Shown one piece after another: positions 1 through 64,000 of a stretch of 64,000 nt of DNA. The stretch's first letter is position 1. The number at the start of each line of letters is the position of its first letter. Where the stretch lies: contig NZ_CP166625.1 of the NCBI RefSeq assembly GCF_041320595.1, positions 4,772,001 through 4,836,000 on the forward strand, read 5' to 3'. The position numbers and the translations under genes are program-made. Below the pieces are notes generated by a model. It did no database searches. It was not told the origin of the DNA and was given only the letters and a program-made list of their open reading frames with translations. Origin of the DNA: Pleomorphomonas sp. PLEO. GTDB lineage: Bacteria; Pseudomonadota; Alphaproteobacteria; Rhizobiales; Pleomorphomonadaceae.

Positions 1-10
1 CCCGACGGGG

Positions 11-1096
11 GTGGAATTGGACAACAGACGAGCCACGCTGACCGATATCGCCGCCAAGGCCAAGGTCTCGAAAACGACGGTCGACCGCGTGCTGAATGGC
101 CGGGACGGCGTGAAGGAACGCACGCGGAATCAAGTGCTGTCGGCGGCGATCTCGCTTGGCTACCTTTCCCAAGATGAGGCTGGGGTGCCGAGGGTCATCG
201 ACGTGGAAGAACTGCCGGCGCCCCCGCCCGCCGCGGAGCCCGCGCGCCCGCTCGTTCTCGACTTCGTCCTTCCGGGCGGCGCCAATATGTTCATCACGAT
301 GTTGGCCGCAGGCCTCACCCGCGCCGCCCAAAAGGAAGGCGTTGAAGCGCGCGTTCGCTCCATCAAGGGATTCGATCCCGAGGCGTTGGCCGAGGTACTA
401 TCGGGCCTGGCCGGTCAGTCGCAGGGAATTGGTGTGATTGGCGTCGACCATCCGGCGGTGCGGGAGGCCATTCGCAACGTCGCCCGCTCGGGCGTGCCGG
501 TTCTCACCCTGGTCTCCGACATCTCAAACGTGGCGACCGCAGGCTATGTCGGCATCGACAACCGCACGGCGGGGCGCCTCGCTGGCCATCTGCTCGGCCG
601 CTTCGTCGGCAAGCGGGCCGGATCGGTAGCTCTGTTCGCTGGTGCGCTTGCCTACCGAGGTCACGAAGAGCGCGAAATGGGATTTCGCCATGTGCTGCAG
701 GAGCGCTACCCGAACCTCGTCATTGCCGTGCATCGCGAAATCCAGGACGACCCTACCCGCGCTTACGCTGAGGCGAAGGCGGTTCTGTCCGAGTTGCCCG
801 ATCTAGTGGGCCTCTACAACATCGGCGCCGGAAACCGGGGGGTGGGGCAAGCGTTGAGCGAGTCTGGTCGGGCTGGGGATATCGTCTTTGTCGGCCATGA
901 TCTGTCCGAGCATACGCGGCGCCTGCTGCTTTCCGGGGTGATGGACGTGGCGATCGATCAAAATCCGGAAGCTTTGGCGCGTCTCTCGGTGCAACGCCTA
1001 GTCGCCGCCGTTCGCGGCGAGGTGCTTGCGCCTTTATCACCCCTGCCGGTGCTGCCGGTATTCAGTGAGAATATTCCCGCCGATTTCGGAGATTGA
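11..1096 (+). CDS. LacI-family transcriptional regulator
   Basis: A sugar-responsive repressor/activator type protein of 361 residues, slightly longer than the usual 330-350. The N-terminus (about residues 8-55) is a LacI-type helix-turn-helix with the typical TLTDIAAKAKVSKTTVDRVL stretch. The rest, from about residue 80, is a periplasmic-binding-protein-like sensor domain of the ribose/sugar type. The GTG at 11 follows a GACGGGG stretch and puts the HTH at the normal distance from the N-terminus, but a start upstream of the window cannot be excluded. It converges with the aldolase gene to its right. It may control genes left of the window or the adjacent deoxyhexose cluster. The ligand is not deducible from sequence. 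Confidence 0.85.
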   Translation: MELDNRRATLTDIAAKAKVSKTTVDRVLNGRDGVKERTRNQVLSAAISLGYLSQDEAGVPRVIDVEELPAPPPAAEPARPLVLDFVLPGGANMFITMLAAGLTRAAQKEGVEARVRSIKGFDPEALAEVLSGLAGQSQGIGVIGVDHPAVREAIRNVARSGVPVLTLVSDISNVATAGYVGIDNRTAGRLAGHLLGRFVGKRAGSVALFAGALAYRGHEEREMGFRHVLQERYPNLVIAVHREIQDDPTRAYAEAKAVLSELPDLVGLYNIGAGNRGVGQALSESGRAGDIVFVGHDLSEHTRRLLLSGVMDVAIDQNPEALARLSVQRLVAAVRGEVLAPLSPLPVLPVFSENIPADFGD

Positions 1097-1155
1097 AATA
1101 AAGTGGACGACGACACCTGTGCGGCCAGCAAGTACCGTCGTCCGCCGGAAGGTCC

Positions 1156-2055
1156 TTAGAGAAGACCTGCTCTTCGGAGCGCGGCTTCGACGACCGGCTT
1201 GTTTGCCGGATCGATGGGGGCGGCCGGTGGCAGTACCGCAACGGAAATATCCTGGCCGGTCAGGCGCATCGCTTCCTTTACCACCGCGTAGAACGGATTC
1301 TCGATGGCGTAGAGATTGGGGACGTGGACGAGCCGCTGCTGCAGCGCCACCGCCGTGGCGTGATCACTCTTGCGATAGGCCTCGTAGATGCCCACCGTCA
1401 GTTCAGGCGCGAAATTGGCCGAAGCCGGCACGACACCGTCGCCGCCCATGATCAGGGTGCCGTAGAGATATTCGTCATATCCGGCGAAGACCAGGAAGTC
1501 GGGCCGGGCGTCCTTGATGACGTGGATGGCGCGACGGATATGGCTCAGCGTGTCGACCGTATCCTTGAGGCCGGCGATAACAGGGCAATCAACAGCCAGA
1601 CGCTTCAGCAGATCCGGCGACAAGTCCTGCTTGGTGACACCGGGGAAATTGTAGATCATCAGAGGCAGTTCCACCGCCTCCGCCGTGTCGCGGAAATAGC
1701 GGTAGATATTCGCCTCGGACAAAGCGGCATAATAGGGATTGATCGCCACGACGCCATCGGCTCCGTGCGCCTTGGCGTGAAGGCCAAAGCGAATGGTCTC
1801 TGTCGTGCTCGGCCAGGAAATCCCAATCAGGGTCAGCAGGCGACCAGCAACTTTCTCCAGACAGAATTCGGCGATCTCAAGACGCATCTCGGCTGACATG
1901 TGGGCCGTTTCGCCAGCGCTGCCGAGAAAGAACAGGCCATGGACGCCGCTACCGACGAGGCGGTCGATGAGACGGCCCTGACCTTCACGATCGAACTTAC
2001 CGTCGGCGGTAAACAGGGTGACGACGGGCGGGATGACGCCGTGAAAACGTGACAA
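1156..2055 (-). CDS. DapA-family aldolase, probable 2-keto-3-deoxy-L-fuconate type aldolase
   Basis: A 299-residue TIM-barrel Schiff-base aldolase of the dihydrodipicolinate synthase family. Family hallmarks seen are the N-terminal RFHGVIPPVVTLF, the GSAGE motif near residue 45, the YNFPG tyrosine motif near 135 and the Schiff-base lysine in AGLKDT near 162. In this neighbourhood the inferred reaction is cleavage of a 2-keto-3-deoxy-6-deoxyhexonate to pyruvate and lactaldehyde rather than lysine synthesis. DapA-type enzymes sit in comparable fucose clusters such as that of Campylobacter jejuni. The start codon is TTG, with AGGAGA about 8 nt upstream and no better in-frame start nearby. It is the last gene of the minus-strand operon, 82 bp after fucO. 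Confidence 0.8.
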   Translation of the reverse strand: MSRFHGVIPPVVTLFTADGKFDREGQGRLIDRLVGSGVHGLFFLGSAGETAHMSAEMRLEIAEFCLEKVAGRLLTLIGISWPSTTETIRFGLHAKAHGADGVVAINPYYAALSEANIYRYFRDTAEAVELPLMIYNFPGVTKQDLSPDLLKRLAVDCPVIAGLKDTVDTLSHIRRAIHVIKDARPDFLVFAGYDEYLYGTLIMGGDGVVPASANFAPELTVGIYEAYRKSDHATAVALQQRLVHVPNLYAIENPFYAVVKEAMRLTGQDISVAVLPPAAPIDPANKPVVEAALRRAGLL

Positions 2056-2137
2056 TAGAAAATCTCCTCTGGTTCATTGGCAGGGCGTGACCCTCGGCCA
2101 CGCCCTCGATAGGCATGAGGGTGAAAACCAGCCCGGA

Positions 2138-3289
2138 TCAGAGGATCGAGCGGTAGAGCGCCTCGATGTCCGCAATGTTGGTATCGCGCGGGTTGCCACC
2201 GGTGCAGACGTCGGCGAACGCCGCCTTGGCGAGCGCCGGAATGTCGTCGGCCTTGACGCCGACTTCGCTCAGCTTGGCGGGAATACCGACATCGGTGGAG
2301 AGCTTCTGGACGGCGGCGACAGCCGCCTTGCGGGCTTCGGCAATCGACATGGCCTCGGTACCCTTGACGCCAAGCGCGGCGGCGATGGCGCGATATTTCT
2401 CACCAGTGAAGTCGGCATTGTAGGCCATCAGCGTCGGCAGCAGCACTGCGTTGGCGACACCGTGCGGCGTGTTGTAGAAGGCGCCGAGCGGATGGGCCAT
2501 GCCGTGCACCAGACCAAGGCCGACGTTGGAAAAGCCCATGCCGGCGACATACTGACCGAGAGCCATCTCCTCCACGCCCTTGGGATCGCCAGCGCACGAA
2601 GCGCGCAGCGACCGGCCGATGATCTCGATCGCCTTGATATGCAGCGCGTCAGTCAGCTCCCAGGCCCCCTTGGTGATGTAGCCCTCGATGGCGTGGGTCA
2701 ACGCGTCCATGCCGGTGGCGGCCTTGAGCGGCTTGGGCATGGTGGCCATCAGCTCGCTGTCGATAATGGCGACCAGCGGAATGTCATGCGGGTCGATGCA
2801 AACGAACTTGCGGCGCTTTTCCTCGTCGGTAATGACGTAGTTGATGGTCACCTCGGCGGCGGTGCCGGCGGTCGTCGCCAGCGCGATAATCGGCACCGAC
2901 GGCTTCTTGGTGGGGGCGAAGCCTTCGAGGCTGCGCACGTCGGCGAATTCCGGATTGTTGGTGATGATGCCGATCGCCTTGGCGGTATCCTGCGGCGAAC
3001 CGCCGCCGATGGCGACGAGGTAATCGGCCTTGGCGGCTGCGAAGGCGGCGACGCCCTGCTTGACGACACCGATAGTCGGATTGGGCATGACCTTGTCGAA
3101 CAGCTCGTAAGCCAGACCGGCCGCGTCCATCAGGCTCGTCACCTTGGCAACCGTGCCGGCCTTGACCAGCACCGCGTCGGTAACCACCAGCGCCTTCTTG
3201 TAGCCGCGGCGCTGCGCCTCACCGACCAGCTCGGCACGGGCGCCGGCGCCGAAATAGGACGTCTCGTTGAGAATCATGCGATGGGACAT
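2138..3289 (-). CDS. fucO: Lactaldehyde reductase (iron-containing alcohol dehydrogenase)
   Basis: Group III Fe-dependent alcohol dehydrogenase, 383 residues, closely resembling E. coli FucO over its whole length. It shows the GGGSPQDTAKAIGI NAD-binding stretch, TTAGTAAEVT, the metal-binding DALTHAIEGY and GLVHGMAHPLGAFYNTPHG segments, and a C-terminal CTGGNPRDT. It interconverts L-lactaldehyde and L-1,2-propanediol with NAD(H). This fits disposal of the lactaldehyde released by the neighbouring aldolase, which points to a 6-deoxyhexose substrate. The ATG at 3289 was chosen over an upstream in-frame start at 3355 because AAGGAA lies just before it and family homology begins there. Confidence 0.92.
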   Translation of the reverse strand: MSHRMILNETSYFGAGARAELVGEAQRRGYKKALVVTDAVLVKAGTVAKVTSLMDAAGLAYELFDKVMPNPTIGVVKQGVAAFAAAKADYLVAIGGGSPQDTAKAIGIITNNPEFADVRSLEGFAPTKKPSVPIIALATTAGTAAEVTINYVITDEEKRRKFVCIDPHDIPLVAIIDSELMATMPKPLKAATGMDALTHAIEGYITKGAWELTDALHIKAIEIIGRSLRASCAGDPKGVEEMALGQYVAGMGFSNVGLGLVHGMAHPLGAFYNTPHGVANAVLLPTLMAYNADFTGEKYRAIAAALGVKGTEAMSIAEARKAAVAAVQKLSTDVGIPAKLSEVGVKADDIPALAKAAFADVCTGGNPRDTNIADIEALYRSIL

Positions 3290-3314
3290 TGGGATTTTCC
3301 TTGTTGCCGCCGAA

Positions 3315-4187
3315 CTAGTTGGCGATCCGGTAGACGCGCGCCGCATTGAGCGCAAAAATCTTCATGAGAGCAGTTTCCCCACATTGCGCGACCACGCCGT
3401 GGACGGCATCAAGCCAAGGGCGAAGCGGCGTTCCGAGTTTGCAAACGGGATAGTTCGACGCCCAGATCAGACGATCCTCGCCGAAAACCTCGAAGCAGAA
3501 ATCGATGGCGCGCCGAATCGACTCCTTGGCCGATCCGAGATCCAGACCAGACAGCTTGCACGCCACGTTCGGGCACTCGCCCAACTGGGAGAATCCGACG
3601 CGCCAGGTTGCCAACTTCGGGCTGTCAGGCCCTTCGCTCAGAAAGGCGGGGCCGGGGTTGCCACAATGGTCAAGGACAATCCGTGTTTCAGGAGCTGCCT
3701 TGGCAAGCGCCGCGAGATCACCAAGTTCGCCTTGGCGCATGCAAGCGTCAAACGCGAGGTCCAGCTCTCCGAGGCGCTTGATGTTAGCCACGAACTCCGG
3801 CTTGATGCAGACTCCCGCCGGGCTGGCAGGCGTATGCAGCACATGCCTAACGCCCTTGAGGCCGGCGTCTCCCAGCCAGGGCGCCAGTTCGTCGCGCACG
3901 TTTTCGCTCAAGAGGTCGGCCGCGACAACCGCGCCCGCCAATGGACTGTCGCCCTTCCGGATGCGATCGAGGATCAGCTGGTTCTCGTGCGCCCTGTCCT
4001 GCGGCGAAGCGTCGATCTCCACGTAAATAGCGCGATCGAGCTGCCACTCACCATTTGAAGGGCCAGCCTCGGAGCGCCAATCATCCAAAGTAAAGGTTCG
4101 CAGGAGCGAGGGCGCCTCCGGAAGCCAAGGCGGCACAAAGTCTGCCATATCCCAAAGGTGCAAATGGGCATCGATAATCGGAAGCAT
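3315..4187 (-). CDS. Amidohydrolase-family sugar lactonase, probable L-fuconolactonase
   Basis: A 290-residue metal-dependent hydrolase of the Amidohydro_2 / TIM-barrel family. Metal-site motifs are HLHLWD near the N-terminus, the conserved LDHCGNPG around residue 170 and SNYPVCK near 245; an Asn stands where some relatives have Asp. Within this cluster the likely job is hydrolysis of L-fucono-lactone, made by the sugar dehydrogenase, to L-fuconate. Amidohydrolases in that role are known in bacterial non-phosphorylating fucose routes. It lies 25 bp upstream of fucO in the same operon. Its assignment to fucose rather than another deoxyhexose is inference from context. Confidence 0.78.
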   Translation of the reverse strand: MLPIIDAHLHLWDMADFVPPWLPEAPSLLRTFTLDDWRSEAGPSNGEWQLDRAIYVEIDASPQDRAHENQLILDRIRKGDSPLAGAVVAADLLSENVRDELAPWLGDAGLKGVRHVLHTPASPAGVCIKPEFVANIKRLGELDLAFDACMRQGELGDLAALAKAAPETRIVLDHCGNPGPAFLSEGPDSPKLATWRVGFSQLGECPNVACKLSGLDLGSAKESIRRAIDFCFEVFGEDRLIWASNYPVCKLGTPLRPWLDAVHGVVAQCGETALMKIFALNAARVYRIAN

Positions 4188-4339
4188 GAAATGTCTCTCC
4201 GGGACGGCTTCAGCCGGGGGACCCGTCGACCTGATGGATGCATCAGACCGGCGGGCGAACGCTCCGGATCGGAATGAATAAGCATCCGCCTGTCTGCCCG
4301 ATCGGCGCGGCGGATGCTGCTTGGCAGGCTCCGTCCCGT

Positions 4340-5290
4340 TCAGCCGCCGGCCTTGCCGCCATTACCGGGCAGCACGTCCCAGCCAGCATCCATCACCGGC
4401 GCCAGGATCGCCTCCACCTGCTTGAGCAGAGTGGCGTCCGGCTCGCTATCGGCCCAGCGGGCATTTTCCCGGACATTATGGGCGTTCGCGGTGCCGACCA
4501 CGGTGGTGGCGATGCCGTGCTCGTGGCCGGTGGTCAGCGCGAAGCGCATCGCCAGTTCGGAGATATCTGTTCCCGCCAAGGTGCAAAGGCGTGCTGCGGC
4601 GGCCACCAGCTCGAAAACGCGCTCGTTGCCCGGATGCCAGGAGGGCGCGCCGCGCGTCGTCAGCAATCCCATGCCGAGCGGGCTGGCGTTGAGCACGCCA
4701 ATGCCCGCCGCCGCGAGGCGCTCGGCCACCGGCGCCAGTCGCCGATCCTGCAGGGTATAGGTGCAATAGGCCATCACCGTATCGACCTGCTCTTCGACGG
4801 CTATCTTTTCGACAACGTCGAGGCGGTAACCGGTGACACCAATGAAGCGGACCACGCCCTCTTCCTTCAGCTTGCGCAGCGTCGGCAACGCTTCGTTCCT
4901 GAGTTGGGCAAGGTCGCCGTATTCGATGTCGTGGCACTGGATGACATCGATATGATCGGTGCCAAGGCGCCCGAGGCTGGCCTCGATCGACCGCTTGGTT
5001 GCGTCGGCGGAAAAATCCCAGTCCTGGTCACCGTAGCGGCCGATCTTGGTCGCCAGCGTGTAGCTCTGGCGAGCGAAGCCCTTCAGCGCTTTGCCAAGCG
5101 CCGTTTCCGCCGTTGTCAGGCCGTAGTAGGGCGCGACATCGAAGTAATTGAGGTCGCATTCGAGTGCCGTGGCCACGGTGGCATCCGCTTCGTCCTGCGA
5201 CACCGGATGGTAGATGCTGCCCAGCGACGCAGCTCCCATCGCCAAAGCCGGAACCTCAATCCCGGTCCTCCCCAGATCATGGCGTCTCAT
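4340..5290 (-). CDS. Aldo/keto reductase, probable L-fucose/L-galactose 1-dehydrogenase
   Basis: A 316-residue NAD(P)-dependent aldo/keto reductase. The catalytic tetrad is visible as D and Y in YFDVAPYYG (near residues 49-57), K in LATKIGRYG and H in DVIQCHDIEYG. The family most resembles L-galactose/L-fucose dehydrogenases, which oxidise the C1 hydroxyl to the lactone; this would be the first oxidative step after mutarotation. It is cotranscribed with the dehydratase gene upstream (38 bp gap) and the lactonase gene downstream (152 bp gap). Sugar specificity cannot be read from the sequence. Confidence 0.8.
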   Translation of the reverse strand: MRRHDLGRTGIEVPALAMGAASLGSIYHPVSQDEADATVATALECDLNYFDVAPYYGLTTAETALGKALKGFARQSYTLATKIGRYGDQDWDFSADATKRSIEASLGRLGTDHIDVIQCHDIEYGDLAQLRNEALPTLRKLKEEGVVRFIGVTGYRLDVVEKIAVEEQVDTVMAYCTYTLQDRRLAPVAERLAAAGIGVLNASPLGMGLLTTRGAPSWHPGNERVFELVAAAARLCTLAGTDISELAMRFALTTGHEHGIATTVVGTANAHNVRENARWADSEPDATLLKQVEAILAPVMDAGWDVLPGNGGKAGG

Positions 5291-5327
5291 TGTCTTCCCT
5301 CTCCTTGATGTGATTTCGCTTCAGGCC

Positions 5328-6473
5328 CTACTCCCTGCCGTCAGGAACGAGCCGCAAACCGGCTCTCTCCGGCCTGACGTGCGGGCCTTGAGGAACTGTC
5401 CAGGCTCCGGCGCGCCGACTGGCACCGATACCAGGTTCGTCGATTTTGATGCCGAGCCCCGGTTCGTCGCCGAGCCGGATGCCGCCGTTCTCGATCTCCT
5501 GGTCGACCGTGATGCCAAAGGGCGGTTCGAGATTCTGGATCTCGTGGCCAATATGGTTGCTCACCGAGGCGGCGGCGTGCGACACGGGATTGCCGTTGTA
5601 GCCGACGGGACTGACCGGCAGATCGAAGGCCCGAGCCAGGTTGGCCACGCGCAGGAAGTGGGTGATGCCCCAGCAACTGCCGGGCTGCAGGATGTCGATG
5701 GCACCGGCGGCAACGAAAGGCCGGAACTGCTCCAGGCCAGTCAGGTTTTCGCCGGAGGCAACGGACGCACGGACGGATTCGGTCACGGCCCGATGGCCGT
5801 CGACGTCCCATCGTCGGACCGGCTCCTCGATCCAGGTAAGGTCAACCTGTTCTTCGATGGCGGCAACGTGGCGGACTGCCTGCTTACGTGACCAGGATTC
5901 GTTGGCATCGAACATCAGAGCCGGTTTGTGGCTGTTGACCAAAAGCGCGTCCCGCACCGCCAGCAGACGGCGGATGTCGGCCTCGACGTCGCGACCACCC
6001 TTGAGTTTGGCGGCGGTAAATCCTCGTTCGGCCCAGGTCCGGTAGAGTGCCACAAGCACTTCGTCGTCGAGCCCTCCATCGAGCACCGAGGCGTAGCCGG
6101 GAACGAACCGGTCGGCGCCGCCGAGCAAACGCCACAGCGGCTCACCGGCCAGCTTGCCCTTGATGTCCCACAAAGCCATGTCGGCGGCACCTATGGCGCC
6201 AAAGACGCTGCCGCAATGACCACTTTTGAAAACATGGGCCTGCATGCGGTCGTAGAGCGCGGCAACCGTGCGCGGGTCATTCCCTTCGAGGGCCGGAAAG
6301 ACGCGGTCGATATCGGCGTGACCGCCGAGCCCCACGCCCTCGACCCCTACGTCGGTCTCCAGTATGAGGATGGGAACTTCGGTCACGCCCGAGGCTATCA
6401 CCCCGTTGACGTCGCCGATCGGGCGTTTCCAGTCGCAAACCGTCGTCAGGCTGCGGTAGCCGGTGATCTTCAT
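5328..6473 (-). CDS. Enolase-superfamily (mandelate racemase-like) sugar acid dehydratase
   Basis: A 381-residue enolase-superfamily protein with an N-terminal capping domain and a C-terminal barrel. Metal ligands are recognisable as D in MFDANESW, E in WIEEP and E in ASGEN, and the first-strand lysine is in AAKLKGG. In context it should dehydrate the sugar acid (fuconate) to the 2-keto-3-deoxy acid. Notably, the position that carries Asp in the His-Asp dyad of mandelate racemase-type members reads Gly here (LQPGSCWG), so the mechanism or substrate may differ. The start at 6473 (MKITGYRS) matches the family N-terminus. It is the first gene of the minus-strand operon, with a palindromic operator upstream. 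Confidence 0.75.
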   Translation of the reverse strand: MKITGYRSLTTVCDWKRPIGDVNGVIASGVTEVPILILETDVGVEGVGLGGHADIDRVFPALEGNDPRTVAALYDRMQAHVFKSGHCGSVFGAIGAADMALWDIKGKLAGEPLWRLLGGADRFVPGYASVLDGGLDDEVLVALYRTWAERGFTAAKLKGGRDVEADIRRLLAVRDALLVNSHKPALMFDANESWSRKQAVRHVAAIEEQVDLTWIEEPVRRWDVDGHRAVTESVRASVASGENLTGLEQFRPFVAAGAIDILQPGSCWGITHFLRVANLARAFDLPVSPVGYNGNPVSHAAASVSNHIGHEIQNLEPPFGITVDQEIENGGIRLGDEPGLGIKIDEPGIGASRRAGAWTVPQGPHVRPERAGLRLVPDGRE

Positions 6474-6530
6474 GAACTTCCCTCTCGCGTGCAGCAACAG
6501 GATGGCAGGCTGACTTCACACGCTGTAAAC

Positions 6531-6555
6531 ATGATACATAATATGTATTATGATT
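6531..6555. promoter_or_regulatory. Palindromic operator between dehydratase operon and FadR-type regulator
   Basis: An AT-rich near-perfect palindrome, core ATACATAATATGTATTA at 6534-6550, stands in the GC-rich intergenic region upstream of the dehydratase gene and upstream of the divergent GntR/FadR gene. A close relative (14 of 17 core positions, other strand) precedes the MFS gene at 9283-9307. It is inferred to be the binding site of the FadR-type regulator encoded at 6730. Confidence 0.65.
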
Positions 6556-6729
6556 CATGTCGGCAATCCCGAAAGTTCCCGATACGTCAGAGCGCGTAGA
6601 TTGCCGGACCCACGCAATCTTCAGCTGGCCACTGCCGACAGGCGTCCAGTTGTTGACGATTCGATGGGCGTGTTATGAGGAGCAATGCAGGGTGGCTGCG
6701 GATTTGGCGACGGTAAGCGAGGGGCAGAC

Positions 6730-7497
6730 GTGATCGATCGGCAAGAGACGGCGGGTGAGCTGACAGCACCCGATCAGGCCGCGTTCGTGCGCCGCCCACG
6801 CCTCGCCAGCGCGGTGGTCGACCACCTCACCCACGCCATTGTCACTGAGGTCTACCCGGCGGGAACATCGCTTCCGACCGAAAGCGCGCTCTGCGACATC
6901 TACAAGGTCAGCCGCACGGTGATTCGCGAGGTATCGACGACGCTCGCCGAGAAGGGGCTGGTCAACAGCCAGCAAGGACGCGGGACCATCGTCCTCGATC
7001 AATTTCACTGGAACATGCTCGACCCGACAGTGCTCTCCGCGCTATTCCAGCGGCACGATGGAGTCGAGTTTCTCGACAACATGATCGAGATCCGCACCCA
7101 GCTCGAGTGCTCCATGGCCGCCAAGGCGGCGCGACGCATCGGCGACCTCGAGATCAGCGAACTTGGCCGCTTGCTCGGCCGCCTTGAGGCGATGATGAAC
7201 GATCCGGTGGCCTATGCCGCCGGCGACATCGAGTTCCACAATTTCATCATGAGCCTGTCGGGCGACCGACTCGGCAGGGCCATTGTCACAGGCCTCCAGG
7301 GGCAGGCGCTGACCACTCGGGGCTATAGCGGCCACCCGACGATCACCGACATCGCCGAGACCCATCGGGCGCATGTTGCCATCGTCTCGGCCATCGCCCG
7401 CCACGACGCCGTCGCGGCTTCCGCGGCAATGGGCACCCATATCGCTGATGCCTGGAAACATCGCCGTCAGGCGCCAGGAACATCCAGCGCCTCGTAA
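6730..7497 (+). CDS. GntR-family (FadR subfamily) transcriptional regulator
   Basis: A 255-residue regulator. The winged HTH spans roughly residues 18-85, with PTESALCDIYKVSRTVIREV as recognition segment. The all-helical FCD ligand domain follows, with metal-binding histidines in FHNFIM and ETHRAHVAIVSAI. It is divergent from the deoxyhexose operon and is the probable repressor of both transcription units through the paired palindromes. The GTG at 6730 is preferred because GAGGGG is well spaced before it. An in-frame ATG at 6685 would add 15 residues but has its GGAG only 2 nt away. Confidence 0.85.
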   Translation: MIDRQETAGELTAPDQAAFVRRPRLASAVVDHLTHAIVTEVYPAGTSLPTESALCDIYKVSRTVIREVSTTLAEKGLVNSQQGRGTIVLDQFHWNMLDPTVLSALFQRHDGVEFLDNMIEIRTQLECSMAAKAARRIGDLEISELGRLLGRLEAMMNDPVAYAAGDIEFHNFIMSLSGDRLGRAIVTGLQGQALTTRGYSGHPTITDIAETHRAHVAIVSAIARHDAVAASAAMGTHIADAWKHRRQAPGTSSAS

Positions 7498-7542
7498 CCG
7501 GCGCGGCCGACGTGCCTCTGGCTCTCCAGAGAGCACGCCTTT

Positions 7543-7896
7543 TCAGGGCTGCTCGGCAAGCGAATAGATGCGTTCCATCTCGAGCCATGTCGATCCTTCC
7601 GGGCCGCAGGGCAGCGTCTTCTGGAAGGTCCGCATCAGCGCATCCCAGGCTTTGACGTCCTCGTTGGCAGCGTCTCGCTCCACTTTGGCCGCCGGATCGA
7701 AGCGATCGCCCTGCTCCATGATCATGAACATGCGGTTCCCGATCAGATAGATCTCGAGTTCGCGGATATCGTCGGCGCGGATCGCGGCGGTCACTGCCGC
7801 CGGCGGTCCACTGGCGCGGTGCCAGTGGCGATAGAGAGCGACGCGTTCGGGGTCGTCATGAAGATCGACCGCGAAGCACTTACGCGTGGTTGTCAT
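7543..7896 (-). CDS. L-rhamnose/L-fucose mutarotase family protein (DUF718)
   Basis: A 117-residue protein of the RhaM/DUF718 mutarotase family, close to the usual 100-115. It interconverts alpha and beta anomers of 6-deoxyhexoses. Visible conserved parts are the N-terminal FAVDLHDDPERVALYRHWH, the IYLIGNRMFMIME core and the C-terminal WLEMERIYSL. It lies 77 bp downstream of the permease gene and is probably cotranscribed with it. Its presence with fucO is the main reason to assign the cluster to a deoxyhexose. Confidence 0.85.
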   Translation of the reverse strand: MTTTRKCFAVDLHDDPERVALYRHWHRASGPPAAVTAAIRADDIRELEIYLIGNRMFMIMEQGDRFDPAAKVERDAANEDVKAWDALMRTFQKTLPCGPEGSTWLEMERIYSLAEQP

Positions 7897-7973
7897 GGAT
7901 ACCTCCCTTTAGAAACGAGCGCCCGCCCCGACGATGCGCGTCAGGGCGGGTGGAGTGGCTGACCGTGACGGCC

Positions 7974-9266
7974 TTACTTCACCGAGCGGATCGGCAGGAC
8001 AAAGAAGGAGCCAAGACCGACGAAGATCACCGCGGCGATGAACAGCACCTTGTAATCGTGGCCGAACATGCCAAGGAGCACGGCGGCCATCGGCGGGCTG
8101 ATGATCTGCGGGATGTTGATGGCGGTGGTCAGCACGCCGAGGTCCTTGCCGGCTTCGCCCTGGACGGTCTTGGGCAATACCTGCGTCATCAGTGCGAGGT
8201 CGATCGACATGAAGGCGCCGTAGCCGATACCGATCAGCGCTGCGTAGATGTACATGCCGTTCATGTTCGGCATCCACAACGGCACCAACATGGCCAGCGC
8301 CATGATCAGGCTGGCGAAGAAGACGAAGGGCTTGCGACGCTTGCACTTATCGGAAAGGTACCCGCCCAGCAGCGAGGCCGTCACCACGAAGACGAAGGTG
8401 ATCGATGATATGTTGCCGATGCTGATGTTGGCATCCTCGTTGGACAGCTTGATGTAGTCCTGCAGGATGTAGAGCAGATAGGTGGCAACCGCCTGATAGC
8501 CCATGTAGATCGCGAAGCGGCCGGCAAAGGCCCAGGCGAAGTCATGCGATTTGAGCGGCCTCCAGAAGCCGTTGAGGAAGGAAGCGAAATCGAACTTCTC
8601 CGATTTCATGTCAGTTGATGGCGCCTCCCGGTTGACGAACACGAAGGCGAGGCAGGTGACGGCAATGGCGATGGCGAAGAAGCCGTAGGCGGTCACCATG
8701 TTGCCCGCCATGCGCCCGGCGACCACGGCGCCCGCCGCGACACCGGCCGTCATGCCGGCGCCGACAAAGCCGCCGGCAAGGCCGCGATTGCTTTCGGAAA
8801 ACCGATCGGCGACCACAGTGGTCAGCGCCGGCTGCATCGAGTTCAGCGCCACGGCGGCCATCACCCAGATAACCGTGATCGACACCAGGCTGGTCATGAA
8901 GGAAACGCCGAACAGAGCCGCGGCTCCCACCAACGCGCCAACAGCGATCCACGGCGAGCGACGCCCCCAGCGACTGCGCGTGCGATCCGACAATGCGCCA
9001 GCGATCGGCGTCGCAAGCGTCGAGAAGATCGAGGTGATGGCGAAGACGATGGCGAGATTGTTCGCCTTGTTCGCCGGATCAAGCGCGGCAATCTGGTTGG
9101 GCAGCAACACGCCAAGCACGCCGACATAGAGCCCCAGCAGGACGAAATTGTTGACCAGAAGCGAGGTCAAGAGGGTCCATTTGCGCGCACCCGCCACATA
9201 AGGCGTGCCACTGGCCTGGTCGAAATCCGCTTCGACCAGCTGATTGGGAAGGCTGGCATCCGACAT
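7974..9266 (-). CDS. MFS transporter, probable deoxyhexose permease
   Basis: A 430-residue major facilitator protein with about twelve hydrophobic segments. It carries an MFS loop motif of the type GALSDRTRSRWGRRSPWI after helix 2, and GGYLSDKCKRRKPFVF in the second half. It is expected in the inner membrane importing the substrate of the cluster. The ATG at 9266 follows GGAGGAAA and matches the start of the cytoplasmic N-tail; an ORF extending to 9464 has no such signal. A strong palindrome lies just upstream at 9283-9307. Confidence 0.85.
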   Translation of the reverse strand: MSDASLPNQLVEADFDQASGTPYVAGARKWTLLTSLLVNNFVLLGLYVGVLGVLLPNQIAALDPANKANNLAIVFAITSIFSTLATPIAGALSDRTRSRWGRRSPWIAVGALVGAAALFGVSFMTSLVSITVIWVMAAVALNSMQPALTTVVADRFSESNRGLAGGFVGAGMTAGVAAGAVVAGRMAGNMVTAYGFFAIAIAVTCLAFVFVNREAPSTDMKSEKFDFASFLNGFWRPLKSHDFAWAFAGRFAIYMGYQAVATYLLYILQDYIKLSNEDANISIGNISSITFVFVVTASLLGGYLSDKCKRRKPFVFFASLIMALAMLVPLWMPNMNGMYIYAALIGIGYGAFMSIDLALMTQVLPKTVQGEAGKDLGVLTTAINIPQIISPPMAAVLLGMFGHDYKVLFIAAVIFVGLGSFFVLPIRSVK

Positions 9267-9282
9267 TAAGGTTTCCTCCGCT

Positions 9283-9307
9283 TTGTAATATATGATATGT
9301 ATTACAA
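9283..9307. promoter_or_regulatory. Palindromic operator upstream of MFS permease gene
   Basis: The inverted repeat TTGTAATA / TATTACAA has a 9-bp centre and lies 17 bp upstream of the MFS start codon, spanning the expected promoter region. Read on the minus strand it contains ATACATATCATATATTA, which matches the 6534 operator core at 14 of 17 positions. Co-regulation by the FadR-type protein is inferred. Confidence 0.65.
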
Positions 9308-9509
9308 ATATCGGAAATATCGGCAAGAGCCTTTCAATGCGACGTAATACGTAGCGATTGCCAGCCAAGGAACCGGTCGCCGACGGCCACTCCCCCGGTT
9401 CGGCTACCGTGACGAGGACGTGATTCAGGCTCCCGAAAGGATCTGCCGGGACGTCGGGACCCAACGCCGATCCGTATCGACCGGGGCAGCTAACTCTTCA
9501 GCCGTGACC

Positions 9510-9591
9510 TCGCTCCACAGGGACGGCGCCATCCTCGACTTTTCCCGTCCAGGCAAGCCAATCGATAACACCGTCATCGAGAGCTTTTACG
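9510..9591 (+). pseudogene. IS3-family transposase OrfB fragment
   Basis: A short translated stretch reading ILDFSRPGKPIDNTVIESF matches the DDE-domain signature of IS3-family OrfB, in which the final E of the triad sits in FIESF. Nothing of the rest of the transposase is left in frame. Between here and 10,025 I see no recognisable gene; reading frames on both strands there look like shadows or scar DNA. Confidence 0.6.
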
Positions 9592-10025
9592 GCGCCCCTA
9601 CCCCCCAGAGGCTTGAACACACCTTGGAAGTGGTCCTTGGCCGGAGACAATCCCTCATGCCCCCTGAACGGACTTGATCTTTCCTGTTGCGTGGACACGA
9701 TGGGCCCCAAGGCGTGGATATCGGCGAGATCAGGAAGCAGCGTCTGCTTCGCCTCATCAAGGCGCACGCCGAGCCCGTCATCCTGATCGAGGCGGTGGCC
9801 GTTATGAGTAAATCGCGCCTGCTCGCCGATCTCGCCACCGCAAGCCACCTGCCGATCCAGCGAGATAGCCAGCCGCCAGAGGCCATCGGGGGCCTCGGCC
9901 TGGGGGGACGCGCCCTCCGATATCCCAGTCGATTGCCTGCCCAGTGTCGCAGGCGGCAACCGGTTGGTGCTTGCGAAGCGCCCGGCCACCGATCTGTCGG
10001 GCCTTGATCGCCTCGTTGTCTTCGG

Positions 10026-10232
10026 CGCGGCTCCTATGGCACCGGGGTTGCCCGCTACGGCCTTTCCGCCACCACCGATGCGCTCGAAATGGCCGCTTCG
10101 TTCCAGCGCTTCCAAACTTCGGGATTCTCTTCCACCACCAGCGACAACGGCAACACCGAGGCCGACGGCTACGACAACAGCACTGCATTGGCTACCGCCA
10201 GCTATCGGGTCAACGATGCGTTAGCGGCTCGA
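10026..10232 (+). pseudogene. TonB-dependent receptor (BtuB-like) fragment
   Basis: About 65 codons read RGSYGTGVARYGLSATTDAL and continue into FQRFQTSGFSS, then NGNTEADGYDN. This resembles the early beta-barrel of BtuB-type vitamin B12 receptors, just after the plug. There is no start, plug domain or remaining barrel, so it is an isolated gene fragment in scar DNA beside the island end. Confidence 0.5.
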
Positions 10233-10486
10233 TCGCTGCCCGCTGCTCTTCATCCAGCCAGAACTCTCCTGCCATGATCCAGGCTCCATCGTTCGACAAA
10301 GTGAATCATGACAGCCGATATTAATTAATTGGCTGATTGGGTTTCGGCCCAAGAGCGCTGAGCGAGGATTTGCGTTGCGAGCAAATGTGGTTGATCGGAG
10401 ACGCAGCCATCGGCTTTCGGCTAGCAACTCCCGCTTTCGAATAAGAATGACTCGATCGGGCTGTGGCCGCTTTCCGCTCAGCATAT

Positions 10487-10520
10487 TGGTTGCAGGGGCA
10501 CACCACCTGATTTGAACCTG
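10487..10520 (-). repeat. Degenerate tRNA-Met 3'-end-like remnant
   Basis: On the minus strand this reads CGCAGGTTCAAATC, then about ten unrelated bases, then CCCCTGCAACCA. The two halves match the T-arm and the acceptor 3' end of the initiator tRNA at 50,751. It is probably a relic of an earlier insertion or deletion at the same target; no complete tRNA can be folded. Confidence 0.45.
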
Positions 10521-10572
10521 CGATGCTAACTAACTGATTTTCTTAGTTCAGGATAATCGCACCAAAACAAAA

Positions 10573-10600
10573 CCCCAGCAACTCATTGAGTTTGCTGGGG
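10573..10600. terminator. Intrinsic terminator, probable original tRNA-fMet terminator
   Basis: The hairpin CCCCAGCAA..TTTGCTGGGG has T-rich tracts on both sides (TTTTCGTTT on plus, TTTTGTTTTGG on minus). On the minus strand it lies directly after the tRNA 3'-end copy at 10,615-10,630. It is therefore where the terminator of the tRNA would have been before the island inserted. From 10,631 to 10,868 I see no gene. Confidence 0.75.
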
Positions 10601-10614
10601 CTTTTCGTTTGTTT

Positions 10615-10630
10615 TGGTTGCGGGGGCAGG
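10615..10630. repeat. Left attachment-site repeat (attL)
   Basis: The sequence TGGTTGCGGGGGCAGG is identical to 50,751-50,766, the CCA end and acceptor/T-stem part of the tRNA gene on the opposite strand. The bases to its right diverge from the tRNA, as expected where island DNA begins. Confidence 0.7.
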
Positions 10631-10868
10631 CAACCTACGAGACCGACATTCGCTACGCGTATCCATCTAGCTGAATACTCTAGGCGGGTTCTCCATCCCG
10701 CTTCTTTGGCCACGCCAACATCGACAAAGCCAATCACCGCAAAAATTGCTGTGTATGAGTTGGGCTATCTTCGCATACTCATTCCAGATGCTGCGAAGTG
10801 GGCATCTTGAGGCGGCTCGGTTTGTTTGAACAGTTTTCGGCCGATTTATAAGTGGTTCTTGGCATCTT

Positions 10869-11081
10869 TCATGCCGCAAGCCGAGAAGGCTGCGGCTGGT
10901 CGAAGTAGACCTGATCGGGTGTTTTCCGGTCAAGCGATGAATGTGGGCGTCGTCCGTTATAGAAGCTCAGATATCGGCCGATGGCCGCCCGAGCTTCTCG
11001 GACCGTGTCGTAGGCGTGGAGGTAGACCTCCTCATATTTGATGGTGTGAGGCGGCTGAGCGTTCTCGAACTTGCCGAGCAA
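10869..11081 (-). pseudogene. IS3-family transposase C-terminal fragment
   Basis: About 70 codons contain KYEEVYLHAYDTVREARAAI and YNGRRPHSSLDRKTPDQVYF, the C-terminal end of an IS3-family OrfB downstream of its last catalytic glutamate. The N-terminal catalytic domain is missing. It abuts an oppositely oriented transposase fragment at 11,045. Confidence 0.75.
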
Positions 11082-11240
11082 CTAGGGAACGCTGCGGAGC
11101 CTTGTCGCCGCCGCGGCGTGAACCGGACAAGCTTCTACGAGTGGAAACGGGGTTCCAGCTCGAAGGTCTCGCCGGCCTGAAGGACCTGCCGCCGATCCAC
11201 GAGTCCCCCGCAGACGACGCCGATCCGTCCCTGTTCTAGA
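11045..11240 (+). pseudogene. HTH-transposase N-terminal fragment
   Basis: The plus-strand reading LELAEQLGNAAEPCRRRGVN, then TSFYEWKR, then (after a frame change) GLKDLPPIHES matches the N-terminal helix-turn-helix region of IS481/IS3-like integrase-type transposases. It is frameshifted and lacks the DDE domain. From 11,240 to 11,399 nothing else is recognisable. Confidence 0.6.
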
Positions 11241-11399
11241 GAGGGCAGCGCGATCTTCCTCCATATTCCGCGTCCCAACCTCGCCTCCACTGCCGGCTGC
11301 ATTGCCGTGGAGCGACGCAACATATTCCACCTGACAAGCAAGCTCCTGCCGGGGACGCTCATTAACATTCATCCCCACAGCTCAGACATGTAGCTAGGA

Positions 11400-12110
11400 T
11401 TACACCCTCAGCAATCCGGTGGAGGGCTGTCGATCCACGTTCACTAGATGTCTATCGAAACTGCGCCGATAGTCCTCCTCGAATGTCCCGAAGCTTCGAT
11501 ATGACGAATGAGCGTGGAACATCACGGTCGCCATTGGGTCCAGGCGCGTCTGATCCGTCGTCAAAATAATAGCTCTTGATACAGCGCTCTTCGGCGAATC
11601 CGGATTGTGAGAGATAACGAGGCGCAAATATCGCTCCCCGACTCCAAACAATATTACCCTTTCACCAAGTCGGATTACCGGTCCTTTATGCAGAGCCTTT
11701 CGTATCGCGTTTGCAGACCCATCCGGAAGAACATCTGGAATACTACGAAACACGAAGCCCCCTCTGGCCTCATCTATATCAAGATCACCGGTAACCACTT
11801 CTCCGCTCGAGCTTCGTCGCACATATCGCGATCTGCCAACGTATGCTGCAAGCGGCAATTGTTCAGCAGAGCTTGTGCTAGTCATACTCATAAGCAGCGC
11901 TAACAGCAGGGCGTCCTCGTCGCGAAAGGTCGCGTTAATAGCCTGGACCTTCGTGTGCTCGTGCGCATCCCTTCCAGAAATCACCGCTTCGACAGTCGCC
12001 TTCGCCAAGCCGGTGTCGCGACGCCATCGCTCTTTAGAAGTGCGCTTCTCGGCAATGGCCTCCTGAATGGACCGTCGGGCCAAGTCGAATATGCTGTCTA
12101 TGATTGCCAT
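11400..12110 (-). CDS. HTH-domain protein of unknown function, divergent from the LysA/MurE-like operon
   Basis: A 236-residue protein that I do not recognise. Residues about 22-62 (RWRRDTGLAKATVEAVISGR and following) look like a small Xre-like helix-turn-helix. Residues 75-90 contain a short hydrophobic stretch (LLLALLMSM). The remainder looks like a compact alpha/beta domain with no motif I can name. It is transcribed away from the operon that starts at 12,297, sharing a 186-bp intergenic region. That arrangement makes it a candidate regulator of the operon, by position only. It is bounded on the left by transposase debris. Confidence 0.55.
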   Translation of the reverse strand: MAIIDSIFDLARRSIQEAIAEKRTSKERWRRDTGLAKATVEAVISGRDAHEHTKVQAINATFRDEDALLLALLMSMTSTSSAEQLPLAAYVGRSRYVRRSSSGEVVTGDLDIDEARGGFVFRSIPDVLPDGSANAIRKALHKGPVIRLGERVILFGVGERYLRLVISHNPDSPKSAVSRAIILTTDQTRLDPMATVMFHAHSSYRSFGTFEEDYRRSFDRHLVNVDRQPSTGLLRV

Positions 12111-12296
12111 TTGCGGGACGGGCTAATTCGAGCGACAGAGACGGGCGAAGAACCGCGAATTCTGGCCGTCCTGGTCAAATCCCTGCAAGATCAGCTCCAT
12201 TTTAACCCAAATTTTCACCTGCCAGTTGTAGCGCGTTCGCGCCATAATTCAAGCCTCAGAGGGAGCAACCTGCCCCCTTCGCAAAGGGTCACGGTC

Positions 12297-13607
12297 ATGA
12301 TCAAGGGAAACAGAGTTTCAGACCACCCATTATACCGCGATGACCAGCTCACTCTCCAAATCGTCGAGAAGTATCACACTCCAACCTACGTATTCGACGA
12401 GAAAACAGTCAGGATGAATGCGCGAGAGATCATGAATTCGATCGCGTATCGCCCTTTCCACCCTCGATATGCTTGCAAGGCTCTCACGATCGGTGCCATC
12501 CTCAATATCGTTAGGGAGGAAGGTTTTTGGATCGACGCTTCGTCGATCAATGAGGTCGATCGGGCGCTGCGTGCTGGGTTCAAAGCCGCGGAGATCTACT
12601 ATACCGGAGAAGGGGCCACTCTGGAGGTCTATAGCACGCTCGTCCAGCGCGGCATTCTCGTAAACTGTACTTCGATCGATCAGATTCGGCTCCTCGGCCG
12701 AGCTGGTGCCACCAGATGCTCACTGCGACTTAATCCTGGCGAAGGGCATGGGGCTAACCATAAGACCAACACTGGAGGGCCCAGCAGCAAGCACGGGATC
12801 TATTTCACGCAAATTGACGATGCGAGGAGCGTCGCCGCAGAGAACGGAATCAAGGTCGTCGGAGTGCATTCGCATATCGGCTCCGGAACGGACTTGAGCC
12901 GATGGCTGTTCATCAAGGACAAAACGCTGGAAATGGCAAAGCGGTTTCCCGACCTAGAGATTGTCAATCTGGGCGGCGGCTTTCCAGTAATTTACGATGA
13001 CGACAAAGATGACGGAATGCCACTAGAGGGGTGGGGGAACGCTCTCTCGGCTTCCATGGACGAGTTCTCTCGCCAGATAGGAAGAAAGGTGGACCTGCAA
13101 ATCGAACCGGGCCGCTTCTTGGTGGCCGGCTCAGGGGTATTGCTCGCCGAAGCGCAAGCAGTAAAGACGACCGACCCTGACGAGCGCTCGGCCGGTTACA
13201 ACTTTGTAATTGTCAACACAGGATTGAATCACAATATCCGCCCGTCCCTATATGGAGCATTCCATCCGATCCGGTTTGTACCGCGCGACGGGGTTTCTCG
13301 GGCCGTAAGCAAGCCCTATGTTGTTGCCGGTTACCTCTGTGAATCAGGCGATGTATTCACCGTCACCGCCGAGAATGATGGAACTTTGGCTCCGCGAGTA
13401 TTTCCGGAAGTACGTGTTGGCGACATCATGGTAATGGCCGGAGTTGGTGCCTACTCGCATTCAATGAAGAGTGAGTACAACTCCATGAATCTTCCCGCGT
13501 CCATCCTGATTGAAGAAAGCGGCCATCTGCGAGTAATCGAGCGTAGAGGCACTCTGGACGACCTAATGAGACGGGAATTGGAGGCTTACGACGATACGTC
13601 ATCATAA
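12297..13607 (+). CDS. Diaminopimelate decarboxylase homologue, E. coli LysA type (orphan paralogue)
   Basis: A 436-residue fold-III PLP decarboxylase. PLP lysine is K61 in YACKALT. Other motifs are HSHIGSG, NLGGGFPV, IEPGRFL, the substrate-site cysteine in LCESGDVF, and GVGAYSHSMKSEYNS near the C-terminus. The stretch NPGEGHGANHKTNTGG with SKHGI matches the E. coli LysA lineage rather than the short YAVKAN type that I would expect as an alphaproteobacterial housekeeping LysA. The expected reaction is decarboxylation of meso-diaminopimelate or a close analogue, such as another D-configured amino-acid centre. The ATG at 12,297 is preferred, with AAAGGG upstream; the longer reading frame from 11,955 overlaps the divergent gene. 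It is first in a three-gene operon, 21 bp before the next gene. Confidence 0.8.
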   Translation: MIKGNRVSDHPLYRDDQLTLQIVEKYHTPTYVFDEKTVRMNAREIMNSIAYRPFHPRYACKALTIGAILNIVREEGFWIDASSINEVDRALRAGFKAAEIYYTGEGATLEVYSTLVQRGILVNCTSIDQIRLLGRAGATRCSLRLNPGEGHGANHKTNTGGPSSKHGIYFTQIDDARSVAAENGIKVVGVHSHIGSGTDLSRWLFIKDKTLEMAKRFPDLEIVNLGGGFPVIYDDDKDDGMPLEGWGNALSASMDEFSRQIGRKVDLQIEPGRFLVAGSGVLLAEAQAVKTTDPDERSAGYNFVIVNTGLNHNIRPSLYGAFHPIRFVPRDGVSRAVSKPYVVAGYLCESGDVFTVTAENDGTLAPRVFPEVRVGDIMVMAGVGAYSHSMKSEYNSMNLPASILIEESGHLRVIERRGTLDDLMRRELEAYDDTSS

Positions 13608-13628
13608 TTCAACGCCGGGAGACCGCAA

Positions 13629-14837
13629 ATGAGACTATCAAGCAATATTGAAAAGGTCATTCGGGACATTGCAGCCAGCGGATCTTCGGGACGAAGCTTC
13701 TATGTCTACGAATTGACTCCTATGGTGTCGAAGATCGCGGGGCTCAGAAGCGCCCTCCCGGAACGCGTTGAGATTTTTTACGCGATGAAGGCGAACCCAC
13801 ACCCAGCGTTCCTGCGAGCCGCTTTGGATGCCGGGATCGGGGGAGTTGAGATCGCGAGTATAGGAGAAGGAAAAAAGGCTATAGAGGCCGGATTTTCACC
13901 TAAGCAGATTGTGTTCACGGGGCCAGGAAAGTCGCCAGAAGAACTAAGATGGGCGGCAACAACCGGCATCCGGTTAGTCCACATCGAGTCTCTGACCGAG
14001 GCCCATCGGCTAAACAGCATCTGTTCCGAGTTGGGAACTACGCAGAATATTCTTATCCGCGTCAATCCAAATTTTCAGGTTCACGGCGCCCAAGCGACCT
14101 TTTCCGGTGACAGTTCGAAGTTTGGGATAGATCAGAACCAGTTCCTCGACAAACTGCATCTTATAATTGCCTTAAGTAACCTTAGCGTACAAGGTCTTCA
14201 CGTCTATTCGGCGAGCGGCGTGCTGGTCGCCAGCGATCTACTGGAGAACTGCCGTAGGGTGTTTGAACTCGCTTCCGTAGTTTCGGAACGACACCATGTC
14301 GACCTCTGTAAGGTCATCGATTTCGGTGGAGGATTCGGCATCGACTATCTTGAAACCGGGGCTGACTTTTCGTTGCCTGAGTATGCCTCAGGACTAAAGG
14401 CCCTTATCGCACGATACGGCTATGAAGATCGACAATTTGTCCTCGAGTTGGGGCGCTATCTGGCGGCTGATAGTGGCTGGTATTGCAGCGAGATACTCGA
14501 CATCAAGTCGAGCTTGGGGGTTAAGCAGGTCGTCTGTCAGGGTGGCTCGCATCACTTCCGACGACCTGTCGCGCTAAAGATCAATCACCCCACATCTATC
14601 GTCTCAATCGGTCGTCCGCCTGTGTTTGAGGAGCAAGAAGAGGTGGTCGACGAGGAGGCGTTCATTGGAGGGGCGCTTTGTAACTCGGCCGACAAGCTTA
14701 CTGCGGAGCCGATCGTTATTCAGCACGCACGTATCGGCGACATCTTTGTCGTCGGTTTAGCCGGGGCCTATGGATACTCGATGAGTCATCTCGATTTCCT
14801 GTCCCATGAACGCCCCGAAGAGGTCGTGGTCCCTTAG
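13629..14837 (+). CDS. Second fold-III PLP-dependent decarboxylase (BtrK/LysA-like)
   Basis: A 402-residue paralogous-fold enzyme with PLP lysine K54 in YAMKANPHP, DFGGGFGIDY, LELGRYL (in place of EPGR), GALCNSADKL (the cysteine region) and GAYGYSMSHLDFLSH. These variant motifs are typical of the BtrK-like group, which includes decarboxylases acting on carrier-protein-bound or unusual amino acids. The His of the usual HIGS motif region reads HVYSAS. Substrate is unknown. Having two different decarboxylases of one fold side by side argues for a dedicated pathway rather than lysine synthesis. The ribosome site GGGAGA precedes the ATG, and the next gene follows after 41 bp. Confidence 0.75.
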   Translation: MRLSSNIEKVIRDIAASGSSGRSFYVYELTPMVSKIAGLRSALPERVEIFYAMKANPHPAFLRAALDAGIGGVEIASIGEGKKAIEAGFSPKQIVFTGPGKSPEELRWAATTGIRLVHIESLTEAHRLNSICSELGTTQNILIRVNPNFQVHGAQATFSGDSSKFGIDQNQFLDKLHLIIALSNLSVQGLHVYSASGVLVASDLLENCRRVFELASVVSERHHVDLCKVIDFGGGFGIDYLETGADFSLPEYASGLKALIARYGYEDRQFVLELGRYLAADSGWYCSEILDIKSSLGVKQVVCQGGSHHFRRPVALKINHPTSIVSIGRPPVFEEQEEVVDEEAFIGGALCNSADKLTAEPIVIQHARIGDIFVVGLAGAYGYSMSHLDFLSHERPEEVVVP

Positions 14838-14878
14838 GGGATCTCTAGTGGAAAGAGCGCCGGTCCGGAGGGATCAAA

Positions 14879-16471
14879 ATGACGTTTGCTGAACTTGTCG
14901 ACATTGTTGATCCGATTTACGTAACATCAACGCTAAAGGCACAGGCGTTAATTTTGTATGGCGCTACAATGGATAGCAGAAAGGTGGATCCCGGCGACAT
15001 CTTCTTCTCGCTTGAGGCCAAGGCCCCAACACCGAGCGGGGATGTTCCAAAGGATGATCGCCCAAGGTTCATCGCGAGCGCGATAGAGAGTGGAGCGCAG
15101 GTTGTCGTATTTGAGCCAGGCCTCAACCTTGACGACCTTCCTGTTGATGATTACGCTCGGTCAAAGGTGATTTTTGTGCAGGTTGCGAACCCTGAGCTCG
15201 CATTTGCGCAGGTCGCCTTTCGCTTTATACAGAAGAGACCCCACCACATTGCTGCGGTAACAGGCACCAATGGCAAGACCTCGACCGTATCGATCCTACG
15301 CGACATTTGGCGGGCCGTCGGGCGAGATGCATACTCCCTCGGTACATTGGGGTTGATTTCGGATGAGCCTCATAATTGTCTTGTAACAGGCCTGACCACT
15401 CCTCAACCCGACGCGTTCTGCAAGCTACTTAAGGCAGTGGCGGAGAAGCACACACGCTCGTACCTCGCTGTTGAGGCTTCGAGCCAAGGGCTAAACGAGG
15501 AGCGGTTGTCGAGCGTTGAGGTCGATGTCGCCGCTTTCTCCAACCTTACACGGGATCACCTGAACTACCACAGCTACAACCGCAAGAAGCGGACTATGGA
15601 CGACGATCTAGGGGCGTTCGAGAGATACGCTGAATGCAAACGGATGCTTTTCCTCGATCGCCTCAAGAAGGAGGGTGTTGCTGTTGTTAATATCGACGAC
15701 CGTTACGGCGTCGATCTGATCACTTCGATATCGGCACAGAGACCGGATGTCCAAATACTGACCTGCTCGTGTGAGCACGCAACAGCCGACTTCTTTGTAG
15801 CATCGGCGACCCAAAGTGACGTCGGGGTTGAACTGACAATGCACCACGGCCCGGAGGTTGTGGCAATCGCAATGCCGTTGTATGGCGCGTTTCAGCGATA
15901 CAATGCGGTGCTGGCTGTCGGAATGGCAGTCGCATCAGGCGTATCATTTGGCGAAGCTGTGGCTGCGCTGGGTCGCGTCCGGCCGGTGCGAGGAAGGATG
16001 GAGTTCGTTGGGGAGACCAACACGTGCGGGCGTGTTTATGTTGATTATGCTCACACGGACGATGCACTGCGGTCGATTTTAACTGGCGCGCGTGAGGCGT
16101 TTCCTGGAAGACCAATCTCGATCGTCTTTGGTGCTGGCGGCGATCGCGACGTAGGAAAGCGTCCGCGAATGGGTCGGGTCGCCGGAGAACTAGCGGACCA
16201 GATATTCGTCACAGACGATAATCCACGAAGTGAAGATCCTGGTATTATTCGCGCCCAGGTCATGGGTGGCATCGTTGAAGCGGGAGCGGAAAGAAGAGCT
16301 GCCTCGGTAGCTCCTCGTGACGTCGCGATCTCCCAAGCCGTTTCGAATCTACCGAAGGCGGGTATCCTCCTGATTGCCGGCAAGGGGCACGAAGACTACC
16401 AGGATATCAAGGGGAAGAAGTTCCCGTTCGATGACGTTGTTGTCGCGTTACGGGCACTGCAGAGACGGTGA
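14879..16471 (+). CDS. MurE-like Mur ligase (orphan amino-acid ligase)
   Basis: A 530-residue ATP-dependent Mur ligase. Motifs are the ATP loop TGTNGKTS at 128-135, VEASSQGL (MurE enzymes have SSHGL), NLTRDHLNYH, YAHTDDAL, GAGGDRDVGKRPRMG, DNPRSEDP and AGKGHEDY. DNPR is the signature that lets Gram-negative MurE recognise meso-diaminopimelate. In the N-terminal domain the DSRKVxPGDIFFSL core is kept, but the loop after it is rewritten and extended (APTPSGDVPKDD), so the acyl acceptor may not be UDP-MurNAc-dipeptide. It probably ligates a diaminopimelate-like amino acid to an unknown acid. GGAGGGATC precedes the ATG. It is the last gene of the operon and transposase debris follows within 30 bp. 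Confidence 0.8.
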   Translation: MTFAELVDIVDPIYVTSTLKAQALILYGATMDSRKVDPGDIFFSLEAKAPTPSGDVPKDDRPRFIASAIESGAQVVVFEPGLNLDDLPVDDYARSKVIFVQVANPELAFAQVAFRFIQKRPHHIAAVTGTNGKTSTVSILRDIWRAVGRDAYSLGTLGLISDEPHNCLVTGLTTPQPDAFCKLLKAVAEKHTRSYLAVEASSQGLNEERLSSVEVDVAAFSNLTRDHLNYHSYNRKKRTMDDDLGAFERYAECKRMLFLDRLKKEGVAVVNIDDRYGVDLITSISAQRPDVQILTCSCEHATADFFVASATQSDVGVELTMHHGPEVVAIAMPLYGAFQRYNAVLAVGMAVASGVSFGEAVAALGRVRPVRGRMEFVGETNTCGRVYVDYAHTDDALRSILTGAREAFPGRPISIVFGAGGDRDVGKRPRMGRVAGELADQIFVTDDNPRSEDPGIIRAQVMGGIVEAGAERRAASVAPRDVAISQAVSNLPKAGILLIAGKGHEDYQDIKGKKFPFDDVVVALRALQRR

Positions 16472-16499
16472 CCTCGGAACTCGCGATCGGGCCGAAGAT

Positions 16500-16721
16500 C
16501 TTGTTGCAACGCTCGAGCCCGTCCGCGCCGAGGTCGGCTACCCGAAGACAATCCGGATCGGTCAGTACTCGGAGTCGTCAGTCGGGATCTCGACCTCTGG
16601 GCCGACCATAAGAGCGTCGTCCCGGACTTCTCACGGCCCGGCAAGCCAACGGACAACGGGCTTCATCGAGAGTTTCAACGGCAAGCTCCGCGCCGAGTGC
16701 CTGAACACGCATTGTTCATGA
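16500..16721 (+). pseudogene. IS3-family transposase OrfB fragment, frameshifted
   Basis: The stretch GFIESFNGKLRAECLNTH is the DDE-domain end of an IS3-family OrfB. Upstream bases give, in shifting frames, the expected YPKTIRI..SEF and DFSRPGKPTDN pieces, so several frameshifts have accumulated. It closes the right flank of the orphan operon. Confidence 0.7.
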
Positions 16722-16734
16722 GTGAGGTGGCTCC

Positions 16735-17385
16735 ACCGGACTGGACAGCTTGTCGGCCTTCGTAAGCTTGGGCCGATGGTCCGTCACGCCGCCAGTCTGA
16801 TGTCGCCGGCCTCCACGTGGACCTCGACGGGTGTACGCCCACTGTGTGTCGAATGAGGTCGTTCGAAGTTGTAGTAGTCGATCCACCGTCCGATGCCGGC
16901 ACGGGCTTCCCAGCCGGTCTCGTAAGCGTGGAGATAGATGCACTCGTACTTCATCGAACGCCATAGCCGCTCGATGAAGACGTTGTCCATCCGCCGACCC
17001 CGCCCGTCCATGGAGATTCGTATACCTGCATCGGTCAGGAGCTCCGTAAACCCGTGGGCCGCTGAACTGGGCTGCCTGGTCCGTGTCGAAGATTTCTGGT
17101 CTCCTATGTCTCGCCATGGCCTCCTCGACCGCGGCGATGTAGAAGTCGGCATCCATCGTGTTCGACAGCCGCCACGCCAATACCCGCAGGCTCGCCCAAT
17201 CCATTACGGCGACGAGGTAGAGGAAGCCCCGTCGCATCGGGATGTAGGTGATATCGGCGTATCAGATGTGGGGCACGCAAGCGCACGGACACCCCGCAGG
17301 CTTCACAGCTCAATTCGAGGTGTTGCCAGCGCTCCAGTAGGGCGGCTTTGAATGTGACCGTGAGGATGATGGTCTCGTCTTCCAT
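16735..17385 (-). pseudogene. IS3-family transposase OrfB, inactivated
   Basis: The catalytic domain can be followed in two frames. One reads YADITYIPMRRGFLYLVAVM, then DADFYIAAVEEAMARH and IFDTDQAAQFS. The second, after about 17,060, reads MDNVFIERLWRSMKYECIYL, then AGIGRWIDYYNFERPHS. A TGA replaces the usual Trp codon before YADITYIP near 17,265. It is a decayed insertion sequence. From 17,386 to 17,536 nothing else is recognisable. Confidence 0.75.
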
Positions 17386-17536
17386 GTCCCGAATATACGT
17401 TCAGAACAAATAGTGAACAACTGACATCGTTCGTCAGTAGTGTCTGTTGAAAACTGTAGGGTTAATCCGGCCGGGGTTGTGGTTACACAACACAAAGAGT
17501 TCAATCGGTTATTGGCTGATTCGCAAAAAACGAACA

Positions 17537-17558
17537 GCCTAGAGGTGCAACTCTAGGC
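17537..17558 (-). terminator. Possible intrinsic terminator
   Basis: The 8-bp stem GCCTAGAG / CTCTAGGC has a six-base loop. On the minus strand it is followed closely by TGTTCGTTTTTT. It could end transcription leftward. No T-tract follows on the plus strand. Confidence 0.45.
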
Positions 17559-17690
17559 CGTTTGAATTGGATCAGCAGCGACGTTTGTCTGAACTACCGT
17601 CGCTCTTTGGATAACCAAATTGGTGATAAACTGATTTGGGTATCCCATGCAAGCTGGTTCAGCCAACAGCCATTACAAAGGATAACCATT

Positions 17691-17891
17691 ATGGCTGAAC
17701 CTGAGACGCCGCGACGCGGCGATCGAGCCCCGTCCTACATGCTCACGGCAGAGGATGCCGCAATCATCAAAGCTCGTATCCGTAAGGGCGAGTTCTTGAA
17801 CCGCATTGCGGCCGACTTCGACGTGAACCCTGGTCGGATCAGCGAGATCAAGACGGGAAAGCGCTTCGCTGAAATCCCGCCTGCCGTCTAG
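17691..17891 (+). CDS. Small HTH-domain protein
   Basis: A 66-residue basic protein. Residues 18-60 form a homeodomain-like helix-turn-helix (AEDAAIIKARIRKGEFLNRI, then DFDVNPGRISEIKTGKRF). It is probably DNA-binding, like small regulators found on mobile elements. AAGGAT precedes the ATG by a normal distance. It stands 166 bp upstream of the HD/Hsp90-like gene, with which it may be associated. The target is unknown. Confidence 0.6.
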   Translation: MAEPETPRRGDRAPSYMLTAEDAAIIKARIRKGEFLNRIAADFDVNPGRISEIKTGKRFAEIPPAV

Positions 17892-18057
17892 CGGCACCGA
17901 CAGGGAGGCGCGGGGTAACCCGCGCCTTTCCAGCTTAGCGATATGAGGTAGGCACAAGCCAATTGATACGCCCTTTGAGAATGAAGTGACCAGATCCGTC
18001 TTCTAGTCGATGAACCGCCCCAAGCCAGCGAGGCTCATTCGTAATTGGAGGTGTGAA

Positions 18058-20751
18058 GTGCAGTGGGAAAATGTTGGCCTCTGGGCACGAGCCATGGACA
18101 AGACCCGATGGGAGCCCTATTCCCACGCCCTACTCGACGAACTGATTGTTGAATATAGAATTTTCTGGCAGAACGCTTGCAAGTTATCGGCCCAGATAGC
18201 CAGAACGCTGCCATCCCTAACCCTCCACGACGAGAAGCATTTCTTTTCACTATGGCAGCGTGCGGATGTAATCGCTGGGCCGAATTACTTGATCACTCCA
18301 CTTGAGGCATTTGTATTCGGTTCGGCTATCTTGCTTCACGACGCAGCAAATTCCGTAGCCGCATTTCCGGGTGGTCTGTCTGAAATTCAGGCTAACGTTA
18401 TTTGGCAGGATGCAGAGGCAGATTGGGCTCACAAACATGAGCACAATTGGGATGAGAAGATTCCCAACTCGGCTCAGGATGAAATTCTCTTTAACACGCT
18501 TCGAGAACTCCATGCTCAGCGAGCCACCAGTCTAGCATGGCTAAAAGTCGGATCAGGCCCCGAAGAACGCCACCTCCTGCAGGATGAGAGGCTTAGGCAC
18601 CATTGCGGCGAGATCATCGGCCTGATTGCCGCAAGTCATCACTGGAACAGTTCTGACCTTGAAAAGCTTCCGAAATTTAAAGGCGCTCTTGATGGCATGC
18701 CTAGCGAGTGGAGTGTGCGCCCGATCGTGCTAGCCTGCTTACTTCGGTGTGCAGATGCCGTTCAAGTTGACCAATCACGTGCGCCAGACTTCCTACTTGC
18801 TTTACTAAATATTCGTGGTGTTTCTCGTGATCATTGGGTGGGTCAAAACAGATTATCGATACCGTTTGTCCTTCCAGAGGACCCCAAAGCGCTTTGCTTC
18901 ACGTCGACAAAATCATTTTCCGAGGAGGACGTCGCCGCATGGTGGGTTGCCAGAGACGCCCTCGCAGTCGCGGACCTCGAGCTTAAAAAGTCGGATGAAT
19001 TACTTCGTGACCTTCGCCTTGCCCCCTTCGCCATTGATCACATCCGCGATGCTTCATCGACAGAAAGGATTTCAAGCCAAATATTGACTGACGGATGGAG
19101 ACCGATATCTGCGGAGGTACGGATTTCAAACGTGTCTCACGTCGTTTCAATGTTTGGTGGCGCCGCACTTTATGGCTATAATCCAATCGTTGCTTTACGT
19201 GAGCTAATTCAAAACAGTATCGACGCTATTCAACAGCGGCGAAAATTGGACGATGATTTTCAAGGTTCGATAACAATTCAAGTTGAGCCAGACGGGGATG
19301 GTGAGCACATCTTCATAATTGTTGATGATGACGGCATCGGAATGTCTGAAGCTGTACTTACCGGACCACTCATCGATTTCGGCGCTAGCTATGCCGGGTC
19401 AACTTTGATGAGAAAAGAGCGCCCCGGCTTAATGGCAAGAAGAGCTCCGCGAATTGGTCGCTACGGGATTGGATTCTTTTCAGTATTCATGATTTCAAGC
19501 GATGTATCAGTTACCTCTCGAAACTTTGACTCAGGAATTGATTCGTTCCTGACGCTAAAGTTTAAAAATGGCCTCTTGAACAGACCCATATTAAAAACTA
19601 CTGGCGAGCAACTACCGGGCGCTCGCATATCAACTCGAGTCCGTCTCCGTGTTAACCGCACGACATTTGATAAGTTACGCACCGTTAGTTTCTCTCTCAA
19701 AGAGTACATTGTATCCCTACCCGAGGCGATTGGCGCTTTATGTCCGATGGCGGACGTAGATATTTTCGTCGTGGAGTCAGGGAGAAAGATGAACGTTCAC
19801 AAGCGCGACTGGCATAAAGGCGATCTGACTTCTTGGCTTCTCAGCATATTTCCTGGACGAGTTTATATTGACGCCTTCAATGATAAAGAGAGATCTTCGC
19901 TCACAAATACCTTAGATCAGGACTATGATGGCGTCATGGGGAAAATGTCGCAACATATTAGGCTGATTTGCGATACACACCCTCAGTTTGGCGCTGCCTG
20001 CATAATTGGCTCCGTCGGCTACTCACTATCCACCGTTGGGGGGCTTCGGACAGAGTTAACATTTGGCTCTGTTGAAGAAAAGTGGTCCGGAGTCATTGAC
20101 CACGTCCCAACAGGGGCGACGCGCCATGTAGGCCCCATTCTCGCACCCGCTGATGCCTTGGCAAAATGGGCGTCTCTCCAAGCACACCTAGCAACTCAGG
20201 CCAATTTCGCCCCGAAAACGCTCAACTTAATTTCAAGTACTACATCAATATTCGCCGGCGATATCACAGATACAATACGCATTCGTATAAACAACAAATG
20301 GCGCACAGCTCAAGAAGTATCAGATATACTTATTTCAGGAGAACAAATATTTTGCCCAATTTTCACTCTTACCGGATATCCATCAATTGTCGATTTACAA
20401 TATACGGTTATAAAAGAATATCTACGTGTACTTAGAATGGATATCTCGTATTTTGGGGATAAATTCCGATACAAGTGCACCACGTTGGAGCACACGCCGT
20501 CTTCAGCGCTAGACCACAATCCAGATAGGGAACTTAGTTTGTTTGACATCGAGCCAAACGGATATGGATTACTTGATATTTTAATCACACTGTGCGATAG
20601 GCGTAATTATACTTTAGATATATCGTACATGGATAATCATTTATTTGCGACTTACGTGGGAAAAGCACCTGGAAAACTAGGGCTAAAGAAACCATACGAA
20701 GTTCGAGGAGACGCAATGCGTTTAACTGCTTACGATTCGAGTTCTCAGTAA
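18058..20751 (+). CDS. HD-domain plus Hsp90-type (GHKL) ATPase protein, putative conflict/defence protein
   Basis: An 897-residue two-domain protein. The N-terminal third has an HD-like helical domain with LHDEKH (about residue 56) and ILLHDAAN (about 94), plus SHHW further on. From about residue 375 a GHKL/Hsp90-type ATP-binding fold follows, with LRELIQNSIDAI (N box), DDDGIGM (G1 box) and GRYGIGFFSVF (G2 box). HD plus Hsp90-ATPase proteins of this size occur in genomic islands and are thought to act in biological conflict; defence activity here is inferred. The GTG at 18,058 follows GGAGG at 7 nt; an ATG at 18,010 would add 16 residues. Base composition is clearly AT-richer than the surroundings, a sign of transfer. 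Confidence 0.65.
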   Translation: MQWENVGLWARAMDKTRWEPYSHALLDELIVEYRIFWQNACKLSAQIARTLPSLTLHDEKHFFSLWQRADVIAGPNYLITPLEAFVFGSAILLHDAANSVAAFPGGLSEIQANVIWQDAEADWAHKHEHNWDEKIPNSAQDEILFNTLRELHAQRATSLAWLKVGSGPEERHLLQDERLRHHCGEIIGLIAASHHWNSSDLEKLPKFKGALDGMPSEWSVRPIVLACLLRCADAVQVDQSRAPDFLLALLNIRGVSRDHWVGQNRLSIPFVLPEDPKALCFTSTKSFSEEDVAAWWVARDALAVADLELKKSDELLRDLRLAPFAIDHIRDASSTERISSQILTDGWRPISAEVRISNVSHVVSMFGGAALYGYNPIVALRELIQNSIDAIQQRRKLDDDFQGSITIQVEPDGDGEHIFIIVDDDGIGMSEAVLTGPLIDFGASYAGSTLMRKERPGLMARRAPRIGRYGIGFFSVFMISSDVSVTSRNFDSGIDSFLTLKFKNGLLNRPILKTTGEQLPGARISTRVRLRVNRTTFDKLRTVSFSLKEYIVSLPEAIGALCPMADVDIFVVESGRKMNVHKRDWHKGDLTSWLLSIFPGRVYIDAFNDKERSSLTNTLDQDYDGVMGKMSQHIRLICDTHPQFGAACIIGSVGYSLSTVGGLRTELTFGSVEEKWSGVIDHVPTGATRHVGPILAPADALAKWASLQAHLATQANFAPKTLNLISSTTSIFAGDITDTIRIRINNKWRTAQEVSDILISGEQIFCPIFTLTGYPSIVDLQYTVIKEYLRVLRMDISYFGDKFRYKCTTLEHTPSSALDHNPDRELSLFDIEPNGYGLLDILITLCDRRNYTLDISYMDNHLFATYVGKAPGKLGLKKPYEVRGDAMRLTAYDSSSQ

Positions 20752-20853
20752 TTTTCGCTAGTTCAGAAACGTTTGGTTCGGCGGAGTTAAACTATTCCTG
20801 TGAGTTTCTATACTAGTCAAAATAGGTTCTCATTTTCATTGATCACAATTTTT

Positions 20854-21126
20854 TTACAATTTCCCAGCTTTGCTTGGTTGGGTCACCCTGAGCTCCGCCA
20901 CGACCAACCCAAGAACCCGCTCGTTGAACCTGTCTCGCGGCATCGTAAATGCGGAGTGCAGTGTAGCGTCGAACGACAGGCAGATCTCCTCGCGGGTTGC
21001 CGCAGTCATTGCCCTGAAAAGGCTCGGAATGTCGCCCCCGTCTTCAACCAGATATATCCCTTCCCCCTCGTAGCCGATTGTCGGAAGCACAAAGACGGCA
21101 TCGCCGGGCTTGAGCGTCGGCGCCAT
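20854..21126 (-). pseudogene. S24 peptidase (LexA/phage-repressor-like) C-terminal fragment
   Basis: The reading frame opens at MAPTLKPGDAVFVLP, which is the catalytic-serine region of S24 peptidases (xMxPTLxPGDxVxV), and continues for 90 residues to a plausible domain end. The DNA-binding N-terminus and the residues before the nucleophile are absent, so it looks like a broken repressor. It ends head to head with another broken regulator at 21,141. Confidence 0.5.
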
Positions 21127-21140
21127 AGCGCTACCGTCAG

Positions 21141-21650
21141 GTGGCCGCCTTCGTCGACGATTTCAGCAATCCGCACAAGCTGCCGCTGATCGCCGCGCTG
21201 ACCGAGATCATGCAATCGGAAGAACTCGTCGTAAGCATCATCAACATCAACACGCACTTCGACCATATCCATGCCTTGCTCAGCGCCGACCAACGGCAGA
21301 TCGACGCCGTGCTGCTCTGCGGCACCGCCTTTCGCGACGAAATGCTGACCGACTCCCGTCTCGGGCCAGGAACGCCACCGATGTTCGTTCTGGCCCGCGA
21401 CAGCCAGATCGACGGCGTACCGGCGATCACCTGCGATGCCGACGTGGCGATGGCCGAGATCTGCGGCTATCTGGCAACGAAGCCCTATCGCCGGCCGGGA
21501 TTCATGGCTGGGCCACAGACTCTGTCGACGGCGCTTGGTCGCCGCCGGCTGTTCCGCGATTTCTGGCTCGGGCGCGGCATATCCTCGGTGCAGGATCTTT
21601 CGGCCGAGACTTACAGCCAGGCCGAGGGCGCCGCCGTCATGCGGACCTAG
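21141..21650 (+). pseudogene. LacI-family regulator fragment lacking the HTH
   Basis: About 169 codons form the first half of a LacI-type ligand-binding domain: FVDDFSNPHKLPLIAALTEI, later AVLLCGTAFRDEML and PAITCDADVAMAEICGYLA. There is no HTH upstream and the frame stops around the middle of the domain. It is treated as a truncated gene. Confidence 0.6.
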
Positions 21651-21712
21651 GAACCTGCTACCGGCGGCGCAAGAGGGGCCAATCGATCGAGGCTCGGGCG
21701 GAGACAGTGTGC

Positions 21713-22075
21713 ATGACCTACGAAGAGTACAACGCGTTCTGCGGCGCGCTGCCGGCGACGAGCTATGTGGTCCAGTGGGGTGGATCGCATGTCTGGAAGG
21801 TCGGCGGGAAGGTCTTCGCGATCGGGGGGTGGCAGGGTGACGAACCAGGTTTCACCTTCAAAGTGAGCGACATCGCCTACGAGATACTCAAGGAGCAGCC
21901 GGGACTGCGTCCCGCACCTTATCTTGCATCCCGGGGGATGAAGTGGATCCAGCACTTCGCCAAGCCCGGCCTCGATGACGGTGCGCTGCGGGACTATATC
22001 CGTGCATCGCACTCCATCGTCTCGAAGGGGGTGTCGAAGAAGAAGCGGATCGAGCTTGGGTTGGCTGTGCCGTAG
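21713..22075 (+). CDS. MmcQ/YjbR-family protein
   Basis: A 120-residue protein of the MmcQ/YjbR family: MTYEEYNAFCGALPATSYVV at the start, HVWKVGGKVFAI, FKVSDIAYEIL, GMKWIQHF and a C-terminal ASHSIVSKGVSKKKR. The fold is a double-wing DNA-binding-like domain, but the physiological role of the family is not established. It converges with the DUF2493 gene 9 bp away. It may be island cargo or displaced chromosomal DNA. Confidence 0.8.
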   Translation: MTYEEYNAFCGALPATSYVVQWGGSHVWKVGGKVFAIGGWQGDEPGFTFKVSDIAYEILKEQPGLRPAPYLASRGMKWIQHFAKPGLDDGALRDYIRASHSIVSKGVSKKKRIELGLAVP

Positions 22076-22084
22076 TGGCGGCGC

Positions 22085-23008
22085 TCAAGCGCCGCCTCCG
22101 AAACGGTAGACCGGGATACCGAGCTTCCTGGCCTTGTCGGCGAGATTGTCCTGAATGCCTGTACCGGGAAAGACGATGATGCCGATTGGCAGGACGGCCA
22201 GCATCGCGTCATTGCGCTTGAACGGCGCCGCCTTGGCGTGTTTGGTCCAGTCGGGTTTGAAGGCAACCTGAGGAACTTTGCGATGGTCGGCCCAGCGGGC
22301 AGCGATCTTCTCGGCGCCTTTCGGCGAACCGCCGTGCAGCAGCACCATGTCGGGATGCTTGGCATGGACCTGATCGAGCTTGGCCCAGATGAGGTTGTGA
22401 TCAGTGCTGTCGCCGCCGGTGAAGGCGATCTTCGGCCCGGCCGGTAATAAGACTTCGGTCTCGGCGCGACGCTTGGCGGCGAGGAAATCGCGACTGTCGA
22501 TCATTGCGGCGGTCAGGTTGCGATGGTTGACCATCGAGCCGGTGCGAGGGCGCCAGCTTGATCCGGTGTGACGCTCGAAGTGATCGGCGGCCTGGTCGCG
22601 CATCAGTTCGAAGGCGTTCCGGCGTTCGATCAGCGTCTGGCCCTCGGCGGTCAGGCGCTCAAGTTCGACCGATTTCACCTCGCTGCCGTCCTGTTCGCGT
22701 TGGTTGCGACGCTGCGCCTGTTCGTTGTCGTCCAGTTCGCGTTCGATCCGGTCGGTGGCGCGGTGGAAGAGATTGACGGTCGACCACAGGAGATCGTCGA
22801 GGTCCGGCTCGAGGCGGGTGTCGGCGAGTGTCGAGATCAGGGCGTCGAAGATGTCGGCGATGGCACCGGCGACATGGTTGCCTTCGGGGAGCGGCCGGGG
22901 ATCGGGTTCCTCCTCAAAGGGGCGGTAGCCGTAGAGCTGAAGCTCCTGCAGAACGTGGTCGGTTGGAGAAGAGCCGTGATGAGGCTCAAAGTCATCGTAC
23001 TCGCTCAT
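22085..23008 (-). CDS. DUF2493-domain protein of plasmid/ICE type
   Basis: A 307-residue protein. The N-terminal half is acidic and helical (about residues 60-180). The C-terminal 110 residues form a DUF2493 Rossmann-like domain: KIAFTGGDSTDH, MVLLHGGSPKGAEKIAARWA, VAFKPDW and IIVFPGTGIQDNLADKA. Such proteins are recurrent on alphaproteobacterial plasmids and ICEs, and a nucleotide-related role is only guessed. The start at 23,008 (MSEYDDFE) is chosen over 23,086 because the extra residues are Arg-rich read-through. It belongs with the Toprim, ParB-like and DUF932 genes downstream of coordinate 23.3 kb, all on the minus strand. Confidence 0.7.
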   Translation of the reverse strand: MSEYDDFEPHHGSSPTDHVLQELQLYGYRPFEEEPDPRPLPEGNHVAGAIADIFDALISTLADTRLEPDLDDLLWSTVNLFHRATDRIERELDDNEQAQRRNQREQDGSEVKSVELERLTAEGQTLIERRNAFELMRDQAADHFERHTGSSWRPRTGSMVNHRNLTAAMIDSRDFLAAKRRAETEVLLPAGPKIAFTGGDSTDHNLIWAKLDQVHAKHPDMVLLHGGSPKGAEKIAARWADHRKVPQVAFKPDWTKHAKAAPFKRNDAMLAVLPIGIIVFPGTGIQDNLADKARKLGIPVYRFGGGA

Positions 23009-23134
23009 TAGGGTGCTCCATCGGATGGACCGCGACCGTCGCGGGCCTTCATGGCGACAAAGCCCACGGGCGGGACGGCCTTGCACCCGGACGCGGCACG
23101 CGACCGGGCCGGAGCGTCAGCGGAGGATGGCAGA

Positions 23135-23196
23135 GGCCGGCTATTTTGCCTCGCGATGGAAAGCGGCCCAAAGGCCGCGCCGGAAAATAGCCGGCC
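23135..23196. repeat. Nested palindrome in the 319-bp gap between the Toprim and DUF2493 genes
   Basis: A 13-bp exact inverted repeat (GGCCGGCTATTTT at 23,135-23,147; AAAATAGCCGGCC at 23,184-23,196) encloses a second hairpin, GCGGCC-caaa-GGCCGC at 23,163-23,178. There is no T-tract, so it is not a simple terminator. It could be a structured RNA, a protein-binding site, or an origin or nick region of the element. No coding sequence is supported in 23,009-23,327. Confidence 0.5.
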
Positions 23197-23327
23197 GCCG
23201 CCATTGCCGGGCCGACCCGGCCGTGGGCCGATCGCCCTCTCGAAGGCCGGACGCGGTCCTCTCCGATGCTGGTGCATTCGGACGGGCATGTTGGCGGCGG
23301 TCCCCACCGCCTCTTCCCCGTTTCCGG

Positions 23328-24365
23328 TCACGCTGCCTGCATCATGAAGCGGGCGACGTCCTGCGGGGCGAGTTGAACCCGGATGTTGGCCCGGAGGGCA
23401 TTGATGCCGAGGTGGCGGAGATCCTCGTTGAAATCTCCGAGCTTGGGCGACAACGCGATCGCCTCGATGCCGGCCGCGTTCGCCCGTTCGATCAGGTTGT
23501 CCCGTGCTCCATCGCCGGCTGGATCGTTGTCGCGGACGACGTAGAGGCGTCGGAGTGCCGCCGGGAATAGAATGGCGGCGAGATGGACCGCGGAAAGAGC
23601 GGCTGCCATCGCCATGGTGGGCATGGCTTCGCTAACTGAGAGGACAGTTTCGATGCCTTCGCCTGCCGCCATGACTTCGTCAGATATACCGAAGCGGACG
23701 GCGTGCCCGAGGAGATCGCCCACAGCTTTCCGCTGCGTGTCGATTGGTGCCTTGTCGGAACCGTCGAGTGCGAGCCAGGTGCGATGCGCGCCGGTAATCC
23801 TGCCGTCGAGATCGGTGACGGCGGCGATCATCGCCGGCCAGACTTCGGTCGGGCTGTGCTCATCGGGCCGATAATAGCATCGGGGATGAAAGCGGAGGTT
23901 TCCGGTTGCGTGCAAAGCCGTAATGCCGCGATGGCGCAGATACGTTTCCACGAGCGTGCCGCCGATCGGCTGCGACATGGCGAACAGCCGCCGTGCCGCT
24001 TCTGCCGAACCTGACGGCGCTGATGTGCTGCGGTGCCGCCTCGATGTCGGCTCCGGTTCAAGATGCGGCAAGCTGAGGAAGCGCCTGGCCTCTTCCACGA
24101 CATCGGCGAAGTCGATGAGACCGAGGGATTCCCGGATCACGTCGAGCAGATCGCCATGCTCGCCGGTGGCGGCGTCGGTCCATTTGCCAGCCGGACCTTT
24201 GGGGCCGTCCCTCAGTCGCACGAACATCGAGCGGCCGGGTGAGTTGCGGACATCGCCAACCTGCCAATAGTTGCCCTGACGACGGCCAGCGTCGAGATAG
24301 TGCCGGCATACCGCTTCGGCGTGGTCGGCAAGACGGCGTGCCAGATCATGCGATTTTTCCACCAT
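23328..24365 (-). CDS. Toprim-domain protein (plasmid/ICE primase-like)
   Basis: A 345-residue protein. The N-terminal half (residues 1-130) is of the DUF7146/primase-like kind, with a GxYWxVGD region, RSMFVRLRDG and KWTDAATGEHGDLLDVI. It is followed by ITGAHRTWLA and a Toprim domain with the glutamate in GEGIETVLS and the Asp pair in VVRDNDPAGDGA. The likely role is replication or DNA processing of the mobile element. It is 68 bp downstream of the ParB-like gene. No helicase domain is fused. Confidence 0.75.
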   Translation of the reverse strand: MVEKSHDLARRLADHAEAVCRHYLDAGRRQGNYWQVGDVRNSPGRSMFVRLRDGPKGPAGKWTDAATGEHGDLLDVIRESLGLIDFADVVEEARRFLSLPHLEPEPTSRRHRSTSAPSGSAEAARRLFAMSQPIGGTLVETYLRHRGITALHATGNLRFHPRCYYRPDEHSPTEVWPAMIAAVTDLDGRITGAHRTWLALDGSDKAPIDTQRKAVGDLLGHAVRFGISDEVMAAGEGIETVLSVSEAMPTMAMAAALSAVHLAAILFPAALRRLYVVRDNDPAGDGARDNLIERANAAGIEAIALSPKLGDFNEDLRHLGINALRANIRVQLAPQDVARFMMQAA

Positions 24366-24433
24366 GACGCACTTCCAAAGAAAAGGCCCGCCATTGCTGA
24401 CGGGCCAGTGGTCGCGGGGTTTCCTGGGTTGGA

Positions 24434-26554
24434 TTACTCGGCCGCCAGCGCTTGGTGCGCTTCGTCGGCCAAGTCATCATTCTCCAAAGTGTCGTTTTCG
24501 CCCATGGCCGATTCACCGTCGCTCGCCGCCGTCTCCACGACAGACGAGTCCGCAGCCGGGATGCGCAACTGTTCCGGCAGCCAGCCGGTGTCGGCAAGAA
24601 GGCGTTCCGCCTCCTTGGCCATGTCGCCCTTCTTCATGTGGTCGATAAGTTGCGCAGCCCGTTCGCCGGCCCCCTCGCGGACGGCTTGAAGAATGCGCGC
24701 TTTGGTGACGCGGCCAAGGTAGTTGGCGGCTGTCGGCCGCCATCCGACCTCCACCATGTCGAGTTTCGTCGCCCGCGCCAGCCGGTCGGCCTGCGAGAGA
24801 CGGACTTTCAGCCCATGCTCGCTGACGCCGGAGCCGCCGTAGGGGTTCGGTCGTTCATAGAGCGCGTTGATCCCATAGCTGACGCAATGGGCGAGCAGTT
24901 TCATACGGTTGTCGTCGTCGAGCGCGACGAGCCAATTCCACAGGGCATCGTCATCGGCTGGAATGTGGTCGCTCCAGCGTTCGTGCCGATCGGCAACGGA
25001 CTTCGCCGAGGAACTGTCCTTCAACCCCTCGGCCTCGGCGGAGAAATAGACGTGCCGGACATTGGCCTCGAGCACGCCTGTCGCCGGGCGGTGCAGGAAG
25101 GTATCTGACACCAGCTTATGCAGCAGGGCCGTCATGGCGACATGCGGATGGTTCGCCACCGCGTCCCGCAGTGCCAGTGTGCGATGCGCGGTCAGTTCTG
25201 TGACGAGCCGATCGGGCAGCGACCTGATGCCATCCTCTTCCTCATCGTCGGACTGAGCCGGCTGGCCGTCGGTGGTGATGACGGCGCGCGGGATGGCGGG
25301 AGCGGCGGGTTCGACGGTCTCGCCTTGCACCATGTCCTGCATGTTGTCGCCCTCGGACTCCACCGGCCGTTCATCCTCGGGACGGACATATCCACGGTCG
25401 ACCGACAGCGAACCATCGGCATCGATGGTGACGAAGGCGCCGGCGATGGTGATCTCGGCCGGGTCATAGCGGACAGGTCGCTTATCGAGCGCTTCCATCG
25501 CCATCTCGAGCTCGCCGAGGCGCTGGTCGACATCTTCCGGCAGCTCTTCGGCGCTCTCGTAGTCTTCGGACAGGCGGTTGTATTCGGCCTGCAAGGCGTC
25601 GCGCGTCGCTTGTTCCTCTTCGGTCATGTCGAGCGGCTTGCCGGCAAGGGCCCGCAGGCCGTGGGTTACGCCATAGGGGATGCTGACGGCGGCCTCGACC
25701 CACTTCCAGCCCTCATTAGCGATCTCGTCGGCGATCGTCTTCAGCTTCTCTGCGACCAGGCGATCGAGCAGACCAACATCCTGCAGCCAACCGCCATCGT
25801 CGGACTGGAACAGGTCGCGCAGCACGATGCCGTCGGCGGCTTCATAGGCGTCGACTCCGACGAAGACAACGCGTTTGTCGGACGCGCGAGCCGTCGTCTC
25901 GGTCAACATGCGCCGAATCTGCCATGGTTCCTTCTGCCAGCCATCGCGGGCCGTCTCCCAGACCTGTTCCTGGCGGGTGTGATCCGGCGAGACGGTGAAG
26001 GCCATCAGCATTTCCAGCGTCATGCCGTCCTCGGCATAGATGTCGAGCAGCTTGGGTGAGACGGACGCAAGGCGCAGGCGCTGCTTCACAACGTTGACGC
26101 CGATGAAGAAAGCGGCGGCGATCGCTTCCTCGGTCATGCCCTTGTCGCGCATGGCCTGAAACGCCCGGAATTGGTCGAGGGGATGCAGCGGCGCGCGGTC
26201 GATGTTCTCGGAGAGCGAAACCTCGTCGACTAGGATGTCGCTCGTCGCATCACCGACAACACAGGGCACGGGCGTTGTCTTAGAGAAACGCTTCTGCCTG
26301 GCAAGCAATTCCAGTGCACGATAACGCCGGCCGCCGGCGGGCACCTCGAACATGCCGGTCTCGTTACCCTGGGCGTCGAGGACGGGACGAACGTGCAGGG
26401 ACTGGATGAGGCCGCGCCGAGCAATGGATTCGGCCAGTTCCTCGATCGAGACGCCGGCCTTGACGTGCCGGACGTTCGACTGGCTGAGCACCAGCTTGTT
26501 AAAGGGGATATCGCGAGACGACGCGAGGGTGATCTTCTGAATGGCAGTTGCCAT
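24434..26554 (-). CDS. ParB/RepB-family partition-like protein
   Basis: A 706-residue protein. Residues 10-120 form a ParB N-terminal nuclease-like/CTPase domain (NKLVLSQSNVR, IEELAESIARRGLIQSL, GGRRYRALELL, ENIDRAPLHPLDQFRAFQAM). An HTH region follows (MTEEAIAAAFFIGVNVVKQR). The long remainder is helical and acidic, as in ParB-like proteins of alphaproteobacterial plasmids and ICEs, which are about twice the length of chromosomal ParB. No ParA is adjacent. It is the largest member of the element's maintenance module. Confidence 0.8.
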   Translation of the reverse strand: MATAIQKITLASSRDIPFNKLVLSQSNVRHVKAGVSIEELAESIARRGLIQSLHVRPVLDAQGNETGMFEVPAGGRRYRALELLARQKRFSKTTPVPCVVGDATSDILVDEVSLSENIDRAPLHPLDQFRAFQAMRDKGMTEEAIAAAFFIGVNVVKQRLRLASVSPKLLDIYAEDGMTLEMLMAFTVSPDHTRQEQVWETARDGWQKEPWQIRRMLTETTARASDKRVVFVGVDAYEAADGIVLRDLFQSDDGGWLQDVGLLDRLVAEKLKTIADEIANEGWKWVEAAVSIPYGVTHGLRALAGKPLDMTEEEQATRDALQAEYNRLSEDYESAEELPEDVDQRLGELEMAMEALDKRPVRYDPAEITIAGAFVTIDADGSLSVDRGYVRPEDERPVESEGDNMQDMVQGETVEPAAPAIPRAVITTDGQPAQSDDEEEDGIRSLPDRLVTELTAHRTLALRDAVANHPHVAMTALLHKLVSDTFLHRPATGVLEANVRHVYFSAEAEGLKDSSSAKSVADRHERWSDHIPADDDALWNWLVALDDDNRMKLLAHCVSYGINALYERPNPYGGSGVSEHGLKVRLSQADRLARATKLDMVEVGWRPTAANYLGRVTKARILQAVREGAGERAAQLIDHMKKGDMAKEAERLLADTGWLPEQLRIPAADSSVVETAASDGESAMGENDTLENDDLADEAHQALAAE

Positions 26555-26716
26555 GGAACCTACTCCGTGACGGACGCCGAGAGCCTCTCTCTCGAACCCA
26601 ATCCGTCACGAAGCGAAGCGCCGCCCTCTTTCTCTGAGGACGGCGCCACGAAGCCGGAAAGGCACGGATACGCCGAACCGGAGATTCAGAAAGCCGTATC
26701 GCCGGTTCGGCGGGTT

Positions 26717-27925
26717 TCAGGCGGCTCGATCAAGCAGCTTCTTCCCCTTCGCCTCCATGTCGAGACGGGCGTCCTGATGCGGCTTGTCGCGGGCGACGGC
26801 CGTGATCCCTTGTACGAAGTCGAAGATGCTCGCCGGCGGATGCCCCTCCTCGGCAAGCACAGTGTCGATGATCTTCGCCGTCTCCGACTTGGAGAAGCCA
26901 CGCCGGCGCAGGAAGTCGCCACGGTCTTCGTCAGTCTTCGCCACGATCCGCTCGCGCGCCGCCTTGATGCCCTTGACGAAGGGCGCCGGCGAGGAATTCG
27001 CGAAGTTCAGGAGCGCCGGTGCCGCCTCATAGGCGAAACGCGAGGCGGCGTATTTCGAGTGGCGAATGGTGATCTCCTCGAACTCCTCGACGCCCCAGAG
27101 ATTGCGGTTCTGGCACACGGCGCGAAGATAGAAGCTCGCCATGCCGAGCGTCTTGGCGCCGACTTCCGAGTTCCAGCAATAGAAGCCGCGGAAATAGAGG
27201 TCGGGCGAGCCGTCGGGCAGCTTGCCGGCCTCAATAGGGTTGAGGTCGTCGACCAGGAACAGGAACACATCGCGATCGCTGGCATAGAGCGTTGTGGTGT
27301 CCTTGGTGATGTCAATACGAGGGTTGTAGACGCCGGTGGACCAGTCGAGCACGCCGGGGATTTTCCACCGCGTATCACCAGTGCCGTTGCCGGCGAGACG
27401 CTGCACCGCCTCGACCAGTTCGTGGTCGTAGATGCGGCCGTAGTCCGGACCGGTGACGGCGCGCAGTTCGAAGCGGCCGTCGTCGGTTTCGAGTGTTTTG
27501 ATCTGCTCGCCGCGGTGTGAGGTCAGGCCGTATTGCAGATTGATGCCGGCAAGTGCAGCCGGAAGCTGGCGCAGATAGGCGACGGGCGCTCCGACCAGGC
27601 TGGCGAGCTGCCCGAAGGACCAGTGCGTCGGCGCGATAGGAGTGTCCGTGCCCGGCAGGATAAGGGCCAGTCGCCCTGAATCATTGCGGTTTGCCTCAAC
27701 GTGGATGAGCGCGCTCTCCATCACCCGCGTCTGGCTGCGTTCGGTGCGGTCTCGGACCGCGTGGGCCAACTCTGACAGGGAGAGGTAGCGCTCGTCGGTC
27801 GGACGCGAGAACCACTCCGACGAGACGCGGCCGACCCGCTCGCCACGGCCGACATCGACCTTGTAACCGCTGCTGGTGTCACGGTGTGCATCGAGAACCG
27901 GCATGTTCATGGGACCAAACTCCAT
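26717..27925 (-). CDS. DUF932-domain protein
   Basis: A 402-residue protein of the DUF932 (phage/plasmid-like) family. The conserved part runs from about residue 60 to 330, with HWSFGQLASLVGAPVAYLRQ, LRAVTGPDYGRIYDHELV, DRDVFLFLVDDLN and FYCWNSEVGAKTLG. Function is unknown; genes of this family nearly always travel with ParB-like and Toprim genes on mobile elements, as here. The ATG at 27,925 is favoured, with an alternative at 27,910. The gene lies 162 bp upstream of the ParB-like gene. Confidence 0.8.
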   Translation of the reverse strand: MEFGPMNMPVLDAHRDTSSGYKVDVGRGERVGRVSSEWFSRPTDERYLSLSELAHAVRDRTERSQTRVMESALIHVEANRNDSGRLALILPGTDTPIAPTHWSFGQLASLVGAPVAYLRQLPAALAGINLQYGLTSHRGEQIKTLETDDGRFELRAVTGPDYGRIYDHELVEAVQRLAGNGTGDTRWKIPGVLDWSTGVYNPRIDITKDTTTLYASDRDVFLFLVDDLNPIEAGKLPDGSPDLYFRGFYCWNSEVGAKTLGMASFYLRAVCQNRNLWGVEEFEEITIRHSKYAASRFAYEAAPALLNFANSSPAPFVKGIKAARERIVAKTDEDRGDFLRRRGFSKSETAKIIDTVLAEEGHPPASIFDFVQGITAVARDKPHQDARLDMEAKGKKLLDRAA

Positions 27926-28261
27926 GACAGGCGTCGGAGATCTCTTCTCCAACTTTCAACCCGTCACTGAAAACCGATCCCCTCTCTCACTCTCAGCGGG
28001 GCGTTGCGGGGCAGCCGCCCCACAGAAGGAGGCGGCCGAGACTAGGGGGCTTGGGCGCAGGGGAAGGCCTCCCTCACGGTGCGGATGTAGAAGTGATCCG
28101 AAGGTCGGTCGTTGCTGTTTGCTCAGGTCCGCTTGAGGCGAACGCGTTTCGTAAAGCGGCGGCCTCCTGTGATCTGGTCCCTTTGTTTGCAATACGAAGA
28201 ATGATGCAAATCCTCGGATAATAGGTCCTGTATTTCGAATTTTCGTATCGCGGAGCGCGTC
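27926..28261. other. Intergenic region upstream of DUF932 and AbiE relic
   Basis: No coding sequence is supported here. Before the AbiEi relic there is an AT-richer stretch with ATACGAAGAAT (28,192) and ATTTTCGTAT (28,239), an imperfect inverted pair. It may be the former autoregulatory operator of the AbiE antitoxin; this is weak. Confidence 0.35.
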
Positions 28262-28863
28262 ATGTCCCAACGCCAGATCACCCATTAGGTGCTGACCGCG
28301 CGCGGAATTTCGCGCCTGGCAGAGCTGCGCGAAGCAGGCGTAACAACCGCCACCATGAGCCCATGGAACGCCACGGTGGAAACGAGGCAAACGACGCCCT
28401 TGGGAATCGTTTGGCGACCTCTGCAAGGCTGTGGTGAACGTCGAGGGGCGCGTCGGAAAACTAAAAAAGTCCTCGCGCGAGCTGAAGCTCCTCGCCGTCG
28501 CGTTCCATGCGGTTGACCGATCAACTGCCGAGGCAGGTTAGGCTCGCCGTGGGTCAGAAGGACTGGTCTCCGAAACCCAAAGGCACGCCCATTCGGATGG
28601 TACGTTTCACAGATCGTCTGCTGATGGAGAGTGTTGAAACCCATTTTGGCGAGGGGCTACCTGTGAAGGTCCTCGGCGTCGCAAGGACGATCGCCAATTG
28701 TTTCCGGTATCGGAACAAGATTGGCCTGTCAGTGGCTATCGAAGGCCTTCAGGAAGCACTGCGTCAGCGCAAGACGGCGCCGAGTGGGATTGCCCGACAG
28801 GCGGAACGAGGAACGGTCACCACGGTCATCAGACCCTATCTCCTGGCACTAACCGCCAAATAG
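28262..28863 (+). pseudogene. AbiEi-family antitoxin, inactivated by an internal inversion
   Basis: The plus strand gives the N-terminus (MSQRQITH, stop, VLTARGISRLAELREAGVT) and the C-terminus (LTDQLPRQVRLAVGQKDWSP, later VLGVARTIANCFRYRNKIGL). The missing middle is on the minus strand between 28,509 and 28,362: RMERDGEELQLARGLF, stop, FSDAPLDVHHSLAEVAKRFP, then in a shifted frame TIPKGVVCLVSTVAFHG. The pieces assemble in the correct order for a type IV AbiEi antitoxin only if the 148-bp segment is flipped back. There are also two in-frame stops and one frameshift. The gene is therefore dead. Confidence 0.8.
28362..28509. repeat. Inverted segment bounded by 10-bp inverted repeats
   Basis: CATGGAACGC at 28,362-28,371 and GCGTTCCATG at 28,500-28,509 are exact inverted copies. 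They flank the flipped central segment of the AbiEi gene and are the likely crossover points. Confidence 0.75.
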
Positions 28864-28871
28864 CTAGGGAG

Positions 28872-28949
28872 ATGAATGAACAGAATACCACGTTTGATGT
28901 TGCGCAAAAGTATCGGAGGGTGAGCCACCGCATGGCGCGCCTTCTTTGA
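28872..28949 (+). pseudogene. AbiEii toxin N-terminal stub
   Basis: The frame starts 8 bp after the antitoxin stop, with GGGAG before its ATG, and encodes MNEQNTTFDVAQKYRRVSHR then a few residues before a stop. The position and first residues fit the start of an AbiEii nucleotidyltransferase toxin, which should be about 300 residues. The toxin is thus deleted together with its broken antitoxin. Confidence 0.5.
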
Positions 28950-29020
28950 ATATGCGCGGCTTTATCTCTTTCGAATTGCCCTCGACGCTCAGGAATGCTG
29001 GCGCTGATCGCGGTTGAGGC

Positions 29021-30169
29021 TTATTGAGTAGAGCGTAGCAAGGGCTCGATTGCGGTTATCGTTCGATCAACCTCGTCCTGGGTCGTCTGGACTGAGAAGC
29101 TGAAACGTAGCGTAGCGCGCGCATCGTCGAAGGAGACACCCATCGCTGTCAGTACGTGTGACGGCTTGGTAGCGCCCGCCGTGCAGGCTGATCCGGTGGC
29201 AATGCAGATGCGGCGTAGAGCGAGCTGCTCGGTGACATCGTCAGCCGCGACACCGGGAAAGGCAATCGAACTCGTGTTCGGCAGGCGTACCGTCGAGCGC
29301 GAATGGATTATCGCATCGGGCCGCAAGGCCAGAAGTCGCGCTTCGAGCTGATCGCGCAGCTGGGCCACCTTTGCCATTTCGCTAAGCCCCAGCGTAGCCA
29401 GGCGTGCCGCGACCGCCAGGCCGGCCGCCCCCGGCACATTCGACGTCCCACCACGAAGGCCCTTTTCCTGCTCGCCCGAAATCAGCGCCTTGATTGCCAC
29501 GCCGTCGCGTATGAACAACCCGCCAATCCCTTTGGGGCCATGGAATTTATGAGCGGAAAAGGAGAGAAGGTCGACCTGCGCGAGCGCGCCGACGAGATCG
29601 ATCGGAATGCGGCCCACCGCCTGGGTGGCGTCGGTGTGGAGTAAAGCCCCCGGGGACAGCTCCCGGACCACCTTTGCAAGGGCGCTGAGTGGCTGGATCG
29701 CTCCGGTCTCGTTGTTGGCGAGGTGGATAGAGACGAGACGCGTCTCTGGCCGAAGGACTGTAGCTAGGCTCTCTTGGTCGACCACACCATGCTCATTGAC
29801 CGGCAGAACATCGATCTGCTGCCCGCGCGCCTGCGCTGATCGCGCGGCAGTCAGGATCGACGAGTGTTCACTTGCGCAAGTCACCGCGTGTGATGCCGGC
29901 GCGAGCGCGCCGAACATGACCCAGCTATTGGCCTCACTCGCTCCCGAGGTGAGGACGATCTGATCGGCCTCGGTCACGCCGCCAAGCAGGTCGAGCATCG
30001 CGATACGTGCATCATCGAGCGGTCGCGCCGCGCCGAGGAGCTCGCCGGCAGTTGACGAGGCGTTGAGGAACAATGTCTCCTGGTAGTAGCGCATCGCCTC
30101 CAGCACCTCAGGGTGGGGGCGGGTTGTCGCATTGTTGTCTAGATAGGCGCTAATCTCCATGCGAGTCAC
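29021..30169 (-). CDS. sspA: Cysteine desulfurase of the phosphorothioation system (SspA/DndA-like)
   Basis: A 382-residue class V aminotransferase-fold cysteine desulfurase. The PLP lysine is in SAHKFHGPKG, other PLP contacts are TSGASEANSWV and ASEHSSI, and the catalytic cysteine is in GSACTAGATKPSHVL. It would mobilise sulfur from cysteine for DNA phosphorothioation by the SspD-like protein. The start is GTG at 30,169, overlapping the stop of the SspH-like gene (GTGA), which indicates translational coupling. In described loci the desulfurase commonly leads the modification genes; here it closes the operon. Confidence 0.82.
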   Translation of the reverse strand: MTRMEISAYLDNNATTRPHPEVLEAMRYYQETLFLNASSTAGELLGAARPLDDARIAMLDLLGGVTEADQIVLTSGASEANSWVMFGALAPASHAVTCASEHSSILTAARSAQARGQQIDVLPVNEHGVVDQESLATVLRPETRLVSIHLANNETGAIQPLSALAKVVRELSPGALLHTDATQAVGRIPIDLVGALAQVDLLSFSAHKFHGPKGIGGLFIRDGVAIKALISGEQEKGLRGGTSNVPGAAGLAVAARLATLGLSEMAKVAQLRDQLEARLLALRPDAIIHSRSTVRLPNTSSIAFPGVAADDVTEQLALRRICIATGSACTAGATKPSHVLTAMGVSFDDARATLRFSFSVQTTQDEVDRTITAIEPLLRSTQ

Positions 30170-33100
30170 CCTAGATCACGCACCAACACCGCTACCAACT
30201 GCTCGAGACGGTCGGTGTCGATAAACGGAACTTGCGCATAAATCGGCGTGGTCCCGCCACCGATGATCGCGGCGAGATGGCCCTTCCCGAGCAGGCGCTC
30301 GGCCCCACCATTCTTAATGCCCAGAGAGAGATCTGAGGTGCCGGCGCTGTCTACCCGCAGGATGAGACGGTTTCCTAGGTTACTGCGCAACTGCATTGGG
30401 AAGACGCTGGCGTCGGGGCGCTGAGCTGCGAAGATCAAATAGATGCCTGCCGCACGCGCCTTCACACCGAGCCGGTTGACCGCTGCTTCCACGCCCGCGC
30501 GGTAGCTATCGAGCTGCATCCAGTCGGCGAACTCGTCGTGGATCAGCCAGATGAGCGGCAAAGGCTCGCTCGCCGCCTTGTTGTAGGCGGCGATGTTCGA
30601 GACTCTCGCTTCCTTGAATAGCGAATAGCGGCGCTGCATTTCGGCCACTAGCGTATCGAGTCGGGTGAGCGCGTCCTCTTCCCGATCGATAATTGGCCCA
30701 TCGAGATGCGGAAGCGTTTCGAAAGCGAAATAATCAACGCCGGCCTTGGGATCGATGAGGATGATGCGGGCTTGGTCGGGGCGGTTGGTGGCAGCTATCC
30801 CGAGAATGATGTTCTGGATGAGGATAGACTTGCCGCTGCCGGTGCTTCCGGCTACGAGCGTGTGTGGTGCGGGCTCCGGTTCGAGAAACAATGGACTGCC
30901 GTCATCTTCCTTGATGGCGATCAGCAGCCTTGCATTGGCGGCATCGTTACGCGTCTCCCAGCTAGCCCAGACCTCGGGAAGACCGAGCGTCATCCTATGC
31001 GGTCGCTTTATCGAGACCACCACGAACCCAGGTTCGGCCCGCACGCCGATCAGCTCCAGGCCATGGGTCGACTCAAGCTCTTCGCGCTTGTTCTCGACCT
31101 TCGCCACTGTGAGATCGTCTGAACCTCGGAACCGTAGCAATGCTGCATTGGGGGTGAGCACCCGTTGCTCAAGCCGAGCCGACATGCCGTAGCGCAGCAG
31201 CGCTGCACGACAGCGCTGCGCCGTATCGTCGAGCCATAGCGTGTCGCTTTCTTGCGAGGGCCGGTCTTGCGCCCAAAGCTGGAGCAATGCCCTGAAGTCT
31301 AGCGAGGATCGCGATGTTTGAGTCGCGTCCGCTCCAGGAGCGAAATCCAGAATGGGGGGCGGAACGGCCGCTTCCGATACCTTACCGCTTCCGAACGGAG
31401 TGACGGGTTCAGTCAACTCGCTAGCGCAGGCGGGATCGGGAATGGATGGCGCCTGCGTTTGCTGCGGCCGCCGGCGCTCCAGAGTCTCGTTGAGCAAAAT
31501 TGCCCCAAGTTGCTTGCGGAGAGGAGTGGGATCGCGATTGTCAGCATAGGTCCGCATGATTTCGCGGACCGTGGCGGGCGTAAATCGCTCCTGATAGCCC
31601 GACTGCGTCCCCTCCACGCCGATCACGTGGTCGGCCGAGCCGATCTCGGCGTCAGCAAAGCCGTGGCTGAAGACATGACTGTAGCCCGCTACGCGGATTG
31701 TGCATTCGCCGTCCCGTATTGCCGTGCGCCAACTCGGATCGAGGCTTGTGCCGTCGCGCTGCGCGTCCTGCAGCATCTCGGCCAGTCGTGCCCTCCAAAT
31801 CGCGGCGTCGGCTGGCTCGCCGTCGGCCGCCAGCGCCTTCTCGAAACGCCGCAGGCTAGCCTTGAGCTGGATCTGGCTGTGATCGGCCTTATCGCGCAGC
31901 TTAGTCGTGGAGACAAACTTGGCCTCGGTGACGATTACGTCGAGGAAACGGTTGCCGTCAATGTCGGTCGAGGGAGCGAGGCACAGCAGATCAGCCATCC
32001 GACCTTCCACTTGGCCGAGCCAACTCGCATAATCGTCGAGGAACAGCCATGCCCGCGGCCGAGCGCCTAGCTCATGATCCACCAGATATTTGCTGAGGAC
32101 AACGCCGATTAGCTCACCTGCACTTGTCCCGCGCCGCGCCGCGCGCAGGACGATATCGCCAGATACTGAATTGGCGTCGTCGATAAGCCTGCCGGCGAGC
32201 GCGCCGGCGGTCTCGGAATCGTAGTTGGCATCAACCCCGCGCAACCGGCTGCATAAGGTCGCGCGGAGCAGTGTGTCGGATGCCTTTGACGAAATGATCA
32301 GCGAGCGATTGCTGCCGGTGGCGTGCTTGTAACAAATGACCGAGATACCACTGTTGAGAAGCTGCCGCCGGTCGAGCAGGTCGTCGAAATTGACGACCCA
32401 CGTGCCGAGCCGATGTGTCTCGTCGAGCACTTGCCGGGTCTCGTCAGACTGGAGCACCGTGCGCCGATCGGGTACGCGGCAGAAGCCGCGCTCGCGCGCG
32501 GCAAGCGCCAGCCCTGCGTCGGTGAGCACAGCCAGCCCATCGAGATAGTTCCAGCCCGCTCGTGTTTGCACAGGGCAGGTAAGATGCAACACCGCGTCGC
32601 GGTCGAAACGCCCGATCGCCTTGCGCCGCGACCATTGCGCCGGGTCGATGTCGATCGCCGGTCGTTCGATCCGTGGCACATCCGACCATCCGAGCTCAGC
32701 CTGGCGGGAGATCACATCGTGGCAGAAGACGATATCGAACGGCGGACCCTCGCTGGTCTGCGACGGGCGTTGCTCGTTGACCAGTATCGAGATGCGTAGC
32801 CGTGACATGAAATCGCGTGCCGCTTCGCTCGCGTGCAGGCCGTCCTGTTGGAGTTCGCGGTGGACGAGCTGCTGGTACAGCGCGCGGAGCTGTTTGCCAT
32901 CGGTGTGCCGCAGCACCACTTGGCACATCGCCTCTTCGCCTTCCTTTTCGGCGTCCTTGCGAACCGCATCTACCACCGCCTGGGGCAAGGCGGCGGCGTC
33001 GCAATTGAATAGCACGATCGACAGATTGTCGCGTTCGTGCGGTTGGAGCTGGAGATAGACCTGCGCAAGATCAGCGATCTGCCGCGCGGTGGGGAGCACG

Positions 33101-35412
33101 TTCTCGTTGCTCGGTGCGCTAGCGCCGGCGCGGGTAACCGGGCGTTCAAGCAACGAATAGCCGTGGAGCGCATCCACCTCGCTAATGAGTACGGGCTGCG
33201 CGCCCGGCCAAGTCATAGTGACATCGGGGCACGCGGGATAGCGAAGGTTGCGCGAGAGCTCCTCGAAGAACAGCGCGCCGCCGTCGGCGAACTCGGGAGC
33301 TTGTGGAGCAAACAGCGCTTCGAGCGCGCGACGAAACTTTGCGAGCTGGGAGTGGAGCGCCTCGAGGCGCAGCGGATGCCACGGGCAAAGGATGACCGAT
33401 GAGCGAGCGCTGGTCGCGCCTTGGATCGGTGCCACGCCAATTTCGAACAAGGGTCGCAGCAGGCCTTCCACCACGATCGGGTGACCGGCAAGGTGTGCAC
33501 AGACGGCTTCGATGAGCGCGCCGTAGGCCTGCGCCTGAGCGGTCAGTGACGGCGAATGGACGCCGAGCGAAGTCCAGTCGGCGAGCGCGGCTTTATAGGC
33601 CTGCTCAAAAGCGTCGAAAGCGCTGGCGAGCTGATCGGCCGCGCCCATCTCAAGCACACCAGCCTTGCGAGCCTCGCCGAGCGCCCGCCGCCAGTTCAGC
33701 GCAAGCGATTCGCAACGCGAACTCGCAGGCACGAACGACCCGCGATTGCGTTGGGCAGCCGGGTCGAGCCCCGAAAGATCCCGCAGATTGATCCCGGCTT
33801 GACCGCCGCGGGCGCGCTGCCTATAGCCAGCAGAACACCGCACGAACGTGGTTCGCGCTCTGTTGTCTTGCAGGCGCTCAAGGTCGTTCGCGAGGCCGAT
33901 GCCTACGGCGTCTAGCGATCCTTCCCATACTAGCCGAATCGAGGCACCACTACTGCCATCTTCCTCTACGCGCACCTTGAAACGCAACTGCCGCGCCTTG
34001 CGCGCGGTACTCTGCGCGCCCCGCCGCCGGCCAGCGATCTCTTCGGCGAACTTGTCATGGCGAAACGCAAGCACGCGCTTGAAGCTCACCAAGCCTTCGA
34101 GAGCCGCCTCGAGCCCGCGATAACGCGCGGCGAACATCGCGCAGATATCCTCGTTGAGCGAAAGAAAGGCTCGCTTCTCGTCCTCCACTGCCTCGACTAC
34201 TAGAGTCTGTCGCCCAGGGGCGGCCGGGCGATAGAGCCGGCGCACGCATTGAAGCAGCCCCTCGATAATATCAGTACAAGGGACTTCAGGACCGAAAATA
34301 AATCGGTCCCACAATGCAGCAAGTCGCGGTTCCTGACGAATCTCGACAATGTGGTCGCTGTAGAACTCTTCGTCTCGCTCATCCTTACTCGGGTTTCGGC
34401 CGCGCTCATCGGCGAGCTCGTCAAGATAACGCCACTCGTTCTGGGTTAACCGATCTTCACGCACCAGCTTGTAGAAAGCCCGGGTCTCTGCGCCGATCGA
34501 TTTGGCATCGGCACGCTGCGCCTCCTCGAAGAATGGTCGAACATCGGGCCAGTCGAGCTCGAATGGAGCGAAGGACGCAGGACCGATACCCGGCGGCGCA
34601 TCGACATAAGCGGCTAGCACGGCATAAACGCTGCCCGGCAGGACCGTGGACATGCCGTCGAGTTTTTCGCGCAGCCGCGTGGTGGAAAAGGGAGTCTGAC
34701 TTTGATCGCGCTTGTAGACGTAACAATCGCGCTTCCAGTGCGCAACGAAGCGCGTGCGCCACTGCGAATAATGACCGCGCTTTGCGGGCGAAATATCGTC
34801 GAATAGCTGGTCGAAGCGTGGAAGATGCAATTTCGGGAGTGCACTGCCGAGCGCGGCAGGCAAGGGGGCGCCGGCGCGGAGATTGCCTGCCACGGCCACA
34901 AGATAGTCGGCCAACTGGCGCATCGATACGCGGTCGAGCTCCACCAGCGCCTTAATTGCGGCACGCCATTGTATCGCACGGTCTTCGTCGAGAATCTCGG
35001 CGGCTGCGCCGCTATGACCAAACCAGAGGTCGAGATGATCGAGTGAAAGCAGAGTACCCGCGTCGAGTGGTTCCACTTGCGAAAGAGATTGCGCCTGTGA
35101 TTCATCGAGCAGCACTAGCAGCCGCGCTTCCTTGTCGCATTCGGCGTGACGCAGATCGGTGGTGTTGATTTCGGTAAGGTGCTCGGGCGCGATTCCCTCT
35201 ACATCGGCAAAGGCATAAGCCGGGAGGCAGATGTCTAGCCGCTGGCATAGGCCCTTGTCCTCCTGGATGGCAAGGACGATCGCCGCCATCTCGGCATGCT
35301 CGAGGCCATAGAGGACATAGCGGGCTGTGCCGCGATCCTGGAACGCGCGATCCATCCCTGCACGGATGATGTCGCGACCCACGCGGCCGATGAGGTTCAG
35401 ACCATCGATCAC
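30166..35412 (-). CDS. sspH: Large FtsK-like ATPase, restriction component (SspH/DptH-like)
   Basis: A 1748-residue protein. The C-terminal 230 residues are an FtsK/SpoIIIE-type translocase ATPase: Walker A GSTGSGKS near residue 1520, Walker B-like IILIDPKAG, LIHDEFADWM and the arginine-rich FAAQRPDAS segment. The N-terminal 1200 residues are unique to DptH/SspH-type proteins; an acidic patch and VTEAKFVS near residue 1175 resemble a nuclease-like core, but this is uncertain. Family knowledge: DptH/SspH partners with F and G to restrict unmodified DNA. It follows the G gene with a 1-bp gap and overlaps sspA. Length fits the family. Confidence 0.8.
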   Translation of the reverse strand: MIDGLNLIGRVGRDIIRAGMDRAFQDRGTARYVLYGLEHAEMAAIVLAIQEDKGLCQRLDICLPAYAFADVEGIAPEHLTEINTTDLRHAECDKEARLLVLLDESQAQSLSQVEPLDAGTLLSLDHLDLWFGHSGAAAEILDEDRAIQWRAAIKALVELDRVSMRQLADYLVAVAGNLRAGAPLPAALGSALPKLHLPRFDQLFDDISPAKRGHYSQWRTRFVAHWKRDCYVYKRDQSQTPFSTTRLREKLDGMSTVLPGSVYAVLAAYVDAPPGIGPASFAPFELDWPDVRPFFEEAQRADAKSIGAETRAFYKLVREDRLTQNEWRYLDELADERGRNPSKDERDEEFYSDHIVEIRQEPRLAALWDRFIFGPEVPCTDIIEGLLQCVRRLYRPAAPGRQTLVVEAVEDEKRAFLSLNEDICAMFAARYRGLEAALEGLVSFKRVLAFRHDKFAEEIAGRRRGAQSTARKARQLRFKVRVEEDGSSGASIRLVWEGSLDAVGIGLANDLERLQDNRARTTFVRCSAGYRQRARGGQAGINLRDLSGLDPAAQRNRGSFVPASSRCESLALNWRRALGEARKAGVLEMGAADQLASAFDAFEQAYKAALADWTSLGVHSPSLTAQAQAYGALIEAVCAHLAGHPIVVEGLLRPLFEIGVAPIQGATSARSSVILCPWHPLRLEALHSQLAKFRRALEALFAPQAPEFADGGALFFEELSRNLRYPACPDVTMTWPGAQPVLISEVDALHGYSLLERPVTRAGASAPSNENVLPTARQIADLAQVYLQLQPHERDNLSIVLFNCDAAALPQAVVDAVRKDAEKEGEEAMCQVVLRHTDGKQLRALYQQLVHRELQQDGLHASEAARDFMSRLRISILVNEQRPSQTSEGPPFDIVFCHDVISRQAELGWSDVPRIERPAIDIDPAQWSRRKAIGRFDRDAVLHLTCPVQTRAGWNYLDGLAVLTDAGLALAARERGFCRVPDRRTVLQSDETRQVLDETHRLGTWVVNFDDLLDRRQLLNSGISVICYKHATGSNRSLIISSKASDTLLRATLCSRLRGVDANYDSETAGALAGRLIDDANSVSGDIVLRAARRGTSAGELIGVVLSKYLVDHELGARPRAWLFLDDYASWLGQVEGRMADLLCLAPSTDIDGNRFLDVIVTEAKFVSTTKLRDKADHSQIQLKASLRRFEKALAADGEPADAAIWRARLAEMLQDAQRDGTSLDPSWRTAIRDGECTIRVAGYSHVFSHGFADAEIGSADHVIGVEGTQSGYQERFTPATVREIMRTYADNRDPTPLRKQLGAILLNETLERRRPQQTQAPSIPDPACASELTEPVTPFGSGKVSEAAVPPPILDFAPGADATQTSRSSLDFRALLQLWAQDRPSQESDTLWLDDTAQRCRAALLRYGMSARLEQRVLTPNAALLRFRGSDDLTVAKVENKREELESTHGLELIGVRAEPGFVVVSIKRPHRMTLGLPEVWASWETRNDAANARLLIAIKEDDGSPLFLEPEPAPHTLVAGSTGSGKSILIQNIILGIAATNRPDQARIILIDPKAGVDYFAFETLPHLDGPIIDREEDALTRLDTLVAEMQRRYSLFKEARVSNIAAYNKAASEPLPLIWLIHDEFADWMQLDSYRAGVEAAVNRLGVKARAAGIYLIFAAQRPDASVFPMQLRSNLGNRLILRVDSAGTSDLSLGIKNGGAERLLGKGHLAAIIGGGTTPIYAQVPFIDTDRLEQLVAVLVRDLG

Positions 35413-35413
35413 G

Positions 35414-36982
35414 TCAGCGCTCCACCGAGAAGGGATTTACAACATAGGCGCAGCCGTCTGACAGACGCTGCAACAGCCCCATACTGGCGAGCCGCGCCTC
35501 AAGTCGAGCACGGTTGCGTTCGAATGCCGCGGCGTCGAATTCGACAGGGTCGAGCGCGGCGCGTGCTTCGGTCTCACCGAATACAAGGCCATAGTGTTCG
35601 TGGAGGTCGGCGAGAAAGCGTTTGAATTCGAGACGCTGGGCGACACGGGTTATGACCAGCGTCTTGAGCAGCGCATCATTGGGCGCGTAGCGCATGCGGT
35701 TAGTGCCACGCGACGAGGCGAGACCGATTTGCCGTGAATAGCTGCTGTGAACCCGCCCAGCCCCCACCTCATGTTTTTCTTCCACTTCGCGGCGAAGATT
35801 GGCGATGAGGTCGTGAGGCGCGGCGCCGCGGCTTGCTTGATCACGGTAATGGAAGCGCGCCTCGATCAGGTCTGAGGCGCGATCGGCGCGTTCCTGATCA
35901 GAGACGTCGTCATTTAGCAGCGCCACCCATTCCGGTTCCTCCACAAACCTGTCGATCGCCGCATCGAGCGCACGCAGTGTCAGGCTGTCATTATCCTGAT
36001 AAGAGATGATCGAGCGCTGGCGCACGAATTCCCGCTTTAGTGCGATGAGCTCGCATACCAGTGGAGGCCGCACGGCACGCCCTGCCAGCGCCGCAGCAGT
36101 CTCGAGCTGATAGAGGACCACGTGGAACGCCCCTATTGGGACGAGATGCGCAAACGCATCCTGCGCGGGAAGGTCCAGCGCGAAAATCGCGAGCCAGTCC
36201 TCCGCCAATCGATTGAACGCGGGATGTTGTCGGTAGGGGAGATAAGTCTCGCCCTTCTGGTCACGGTTGGGATCATCGTCGCTAGGTGCGGAAAGCCGCG
36301 CGATCAGCTGGTTCTTGGGCTGAGTGGGATCGAACAGCGCGGCGAACGGCGCGCGGAGGTCGGCGCCGCGCTCGGCGCGACTCGCCATCATGTAAAGGAT
36401 TTCCCCGGTGCGGCCAAAATTGTTGAAGTCGGCACTGACGGCGCCAGTCTTCTCGTTATAAATGGCGTCGCTGAAGAGCGCGTCCACGCCGAATGGGAAG
36501 ATGAAGCGCGACGAGCTGCGGCGGTTCGATTCATTCTCAAGTGTGGTCTGACGCACCAGACCCACCAATTCGGCGAAGTCGCGAAAGCTGCTGAAGCGGT
36601 CGCGCAGGTAGCCAAAATCGGTGCCGGCGCTCAGGCCCTGCATCGTTTCGAGCCATTCGGCCCATTGGCTCTCGCTGTCAACGGGCGCTGCTGCGATCCG
36701 CTCAATTTCATCATTGGTGAAGAGGATGGCACGCAAGCCCAAGCGGAAGCGCATCTTGTAGGGATGGAGCGTGTCGGGCGCACGCGGCGCGAAGGCTGTC
36801 TCGGCATCGGTGCGATGAAAGGCCTCCGCTACGTTCAAAAATTCCAGGAACAGCAGCCATGGCGTCTGGCGGGGCCACAGGCGGTGGCCGAACAGCGCTT
36901 CTTCCAACCAGACGGTGCTTTGTCCAGGCGCGCCCGATGCACTGGCCACATTGGCCCGATTGCCTTGCGCCAGAAAGTTCAT
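35414..36982 (-). CDS. sspG: SspG/DptG-like restriction component
   Basis: A 522-residue protein with no enzymatic motif that I can name. Assignment rests on its place between the F-type ATPase gene (4-bp ATGA overlap) and the H-type translocase gene (1-bp gap), on its size, and on a general resemblance to DptG-like proteins. The N-terminus (WLEEALFGHRLWPRQTPWLL) is Trp-rich. The C-terminal 120 residues look like a winged-helix/helical region (ALLKTLVITRVAQRLEFKRF). It probably bridges F and H in the restriction complex. Confidence 0.7.
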   Translation of the reverse strand: MNFLAQGNRANVASASGAPGQSTVWLEEALFGHRLWPRQTPWLLFLEFLNVAEAFHRTDAETAFAPRAPDTLHPYKMRFRLGLRAILFTNDEIERIAAAPVDSESQWAEWLETMQGLSAGTDFGYLRDRFSSFRDFAELVGLVRQTTLENESNRRSSSRFIFPFGVDALFSDAIYNEKTGAVSADFNNFGRTGEILYMMASRAERGADLRAPFAALFDPTQPKNQLIARLSAPSDDDPNRDQKGETYLPYRQHPAFNRLAEDWLAIFALDLPAQDAFAHLVPIGAFHVVLYQLETAAALAGRAVRPPLVCELIALKREFVRQRSIISYQDNDSLTLRALDAAIDRFVEEPEWVALLNDDVSDQERADRASDLIEARFHYRDQASRGAAPHDLIANLRREVEEKHEVGAGRVHSSYSRQIGLASSRGTNRMRYAPNDALLKTLVITRVAQRLEFKRFLADLHEHYGLVFGETEARAALDPVEFDAAAFERNRARLEARLASMGLLQRLSDGCAYVVNPFSVER

Positions 36983-38838
36983 AGCCGCATCCCAAGCTGC
37001 CTCGTGGCGAGCGCGCCATCTGGGCCGGTAGTTAGGATCGATAGCGGCACCGAACGACCCTGGTTGATCCGGTAGAAGTCAGAAAGCACTCGAGTTTTGA
37101 ATGAGATTATATCCTCATAATATTCTTTCGAGAAGCTTGAAGGCAGAGCGCCGTTTGCCACGCGCATCAGAAATTCGAACCGCATCAGAGTAAGCGGCAG
37201 CGCGGCGTCGTGATCCTGGCGCAGATGGACATGCAGGACTGGAACATGGCGATCAGGATCGAAGCTTATGCGCAGTCCTGCACCGTGAAAATCGACTTCG
37301 ATCGGAACGTCACTGAGATAGAGATCGCTCACTCGTGCGGTGGTGAAGTCTAGGCCAGTGGTGAGATAGAGCCGGTCGAGAGAGCCGGCAAGCATGCCGG
37401 TCCAGACACGGTTCATCCCCTGGACAAGCCGGGCAAGTAGAGTCGGATTGATAGCGCGGTTCGCGCGCAAGGGAGCGAGCAATTGGCTTCGATAGGCGCC
37501 GGCCGACTGGAAGACACTTAACTGCCAAGGATCAAACCTCGGATCCTCCTCGGTCAGTCGGAAGAATAATCGCCGACGCTCCGCGATCAGGCCGTCATGG
37601 AACTCAACTGCCGCGCTGCGGTCATCCTCGGCCTCAAGATAGGCTTCGCGCAGCCGTTCGAACCCTGGGTTGGCGCCATACTGCGTGTCGTCGGCTAGCA
37701 GCCGTTGATAATGCGGCTGGAAATTGCTGTCGTTCTGTCCGAACACTAGAAGATTATCGAGTGCATTGCTCGTCTCGAGACCGATGCGAAACCCGGTTAG
37801 GAAGCGAAAGACTGCGAAGCGCTCGCGCTGCGCTTCGGTAAGATTGGCGCCGAGCAGATTGTCGTAAAGACACGCATCATGATGCCGGCCGTCGCGCACC
37901 ATGTCGCGAAGTGCATCGGGGCGTGCCAACCCGTCGCCGCCCTTGTAGCCAAGCAAACTGTTTACGAGGAGCAGAAGGATCTCGCGGATTGAGACGTGAA
38001 AGCCATTGCTGTCGCACAACTCGCCGAGCGCCTGCAGCCGTTCTCGGATGCGCGGTTCATGGAGTAGCTGAAAGTTTCTCGTGAGGGGCGACGCGGAGCT
38101 AAACGCAGGGTCGCTCGCCTCGTCGTCAAAACAGACCCATTCCGCGCGGTCGAGTAGGCAATCGAGCGCGCGTTCCAGCAACACTCGCGTCGACATGCGG
38201 CTCAGATTGAGAAACAGTAACGCTGCGCCCGCCTGGCTGCGGTGGTCGCGAGTGAGCAGCACCTCGATCAGGGGTTTGAGCCGCGTGTCGGCGCCATTCG
38301 GCAGTGAATTGAATGCTTGGATCAACTTGCCGTCATTGGCGGCGAGCACGAAATACTCGCGTGGCTCAGGATCAAACACCGACTGCGCGAAGCGGTCGAG
38401 CAAGTCAATCTGCCCAGGCATCCAGGGCTGGTGTTGTTCGGGCGTAAATCCGCTGAATTCAAAGATGAAGTGAAGTGTACGCTGGCCATCCGGCGTATCG
38501 AGCGCAACCTTACCGTAATTTCTGCGATCCCGCCCGGCCTTTCGACTCTCGTCACCGGTCAGCCGGTACCACAGCTCGTTGCACAGGCTTGTTTTTCCAT
38601 CGCCTGCGGTGCCCGTCAGGATAACGTTGGTGAGCCGCCCCTCTGCCGGCACGATCGCTCTCGCGAGCATTTCCGCCTCGGGATGCTTGAAGGCAAGCGG
38701 ATCTACGCCGTGAGCGTACGCCTGCAGCGACACGGTCTCGGCGTACATGCCTTCGATCTTGTTGATCGGACCGTAGCTGCGCAGAAATGAAATCCAGCGC
38801 TCGCCCGGCGTGGCATGCCCTCGAGATAAATTGCTCAT
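36979..38838 (-). CDS. sspF: SspF/DptF-like P-loop ATPase, restriction component
   Basis: A 619-residue ATPase. Walker A is LTGTAGDGKTSL at about residues 75-85, a Walker-B-like GAALLFLNLSRMS lies near 205, and the remainder is helical, as in DptF. It is expected to act with the G and H proteins to restrict DNA lacking phosphorothioate. The ATG at 38,838 overlaps the TGA of the PAPS-reductase-like gene by 4 bp. The reading frame open to 38,955 would run antisense-like through that gene and is not used. Confidence 0.8.
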   Translation of the reverse strand: MSNLSRGHATPGERWISFLRSYGPINKIEGMYAETVSLQAYAHGVDPLAFKHPEAEMLARAIVPAEGRLTNVILTGTAGDGKTSLCNELWYRLTGDESRKAGRDRRNYGKVALDTPDGQRTLHFIFEFSGFTPEQHQPWMPGQIDLLDRFAQSVFDPEPREYFVLAANDGKLIQAFNSLPNGADTRLKPLIEVLLTRDHRSQAGAALLFLNLSRMSTRVLLERALDCLLDRAEWVCFDDEASDPAFSSASPLTRNFQLLHEPRIRERLQALGELCDSNGFHVSIREILLLLVNSLLGYKGGDGLARPDALRDMVRDGRHHDACLYDNLLGANLTEAQRERFAVFRFLTGFRIGLETSNALDNLLVFGQNDSNFQPHYQRLLADDTQYGANPGFERLREAYLEAEDDRSAAVEFHDGLIAERRRLFFRLTEEDPRFDPWQLSVFQSAGAYRSQLLAPLRANRAINPTLLARLVQGMNRVWTGMLAGSLDRLYLTTGLDFTTARVSDLYLSDVPIEVDFHGAGLRISFDPDRHVPVLHVHLRQDHDAALPLTLMRFEFLMRVANGALPSSFSKEYYEDIISFKTRVLSDFYRINQGRSVPLSILTTGPDGALATRQLGMRL

Positions 38839-39653
38839 AGTTGGCAAATCATGCAGCCCTCGCGTGATGTGGGCTCGGTCTCCAGGCCGCCCAGCACGTC
38901 GACAAGCGGTCGCTGGGTGCGCCGCGCGCGTTTGCGCTCCTGGCTGCGTTCCCAATTCTCCTCAATCGCCGCCATACGCTCGGGCCGCTCGAGCTGATCT
39001 AGCGGCTCGTCGGTCCAATAAAAGACTTGGCCGTTAACGCGGTTAGGCTTCTCATAGGCCTTGGCCTGCTCGAACAGCTCAGGATAATGCTGCTTTAGGC
39101 GTACCCACTCGATCTTCTGCTGATAGAAGCAGAAGAAGCAGCCCGAGCGGGTCCGACCCCACTCAGTATAGGGTGGCATGCCAAGTCCAGAATCGGTCAA
39201 GATGCGCACCACGCCTGCATAGTCGATCCCATCGTCGCGAAACGGAAAGACCGCACGGATATTAGGCTTGTGGCTGATGTAGCCCACTCGATCTTCATCG
39301 GCTCGAATGCCGACATAATTGATACAGGGCTCGTCGCCGATATAGGCTTCGAACGGCTTAAGCTTGAGGTAATCGGTGCACCAGCGCCGCCGCCCGGAGG
39401 GAAGCACGCCCCCCTTGGTGCGAAGGATGTCGTCGAACCCTTGACGCGTCGTAGTGCGGATTACGCGTTGCCCTAAATAGGATTCGAGCCGCTCAATATA
39501 GGCAACCGTGTCGGGCAGCTCCTTGCCTGTATCATGGAAGATATATTCCATATTGGGCACGCGGTCGCGCAAGTGGATGGCAAGCGCTGTGCTGTCCTTG
39601 CCGCCCGAAAGGCTCAGAATATGGCGAACCGAGGGGCCGTCCCAATTGATCAC
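38835..39653 (-). CDS. sspD: PAPS-reductase-family ATP pyrophosphatase (SspD/DndC-like)
   Basis: A 272-residue ATP-pyrophosphatase-fold protein. The PP-loop is LSLSGGKDSTALAIHL at residues 14-29. Cysteines placed to bind an Fe-S cluster or persulfide are in RRWCTDYLK, SGCFFCFYQ and the C-terminal GCMICQL. It would adenylate the DNA backbone phosphate and exchange sulfur delivered by the desulfurase. It overlaps the C gene upstream and the F gene downstream by 4 bp each, so B, C, D and F are translationally linked. Confidence 0.85.
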   Translation of the reverse strand: MINWDGPSVRHILSLSGGKDSTALAIHLRDRVPNMEYIFHDTGKELPDTVAYIERLESYLGQRVIRTTTRQGFDDILRTKGGVLPSGRRRWCTDYLKLKPFEAYIGDEPCINYVGIRADEDRVGYISHKPNIRAVFPFRDDGIDYAGVVRILTDSGLGMPPYTEWGRTRSGCFFCFYQQKIEWVRLKQHYPELFEQAKAYEKPNRVNGQVFYWTDEPLDQLERPERMAAIEENWERSQERKRARRTQRPLVDVLGGLETEPTSREGCMICQL

Positions 39654-42600
39654 GATGTCGACCCTGTTTTTGGTGAAGTCTCTACGTCTGCGTCTTCGTC
39701 GCCCGCGGCGGCCAGAAGCAACCGCGCAGCCGCAATCCGTCCGATCCGACCTGTGCGCTCCAGCAGCGGGGCGAGTTCAGTCTCGGCGTGCTTGATTGCG
39801 GTTTCCTGCTCGGCAGTGGTGCGGAAGATCCGCTCAATCTGACGTCCATCGGCGCAGGTCACTGCGATCCGATAGGCACTGTCGTCATCGCCCTGGCCCG
39901 GGAAGTGGATTGTCTCCACCTGACGGAAGCGCCGGGTGAAGAAGGTGAGCCGCTGGTGAAATTCCTCTTCGTCGCTGTCGGTCCAGCGTTCGGGCGGCTT
40001 GCGGGCCACAAAGCTAGCAATCGACTCGAGCCAAGCGGGGTCGTCGAGCTTTTCATCGGCGAGCCGCAGCACGAACGCGCGCAGTTCAGGTTCCACCAGC
40101 GCGGGGACAAGCGCACGCCCGCGTAGCAGGACTGGCGGGCGTAGCTTTTCCAACTCCTCATCGGTCTCAAGCGTCGCGCCGAGCGCAGCAGCGAGGCGCT
40201 TGAGAAGGAGTGGATAGGCGTCGCGCAGTTCGCGGATCGCCCCGGCCATTGCCTTCACATAGCGGGCCACCGCCTCGCTTCCAGGAAGCGTTTGCAGGCT
40301 AATAGCTTCGAGATCGAACGCCTTGGGAAGATCAGTGAACAGCAGGGCGCTTGGGTCGCGTCCGCTGAGCAGAGCGCTGCGCGCAGCAAGCGTCGCGGGG
40401 GACAGACGGCGGGTTCGACGCGAATGGTCAGGGAGCTGTTTGCCGACGAAGGCCATCAGCGGCCGAACGATGTCGAGCAACGCCGGACGTTCGCTTAGCC
40501 GGGTCTCGAGCGCCATGCCAAGCTGGACATAAAGCTCAGCCCGCACCCCCTCGATCGCACAATGCTGAAACTCGAAGTGCTCGGGCTCTTTGGTGATGCG
40601 GGTAAATTCGGGACCGCCCACCTGCTCGAGATAAGTACCGTCCTCATAGACTGCGGTTTCGTGCCAGTTTGCACGCAGATAGATTGCGACCACCAGAGGG
40701 ATGAGCCCGTCACGCATGCCAAAATCCGCACCGCGCAGGTGGGTTGCCAGTACTTCATAGCCCACTGGCTTGTCCGCGGTCTTGAGGATTTGCGCGATTG
40801 CGTTGAGTGAAGGCGCGAAATTGAGCCGGTCCTCATCCCCTTCCGGGATGCGAACTTCCCACCGGCCCCGACGCTGAACATGGATACCGCCCTTCTGCAG
40901 CACAGACAGATAGATCGCGCGCTCGGGTGGGGTGTTCTCACTTGGCAGGCCGAGGCCGGGCTGATCGGCGTTGGTAGCGAGCGCTTCGATCAGCAGACTG
41001 CGCGCGCGCGCAGCAGCCGTGCTCAAGGTCCGGCGATTGATGAGCTCGTTGCTGACCCGTGGGCACAGCGAGAAGGCGCGATCGCACAGATCGGAGAGAT
41101 GCGAGATAAAGCTACGCGACGAGGCGAACTGGCGCTCACCATCACGATCGCGCCATCGAATGCCGGCCGCAGCGCTGCCGCGTACATCGAGCAGGCCGCC
41201 GAGAGTGCGGGCGAGACGTTCCTCGGCGAGTGTGAGCTGCCGCGAAACCTCAGTGCGGGCGATGCGGTCGCCGGCCAACGCCGGGACATGATCTCGCACC
41301 CAGCGCCAAGCGAGCACATCGCGCAGGAGCGGGTCTAAACCAGCCGTGGGGCGCGGCAGACCTACGACCGTCGTTTTGGGAAGGGTGCAGTGCGAAAGCC
41401 GGTTCCAGGCATCTTCGCGCGCCTGCTCGGTGGCGGAGAGCAGCAGTACAACTCGTCCATCTGGAGCATGTGTGTTGGGTTCGATTGCCGCTTGGACCTC
41501 ATCTTCGAAACGAGCGCTGTCGAGGCAGATAAGCTCGAAATGTCGAAGCGCACCGCGCTCGACATAATGGCGCCGCGCGACGATAGGATCGGTGCGCACC
41601 AGCCGCTTCAAATGGTCGAACGTCTTGTCGATCGGACCGATCGACCGTTCGGCCGCAGCAAAGGCCTGGTCTAGATCAACACTGGTATGCGGCCACAGAC
41701 ACAAAGCGCCTGCGGCACCGCGATCATAAAGGATGCGCGCTTCATGCGAGAGCCGTGTGATCGCCGCCATGCCGCGGTCGTTCGCACGCTTGTCTACACC
41801 GGCCACAGCGAGGAGCACCGCCTCGCGCGTGGGGGCGAGCGATGGGTCATCGATGAGGTTGAGGAGTGCCACCGTCTTGAGCACGGCCTCCTCGTCCTCC
41901 GAGCGCGTCTCGGCCGAGCGTAAGATCTCCCGAATTTGATTCCAGCGTGTGGCTTGCGCGCCCGAGCCGAGCAGGCTGGCGAAATTGGCGGTGATATAGT
42001 CGTAGAAATCGTGCAGCCGATACGGTCTGAAACCGTCTACTGGCCGCTGGGCATGCGCCATGAGCCCAAACGGCTCATTGGAGGAGAGAAAGCCGAACAG
42101 CGACCGCTCATTTTGGCCGAAGCGCCGCATTGCTCGGCTGATCACGGGCAGCACGGTCGCATCGAGTGGAAGCAATGCCGGTGCAAGGTCGACCATCGGG
42201 GCCCGGCTGACGCCGCTGCCATACCAGTTCAGGTCGAGCGCGCTCGCCATGGTGCGCTCAGCAGCACGCACTAACTGCGCAGAACAAGCGTTGACATCCA
42301 CGTCTAGCGCGGCGGCGATTAGCGTTGCGGCCTGCTCGAGAGGCGGTGAGAACACCACCTCCTCGTAACGGCCCGCCACTTTCTCCCACTCGCGGCGATG
42401 CACGCTGGTCAGCTGCCTCGCATACCCGGCAATAGCCTGATGCACAATCGCAACCACCATCACCGGCTGATCACCACTGCGTGCAGCGAACTCGGCTAGA
42501 TGTTGCAGAAGATAGGTATCGTCCGTCTCATTCTGGGCTGCGGCGAATTCCAGATTCTTGCCAAGTTCATCGAGAATTACGAGTAGGCCAGCCGCTTTGC

Positions 42601-43114
42601 CGTCCGCGATAAGCGCGGCGCGTAGCGCGTCCAGCGCCATCACCACATTAGGTGGTTCGGGTGCCGCATTGAGCGCGATGTCAAGAGTGCGTGGGATGTG
42701 CACGAAGCATCGCTTAGCCGTGGCGCGCAACGCGCGCAGCACGCTTTGGCCTACTGGCTCGCGCTCGCCTACCACGAGCACAGGCTCAAGCCGCCGCGTG
42801 GCGCTATAGTCCTGTAACTCTTGGGGCAGCAGCTTTTTCTCGGCCAGCCCAAGCCGCACGAGCGCCAGTGCGAAGCTCGACTTACCCGAGCCATAGTCGC
42901 CGGTCAGCCGCCAAGCGCGTTGCGTCGAGCCACTGCGAAAACCGTCGGACAACCGTTGTGCGGTGGCGCGTATGAACGGCGTCACCACATAATAGAGACT
43001 GGCGTGGGGGTCGGCGAAATCGCGCTCGATTTGTACTGAGCGCAGGTGGTGCGGGCGCACCTGCAGCAGGGCCGCGAAGCGTGGGTCCGGGAGGCGGGTT
43101 CCGGCATCAAGCAT
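39650..43114 (-). CDS. sspC: Large P-loop ATPase of the modification complex (SspC-like)
   Basis: An 1154-residue ATPase. Walker A is TGDYGSGKSSFALALVRL with K78, and a Walker-B-like LLVILDELGKNLEF lies near residues 188-201. The middle and C-terminal parts are helical without other motifs I can name, except a possible winged-helix near 790-830. It sits between the DUF4007 and PP-loop genes, the order B-C-D known for Ssp modification complexes, and overlaps both neighbours. It is presumed to load or remodel DNA for nicking and sulfur insertion. Confidence 0.75.
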   Translation of the reverse strand: MLDAGTRLPDPRFAALLQVRPHHLRSVQIERDFADPHASLYYVVTPFIRATAQRLSDGFRSGSTQRAWRLTGDYGSGKSSFALALVRLGLAEKKLLPQELQDYSATRRLEPVLVVGEREPVGQSVLRALRATAKRCFVHIPRTLDIALNAAPEPPNVVMALDALRAALIADGKAAGLLVILDELGKNLEFAAAQNETDDTYLLQHLAEFAARSGDQPVMVVAIVHQAIAGYARQLTSVHRREWEKVAGRYEEVVFSPPLEQAATLIAAALDVDVNACSAQLVRAAERTMASALDLNWYGSGVSRAPMVDLAPALLPLDATVLPVISRAMRRFGQNERSLFGFLSSNEPFGLMAHAQRPVDGFRPYRLHDFYDYITANFASLLGSGAQATRWNQIREILRSAETRSEDEEAVLKTVALLNLIDDPSLAPTREAVLLAVAGVDKRANDRGMAAITRLSHEARILYDRGAAGALCLWPHTSVDLDQAFAAAERSIGPIDKTFDHLKRLVRTDPIVARRHYVERGALRHFELICLDSARFEDEVQAAIEPNTHAPDGRVVLLLSATEQAREDAWNRLSHCTLPKTTVVGLPRPTAGLDPLLRDVLAWRWVRDHVPALAGDRIARTEVSRQLTLAEERLARTLGGLLDVRGSAAAGIRWRDRDGERQFASSRSFISHLSDLCDRAFSLCPRVSNELINRRTLSTAAARARSLLIEALATNADQPGLGLPSENTPPERAIYLSVLQKGGIHVQRRGRWEVRIPEGDEDRLNFAPSLNAIAQILKTADKPVGYEVLATHLRGADFGMRDGLIPLVVAIYLRANWHETAVYEDGTYLEQVGGPEFTRITKEPEHFEFQHCAIEGVRAELYVQLGMALETRLSERPALLDIVRPLMAFVGKQLPDHSRRTRRLSPATLAARSALLSGRDPSALLFTDLPKAFDLEAISLQTLPGSEAVARYVKAMAGAIRELRDAYPLLLKRLAAALGATLETDEELEKLRPPVLLRGRALVPALVEPELRAFVLRLADEKLDDPAWLESIASFVARKPPERWTDSDEEEFHQRLTFFTRRFRQVETIHFPGQGDDDSAYRIAVTCADGRQIERIFRTTAEQETAIKHAETELAPLLERTGRIGRIAAARLLLAAAGDEDADVETSPKTGSTS

Positions 43115-44057
43115 CGATCAACTCCGCAGCGGATTGCTGGCGGAACAGATCACGCAGTAACTGCGTCGCGGGCGGGCTCGCGGGGCGACGCAACACAAAT
43201 TGGTTGAAGCTCTCAATGAGCTCAATTCGAGGACTGCGGTCCGCTGCCAATCGCATCACACGCGCCAGCACCTCATCTTCAGGCATGCGGAAAACACGAC
43301 CGGGTGCGCCATGGCCAAAAGCAATTGAGGAAAGCGAAACGGTCTCTTCGAATTCGAAGGTGCTGTTCCACCAGTCGTGTAGACAATAGGCGAATAAAGC
43401 GTCGCTTATCATTGGTTTGGGATCAAGATCAAAAGCAAAGACTGGTTCGCGGCGACCCTGCGCGGTCTCTCTGTCGCCAGCGCGCGTGATCAGCCCGAGC
43501 GACGACAGGGGACTATCAATCCCTTCCTCGCCGCTGCCATTGCGGCCACGCAAATAGGTATGCAGCCAAACATCGAAATGCTGTCGAGCGCTGACACTCG
43601 ATAGCGGTCGGACAGCGCGCTCAGCTTCGCGTGCAAACGCGATCATGACTTCGGACGTAGTGAAAAACCGCTCGCTCCAGCGGTTGATCAGTAACTCCCA
43701 GGCGAAGAACGGATTTTCGCGTAGAGTGGAGATGTTCCAGTGGAGCAGCCAAAGCGTCTGTTCGTCCTCTAGGAACCGGTCATAGCCGCCGGGGCCAAGC
43801 AATGCCTCGCCAAGCGATGTCAGCGTCCACTTGCCGTCCTTACGGCTGGCGATTCCATAGGCCTCGATCCAAACTCGCAGCGATTCAACCATGTTCTTGC
43901 CAAGGCCTAACCGAACTACCCCATGCAAAGGATCGCTGAAAACGTCATCGCCCTCATGTACCGCTTGCGCAGCCTTGGGCAGCCACGCGGTCCGGAGCGC
44001 GAAGCTCTGGTGCCCGCCAAAGCGGTACATCTGAGAACCCGCCGCTACTTTGTTCAC
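43107..44057 (-). CDS. sspB: DUF4007-domain protein (SspB-like DNA nickase)
   Basis: A 316-residue protein of the DUF4007 family. It starts with FGGHQSFALRTAWLPKAAQA and has LGLGKNMVESLRVWIEAYGI and WTLTSLGEALLGPGGYDRFL in the first half, a region typical of the SspB subunit. In described Ssp systems SspB nicks the strand that SspCD then sulfurates. The start is GTG at 44,057 with GAAGGG upstream. It overlaps the C gene by 8 bp. It lies 80 bp downstream of an HNH gene on the same strand. Confidence 0.78.
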   Translation of the reverse strand: MNKVAAGSQMYRFGGHQSFALRTAWLPKAAQAVHEGDDVFSDPLHGVVRLGLGKNMVESLRVWIEAYGIASRKDGKWTLTSLGEALLGPGGYDRFLEDEQTLWLLHWNISTLRENPFFAWELLINRWSERFFTTSEVMIAFAREAERAVRPLSSVSARQHFDVWLHTYLRGRNGSGEEGIDSPLSSLGLITRAGDRETAQGRREPVFAFDLDPKPMISDALFAYCLHDWWNSTFEFEETVSLSSIAFGHGAPGRVFRMPEDEVLARVMRLAADRSPRIELIESFNQFVLRRPASPPATQLLRDLFRQQSAAELIDA

Positions 44058-44137
44058 GCTTTACCCTTCATTTTACACCTTAGTGACGTTAGCAGATTCT
44101 TTGCCTTGCCACCACCATCGGTGATAAATTCCGTGTA

Positions 44138-45286
44138 TCACGCGCTGTAGAGATATTGCCAATCTGTTGGAAATCCTTGGTTTACGGCGATTTGTGCGAG
44201 GGGGCGGACTACTTGTTGATAGCGGTCCTTAATCCGTTGCGGAGTAAGCTCGATGAGTTGCGACGGGTCGACGCCGAGAAATTCAGCATAGGTCTGGGCT
44301 AGACCGCGCGGAAGGCCGGGGCGGCGGAGAATGCCGGCATGCAACGTGGCGAGTCGCGGCAGATAAAGGTCGAGTGCCGGAAGGTGGTCGGATTTGTTGC
44401 GGTTCACCTCAGGCGCGGTTGGTGCCAGATTCCAAAATTCATTATGGACTACGAACGACCAGGGCAAGAAATGATCAACCTCGAAACGGTCGTCGAGCGT
44501 CTTGCCGCTGAATATGTCCGCTAATGCCACCTCGGCATCATGAGCGATGATCTCAGCCCACCACGTATGAGCCAAGCCAAGCGAGCGACGGCGCGGCAGC
44601 TCGAGCTTGTTGACGATGCCGGGAACATTTGGGTTGCGCGTCTGAAGGTACCGCGTGAGCTGCTGCTCGGCGAAGCCGATTACAAGCGTTCGGTTCGCCT
44701 CAAGCCAATCGCGCCAGCCTGGAGCGAGCTCCACCAGTATCGCATCGCGCGTTTCGATTAGCCGGTAGGGGCCACTGTCAGCTCGGCCAAAGGCATTATC
44801 CGAGACTGCCACGAGTTCGCGCGAGCCGCGTCGATCGTATGGGGTTGCGCGTGCCGCCTGAGGGAACCAACTGCCCAAGAAGCGGCCGGGCACAAAGCGG
44901 GCAAGCTCGTCAACCCAATCGTGGAGTGCCGGCCAAGCGTTGAGTGCTCGAGAGAGCTGCGCGGCCGAAGTTTGCCCCTGCAGGCCCGAACTAGCATGGA
45001 GCGCGCGCACGCAGTCCTGCAGTCGGTCGACCTTGCCCAACGACAAACGGAAAAGAGCTACTGCCGCCCATGCGCGGGTGATCATCGCCTTTACCAACTG
45101 GGCTGTAGGCAATGGCCGATCAAATTCCGGCAGCAGATCAACGATCGCAAGCAACCAGAAGAATTTATACGAGGAGGTTGTGTCGCGGAATACGGCCCCG
45201 AGCACGCCCGTGCGTAGCGCGGGAGAGGATACCGGGCCGGATCGCTGGGTTTCCAGGGAGGTAGGATGCGTGTCAGTCTCTGACAT
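44138..45286 (-). CDS. HNH endonuclease-domain protein, possible accessory of the Ssp locus
   Basis: A 382-residue protein. The first 250 residues have no motif I recognise. The C-terminal third holds an HNH core: DDRFEVDHFLPWSFVVHNEF, then NLAPTAPEVNRNKSDHLP. It lacks the DUF262 GTPase part expected in SspE, so it is not a standard SspE. It has the same direction as, and lies 80 bp before, the DUF4007 gene; it is a plausible first gene of the defence operon. The start is uncertain: ATG 45,286 or GTG 45,319, neither with a strong ribosome site. Confidence 0.7.
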   Translation of the reverse strand: MSETDTHPTSLETQRSGPVSSPALRTGVLGAVFRDTTSSYKFFWLLAIVDLLPEFDRPLPTAQLVKAMITRAWAAVALFRLSLGKVDRLQDCVRALHASSGLQGQTSAAQLSRALNAWPALHDWVDELARFVPGRFLGSWFPQAARATPYDRRGSRELVAVSDNAFGRADSGPYRLIETRDAILVELAPGWRDWLEANRTLVIGFAEQQLTRYLQTRNPNVPGIVNKLELPRRRSLGLAHTWWAEIIAHDAEVALADIFSGKTLDDRFEVDHFLPWSFVVHNEFWNLAPTAPEVNRNKSDHLPALDLYLPRLATLHAGILRRPGLPRGLAQTYAEFLGVDPSQLIELTPQRIKDRYQQVVRPLAQIAVNQGFPTDWQYLYSA

Positions 45287-45550
45287 CAGTTGAACCGTGC
45301 AAGCAAGTGGACGTTCCACCTGGAATCGAAGCGTTCCCCGTAAGCGATATCAGGGCCGAAGGGCGCCTTGCGAAAGCTAGTGTCTTAACTATCTGTCACG
45401 CGTTATCCGTATTATCTGATTCGATCCAAGCCCATTTATGGCAAAAAACCATAGGCAGGGCTCGGGTTTGGGCTGCAAACGTTGTGAGCCGAGTTCTGGA
45501 GGTTAGGCGGTGAATTTGTCGTTACGGGCAACACAGGTCGGGAAAGTGTG

Positions 45551-46171
45551 ATGATCGATCGCGATACTCAGCGTTTCTATAAAGAAAACGCTCTCGATTA
45601 CTCGCGATCGACGTCCGCTCGCTCGATGGACCATGCGCTTATACCCTTCTCCAAATTTGTGAAACCCGGCGGCGCAGTAATCGATCTTGGCTGCGGAAGC
45701 GGGCGCGATTTGACCTCGCTTCTTCGGCTGGGCTTCAGACCGATTGGTCTCGACGTATCCAAAGAACTTGCTGAGATCGCAGCTGGGGTGTCACACTGCC
45801 CAGTCGTCATCGGAGACTTGAGTTCCCTTCCCTTTGCGGCGGCCTCCTTCGACGCTGCGTGGGCATCTGCCTCATTACTTCACTTGGGGGCTCGAGAGTT
45901 ATCCCCGGCTCTTCTGGAAGTGGCTCGAATTGTTAGACCGCTCGGCGTCTTCTTTAGCTCTGTCAAAGCGGGCCGGGGCAGCTTCCGAGATGTCGACGGT
46001 CGGTTATTTACCTACTACGAGGAGGATGAATGGAGAGGCCGGATCGAAGAAGCAGGATTTGCCGTACTGGACCTGAAGGTAGGTGCGCAAATCACTGAAC
46101 CCAGCGATAATAGTACATGGATTAGCTGTTTGGCAAAACGCAACAGCGATGCTTACGGGAGGGGTGAATGA
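45551..46171 (+). CDS. Class I SAM-dependent methyltransferase
   Basis: A 206-residue protein of the small-molecule methyltransferase type. The SAM motif I is VIDLGCGSGRDL near residue 45, followed by GLDVSKELAEIA, GDLSSLPFAAASFDAAWASA (motifs II and III region) and LEVARIVRPLGVFFSS. It is divergent from the HNH gene across a 260-bp gap without a visible gene. It overlaps the next gene by ATGA, so the two are probably cotranscribed. Its substrate is unknown, and it does not resemble a DNA base methylase (no catalytic PPY/PC motifs). Confidence 0.8.
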   Translation: MIDRDTQRFYKENALDYSRSTSARSMDHALIPFSKFVKPGGAVIDLGCGSGRDLTSLLRLGFRPIGLDVSKELAEIAAGVSHCPVVIGDLSSLPFAAASFDAAWASASLLHLGARELSPALLEVARIVRPLGVFFSSVKAGRGSFRDVDGRLFTYYEEDEWRGRIEEAGFAVLDLKVGAQITEPSDNSTWISCLAKRNSDAYGRGE

Positions 46172-47028
46172 GATTGCTAGCGTTGGTGATTGCGAGCATC
46201 TTGACCTTCTCAGGAGACGTCCTCGCTCAGACCGCCCAGACGCCCGATAACACACTCGCCGTAACGCAACAGCGACCGGATACTAGCAAGGATAATCGCC
46301 CGCAGATCGATACGGCTACAACAGGACAGCAGCCACAGATCGTGCCCATTGAGCAGACAAATGCGTCGCAAAAAGAGAACGCGCCGCCCAAACCTTGGTG
46401 GGAGCCATTACTCCAGCCAATCGTGGCTGCGTTAGCCGGTTTGAGCGGTGCGCTAATAGGCGCATGGGTTGGGCGCTCCAATACTGTTGCCAGCATTAAT
46501 CAGAAGGCTAACGAACTAGAAATCAAAGAAATTCAGACCAGACTCAATGAATTCTATGGGCGTTTTCAGCAGGTCGCTGACGAGAACCATCTAATCGCGC
46601 GTGAGTTCAAGGCCCACCACGGTGATCCTGCCATGCGCACATTATTGAGGCTCCTAGACCCGGTATGGCGCGAGACTCTATCGCCGTCCGACGAGGCTAT
46701 TGTGAAAAGTCTAGTAGACAACGGAAATGTACTGCGGACACTAATTCGGGAGAAATCGGGGCTCGTTGATGCCGCGATTTTACCTTACCTATCGCGGGCG
46801 GCTTTGCATTTTTCGATGCTTGAGCTTGCTAAGGAAGGAAAGCTGGATAATGAACCGCTCCGTTTTGAAAGGTTCGTGTACCCGAAGGTACTCGACGAGG
46901 TTCTTGTGCTCGAAATGGGACGACTAAACTGCCGCATTCGGAAACTTGTAGAAAACAGCAGCGCAGCGCATCCTCCGCTGGAAAGTCTCAAAATACCTGA
47001 TCGGCTTGCGCTGCCTGACTGGGTTTAG
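46168..47028 (+). CDS. Predicted membrane/exported protein of unknown function
   Basis: A 286-residue protein that I do not recognise. It begins with a signal-peptide-like MRLLALVIASILTFSGDVLA. A Gln/Thr/Pro-rich linker to about residue 70 follows, then a transmembrane helix (PIVAALAGLSGALIGAWVG, residues about 78-98), a coiled-coil-like stretch (NQKANELEIKEIQTRLNEF) and a helical C-terminal domain of about 160 residues. It is translationally coupled to the methyltransferase (ATGA), with GGAGGGG upstream. An IS5-family element is inserted exactly at its stop codon, without truncating the protein. Confidence 0.65.
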   Translation: MRLLALVIASILTFSGDVLAQTAQTPDNTLAVTQQRPDTSKDNRPQIDTATTGQQPQIVPIEQTNASQKENAPPKPWWEPLLQPIVAALAGLSGALIGAWVGRSNTVASINQKANELEIKEIQTRLNEFYGRFQQVADENHLIAREFKAHHGDPAMRTLLRLLDPVWRETLSPSDEAIVKSLVDNGNVLRTLIREKSGLVDAAILPYLSRAALHFSMLELAKEGKLDNEPLRFERFVYPKVLDEVLVLEMGRLNCRIRKLVENSSAAHPPLESLKIPDRLALPDWV

Positions 47029-47369
47029 CAGGCTGTTGAAGAAGTCACCCGAATGGCTTTGAGGGTGGCTTGGTCGCCGTTGTGATAGGCGAAGGTGACC
47101 TCGATGGAGCCATCGTCGAGCAATTCGGCGTCACCGTCGCCGGTGACCTCGTCCATTTCGTCTGATCCGGCCCATGTGAAGACGACCATCGAGCGGCTGC
47201 AGCCGAGTTCGAGGTTGGCCTGCATGGCGCCGAAGGCGATTTCGCCACGGCTGTTGGCCCCGATGGTGATTGTGGCCGGGCCACACAGATCGAGATAATC
47301 GCGATCCCAGATGTCGGCTTCGATGATGCGCCAGCGGCCGATCAACTGGCAGTCCGTTGGCACGCTCAT
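47025..47369 (-). CDS. IS passenger protein of unknown function
   Basis: A 114-residue protein starting MSVPTDCQLIGRWRIIEADI and containing FTWAGSDEMDEVTGDG and FAYHNGDQATLKA. It looks like a small beta-rich protein. It overlaps the transposase stop codon by ATGA, so it is translationally coupled inside the element. Its last codons are made of the terminal inverted repeat, and its TAA stop is the target-site duplication. The family is common in databases as hypothetical; a role in transposition is not known. Confidence 0.65.
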   Translation of the reverse strand: MSVPTDCQLIGRWRIIEADIWDRDYLDLCGPATITIGANSRGEIAFGAMQANLELGCSRSMVVFTWAGSDEMDEVTGDGDAELLDDGSIEVTFAYHNGDQATLKAIRVTSSTAC

Positions 47370-48535
47370 GTGGGTACCGCCAGGAGTTTGGGCAACCGCA
47401 CCAGATTGTAGGCGGCGGCACAGAAGGTGAAGGCCCATCCGACGCGGTCGATGCCCCGGAACCTGGTCTTGCGCTGCCCGCCGATCGTCTTGATCCAGCC
47501 AAAGGCTTCCTCGATGCGCTTGCGAATGCGCAGGCTGACACCATAACCCTCATGCCGTGTCGTGCGCCCGTCGATGGCCGAGCTTCGCCCGCTGGTATTC
47601 CGGGCCACGTGCGGCGTCACGTTCATCGACCGCAACTCGTTGACGAAGTCCTCGCTATCGTAGGCCTTATCGGCACCCAGCGTGATCGCCTCCGGCCGGT
47701 CGGCACGCAGTTCGACCATGCAAAGGCCCGCCACCCGTTCGGCATGGCCATCGGCTTGGGTCAGGCTGGCATCGACCAGAAGACCGTGGCGGTTCTCCAT
47801 CAAGCCGTGCCCCATGAAGCACAGCTTCGCCTCCTTGCCTTTGCCCTTCTTGTAGAGCCGCGCCTCCGGATCGGTGGTGGAGACATGGGTATCATTGGTC
47901 CGCTTGTGCCCATGAAAATCGGCTTCGGCATTGCGGCCACCACCACCCGAAGGCGGCGTGTCCGATCCGTCTCTGGGCCTAACGCTCTTCATCGAGGCCC
48001 ACGCCTCGATCAGCGTCCCGTCGACCGAGAAGTGATCGGTGGACAGAAGCTTGTTCACCTTGGGCTGCGCCAGAACCGCCCTGAGGAACTTCGCCGCGAC
48101 GGCCCCTGCCAGCAACCGGTCGCGGTTCTTGGAGAACGCCGAATGATCCCAGGCCGCATCGTCCACGCCGATCCCGACGAACCAGCGGAACAAAAGGTCG
48201 TATTCCAGCCGCTCCATCAAAAGCCGCTCCGAGCGGATCGAATAGAAGGCCTGCAACAGCATCGCCCGCAACAGCTTCTCCGGCGGGATAGAGGGCCGCC
48301 CGATCGGCGAGTAAAGCGCTGCAAAATCTGCTGCCAGGCTCGTCAGGGCCGCGTTCACGATCTCCCGGATCACCCGCAGCGGATGATCCCGCCGAACCCG
48401 CGCCTCAAGATCGACATAGCTGAAAAGCTCGCCGCTCCGCTCGTCTCCACCCCGCATCCACCACCCTCCAAATCACCGTTCGGACAGAGTGAATCATGCC
48501 AGTATTGACGAGGCGAGGCCTTTTTCAACAGCCTG
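47029..48535 (-). mobile_element. IS5-family insertion sequence, 1507 bp
   Basis: The terminal inverted repeats are CAGGCTGTTGAA (47,029-47,040) and TTCAACAGCCTG (48,524-48,535), extending imperfectly inward. A 4-bp target duplication TTAG lies at 47,025-47,028 and 48,536-48,539, fitting the YTAR preference of IS5-type elements. The element carries an intact transposase and a passenger ORF, so it looks recent and possibly active. Confidence 0.85.
47366..48457 (-). CDS. IS5-family transposase
   Basis: A 363-residue DDE transposase, full length. The N-terminal helical domain contains DHPLRVIREIVNAAL and GRPSIPPEKLLRAMLLQAFY. Catalytic Asp candidates are in FSVDGTLIEAWAS and ITLGADKAYDSEDFV, and the C-terminal glutamate region is RIRKRIEEAFGWIKTIGGQR. 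It has no frameshift or stop and probably mobilises the surrounding 1.5-kb element. Confidence 0.92.
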   Translation of the reverse strand: MRGGDERSGELFSYVDLEARVRRDHPLRVIREIVNAALTSLAADFAALYSPIGRPSIPPEKLLRAMLLQAFYSIRSERLLMERLEYDLLFRWFVGIGVDDAAWDHSAFSKNRDRLLAGAVAAKFLRAVLAQPKVNKLLSTDHFSVDGTLIEAWASMKSVRPRDGSDTPPSGGGGRNAEADFHGHKRTNDTHVSTTDPEARLYKKGKGKEAKLCFMGHGLMENRHGLLVDASLTQADGHAERVAGLCMVELRADRPEAITLGADKAYDSEDFVNELRSMNVTPHVARNTSGRSSAIDGRTTRHEGYGVSLRIRKRIEEAFGWIKTIGGQRKTRFRGIDRVGWAFTFCAAAYNLVRLPKLLAVPT

Positions 48536-48539
48536 TTAG

Positions 48540-48906
48540 GACGGAGTCCTACGGCAGCGAGCGGCTGTGGGTCGAGTTTGCTTCTGATAGAATTGTCACC
48601 CTACAAAACCCGTGAGGGCGATCTGGCGAACAATGTCCACGGTCATCGCGTATTTTTCGCTCTCCGCAGCCAAACGCGATACGCTATTGTGCCCTCGACC
48701 TTCCCTGACAGAGAGATCATATTGGGAGCGCTGCACAGAGGCTCAAATGTGCCGGGAGTGGAATTCTCATAGGTCATTTCGCTATGCCAGCGTATCCCAT
48801 TCTGCGCTGGCGCTTTCGGGTGCACGCGCATCTATTCCCATTACCACCGACTATTTCTCTTTGAATTCAGTTGCTTGTCTTCCATCCCGCATGAATCGTG
48901 CGGGGT
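48540..48906. other. Intergenic stretch between IS element and recombinase operon
   Basis: No supported gene. Short open frames on either strand have no ribosome site or recognisable family. The region presumably contains the promoter of the small gene and recombinase that follow. Confidence 0.5.
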
Positions 48907-49125
48907 ATGAACCCACAGCCCCGCAAATCGAAGGTGACGATTACGCGACGCGAGCGCGAAGAGTTGCTCGAAGCGATGCTTACCGACACGCCGGAACTCA
49001 CCTTCACACCGCGCGGCGATCCGGACCCGCGCCTCGTCCGACTTGCCCGCCTGCTCGGCCGGCAGCTGGCGCGTCAAACCTTCGAGGCGCAGAGAACCAA
49101 GCGGAGCTCGGACGGCTCCCGCTGA
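48907..49125 (+). CDS. Small basic protein preceding the recombinase
   Basis: A 72-residue charged protein (MNPQPRKSKVTITRREREEL, later RLVRLARLLGRQLARQTFE). It is rich in Arg and ends 13 bp before the recombinase start, so it is probably cotranscribed. It could be an excision/control accessory by position only. An in-frame GTG at 48,898 is an alternative start. Confidence 0.55.
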   Translation: MNPQPRKSKVTITRREREELLEAMLTDTPELTFTPRGDPDPRLVRLARLLGRQLARQTFEAQRTKRSSDGSR

Positions 49126-49138
49126 GGAGAGACGTTCC

Positions 49139-50827
<1,689 letters not shown>

Positions 50828-51164
50828 TCACGCGCCGTGTTTGCGGCGACGGGCGGTATATAGCGAGTTGCCGGAGAAAGGGAAACCCCTTGCCGGCTTT
50901 TTTTTGGAGTTTTGTGCCAAGCCCCCCAAAGTCCTTCCAAGAAGGCAGAGAAAACCGCCATTTCTTGAGACCCGAAGACAGAATAAAAATCCGAAGGCTC
51001 CGACAAAGCGACCCCAAAATTGACGATGGGATCAGGCTATATCTGTCCGCGCCCTGACACCTCTCATTGAGCGAGACTTGGCTTGCTGCCTCGTCTGTCC
51101 GGCAGAATACCTGGACTTTCCGGGGCAACGGCGGTTTTCCTCGAGAAAGCCATGCCGGCGATCC
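50828..51164. other. Intergenic region with probable tRNA promoter
   Basis: No gene is supported. On the minus strand TATATA (50,857-50,862) lies about 30 nt before the tRNA and may be its -10 box; the -35 is poorly defined. The remainder holds nothing I can identify. Confidence 0.4.
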
Positions 51165-52676
51165 TCAATCTCCGGGAATCTCTGGGCGCCCTTTGGCAAG
51201 CACCTCACGCACCGCCGCCACGATTTCGTCGGCAATCGATCCTCGACCGGCGATTCGTCCCGCCTCGCCATGCATCCATGCCGCAAGCGCGGTCGCCTCG
51301 AAGGCCGGGCGCCCCCCAGCCAGCAAACCGCCGATGATCCCCGCCAGAACGTCGCCCGAACCAGCCGTAGCGAGAGTCGCCGTCGCGTTCTCATTGATCA
51401 CCGCGCGGCCATCCGGATGGGCGATCACCGTGTCCGCACCCTTGAGAAGCACGACAGCGCCAGACTGCGCAGCCGCCGCTCGAGCGCGGTCTAGCTTGGA
51501 ACCGCCGATATCAGGAAAGAGGCGGGCAAACTCGCCCTCGTGCGGTGTGAGAACAACGCCGACCTTGCGAGCTTTCATCAGAGCAAAAGCCTCGTCCGGA
51601 CGGCGCGAGGCCTGAGTGATGGCATCGGCATCGAGTACCAACGCCACATTCCCCTCAAGCGCGGCGCGGATCGCCAGCCACACTTCATCGCCAAGACCGA
51701 GACCAGGCCCCAGCACCGCCGAACGCAGACGCGGTTCGGCAAGGAGCGTCGCAAGGACCGTCATGTCGGCGGCTAGCTTGACGACGAAAGCCGCTCGCCA
51801 GGCGGCGACCGTGGCAATGGCGTCCGGAGGCGTTGCCACGGTGACGATGCCGGCCCCTGCCCGGAGCGCCGCTTCGGCCGCCAGGCGGGCAGCACCGCAG
51901 GAGGTGAGAGGTCCCGATGCCACCAATGCCGCGCCGCGGCTGTACTTGTGACTGTCGACAGCGGAGTCCGGCCAGCATCCGGTCCATACTGCCGGCCCAT
52001 TGGCGGCCGTCATCGGGCCAATTTCCGCCAGCACCTCGGAACCGATCCCGATCTGAGCGAGCCGTACCCGACCACAATGCGTCCGTCCGGGCAGGAGCAG
52101 ATGCCCGGGCTTGCGGCGGAAGAAGGTGACGGTTTCATCGGCAACGACCGCCGTTCCCCTTATCTCGCCGGTACGGCCGTCGATGCCGCTCGGCAGATCG
52201 ACGGCGTAAACGCGAGCCCCCTCGACACGGGCGGCATTGACGGCGGCGATCAGCTCGGCATCGCGGCCGGAAACGTCGCGGCTGAGGCCGGCGCCATAGA
52301 GCGCGTCGACAATCACCGCCGCGTCATCGAACAGGTCTGGCGTCGCCGGAAGCGTTTCGCCGCGCCAAGCTCGTTCGGCACCAGCGGCATCGCCCTTCAA
52401 ATCACGAGCGGTCATCCCCTCCGGCAAGGCGAGAGCGACACGCACGATGAAGCCGCGCTGTTTGAGGACTCGGGCGATGACGAAGCCGTCGCCGCCGTTG
52501 TTGCCCATTCCGCATAGCACGACGGCGCGGGTACCCTGGCTGAAGCGCGCGCAGATGACGTCGGTGACGGCGTAGCCCGCGCTCTCCATCAGCCGTTCAC
52601 CGGGAACACCGCCGGCAATGGTCAGAGCGTCAGCTCGGCCCATCTCGGCCGGGGTGAGCAGTAGTTCGCCATGCAT
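51165..52676 (-). CDS. nnr: Bifunctional NAD(P)H-hydrate epimerase / ADP-dependent dehydratase
   Basis: A 503-residue metabolite-repair enzyme with both halves. The N-terminal YjeF_N epimerase (residues 1-210) shows LCGMGNNGGDGFVIARVL and AVDLPSGIDGRTGEI. The C-terminal carbohydrate-kinase-like dehydratase (225-500) shows VVLTPHEGEFARLFPDIGG, VVLLKGADTVIAHPDG and ATAGSGDVLAGIIGGLLA. It repairs hydrated NADH/NADPH using ADP. GAGGGAG precedes the ATG. It is transcribed divergently from glnB. It is the first conserved chromosomal gene right of the island. Confidence 0.95.
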   Translation of the reverse strand: MHGELLLTPAEMGRADALTIAGGVPGERLMESAGYAVTDVICARFSQGTRAVVLCGMGNNGGDGFVIARVLKQRGFIVRVALALPEGMTARDLKGDAAGAERAWRGETLPATPDLFDDAAVIVDALYGAGLSRDVSGRDAELIAAVNAARVEGARVYAVDLPSGIDGRTGEIRGTAVVADETVTFFRRKPGHLLLPGRTHCGRVRLAQIGIGSEVLAEIGPMTAANGPAVWTGCWPDSAVDSHKYSRGAALVASGPLTSCGAARLAAEAALRAGAGIVTVATPPDAIATVAAWRAAFVVKLAADMTVLATLLAEPRLRSAVLGPGLGLGDEVWLAIRAALEGNVALVLDADAITQASRRPDEAFALMKARKVGVVLTPHEGEFARLFPDIGGSKLDRARAAAAQSGAVVLLKGADTVIAHPDGRAVINENATATLATAGSGDVLAGIIGGLLAGGRPAFEATALAAWMHGEAGRIAGRGSIADEIVAAVREVLAKGRPEIPGD

Positions 52677-52964
52677 CCGGTTCGCTCCCTCGACTTTTTG
52701 AGCCCATCGCTCCGTCTATCGACAGCCGCTTTCCGTCTACACCCTTGGGCGGAATGCGACAAATGCGGTGTGGAACTGCGGTTGGAGGAGCCCCGACAAC
52801 CGACCTCGAACCATTGAAGATTCACCTAACCGCCCAGCACTCTGCTCAATTGGACTCCAGTTGCATAATATTTAGGCCGCTCCGTTGGGCATTCCTCGAT
52901 ATGTTTGTCGCTCACCGCTCGGTGGTCGCCTCATTTTTCGCCAGGAACCGGCAGGGGACGGAAC

Positions 52965-52980
52965 TGGCACGTCGAATGCT
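52965..52980 (+). promoter_or_regulatory. Sigma-54 (RpoN) promoter of glnB-glnA
   Basis: TGGCACGTCGAATGCT has the -24 GG and -12 GC with the required 10-bp spacing and matches TGGCACG-N4-TTGCT except one base. It lies 79 bp before the glnB start. That fits nitrogen-controlled transcription by RpoN and NtrC, established for glnBA in alphaproteobacteria. The rest of the 382-bp gap after nnr holds no gene. Confidence 0.7.
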
Positions 52981-52983
52981 TGA

Positions 52984-53397
<414 letters not shown>

Positions 53398-53520
53398 CGC
53401 GGTGCCCGGATTCCGGGCCGGCAGCAAAGAACGATACAGAGAAATTGGGGGATCCCGGCGGATCATACATTCGGCCGTGAAGCACCCCACAAGACCAGAA
53501 AACCCTGAAAGGAAGGGCAA

Positions 53521-54930
53521 ATGACTACTGGTGCTGATGTTCTGAAAATGATCAAGGACAACGACGTCAAGTACGTTGACCTGCGCTTTACCGACCCGCG
53601 CGGCAAATGGCAGCACGTCACGTTCGACATCGGCCTCGTCGACGAGGATATGCTTGAGAATGGCACCGCCTTCGACGGCTCGTCGATCGCCGGCTGGAAG
53701 GCGATCAACGAATCCGACATGACGCTGATCCTGGATCCGGAAACGGCCTTCATCGATCCGTTCTTCGCTCAGACCACCCTGGTCATCGTCTGCGATATCG
53801 TCGACCCGGTCTCCGGCCAGTCCTACAGCCGCGACCCGCGCTCGATCGCCAAGAAAGCCGAGGCCTACGTTGCCTCGCTCGGCATCGGCGACACCGTGTT
53901 CTTCGGCCCGGAAGCCGAGTTCTTCGTGTTCGACGACGTTCGTTTCTCGGTGACACCCTACAACACGGGCTTCAAGCTGGACATGGTCGAGCTGCCGACC
54001 AACGGCGACACCGAGTATGAGTCTGGCAACCTCGGCCACCGCGTCCGCACCAAGGGCGGCTATTTCCCAGTGCCGCCGATCGACAGCCTGCAGGACATGC
54101 GCTCCGAGATGCTCTCGGCGATGGCCGAGATGGGCGTTGTCGTCGAGAAGCATCACCACGAGGTGGCCTCTGCCCAGCACGAGCTCGGCATGAAGTTCTC
54201 GACGCTGACCCGCATGGCTGACCACCTGCAGATCTACAAGTACGCGATCCATCAGGTTGCCCACGCCTACGGCAAGACGGCCACGTTCATGCCGAAGCCG
54301 GTGTTCGGCGACAATGGTTCGGGCATGCACGTTCACCAGTCGATCTGGAAAGATGGCAAGCCGGTGTTCGCGGGCAACCAGTACAACGACCTCAGCGAGA
54401 CCTGCCTCTACTACATCGGCGGTATCCTGAAGCACGCCAAGGCGATCAACGCCTTCTCCAACCCGTCGACCAACAGCTACAAGCGTCTGGTACCGGGCTA
54501 TGAAGCGCCGGTCCTGCTGGCCTATTCGGCTCGTAACCGCTCGGCTTCCTGCCGCATTCCTTACACGACGAACCCGAAGGCCAAGCGCGTCGAGACCCGT
54601 TTCCCGGATCCGGCAGCCAACCCCTATCTCTGCTTCGTCGCGCTGCTCATGGCCGGCCTGGATGGCATCAAGAACAAGATCCACCCCGGCGACGCCATGG
54701 ACAAGAACCTCTACGACCTGCCGCCGGAAGAGCTGAAGTCCATCCCGACCGTCTGTGGCTCGCTGCGCGAAGCCCTGGCCTCGCTCGACGCCGACCGCGA
54801 CTTCCTGAAGGCCGGTGGTGTCATGGATGACGACTTCATCGACAGCTGGATCGCGCTGAAGATGGAAGAGAACATGCGCTACGAGATGACGCCGCATCCG
54901 ATCGAGTTCGACATGTACTACTCGGTCTGA
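53521..54930 (+). CDS. glnA: Glutamine synthetase type I
   Basis: A 469-residue GSI-beta type enzyme that condenses ammonia with glutamate using ATP. Motifs are [10 protein letters not shown], the metal-binding [17 protein letters not shown], the ATP-binding [11 protein letters not shown], and the adenylylation tyrosine in NLYDLPPEE near residue 397. GGAAGGG precedes the ATG. It is the second gene of the glnBA pair and is followed by two hairpins. Confidence 0.98.
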
Positions 54931-54949
54931 GGCGCGTCCTTGGACAACA

Positions 54950-54972
54950 CCGGACGCCTCTCAGGCGTCCGG
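54950..54972 (+). terminator. Hairpin after glnA
   Basis: Perfect 10-bp stem CCGGACGCCT / AGGCGTCCGG with a 3-base loop, followed by TTTC only. It is probably the first part of a tandem terminator or an RNA-stabilising hairpin. Confidence 0.6.
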
Positions 54973-54980
54973 TTTCAACG

Positions 54981-55013
54981 AACCGCCCGCCGCAAGGCCG
55001 GGCGGTTTTTTCT
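54981..55013 (+). terminator. Intrinsic terminator of glnBA
   Basis: Stem AACCGCCCG / CGGGCGGTT followed by a T-rich tract (TTTTTTCTT). A canonical rho-independent terminator. Confidence 0.9.
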
Positions 55014-55104
55014 TTGCGGTACGGGGGATAGCCTGTCGCCCGCCGCTTTCCGTCAAGCCGCCGCGCGCTTATGATCGCCGGACTTTCCAACGGGAGACCA
55101 GAAC

Positions 55105-55932
55105 ATGCCCGACAAATCCTCCATCGGCCCATCGACGAAACTCTGCATGTCGTTGGCTGGTCGGCCGGGAAAGTTCGGCTCGCGTTTTCACAACAGGCTC
55201 TATGAACTGACTGGCTTGGATTACATCTATAAAGCCTTCACCACCAAGGATCTGCCGGCGGCGATCGGCGGTGTTCGGGCGCTGGGCATTCGCGGTTGCG
55301 CCATCTCCATGCCGTTCAAGGAGGCGGTTATTCCGCTTCTCGACCATATCGAGGGATCAGCGGCGGCCATCGACAGCGTCAATACGATCGTCAACGACGA
55401 TGGCTGGCTGACCGGCTACAACACCGATTACAGCGCGGTGCTAGACTTGCTGGACGATGCGGAAATCGCCCCTTCAACCCCCTTCCTGCTCGCCGGCTCT
55501 GGTGGCATGGCCAAGGCCGTGATGGCGGCGTTACGCAACCGGGGCCATCGCTCTGGAGTGATCATCGCGCGCAACGCGGCAACTGGCCAAATGCTCGCCG
55601 ACCTCTACGGCTTCGATTGGACAGCAACCGCCGAGGGATTGACAGCACCGCTGATCATTAACGCCACACCGATTGGCATGGCCGGTGGCGCGGAAGCGGA
55701 GACGCTGGCTTTCCCACCCTCTGCGATCGAAGCGGCGGAAACGGTATTCGACGTAGTGGCGCTGCCGGTTGAGACCCCTCTCATGCGAGCGGCCAAGGTA
55801 GCTGGGCGCAAGCGCATCTCCGGCGCTGACGTCGCCGTGCTGCAGGCGCTTGAGCAATTCGTTCTCTACACTGGCGTCCATCCGAGCGAAGAGCAGGTGA
55901 AGGACGCCGCCATATTCGCAGGGAACGCCTGA
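55105..55932 (+). CDS. Shikimate 5-dehydrogenase-family protein
   Basis: A 275-residue shikimate dehydrogenase-like oxidoreductase. The N-terminal substrate domain has the catalytic lysine in SMPFKEAVIP and an Asp in GYNTDYSAV. The Rossmann domain has AGSGGMAKAVMAAL; the terminal motif is GADVAVLQALEQF. The substrate loop SLAGRPGKFGSRFHN replaces the SxSxxxHN of AroE proper, so it is probably an AroE-like paralogue acting on shikimate, quinate or an unknown acid. It stands alone after the glnBA terminator. Confidence 0.82.
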   Translation: MPDKSSIGPSTKLCMSLAGRPGKFGSRFHNRLYELTGLDYIYKAFTTKDLPAAIGGVRALGIRGCAISMPFKEAVIPLLDHIEGSAAAIDSVNTIVNDDGWLTGYNTDYSAVLDLLDDAEIAPSTPFLLAGSGGMAKAVMAALRNRGHRSGVIIARNAATGQMLADLYGFDWTATAEGLTAPLIINATPIGMAGGAEAETLAFPPSAIEAAETVFDVVALPVETPLMRAAKVAGRKRISGADVAVLQALEQFVLYTGVHPSEEQVKDAAIFAGNA

Positions 55933-55936
55933 GCGA

Positions 55937-56419
55937 TCAGCTGTAGCAGGCCCGCTCCACCTTGCCGATCGCCTTCGATGATCCCTTCAATTGGAAGGTC
56001 GCGGTCGGCAGCACACCGGTCTTGTCAGTGACGGTCAGCGGTTCCGTTGATTTCAGGAGACGGACAAGAGCGCTGTCGCGACGCGGTGTCGCCGCCATGA
56101 CCCCATCCATCGCTTCGTAGCGGAGGGTGATTTCGGCGCTGAGCTGGCCGCTCGCGAAAACGAAGGGTGAGCGATAGTTCATGTCGCCATGCGGCGGAAA
56201 ATCGTCGCCAACGGCGGGTACGAAGCGCAAGCCGATCTTGTCCTCGCCACCGCAGGTGATCAGCAAGACGTCATCCGGTCGGTCGGTTGAGCAGATAGAA
56301 GCGGTCATCGTCGGCCCGCCCTCGTCCTGCTGGATGCCGGCTTTCCAGGCCTGACAATCGCCGGCCAACGCCGGCGTCGCCAGGATGGCGGCAAGCGCCG
56401 CCGCGCAAAAGGTTTTCAT
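55937..56419 (-). CDS. Exported protein of unknown function
   Basis: A 160-residue protein with a signal peptide (MKTFCAAALAAILATPALAG, cleavage likely after ALA). The mature part has four cysteines, two early (CQAW, SICSTD), one in LITCGGED and one at the C-terminus (ERACYS), compatible with periplasmic disulfides. I do not recognise the family. It ends 4 bp from the convergent shikimate dehydrogenase-like gene. Confidence 0.7.
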   Translation of the reverse strand: MKTFCAAALAAILATPALAGDCQAWKAGIQQDEGGPTMTASICSTDRPDDVLLITCGGEDKIGLRFVPAVGDDFPPHGDMNYRSPFVFASGQLSAEITLRYEAMDGVMAATPRRDSALVRLLKSTEPLTVTDKTGVLPTATFQLKGSSKAIGKVERACYS

Positions 56420-56489
56420 GCGTCCCCTCCCCATCGGGCCGGGGCATCAGGCACCCCGACCGCGGCGCCTGCAAGCTCGACTTTTGGTA

Positions 56490-57737
56490 TCAGCCGTAAC
56501 GGCGCGCCGCCTCAACGGCGAGCCCCGTGCCAACCGAGCCGAAGACGTTGCCAGTCACAACGCGCGCTTCCGGTACCGATGCCAGGATGGCGGTCCGCAC
56601 GTGCTCGAGCCGCGTGGAGCCACCGGTCAAAAACACCGCGTCGATATCGTTGGCAGCGACACCGGCCTCTGCAAGACAGGTATCGACGCGGGCGCCGATG
56701 CGGCTGGCGAGGTCGCCGGTATGGCGAACGAGACCAGCGTGGTCGACATGGGTGGAAAGGCCCCGTTCCAGCCACTCGAAGGCAACGGTAACAGCGCCTT
56801 GTTCGGCAACGGCAATTTTGGCCGCTTCCACCTCGATGGCAAGGCTATGGCCGCGCTCGTCGTCGACCACATGCATCAGCCGCTGAATGAGATCTGGCTC
56901 CGCTGCGCGTTTTTCGAGGTCGATGAGTTCGCGATGAATGCGCGGCTCGTAAAGACGGTTGATCGCCGACCATGTGGCGAGGTCGTGATAGTAGACCGAA
57001 GGTACGTCGATCTCACCACGGGCAAGCTTGGACCGGAAGCCGAGGAGCGGCATCACCGTACCGAGGCTGAGGTGGCGGTCGAAGTCGGTGCCGCCGATGC
57101 GGACGCCGTCGTTGGCCAGCACGTCGGAGGCGCGCTCGGCTTTCTTTGCTCGCTCCGGTCCGAGACGGACGATCGAAAAGTCGGAGGTGCCACCGCCAAT
57201 GTCGGCGATCAGCGCCAGCTCCTCGCGGGATAGCTGCTGTTCATAATCGAGGCTGGCGGCGATCGGCTCGTACTGGAAAGAAACCTCTTGAAAGCCGAGA
57301 TCGTGGGCAATGGCATGCAGCGTTGCCTCCGCGAGACGGTCGGCCTCGGCGTTGCCGTCGACAAAATGCACGGGGCGGCCATGGACGAGGTGGGTGAGCG
57401 GCGCGCGCGCCACCGCTTCGCCCCGCTTTTTCACTTCCGCCAGATAGCGCTTCAGCACGTCGCGAAACTTGACGCGGCTCTTGCCGACCAGCGTCGTCTC
57501 TTCCATCAACGCCGAGCCAAGCACCGATTTCAGCGCCCGCATCAGGCGACCGTGCTCGCCGCCGATATAAGCGGCAATGGCGGCGCGGCCAACCGAAATG
57601 GAACCGTCCTGGTGATAGAAGATGGCGCTCGGGAGCGTATCCTCGTTATCTTCCAGGCGCACCATATCGGCTCGGCCGTCGGTAACGACGCCGAGCGTAG
57701 TATTGGACGTGCCGAAATCGAGGCCTGCCGCTGCCAT
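56490..57737 (-). CDS. Hsp70-family chaperone-like ATPase (YegD type)
   Basis: A 415-residue actin-fold ATPase that lacks the DnaK substrate-binding domain. Phosphate-binding motifs are LDFGTSNTTLGV at the N-terminus, ADIGGGTSDFSIV near residue 190 and VFLTGGSTRLEHVR near 365, and EPIAASLDYE is the adenosine-adjacent segment. It resembles E. coli YegD; the client is unknown. GGAGAG precedes the ATG. Family assignment is firm, role is not. Confidence 0.9.
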   Translation of the reverse strand: MAAAGLDFGTSNTTLGVVTDGRADMVRLEDNEDTLPSAIFYHQDGSISVGRAAIAAYIGGEHGRLMRALKSVLGSALMEETTLVGKSRVKFRDVLKRYLAEVKKRGEAVARAPLTHLVHGRPVHFVDGNAEADRLAEATLHAIAHDLGFQEVSFQYEPIAASLDYEQQLSREELALIADIGGGTSDFSIVRLGPERAKKAERASDVLANDGVRIGGTDFDRHLSLGTVMPLLGFRSKLARGEIDVPSVYYHDLATWSAINRLYEPRIHRELIDLEKRAAEPDLIQRLMHVVDDERGHSLAIEVEAAKIAVAEQGAVTVAFEWLERGLSTHVDHAGLVRHTGDLASRIGARVDTCLAEAGVAANDIDAVFLTGGSTRLEHVRTAILASVPEARVVTGNVFGSVGTGLAVEAARRYG

Positions 57738-57804
57738 GACCGCTCTCCGAATAACTGGGGGCGGTTTCCCTAGCGCTTCGCGGCGACGATTGCCAGCGGC
57801 AAAA

Positions 57805-58011
57805 TCAGGCGAGCAGGAAGACCAGCGACGTCAGCGACAGCAGCACCAGCACGGCTGGCAGCGCGAAGATGCCGCCGGTGAGCGGGGGCTCGGCCGCGAC
57901 CTCCTGAAGATGGCGCCGCATGCCACCGAGGCGGTGGCCGGCAACGAAGGCACGGGTGTGGACGGCTCCGAGTTCTCGGAGCACGGCATCTTGATACTGG
58001 TTTCGACGCAT
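57805..58011 (-). CDS. Small membrane protein, hypothetical
   Basis: A 68-residue frame starting MRRNQYQDAVLRELGAVHTR with one strongly hydrophobic C-terminal segment (GIFALPAVLVLLSLTSLVFL). The ATG has only a weak GGTGG upstream. It fits the gap between the Hsp70-like gene and parE. No known family is recognised; it could be chance. Confidence 0.45.
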   Translation of the reverse strand: MRRNQYQDAVLRELGAVHTRAFVAGHRLGGMRRHLQEVAAEPPLTGGIFALPAVLVLLSLTSLVFLLA

Positions 58012-58239
58012 GACAAACCACCAATGAACGTTCCGGAGCTTGCCGCCACCAGGGTTAAGAACGCCTCAACGGCGTCGATGGCATCTGGGTCGACAGTGCA
58101 TGAGCCGGAACACATGTAGAACGAGATTGGCGCTCCCGTTGCCAGCGTGGCAAACTGCGGGGCGCGCGAATCAGCTCCGCCCTTCCCGGCGGGCGGCGGA
58201 ATGGCCGGGGATGCCGGTCAATGGACGAAGACGGAACGC

Positions 58240-60282
58240 ATGGAAAAGGACGACCTGTTCGGAACACTCCCCCCGCCGGCGAGCACGGCGACCCCGGTGG
58301 CGGCGCCCGTTCGTGCGCCCAAGCCAGCGCGTCCCCGTGTCGAGGCCGCCGCGCCGGTGGAAGCGGTCTATGACGCATCGACCATTGAGGTTCTGGAAGG
58401 ACTCGAACCGGTACGCCGGCGCCCCGGCATGTATATTGGCGGCACCGACGACAAGGCGATGCATCACCTGTTCGCCGAAGTGATCGACAACTCGATGGAC
58501 GAGGCGGTGGCCGGCCACGCCTCGTGGATCGAAGTGCGGCTCGATGCCGACGGCTTCCTCACCGTCAACGACAATGGTCGTGGCATTCCGGTCGATCCGC
58601 ACCCGAAATTTCCAGGCAAATCGGCACTGGAGGTGATCCTGTGCACCCTGCATGCCGGCGGCAAGTTCGACAGCAAGGTCTACGAGACATCCGGTGGTTT
58701 GCACGGCGTAGGTGTTTCGGTGGTCAACGCCCTTTCCGAGTGGCTCGATGTCGAGGTGGCGCGTGGTCGCCAACTCTACAAGCAAAGCTTTTCGCGTGGC
58801 GTACCGCAGGGCGATTTGCAGCGCCTCGGCGAGACCATGAACCGGCGCGGCACCAAGGTGCGCTTCAGGCCGGACCCACAGATTTTTGGAAAAGACCCTC
58901 GTTTCGAGCCGGCGCGCATCTTCACGATGGCCCGCTCCAAGGCTTACCTGTTTGGTGGCATCGAAATCCGCTGGTCTTGCGATCCGTCGCTGGTCGAGGG
59001 TTCGAAAACACCGGCCGAGGCGGTGTTCCGCTTTCCGGGAGGCCTCAAGGACTTTCTCGCCGAGACGCTGGAGGGCGAAAAGCGCGTCGCTGACGACCTG
59101 TTCGCCGGCCGCTTCGGCACTGGCGGTCACGGTACCGTCGAATGGGCCGTTTCCTGGTTCGCGGGCGACGGTTTCGTCAACTCCTACTGCAACACTATCC
59201 CGACGCCGGATGGCGGCACCCATGAGCAAGGCCTGCGCCTCGCCCTCACCCGCTCGTTCAAGGCCTACGGCGAGATGGCCGGCAACAAGCGTGTGGCTCA
59301 GGTGATGCCCGAGGATGTGATGACGTCCGCCGGCGCCATGCTTTCGGTCTTCGTGCGCGAGCCGGAATTTGTCGGCCAGACCAAGGACAAGCTCTCCACC
59401 GCCGAGGCGGCCCGCATCGTCGAGACGGCGGTCAAGGATGCCTTCGACCACTGGCTGACCGCTTCACCCCAGCAATCGGGACGCCTTCTGGACTGGATCG
59501 TCGAGCGCGCCGACGAGCGCCTTCGTCGCCGACAGGAAAAGGACGTTCTGCGCAAGAGCGCGGTGCGCAAGCTGCGCCTGCCGGGCAAGCTCGCCGACTG
59601 CACACAAAACGCCGCTCAAGGGTCGGAACTGTTCATCGTCGAGGGTGACTCGGCCGGCGGCTCCGCCAAGCAGGCGCGTGACCGCGCCAGTCAGGCGGTA
59701 ATGCCGTTGCGCGGCAAGATCCTCAACGTCGCGAGTGCCGGCCGCGATAAGGTGACGGCCAACCAGCTCCTGTCAGACCTGTTGCAGGCACTCGGCTGTG
59801 GTACCCGCTCGCACTATCACGAAGACGATCTCCGCTACGACAAGGTGATCGTGATGACCGACGCCGACGTCGACGGCGCCCATATCGCATCGCTCTTGAT
59901 CACCTTCTTCTACCGCGAGATGCCGCAGCTCATCCGTGGCGGCCATCTCTATCTCGCAGTGCCGCCGCTCTATCGCCTGACCCATGGCGGCAAGACCATC
60001 TACGCTCGCGACGATGCCCACCGCGAAGAGCTGCTGCGCACCACCTTCAAGAACAAGAAACCGGAGATCGGCCGCTTCAAAGGTCTTGGCGAGATGATGC
60101 CCTCGCAGCTCAAGGAAACCACCATGGACAAGAAGACGCGCACGCTGCTGCGCGTCGTCATGGTGGAGGACGAGGCGGAGCGGACGGCGGATTCGGTCGA
60201 GCGGCTGATGGGCAACAAACCGGAAGGCCGCTTCCAGTTCATTCAGGAGAACGCCGAGTTCGCCGAGGATCTGGACATCTGA
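58240..60282 (+). CDS. parE: DNA topoisomerase IV subunit B
   Basis: A 680-residue type IIA topoisomerase ATPase subunit that pairs with ParC to decatenate chromosomes. Features are the GHKL ATPase [24 protein letters not shown] and [19 protein letters not shown], and Toprim [23 protein letters not shown] and [10 protein letters not shown] 35-residue Ala/Pro-rich N-terminal extension precedes the ATPase domain. The ATG at 58,240 (MEKDDLFG) is chosen over 58,147, whose extra residues are not family-like. The motif set fits ParE rather than GyrB. Confidence 0.95.
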
Positions 60283-60503
60283 CGTCAAGATGCCGCCCCA
60301 CGGCGTGCGATTGGGCTGGCAGCGCGACCAATCATCGCGCCGCCGGCAAATGGTGTTGTCAATTGCTGGAAGGCTGAGCCCTCCAACATCGGCAGTTTTT
60401 CTTATGACCAGTCGTGGAAAAACCTGGCGGCTGTTACTTTGTCGGCGTGATATCTTGAGCCTCGCTCGACCATCCTTTTCGTGCCGCTCATCGCCCCTTC
60501 TAG

Positions 60504-61345
60504 GCTCAGGACCTATTAAATTGGTTGCGGTCGCAAAGATTGGTTGATTCAATAGCAGCGTGAGGAGGCGTTGCGATGAGTGATCTGATCTGGCTGTCGG
60601 AGGCGCAGATGCGCCGGATCGAGCCCTATTTTCCGTTGTCACACGGGGTTCCGCGCGTCGATGATCGGCGGATCATCAGCGGCATCATCTTCGTGATCCG
60701 CAACGGCCTGCGGTGGCGCGACGCACCTGCTGAGTACGGTCCGCACAAGACGATCTACAACCGCTTCATCCGCTGGAGCCGGCTCGGCGTGTTCAACAAG
60801 ATCTTCGCCGGGCTCGCCGCAAAGGGCGGGAAACCCGACCAACTGATGATCGATGCAACCCACCTAAAGGCGCACCGGACCGCAGCCAGCTTGCTCAAAA
60901 AGGGGCTGTTCCCCGACGTATCGGACGCACCAAAGGCGGCCTGAACTCGAAGCTCCATGCCGTGTGTGACGCAAAGGGCAGGCCGCTGGTCATGCTCCTG
61001 AGCGAAGGCCAGATGAGCGATTACAAAGGGGCGGCGCTCATGATCGACGCCCTGCCCAGGGCCAAGGCCCTGCTCGGCGACCGAGGCTACGATGCCGACT
61101 GGTTCCGCGCGGCACTTGCACAGCGCAAGATTGCCGCCTGCATCCCTTCAAGGCGCAACCGTAAGATCCAGATCCCCCACGATGTCGCGCTTTATCGCCA
61201 GCGCCACAAGATCGAAATCATGTTCGGCAGGCTCAAGGATTGGCGGCGAATCCACACACGCTATGATCGCTGCGCCCACACCTTCATGTCAGCGATCTGC
61301 ATCGCAGCCACCGTCATCTTCTGGATCAATCAATGAGTCCTGAGC
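60504..61345 (+). mobile_element. IS5-family (IS427-like) insertion sequence, 842 bp
   Basis: The terminal inverted repeats begin GCTCAGGAC at 60,504 and end GTCCTGAGC at 61,345. A 4-bp duplication CTAG lies at 60,500-60,503 and 61,346-61,349 (YTAR type target). It lies between parE and the helicase gene and does not visibly break a gene. The 217 bp between parE and the element hold no supported gene. Confidence 0.85.
60576..61336 (+). CDS. IS427-type transposase expressed by -1 frameshift
   Basis: Two overlapping frames make one DDE transposase. OrfA (60,576-60,944) contains [40 protein letters not shown] and the first Asp in [12 protein letters not shown]. The second frame (to 61,336) has [28 protein letters not shown] (second Asp) and [17 protein letters not shown] (Glu). 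The junction lies at CTCAAAAAGGGG near 60,895-60,906, a slippery run consistent with programmed -1 frameshifting as known for IS427-group elements. Both frames look intact, so the element may be functional. Confidence 0.85.
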
Positions 61346-61649
61346 CTAGGAGAGAGCACGTAGAACTCCTTCCCTGCCAAGAAGATCGGCCGCTTAACTA
61401 TCGCGGACGGAGTGATGGCTAGGTTCATCTGGCGTCCAAACGGACCGAAACGTACGTTGAAAGCCTCAGGGACCGCTTCCGAGTTGATTGAAGTAACAAT
61501 AAACGCTGAATTCGGCAGGAATTGATTGACATACCGTCGATTCCACATATGGTCTCCGACGATATCCGGATCATACAAACTCGACCCGGAAGCGCGTGGA
61601 TTCGCCTGCCTCAGTGTTCGAATCCTCAATCCAAGAGACCGCACACCAC
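61346..61649. other. Intergenic region upstream of the DEAD-box helicase gene
   Basis: No supported gene. A minus-strand frame from 61,549 (MWNRRYVNQFLPNSAFIVTS) runs into the IS end and might be a truncated gene, but it has no recognisable family. The helicase promoter and 5' leader must lie here. Confidence 0.35.
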
Positions 61650-63272
61650 ATGAATTTTTCTGATCTCGGACTGAGCGCCAACGTAATGGCGGCTGTTGAA
61701 GCGGCTGGCTATACGATTCCGACGCCAATCCAAGCGGAAGCCATTCCGCACGCTGTCACTGGCCGTGACGTCATCGGCATCGCCCAGACGGGAACTGGCA
61801 AGACCGCCGCTTTTGTGCTGCCGATGCTGACGCTCCTTGAGAGCGGTCGCGCCCGTGCGCGTATGCCCCGTACGCTAATCCTCGAGCCGACGCGCGAGCT
61901 CGCTGCGCAGGTCGAGGAGAACTTCGTCAAGTATTCGTTCAATAACAAGCTGAACATCGCTCTACTGATCGGCGGCGTGTCGTTCGATGATCAGGAGCGT
62001 AAGCTCGATCGCGGTGCTGACGTGCTGATCGCCACGCCCGGACGATTGCTCGACCATTTCGAGCGCGGCAAGCTGCTGCTCACCGGTGTCGAGATCCTGG
62101 TGATCGATGAAGCTGATCGCATGCTCGACATGGGCTTCATTCCGGACATCGAGCGCATCTGCAAGCTCGTCACCAAGAACCATCAGACGCTGTTCTTCTC
62201 GGCGACCATGCCGCCAGAGATCCAGGCGTTGACCGAGAACTTCCTCAACAACCCGGTGCAGATCGAGGTTTCGAAGCCAGCGAGCGCCGCTACGACGGTG
62301 GCCCAGCGTCTCACAGTCTCCGGCACCGAGGATTTTGAGAAGCGCGAGACACTGCGCGCCCAGATCGCCGCCGCCGAGGATCTGAAGAACGCCATTGTAT
62401 TCTGCAACCGTAAGCGCGACGTGGCGGTGGTGTTCCGCAGCCTCGTCCGGCATGGTTTCAACGTCGGGGCACTGCATGGCGACATGGATCAGCGAGCCCG
62501 CATGGCAACGCTGGATGCTTTCAAGAAGGGCACGCTGACGCTGCTTGTTGCTTCCGACGTCGCCGCTCGCGGCCTCGACATCCCCGATGTCAGCCATGTC
62601 TTCAATTATGACGTGCCGATCCATGCCGAGGACTATGTCCACCGCATCGGTCGTACCGGTCGAGCCGGCCGGAAAGGCACGGCTGTGATGCTGGTCACCC
62701 AAGACGACGAAAAGCATCTCTCCGCCATCGAGAAGCTGATCATCACCGACATCGAATGGATCGGCGACCCTATCGTTTTCGATCCGGAAGCGCGCAAGCG
62801 GTCACGCGGCCGCAAGGGTGCCGAGAGCAGCAAGGAGCCGCGCCGCTCTCGTGCCAAGACGACGGATGGCGAAGAAGCCCGGGCGCCGTCTCGCTCGCGC
62901 CGCACCCGCCAGGAAGCCGTACCAACTGAAACGGCCGAAGCCTCGACCGAAGAGGCACCGCGCCCGAGTCGCAGCCGCGCTGCCCGACCCGAACGCGAGG
63001 CCAGGCCAGAGCGTGAGCCCAGGCCCGAACAGGAGGCAAGGCCGGAGCGCGCGCCGAGGCCGGAGCGCGAGGCCAGAGCCGAGCGTGAGCCGAGACCCGA
63101 GCGTGAGCCGAGATTGGAAAGAGGCGCCGAGCGGCAGCCTGTCCGTGCTGGCGAGCGTCCGCGCCCCATGCCCCGTCGCGATGTCGATGACGGCCCAGCC
63201 GTCGTTGGGCTCGGTGATCATGTCCCGGCCTTCTTGCTGCGACCGGTGCGGATCGCCAAAACCGCGAACTGA
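61650..63272 (+). CDS. DEAD-box ATP-dependent RNA helicase
   Basis: A 540-residue RhlE-like helicase. Motifs: Q motif PTPIQAEAIP, I AQTGTGKT, Ia PTRELAAQ, Ib TPGRLLDHFE, II DEAD, III SATMP, V ASDVAARGLDIP, VI HRIGRTGRAGRKG. The core ends near residue 375. A 160-residue basic/acidic tail follows, with RSRRTR-type Arg/Ser stretches and then a run of RPERE-type repeats, probably an RNA-binding disordered tail. The ATG at 61,650 (MNFSDLG) matches the family start. It probably acts in ribosome assembly or RNA decay. Confidence 0.92.
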   Translation: MNFSDLGLSANVMAAVEAAGYTIPTPIQAEAIPHAVTGRDVIGIAQTGTGKTAAFVLPMLTLLESGRARARMPRTLILEPTRELAAQVEENFVKYSFNNKLNIALLIGGVSFDDQERKLDRGADVLIATPGRLLDHFERGKLLLTGVEILVIDEADRMLDMGFIPDIERICKLVTKNHQTLFFSATMPPEIQALTENFLNNPVQIEVSKPASAATTVAQRLTVSGTEDFEKRETLRAQIAAAEDLKNAIVFCNRKRDVAVVFRSLVRHGFNVGALHGDMDQRARMATLDAFKKGTLTLLVASDVAARGLDIPDVSHVFNYDVPIHAEDYVHRIGRTGRAGRKGTAVMLVTQDDEKHLSAIEKLIITDIEWIGDPIVFDPEARKRSRGRKGAESSKEPRRSRAKTTDGEEARAPSRSRRTRQEAVPTETAEASTEEAPRPSRSRAARPEREARPEREPRPEQEARPERAPRPEREARAEREPRPEREPRLERGAERQPVRAGERPRPMPRRDVDDGPAVVGLGDHVPAFLLRPVRIAKTAN

Positions 63273-63300
63273 CCATTTATATATCGGATCTTCCATCGAA

Positions 63301-63330
63301 CGGCGGCTGCTTTAGCCGCCGTTTTCGTTT
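63301..63330 (+). terminator. Intrinsic terminator of the helicase gene
   Basis: Stem CGGCGGCT / AGCCGCCG with a 5-base loop, followed by TTTTCGTTT, 28 bp after the stop codon. Between here and 63,497 no gene is seen. Confidence 0.85.
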
Positions 63331-63497
63331 GGGACGGCGTCGCAAATCGCATCTGCTAGTCGGAAAAATCAGCCGCGTCGCGCTTCGCCGCGACCGGAAA
63401 GCTCGAATTTTACCAAACGCATGCACCTTTGCTTAACGCTCAATTCATGCCTACCGTTTATCAACGTGCAAGGGATGCGAGGGCAGTGGGCGGGACC

Positions 63498-64000
63498 ATG
63501 ACGCACCGGGAAGAGTTTCTGCGGACAATCGGTTATGGTGAAGCAGCCGTGGCACAGCTGCGGCGCAACGAGAATGCCGCCTATCCCAGAAACTACGAGC
63601 TCTGGTACAACTATTGTGCAGGATTCAATCACGCCCTCAACCGTGCCGTGAACGACATTCTGCGCACCAAAGGCCGCATCGAGACGGTCGAGCTCAACGC
63701 CATCTACAACCAGTTCATCTCTCCCTCACGTCTCTCCGATCGGATCGAGGATGTGGGAGGCCGTATTTCCGGCGAGATCGAAGGCGTCATGGCGGCGGTG
63801 AACAAGACCATGGCCGCCAATGCCACCTATGCCGGCACGCTGTCCGGAGCCTCGACGGAATTGACCGCCGGACCCGACCTTTCGCGGCTGCAGGGAATCG
63901 TTGGCGAACTGTTGGTTGCAACGCACGAGACGGAGAAGGTCAACCGCGAGCTGGAGGGACAGCTCGCCGACAGTCAGAGGCAGATCTCCGAACTCAAGGA
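63498..64000 (+). CDS. Probable GGDEF-type diguanylate cyclase, N-terminal part (runs off window)
   Basis: An open frame from ATG 63,498 to the window end, at least 167 codons. The start MTHREEFLRTIGYGEAAVAQ and PRNYELWYNYCAGFNHALN match the helical N-terminal domain found before GGDEF domains in Hyphomicrobiales diguanylate cyclases. The end of the visible part is coiled-coil-like (ETEKVNRELEGQLADSQRQI), the usual linker to GGDEF. The catalytic domain is outside the window, so c-di-GMP synthesis is inferred. Confidence 0.65.
   Translation, partial: MTHREEFLRTIGYGEAAVAQLRRNENAAYPRNYELWYNYCAGFNHALNRAVNDILRTKGRIETVELNAIYNQFISPSRLSDRIEDVGGRISGEIEGVMAAVNKTMAANATYAGTLSGASTELTAGPDLSRLQGIVGELLVATHETEKVNRELEGQLADSQRQISELK

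Follow-up and report, generated by a model that had tools for sequence, protein, structure and literature searches.

Our analysis revealed, in an alphaproteobacterium, a foreign trio of diaminopimelate-type enzymes, two decarboxylases and a ligase encoded closely together on one strand, which may yield a small amide instead of the usual lysine or cell wall. Tentatively, we read the trio as a cargo pathway in which meso-diaminopimelate (DAP) is joined to an unusual carboxylate and either the precursor or the product is decarboxylated. Support for such a pathway comes in part from the ligase, in which the ATP and DAP motifs are kept, the SSHGL motif is altered and there is an insertion of 13 residues. 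If this reading is true, Mur-ligase chemistry has moved from wall synthesis into a mobile small-molecule pathway that uses the DAP pool of the cell.

The operon and its genomic surroundings

Within the window, namely the whole stretch of 64,000 nucleotides that was analysed, a divergent gene (11400..12110, minus strand) stands beside three closely spaced enzyme genes on the plus strand, which encode a LysA-type (meso-diaminopimelate decarboxylase-like) fold-III PLP enzyme of 436 aa (DC1, 12297..13607), an SbnH-related fold-III PLP decarboxylase of 402 aa (DC2, 13629..14837) and a MurE-like ATP-dependent amide ligase of 530 aa (14879..16471). The four reading frames are all intact and lie where the original prediction had placed them, and its description of the enzymes as two different PLP fold-III decarboxylases with a Mur ligase agrees with the Pfam, NCBIfam and PDB searches. 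The intergenic gaps measure 21 bp between DC1 and DC2 and 41 bp between DC2 and the ligase, with GGGAGA- and GGAGGG-like stretches upstream of DC2 and of the ligase, respectively; a promoter and terminator scan gave no excess over shuffled sequences. The operon holds no acceptor-making or export gene. Its G+C content is 54.3%, compared with 62.4-65.8% at three host loci. Moreover, the host genome has a LysA of its own, along with a further decarboxylase and a fused MurE-MurF, so the trio does not represent the housekeeping lysA and murE of the host, just as had been supposed.

The divergent gene encodes a putative regulator of 236 aa, in which a helix-turn-helix was read by eye. It is unmatched in Pfam, NCBIfam, PADLOC and PDB and has a single PHROG match at chance level (E 0.064), while its AlphaFold model, built without an alignment, has a mean pLDDT of 33.4. 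No relatives of it were found in the 296 other sampled genomes of the order, in plasmids, or in viral contigs, the last searched by pattern scan.

The operon probably lies just inside an island of about 40 kb at a tRNA-Met gene. The tRNA-Met (50751..50827, minus strand, by ARAGORN) marks the probable right boundary, and an exact 16-bp copy of its 3' end (50751-50766) is found at 10615..10630 on the plus strand as the probable left boundary. This left repeat was the best among the short matches in a BLAST comparison of the tRNA region with 7501-18100 (E 0.005), and the window has two exact copies of the 16-bp sequence, where 0.06 are expected with up to 2 mismatches. A serine recombinase (49043-50794) lies beside the tRNA-Met. 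The probable island carries, along with the operon, an HD-CE/HATPase protein and an Ssp phosphorothioate defence system with profile matches to SspA, B, C, F, G and H; since the G+C content of the Ssp part is ordinary (61.2%), the operon and the island may differ in origin.

The transposase debris that had been noted on both sides of the operon was found again. On the right, a remnant with an rve domain occupies 16716..17237 on the minus strand (PF00665, E 2.3e-8), and a weak rve_3 match below the Pfam cut-off covers 16374-16721. On the left, 9526-9593, which itself matches nothing in Pfam and is located to the left of the left repeat of the island, is 75-85% identical to 16614-16682, both being transposase-like ends. 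At this degree of likeness, a composite transposon with identical ends is not supported.

The ligase and the two decarboxylases

The ligase belongs to the murE subfamily TIGR01085 (337.9 bits, cut-off 257.3) and scores below both MurE equivalogs, with 418.9 against a cut-off of 476 for PRK00139.1-2 and 348.4 against 373 for PRK00139.1-4, whereas both cut-offs are exceeded by the MurE of the host (710.3 and 500.4, respectively). It retains the P-loop GTNGKT, the conserved lysine, GGDRD, GKGHE and DNPR, the last of which (16217..16228, plus strand, residue 447 onward) we take to be the meso-DAP recognition motif. For comparison, one best MurE was taken from each of 24 loci already retrieved by the searches, an uneven sample, and DNPR aligns with DNPR in all 24. 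The DNPR, SSQGL and APTPSGDVPKDD segments named in the original prediction are all present in the ligase, and its view that the acceptor-side segments are altered stands in part: SSQGL, with H changed to Q, is unique among the 25 MurE rows (23 of the 24 others have SSH and one has TSM), but in other rows, too, the N-terminal loop varies in both length and sequence, for example in those of L137-L140, although these are the only MurE matches in their genomes. The changed segments are presumably located on the side that binds the UDP-MurNAc-dipeptide, which argues against the ordinary wall precursor as the acceptor.

An insertion of 13 residues, missed by the earlier description, is also unique among the 25 aligned rows, being present in none of the 24 compared proteins; it follows DHLNYH ahead of the next conserved lysine (residues 232-244, or 15572..15610 on the plus strand with codon positions counted by hand). 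In the MurE tree, for which proteins of at least 600 aa except L123 were trimmed to their first 560 residues, the ligase has a long end branch (2.8), of which relaxed selection could be the cause.

The most likely start of DC1 is ATG 12297 rather than GTG 11955, judging from the alignment with its relative L102 (61% identity). Against the LysA equivalog TIGR01048, it scores 289.5 bits, 8.4 under the cut-off of 297.9, in a scan of the frame from 11955 that includes the entire domain, while the 61% relative passes at 332.7 bits. Its best PDB match is 1knw, and the claim that every LysA catalytic motif is kept holds, as K, EPGR, RPxxY, CESGD and GAY, presumably the catalytic and DAP-binding residues, are all present. 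The decarboxylase tree was built from 32 of the 36 search matches with the two window proteins, leaving out L031, L113, L094 and L106 as duplicates or near-duplicates, and in the accompanying motif comparison 22 of the 34 aligned rows were printed. As for the supposed E. coli lineage of DC1, this tree does group it with the E. coli-type LysA (98/93), but as a sister and not among them. Its one close relative adjoins genes of murein-peptide catabolism, namely those for an NlpC/P60 protein with a dipeptidyl-peptidase SH3 domain and an MR_MLE-family enzyme, together with an oligopeptide-type binding protein and an RpiR-type regulator.

DC2 stays far below the TIGR01048 cut-off of 297.9 (219.4 bits) and has CNSAD, ELGR and RPVAL in place of the CESGD, EPGR and RPxxY of LysA. 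It is placed by its best PDB matches 6knh, 6kni and 6knk, which are structures of SbnH according to PMC7857480 and PMC7139808, and by the tree, where it is sister to two decarboxylases of NIS clusters (98/93). The DC2 subfamily is represented in Pannonibacter, in Zetaproteobacteria and in a small number of others. In three Mariprofundus isolates, none of the scanned fold-III decarboxylases reaches the LysA cut-off, and the DC2-type enzyme is the best candidate for the missing LysA; a search of the open-licence literature found no paper with both "diaminopimelate decarboxylase" and "Mariprofundus". If DC2-type enzymes are indeed the missing DAP decarboxylase, they would form a second LysA family, or else a decarboxylase that acts on an acylated DAP intermediate.

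Since all three proteins are related to DAP-using enzymes, they might simply be island-borne isozymes, that is, a divergent MurE with a pair of DAP decarboxylases, all of ordinary chemistry, which would add to the capacity for lysine or peptidoglycan, allow DAP salvage, or stand in as variants insensitive to an inhibitor of the host LysA or MurE. This we consider rather unlikely. The intact LysA signature of DC1 would fit it, and so would the LysA-dependent growth of marine Pseudomonadota on free DAP described in PMC9602339; however, two DAP decarboxylases of different clades would be redundant for a plain supply of lysine. Mariprofundus isolates seem to employ a DC2-type enzyme instead of LysA, yet at conserved positions the DC2 of the window has CNSAD and MSH where the zetaproteobacterial proteins have CTGAD and MSN. 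Likewise the sole MurE of L137-L140 deviate at the N-terminal loop, but neither they nor any other compared MurE has the insertion.

Distribution of the trio

One test of the original prediction was whether the three families occur side by side in other genomes; no second genome with the trio was found among those searched, and the case for a joint function thus rests on proximity in one genome. In fact, among the 37 close DC2 loci (55-67% identity; 38 loci were supplied and DC2 was recognised in 37), none has the other two families in the flanks examined. A search of 385 Alphaproteobacteria found, outside the window, neither a MurE exceeding 45% identity at E 1e-85 nor a protein of the DC1 type at E 1e-95. 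Genes like DC1 and DC2 co-occur in one other genome, where they lie on separate contigs and one MurE match was obtained. The statement that no described system has this exact trio agrees with the open-licence literature, where no paper on it was found.

For none of the enzymes was a relative found in viral contigs by exact 8-residue patterns, which detect only close relatives, and the records in the phage collection, 32 for the ligase and 20 for DC1 with the best 10 of each listed, are all below 60% identity; a phage cargo is therefore rejected. The plasmid records are likewise all below 60% identity, with 270 for DC2, 258 for DC1 and 82 for the ligase (the best 30 listed in each case). Among the matches listed, one Paenibacillus plasmid matches both DC2 and the ligase, about 89 kb apart. 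Of three plasmid MurE loci examined, two are ordinary mra/mur clusters and one is a lone Streptomyces copy. Five plasmid loci with DC1 relatives were examined and two have annotated neighbours, namely an NRPS-type gene together with a PLP-dependent transferase on S. meliloti pSymB, and a LysR regulator in Mitsuaria; the other three records carry no annotation.

The lack of a second trio among the genomes searched, the transposase remnants on both flanks and a regulator without relatives in the searches made would all be expected of a chance passenger, that is, a foreign fragment assembled by insertion sequences and island turnover, without joint function and possibly decaying. Such an origin nevertheless appears quite unlikely to us, for there are three long frames on the same strand with tight spacing and kept catalytic motifs, and in our judgement three DAP-related genes would hardly meet by chance.

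The proposed pathway and its comparison with known systems

In the preferred reading, the three genes would form one cargo operon acting on meso-DAP or a close analogue, and we infer co-transcription as well as the substrates, the order of steps, the product and the role. The ligase, with its acceptor side remodelled relative to MurE, would activate a carboxylate with ATP and couple it, in the manner of MurE, to the amine at the L-centre of DAP, thus forming a DAP amide. DC1 would remove the carboxyl at the D-centre, giving L-lysine from free DAP or N-alpha-acyl-L-lysine from ligated DAP. DC2, whose clade has among its characterised members decarboxylases of citryl-bound or carrier-bound amino acids, would decarboxylate a free alpha-amino-acid end, either that of free L-lysine or one on the acceptor; it could not act at an acylated L-centre because Schiff base formation requires that the alpha-amine be free. 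The pathway would end in a small amide of lysine or of a diamine. A fuller scenario, which we hold as doubtful, is that of an undescribed, horizontally moved DAP-amide pathway on a phosphorothioate-defence island, composed of a ligase derived from MurE that has a new acceptor, a murein-salvage-type LysA and an SbnH-type decarboxylase, with the lysine or diamine amide serving as a signal, an antimetabolite, or a wall or defence modification.

That the trio alters the stem peptide itself, for example by replacing DAP with lysine, cadaverine or an extra amide, and thereby guards against the lysins of phages or the wall enzymes of rivals, is very unlikely: the ligase does retain a cell-wall amino acid signature and the Ssp system and HD-CE/HATPase protein share the probable island, but co-location is weak evidence, the Ssp part differs in G+C, the changed ligase segments disfavour an ordinary wall precursor, and PADLOC profiles match neither the regulator nor any of the three enzymes, indicating no known anti-phage defence system.

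Compared with known systems, the proposed DAP-amide pathway shows both likeness and departure in each enzyme. For DC2, the nearest solved structure is 6knh (SbnH) of the SbnH/AcsE type, BtrK being a more distant relative, and identity to the proteins of siderophore loci is about 33-34%. Near the citryl group, PMC7857480 gives R304, S308, W309, K347 and H379 of SbnH, of which two are kept in DC2 (R304 as R311 and H379 as H387, by hand count on the alignment) and three are lost (K347 to A354, S308 to A315, W309 to L316). An IucA/IucC synthetase lies near the decarboxylase in the two siderophore loci examined, but none is near DC2, with no IucA/IucC Pfam match among 32 different window frames; a siderophore locus is thus not supported. 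The zetaproteobacterial homologue is of the same subfamily (55-58% identity) and shares ELGR, FRRP, NHP and FLSH with DC2, but differs in the two motifs given above (its versions being those of the four rows printed), and it sits, without a MurE-like ligase, in an argH-dapC-DC2-dapD operon, an arrangement that links the subfamily in Zetaproteobacteria to the synthesis of DAP. DC1 resembles the E. coli-type LysA (1knw) in fold family, catalytic lysine, EPGR, RPxxY, CESGD and tree grouping, but forms a separate sister branch with its one close relative, stays below the TIGR01048 cut-off and is additional to a canonical LysA in the host. Finally, the ligase is a full-length homologue of MurE, the UDP-MurNAc-L-Ala-D-Glu:meso-DAP ligase, with 36-41% identity to alphaproteobacterial MurE and with the ATP, DAP and conserved-lysine motifs, and departs from it by the insertion after DHLxYH, the H to Q change in SSHGL, the altered N-terminal loop, scores under the equivalog cut-offs and a long branch.

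Organization of the putative operon and features of the ligase

The divergent regulator gene (11400-12110, minus strand, 236 aa) is followed on the plus strand by three intact genes, namely DC1, a LysA-like fold-III PLP decarboxylase (12297-13607), DC2, an SbnH-related decarboxylase of the same fold (13629-14837), and a MurE-like ligase (14879-16471). The ORF finder placed the start of DC1 at GTG 11955, within the regulator gene on the opposite strand, while alignment with a 61% identical relative points to ATG 12297 as the probable true start. As the intergenic gaps are 21 and 41 bp, and GGGAGA-/GGAGGG-like stretches precede the second and third starts, the trio is read as a putative single operon; simple scans of 11350-16800 gave no clear excess of promoters (4 versus a shuffled mean of 2.9) or terminators (5 versus 4.7).

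The ligase aligns with MurE over its full length, with 36-41% identity to alphaproteobacterial rows, and it passes the murE subfamily cut-off and falls short of two MurE equivalogs, both of which the host MurE reaches. Compared with 24 MurE proteins (one best MurE per locus, an uneven sample), it retains the P-loop, GGDRD, GKGHE and the lysine past the insertion, and both DNPR and the alteration at SSH are found as first noted, the ligase having SSQ where SSH stands in 23 of the 24 and TSM in the remaining one. Moreover, 13 extra residues follow DHLNYH, an insertion present in none of the 24. The N-terminal loop APTPSGDVPKDD is indeed unusual, however it is weaker evidence than was claimed, because this region also varies in several other MurE rows (L017, L025 and L137-L140). 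From MurE structures, we take the changed segments to face the acceptor side. In the tree the ligase lies on a long end branch with no starred sister set. The row with TSM in place of SSH is a Streptomyces plasmid MurE (L123:7935-9419), with no mur cluster in the stretch examined around it.

DC1 and the proposed pathway

DC1 retains the LysA signatures, and its closest solved structure is E. coli LysA. Its assignment to the E. coli lineage holds in part: in a tree of 34 decarboxylases it joins the LysA rows of E. coli, Sinorhizobium, two Rhizobium and Mitsuaria (98/93), but does so as a pair (100/100) with L102, the 61% relative, which comes from an alphaproteobacterial MAG. Beyond this pair no DC1-type protein turned up when 398 genomes were searched across the phylum (E 1e-88), 385 within the class (1e-95) and 101 around the source MAG of L102 (1e-90). 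The neighbours of L102 include, by Pfam, an NlpC/P60 protein with a dipeptidyl-peptidase SH3 domain, an MR_MLE-family enzyme, an oligopeptide-type binding protein and an RpiR-type regulator, and, read by eye, permease and ATPase frames. YkfC/DPP-VI and dipeptide epimerases belong to murein-peptide catabolism, and by analogy this single context reads as such a setting, where a LysA relative would use freed meso-diaminopimelate (DAP). An S. meliloti plasmid LysA (L126:1-7233, 41% to DC1) lies near a PLP-dependent transferase, a MATE exporter and an NRPS-type gene, and is perhaps a LysA of secondary metabolism.

Since the DAP and ATP signatures are retained and the changes lie elsewhere, the most economical reading is that the ligase would join DAP to another carboxylate with ATP. 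MurE acts on the L-centre amine of DAP, and because of this chemistry the D-centre would be left free for the LysA-type DC1. Because DC2 requires a free alpha-amino acid, its substrate would be either lysine that has not yet been ligated or an amino-acid terminus on the acceptor; a model for the latter is BtrK, which decarboxylates carrier-bound glutamate according to PMC7857480. The order of the three steps is proposed on chemical grounds. This pathway, with DC1 and DC2 as decarboxylases, is the reading we tentatively prefer.

Host copies, conservation and genomic setting

The trio does not serve as the housekeeping lysA and murE, since the host genome (5.48 Mb, a single contig) has a separate LysA at 854808 (484.8 bits versus a cut-off of 297.9) and, besides the window ligase, one full-length MurE, a MurF fusion at 2569504. 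Four fold-III decarboxylases are matched in this genome, including DC1 and DC2, and the fourth, at 1153200, groups in the tree with the CDSAD motif rows, which we take to be ODC-like. That the trio represents island-borne isozymes, with the retained LysA signatures for it and the altered ligase against it, is somewhat unlikely.

The expectation that the three families travel together elsewhere was not borne out, as no second case was found in a search covering one genome per species, where further cases are possible. The operon is absent from all 13 other genomes of the genus that were searched, two of which give only 52-68-base matches. At DC2-family loci (flanks of at most 10 kb, often much shorter) there is no MurE-like match, and the DC1 match is the DC2 gene itself; one MAG carries DC1-like and DC2-like genes that do not share a contig, together with one match to MurE. 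Apart from the window ligase, the best MurE matches in 385 Alphaproteobacteria are only 40-45% identical, and no further ligase match at 1e-90 emerged from 100 sampled relatives. A chance passenger would fit this lack of recurrence, with three intact, closely spaced genes on the other side, and we hold it improbable. As anticipated, no paper listed in searches of the open-licence literature describes the trio, its altered ligase or its setting; the parts themselves are from known families.

The operon is foreign by G+C, with 54.3% (regulator 53.4%) compared to 60.4% in the window and 62.4-65.8% at three host loci. A tRNA-Met (50751-50827, minus strand), adjoined by a serine recombinase (49043-50794), forms the right boundary of a probable island: 16 bases of its 3' end are repeated exactly at 10615-10630 (BLAST, E 0.005, best among short matches), where 0.06 chance matches to this 16-mer with up to 2 mismatches are expected in the window. 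Thus about 10.6-50.8 kb is probably one integrated element, a 40-kb genomic island carrying the operon, and an imperfect second tRNA-like stretch near 10486-10525, ahead of the repeat, hints at an earlier integration. Transposase remnants lie on both sides of the operon as predicted, the left one outside the left 16-bp repeat.

Within the probable island, an Ssp phosphorothioate defence set (29021-45319, minus strand) has profile matches to SspA, H, G, F, C and B, and the place of SspD is taken by a PAPS-reductase-domain protein; an HNH endonuclease-domain gene adjoins it. This stretch has 61.2% G+C, therefore the operon may differ in origin from the rest of the island. Beside the operon lies a 913-aa HD-CE and HSP90/HATPase-type protein (18010-20751), with marginal PADLOC matches only, and 22085-24365 holds a SLOG-family (YAcAr) protein and a DUF7146/Toprim protein. 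Wall modification or defence, with such neighbours for it and the G+C difference against it, is quite improbable.

DC2 and its subfamily

The closest solved structures to DC2 are 6knh, 6kni and 6knk, which according to PMC7139808 and PMC7857480 are structures of SbnH, the enzyme that decarboxylates N-citryl-diaminopropionate in the synthesis of staphyloferrin B. Matches at E <=1e-50 occur in 9 of 297 genomes of the order, and reach at least 61% identity in only three, the window counted. A scan of an 84,980-species collection gave 57 loci, with 37 (L031-L067) at 55-67% identity, though it relies on two peptide patterns and relatives without one of them escape. The neighbour script, run on 38 loci, recognised DC2 in 37, with one gene family directly upstream in 27 and another directly downstream in 18. 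At L045 (DC2 region 1857-7030), one of the loci from Zetaproteobacteria (L034-L066), the upstream neighbour is DapC-like (457.9 bits, slightly below the 474.6 cut-off), the downstream one is DapD (458.4 versus 375.4), and ArgH lies further upstream.

In the draft genomes of Mariprofundus erugo, micogutta and strain KV, the fold-III decarboxylases are arginine decarboxylase and DC2, with an ODC-like protein in erugo only. No canonical LysA was seen among these matches: with the LysA model DC2 reaches 230 and the ODC-like protein of erugo 183, against a cut-off of 297.9. The three isolates thus appear to be without canonical LysA, and DC2 is the best candidate for its replacement. Two zetaproteobacterial MAGs (L114, L120) have an additional FslC-like decarboxylase, also under the LysA cut-off.

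The alphaproteobacterial DC2 rows have CN[ST]AD and MSH, joined by a Burkholderiaceae row, while the four zetaproteobacterial rows printed have CTGAD and MSN, therefore the substrates may differ between these groups. In two alphaproteobacterial genomes (L142:4485-12091 and L010), DC2 lies near an EamA permease, a glyoxalase-family gene and a polyamine-type ABC transporter (read by eye, its binding protein by Pfam in one genome), a context unlike the dapC-like/dapD one in Zetaproteobacteria.
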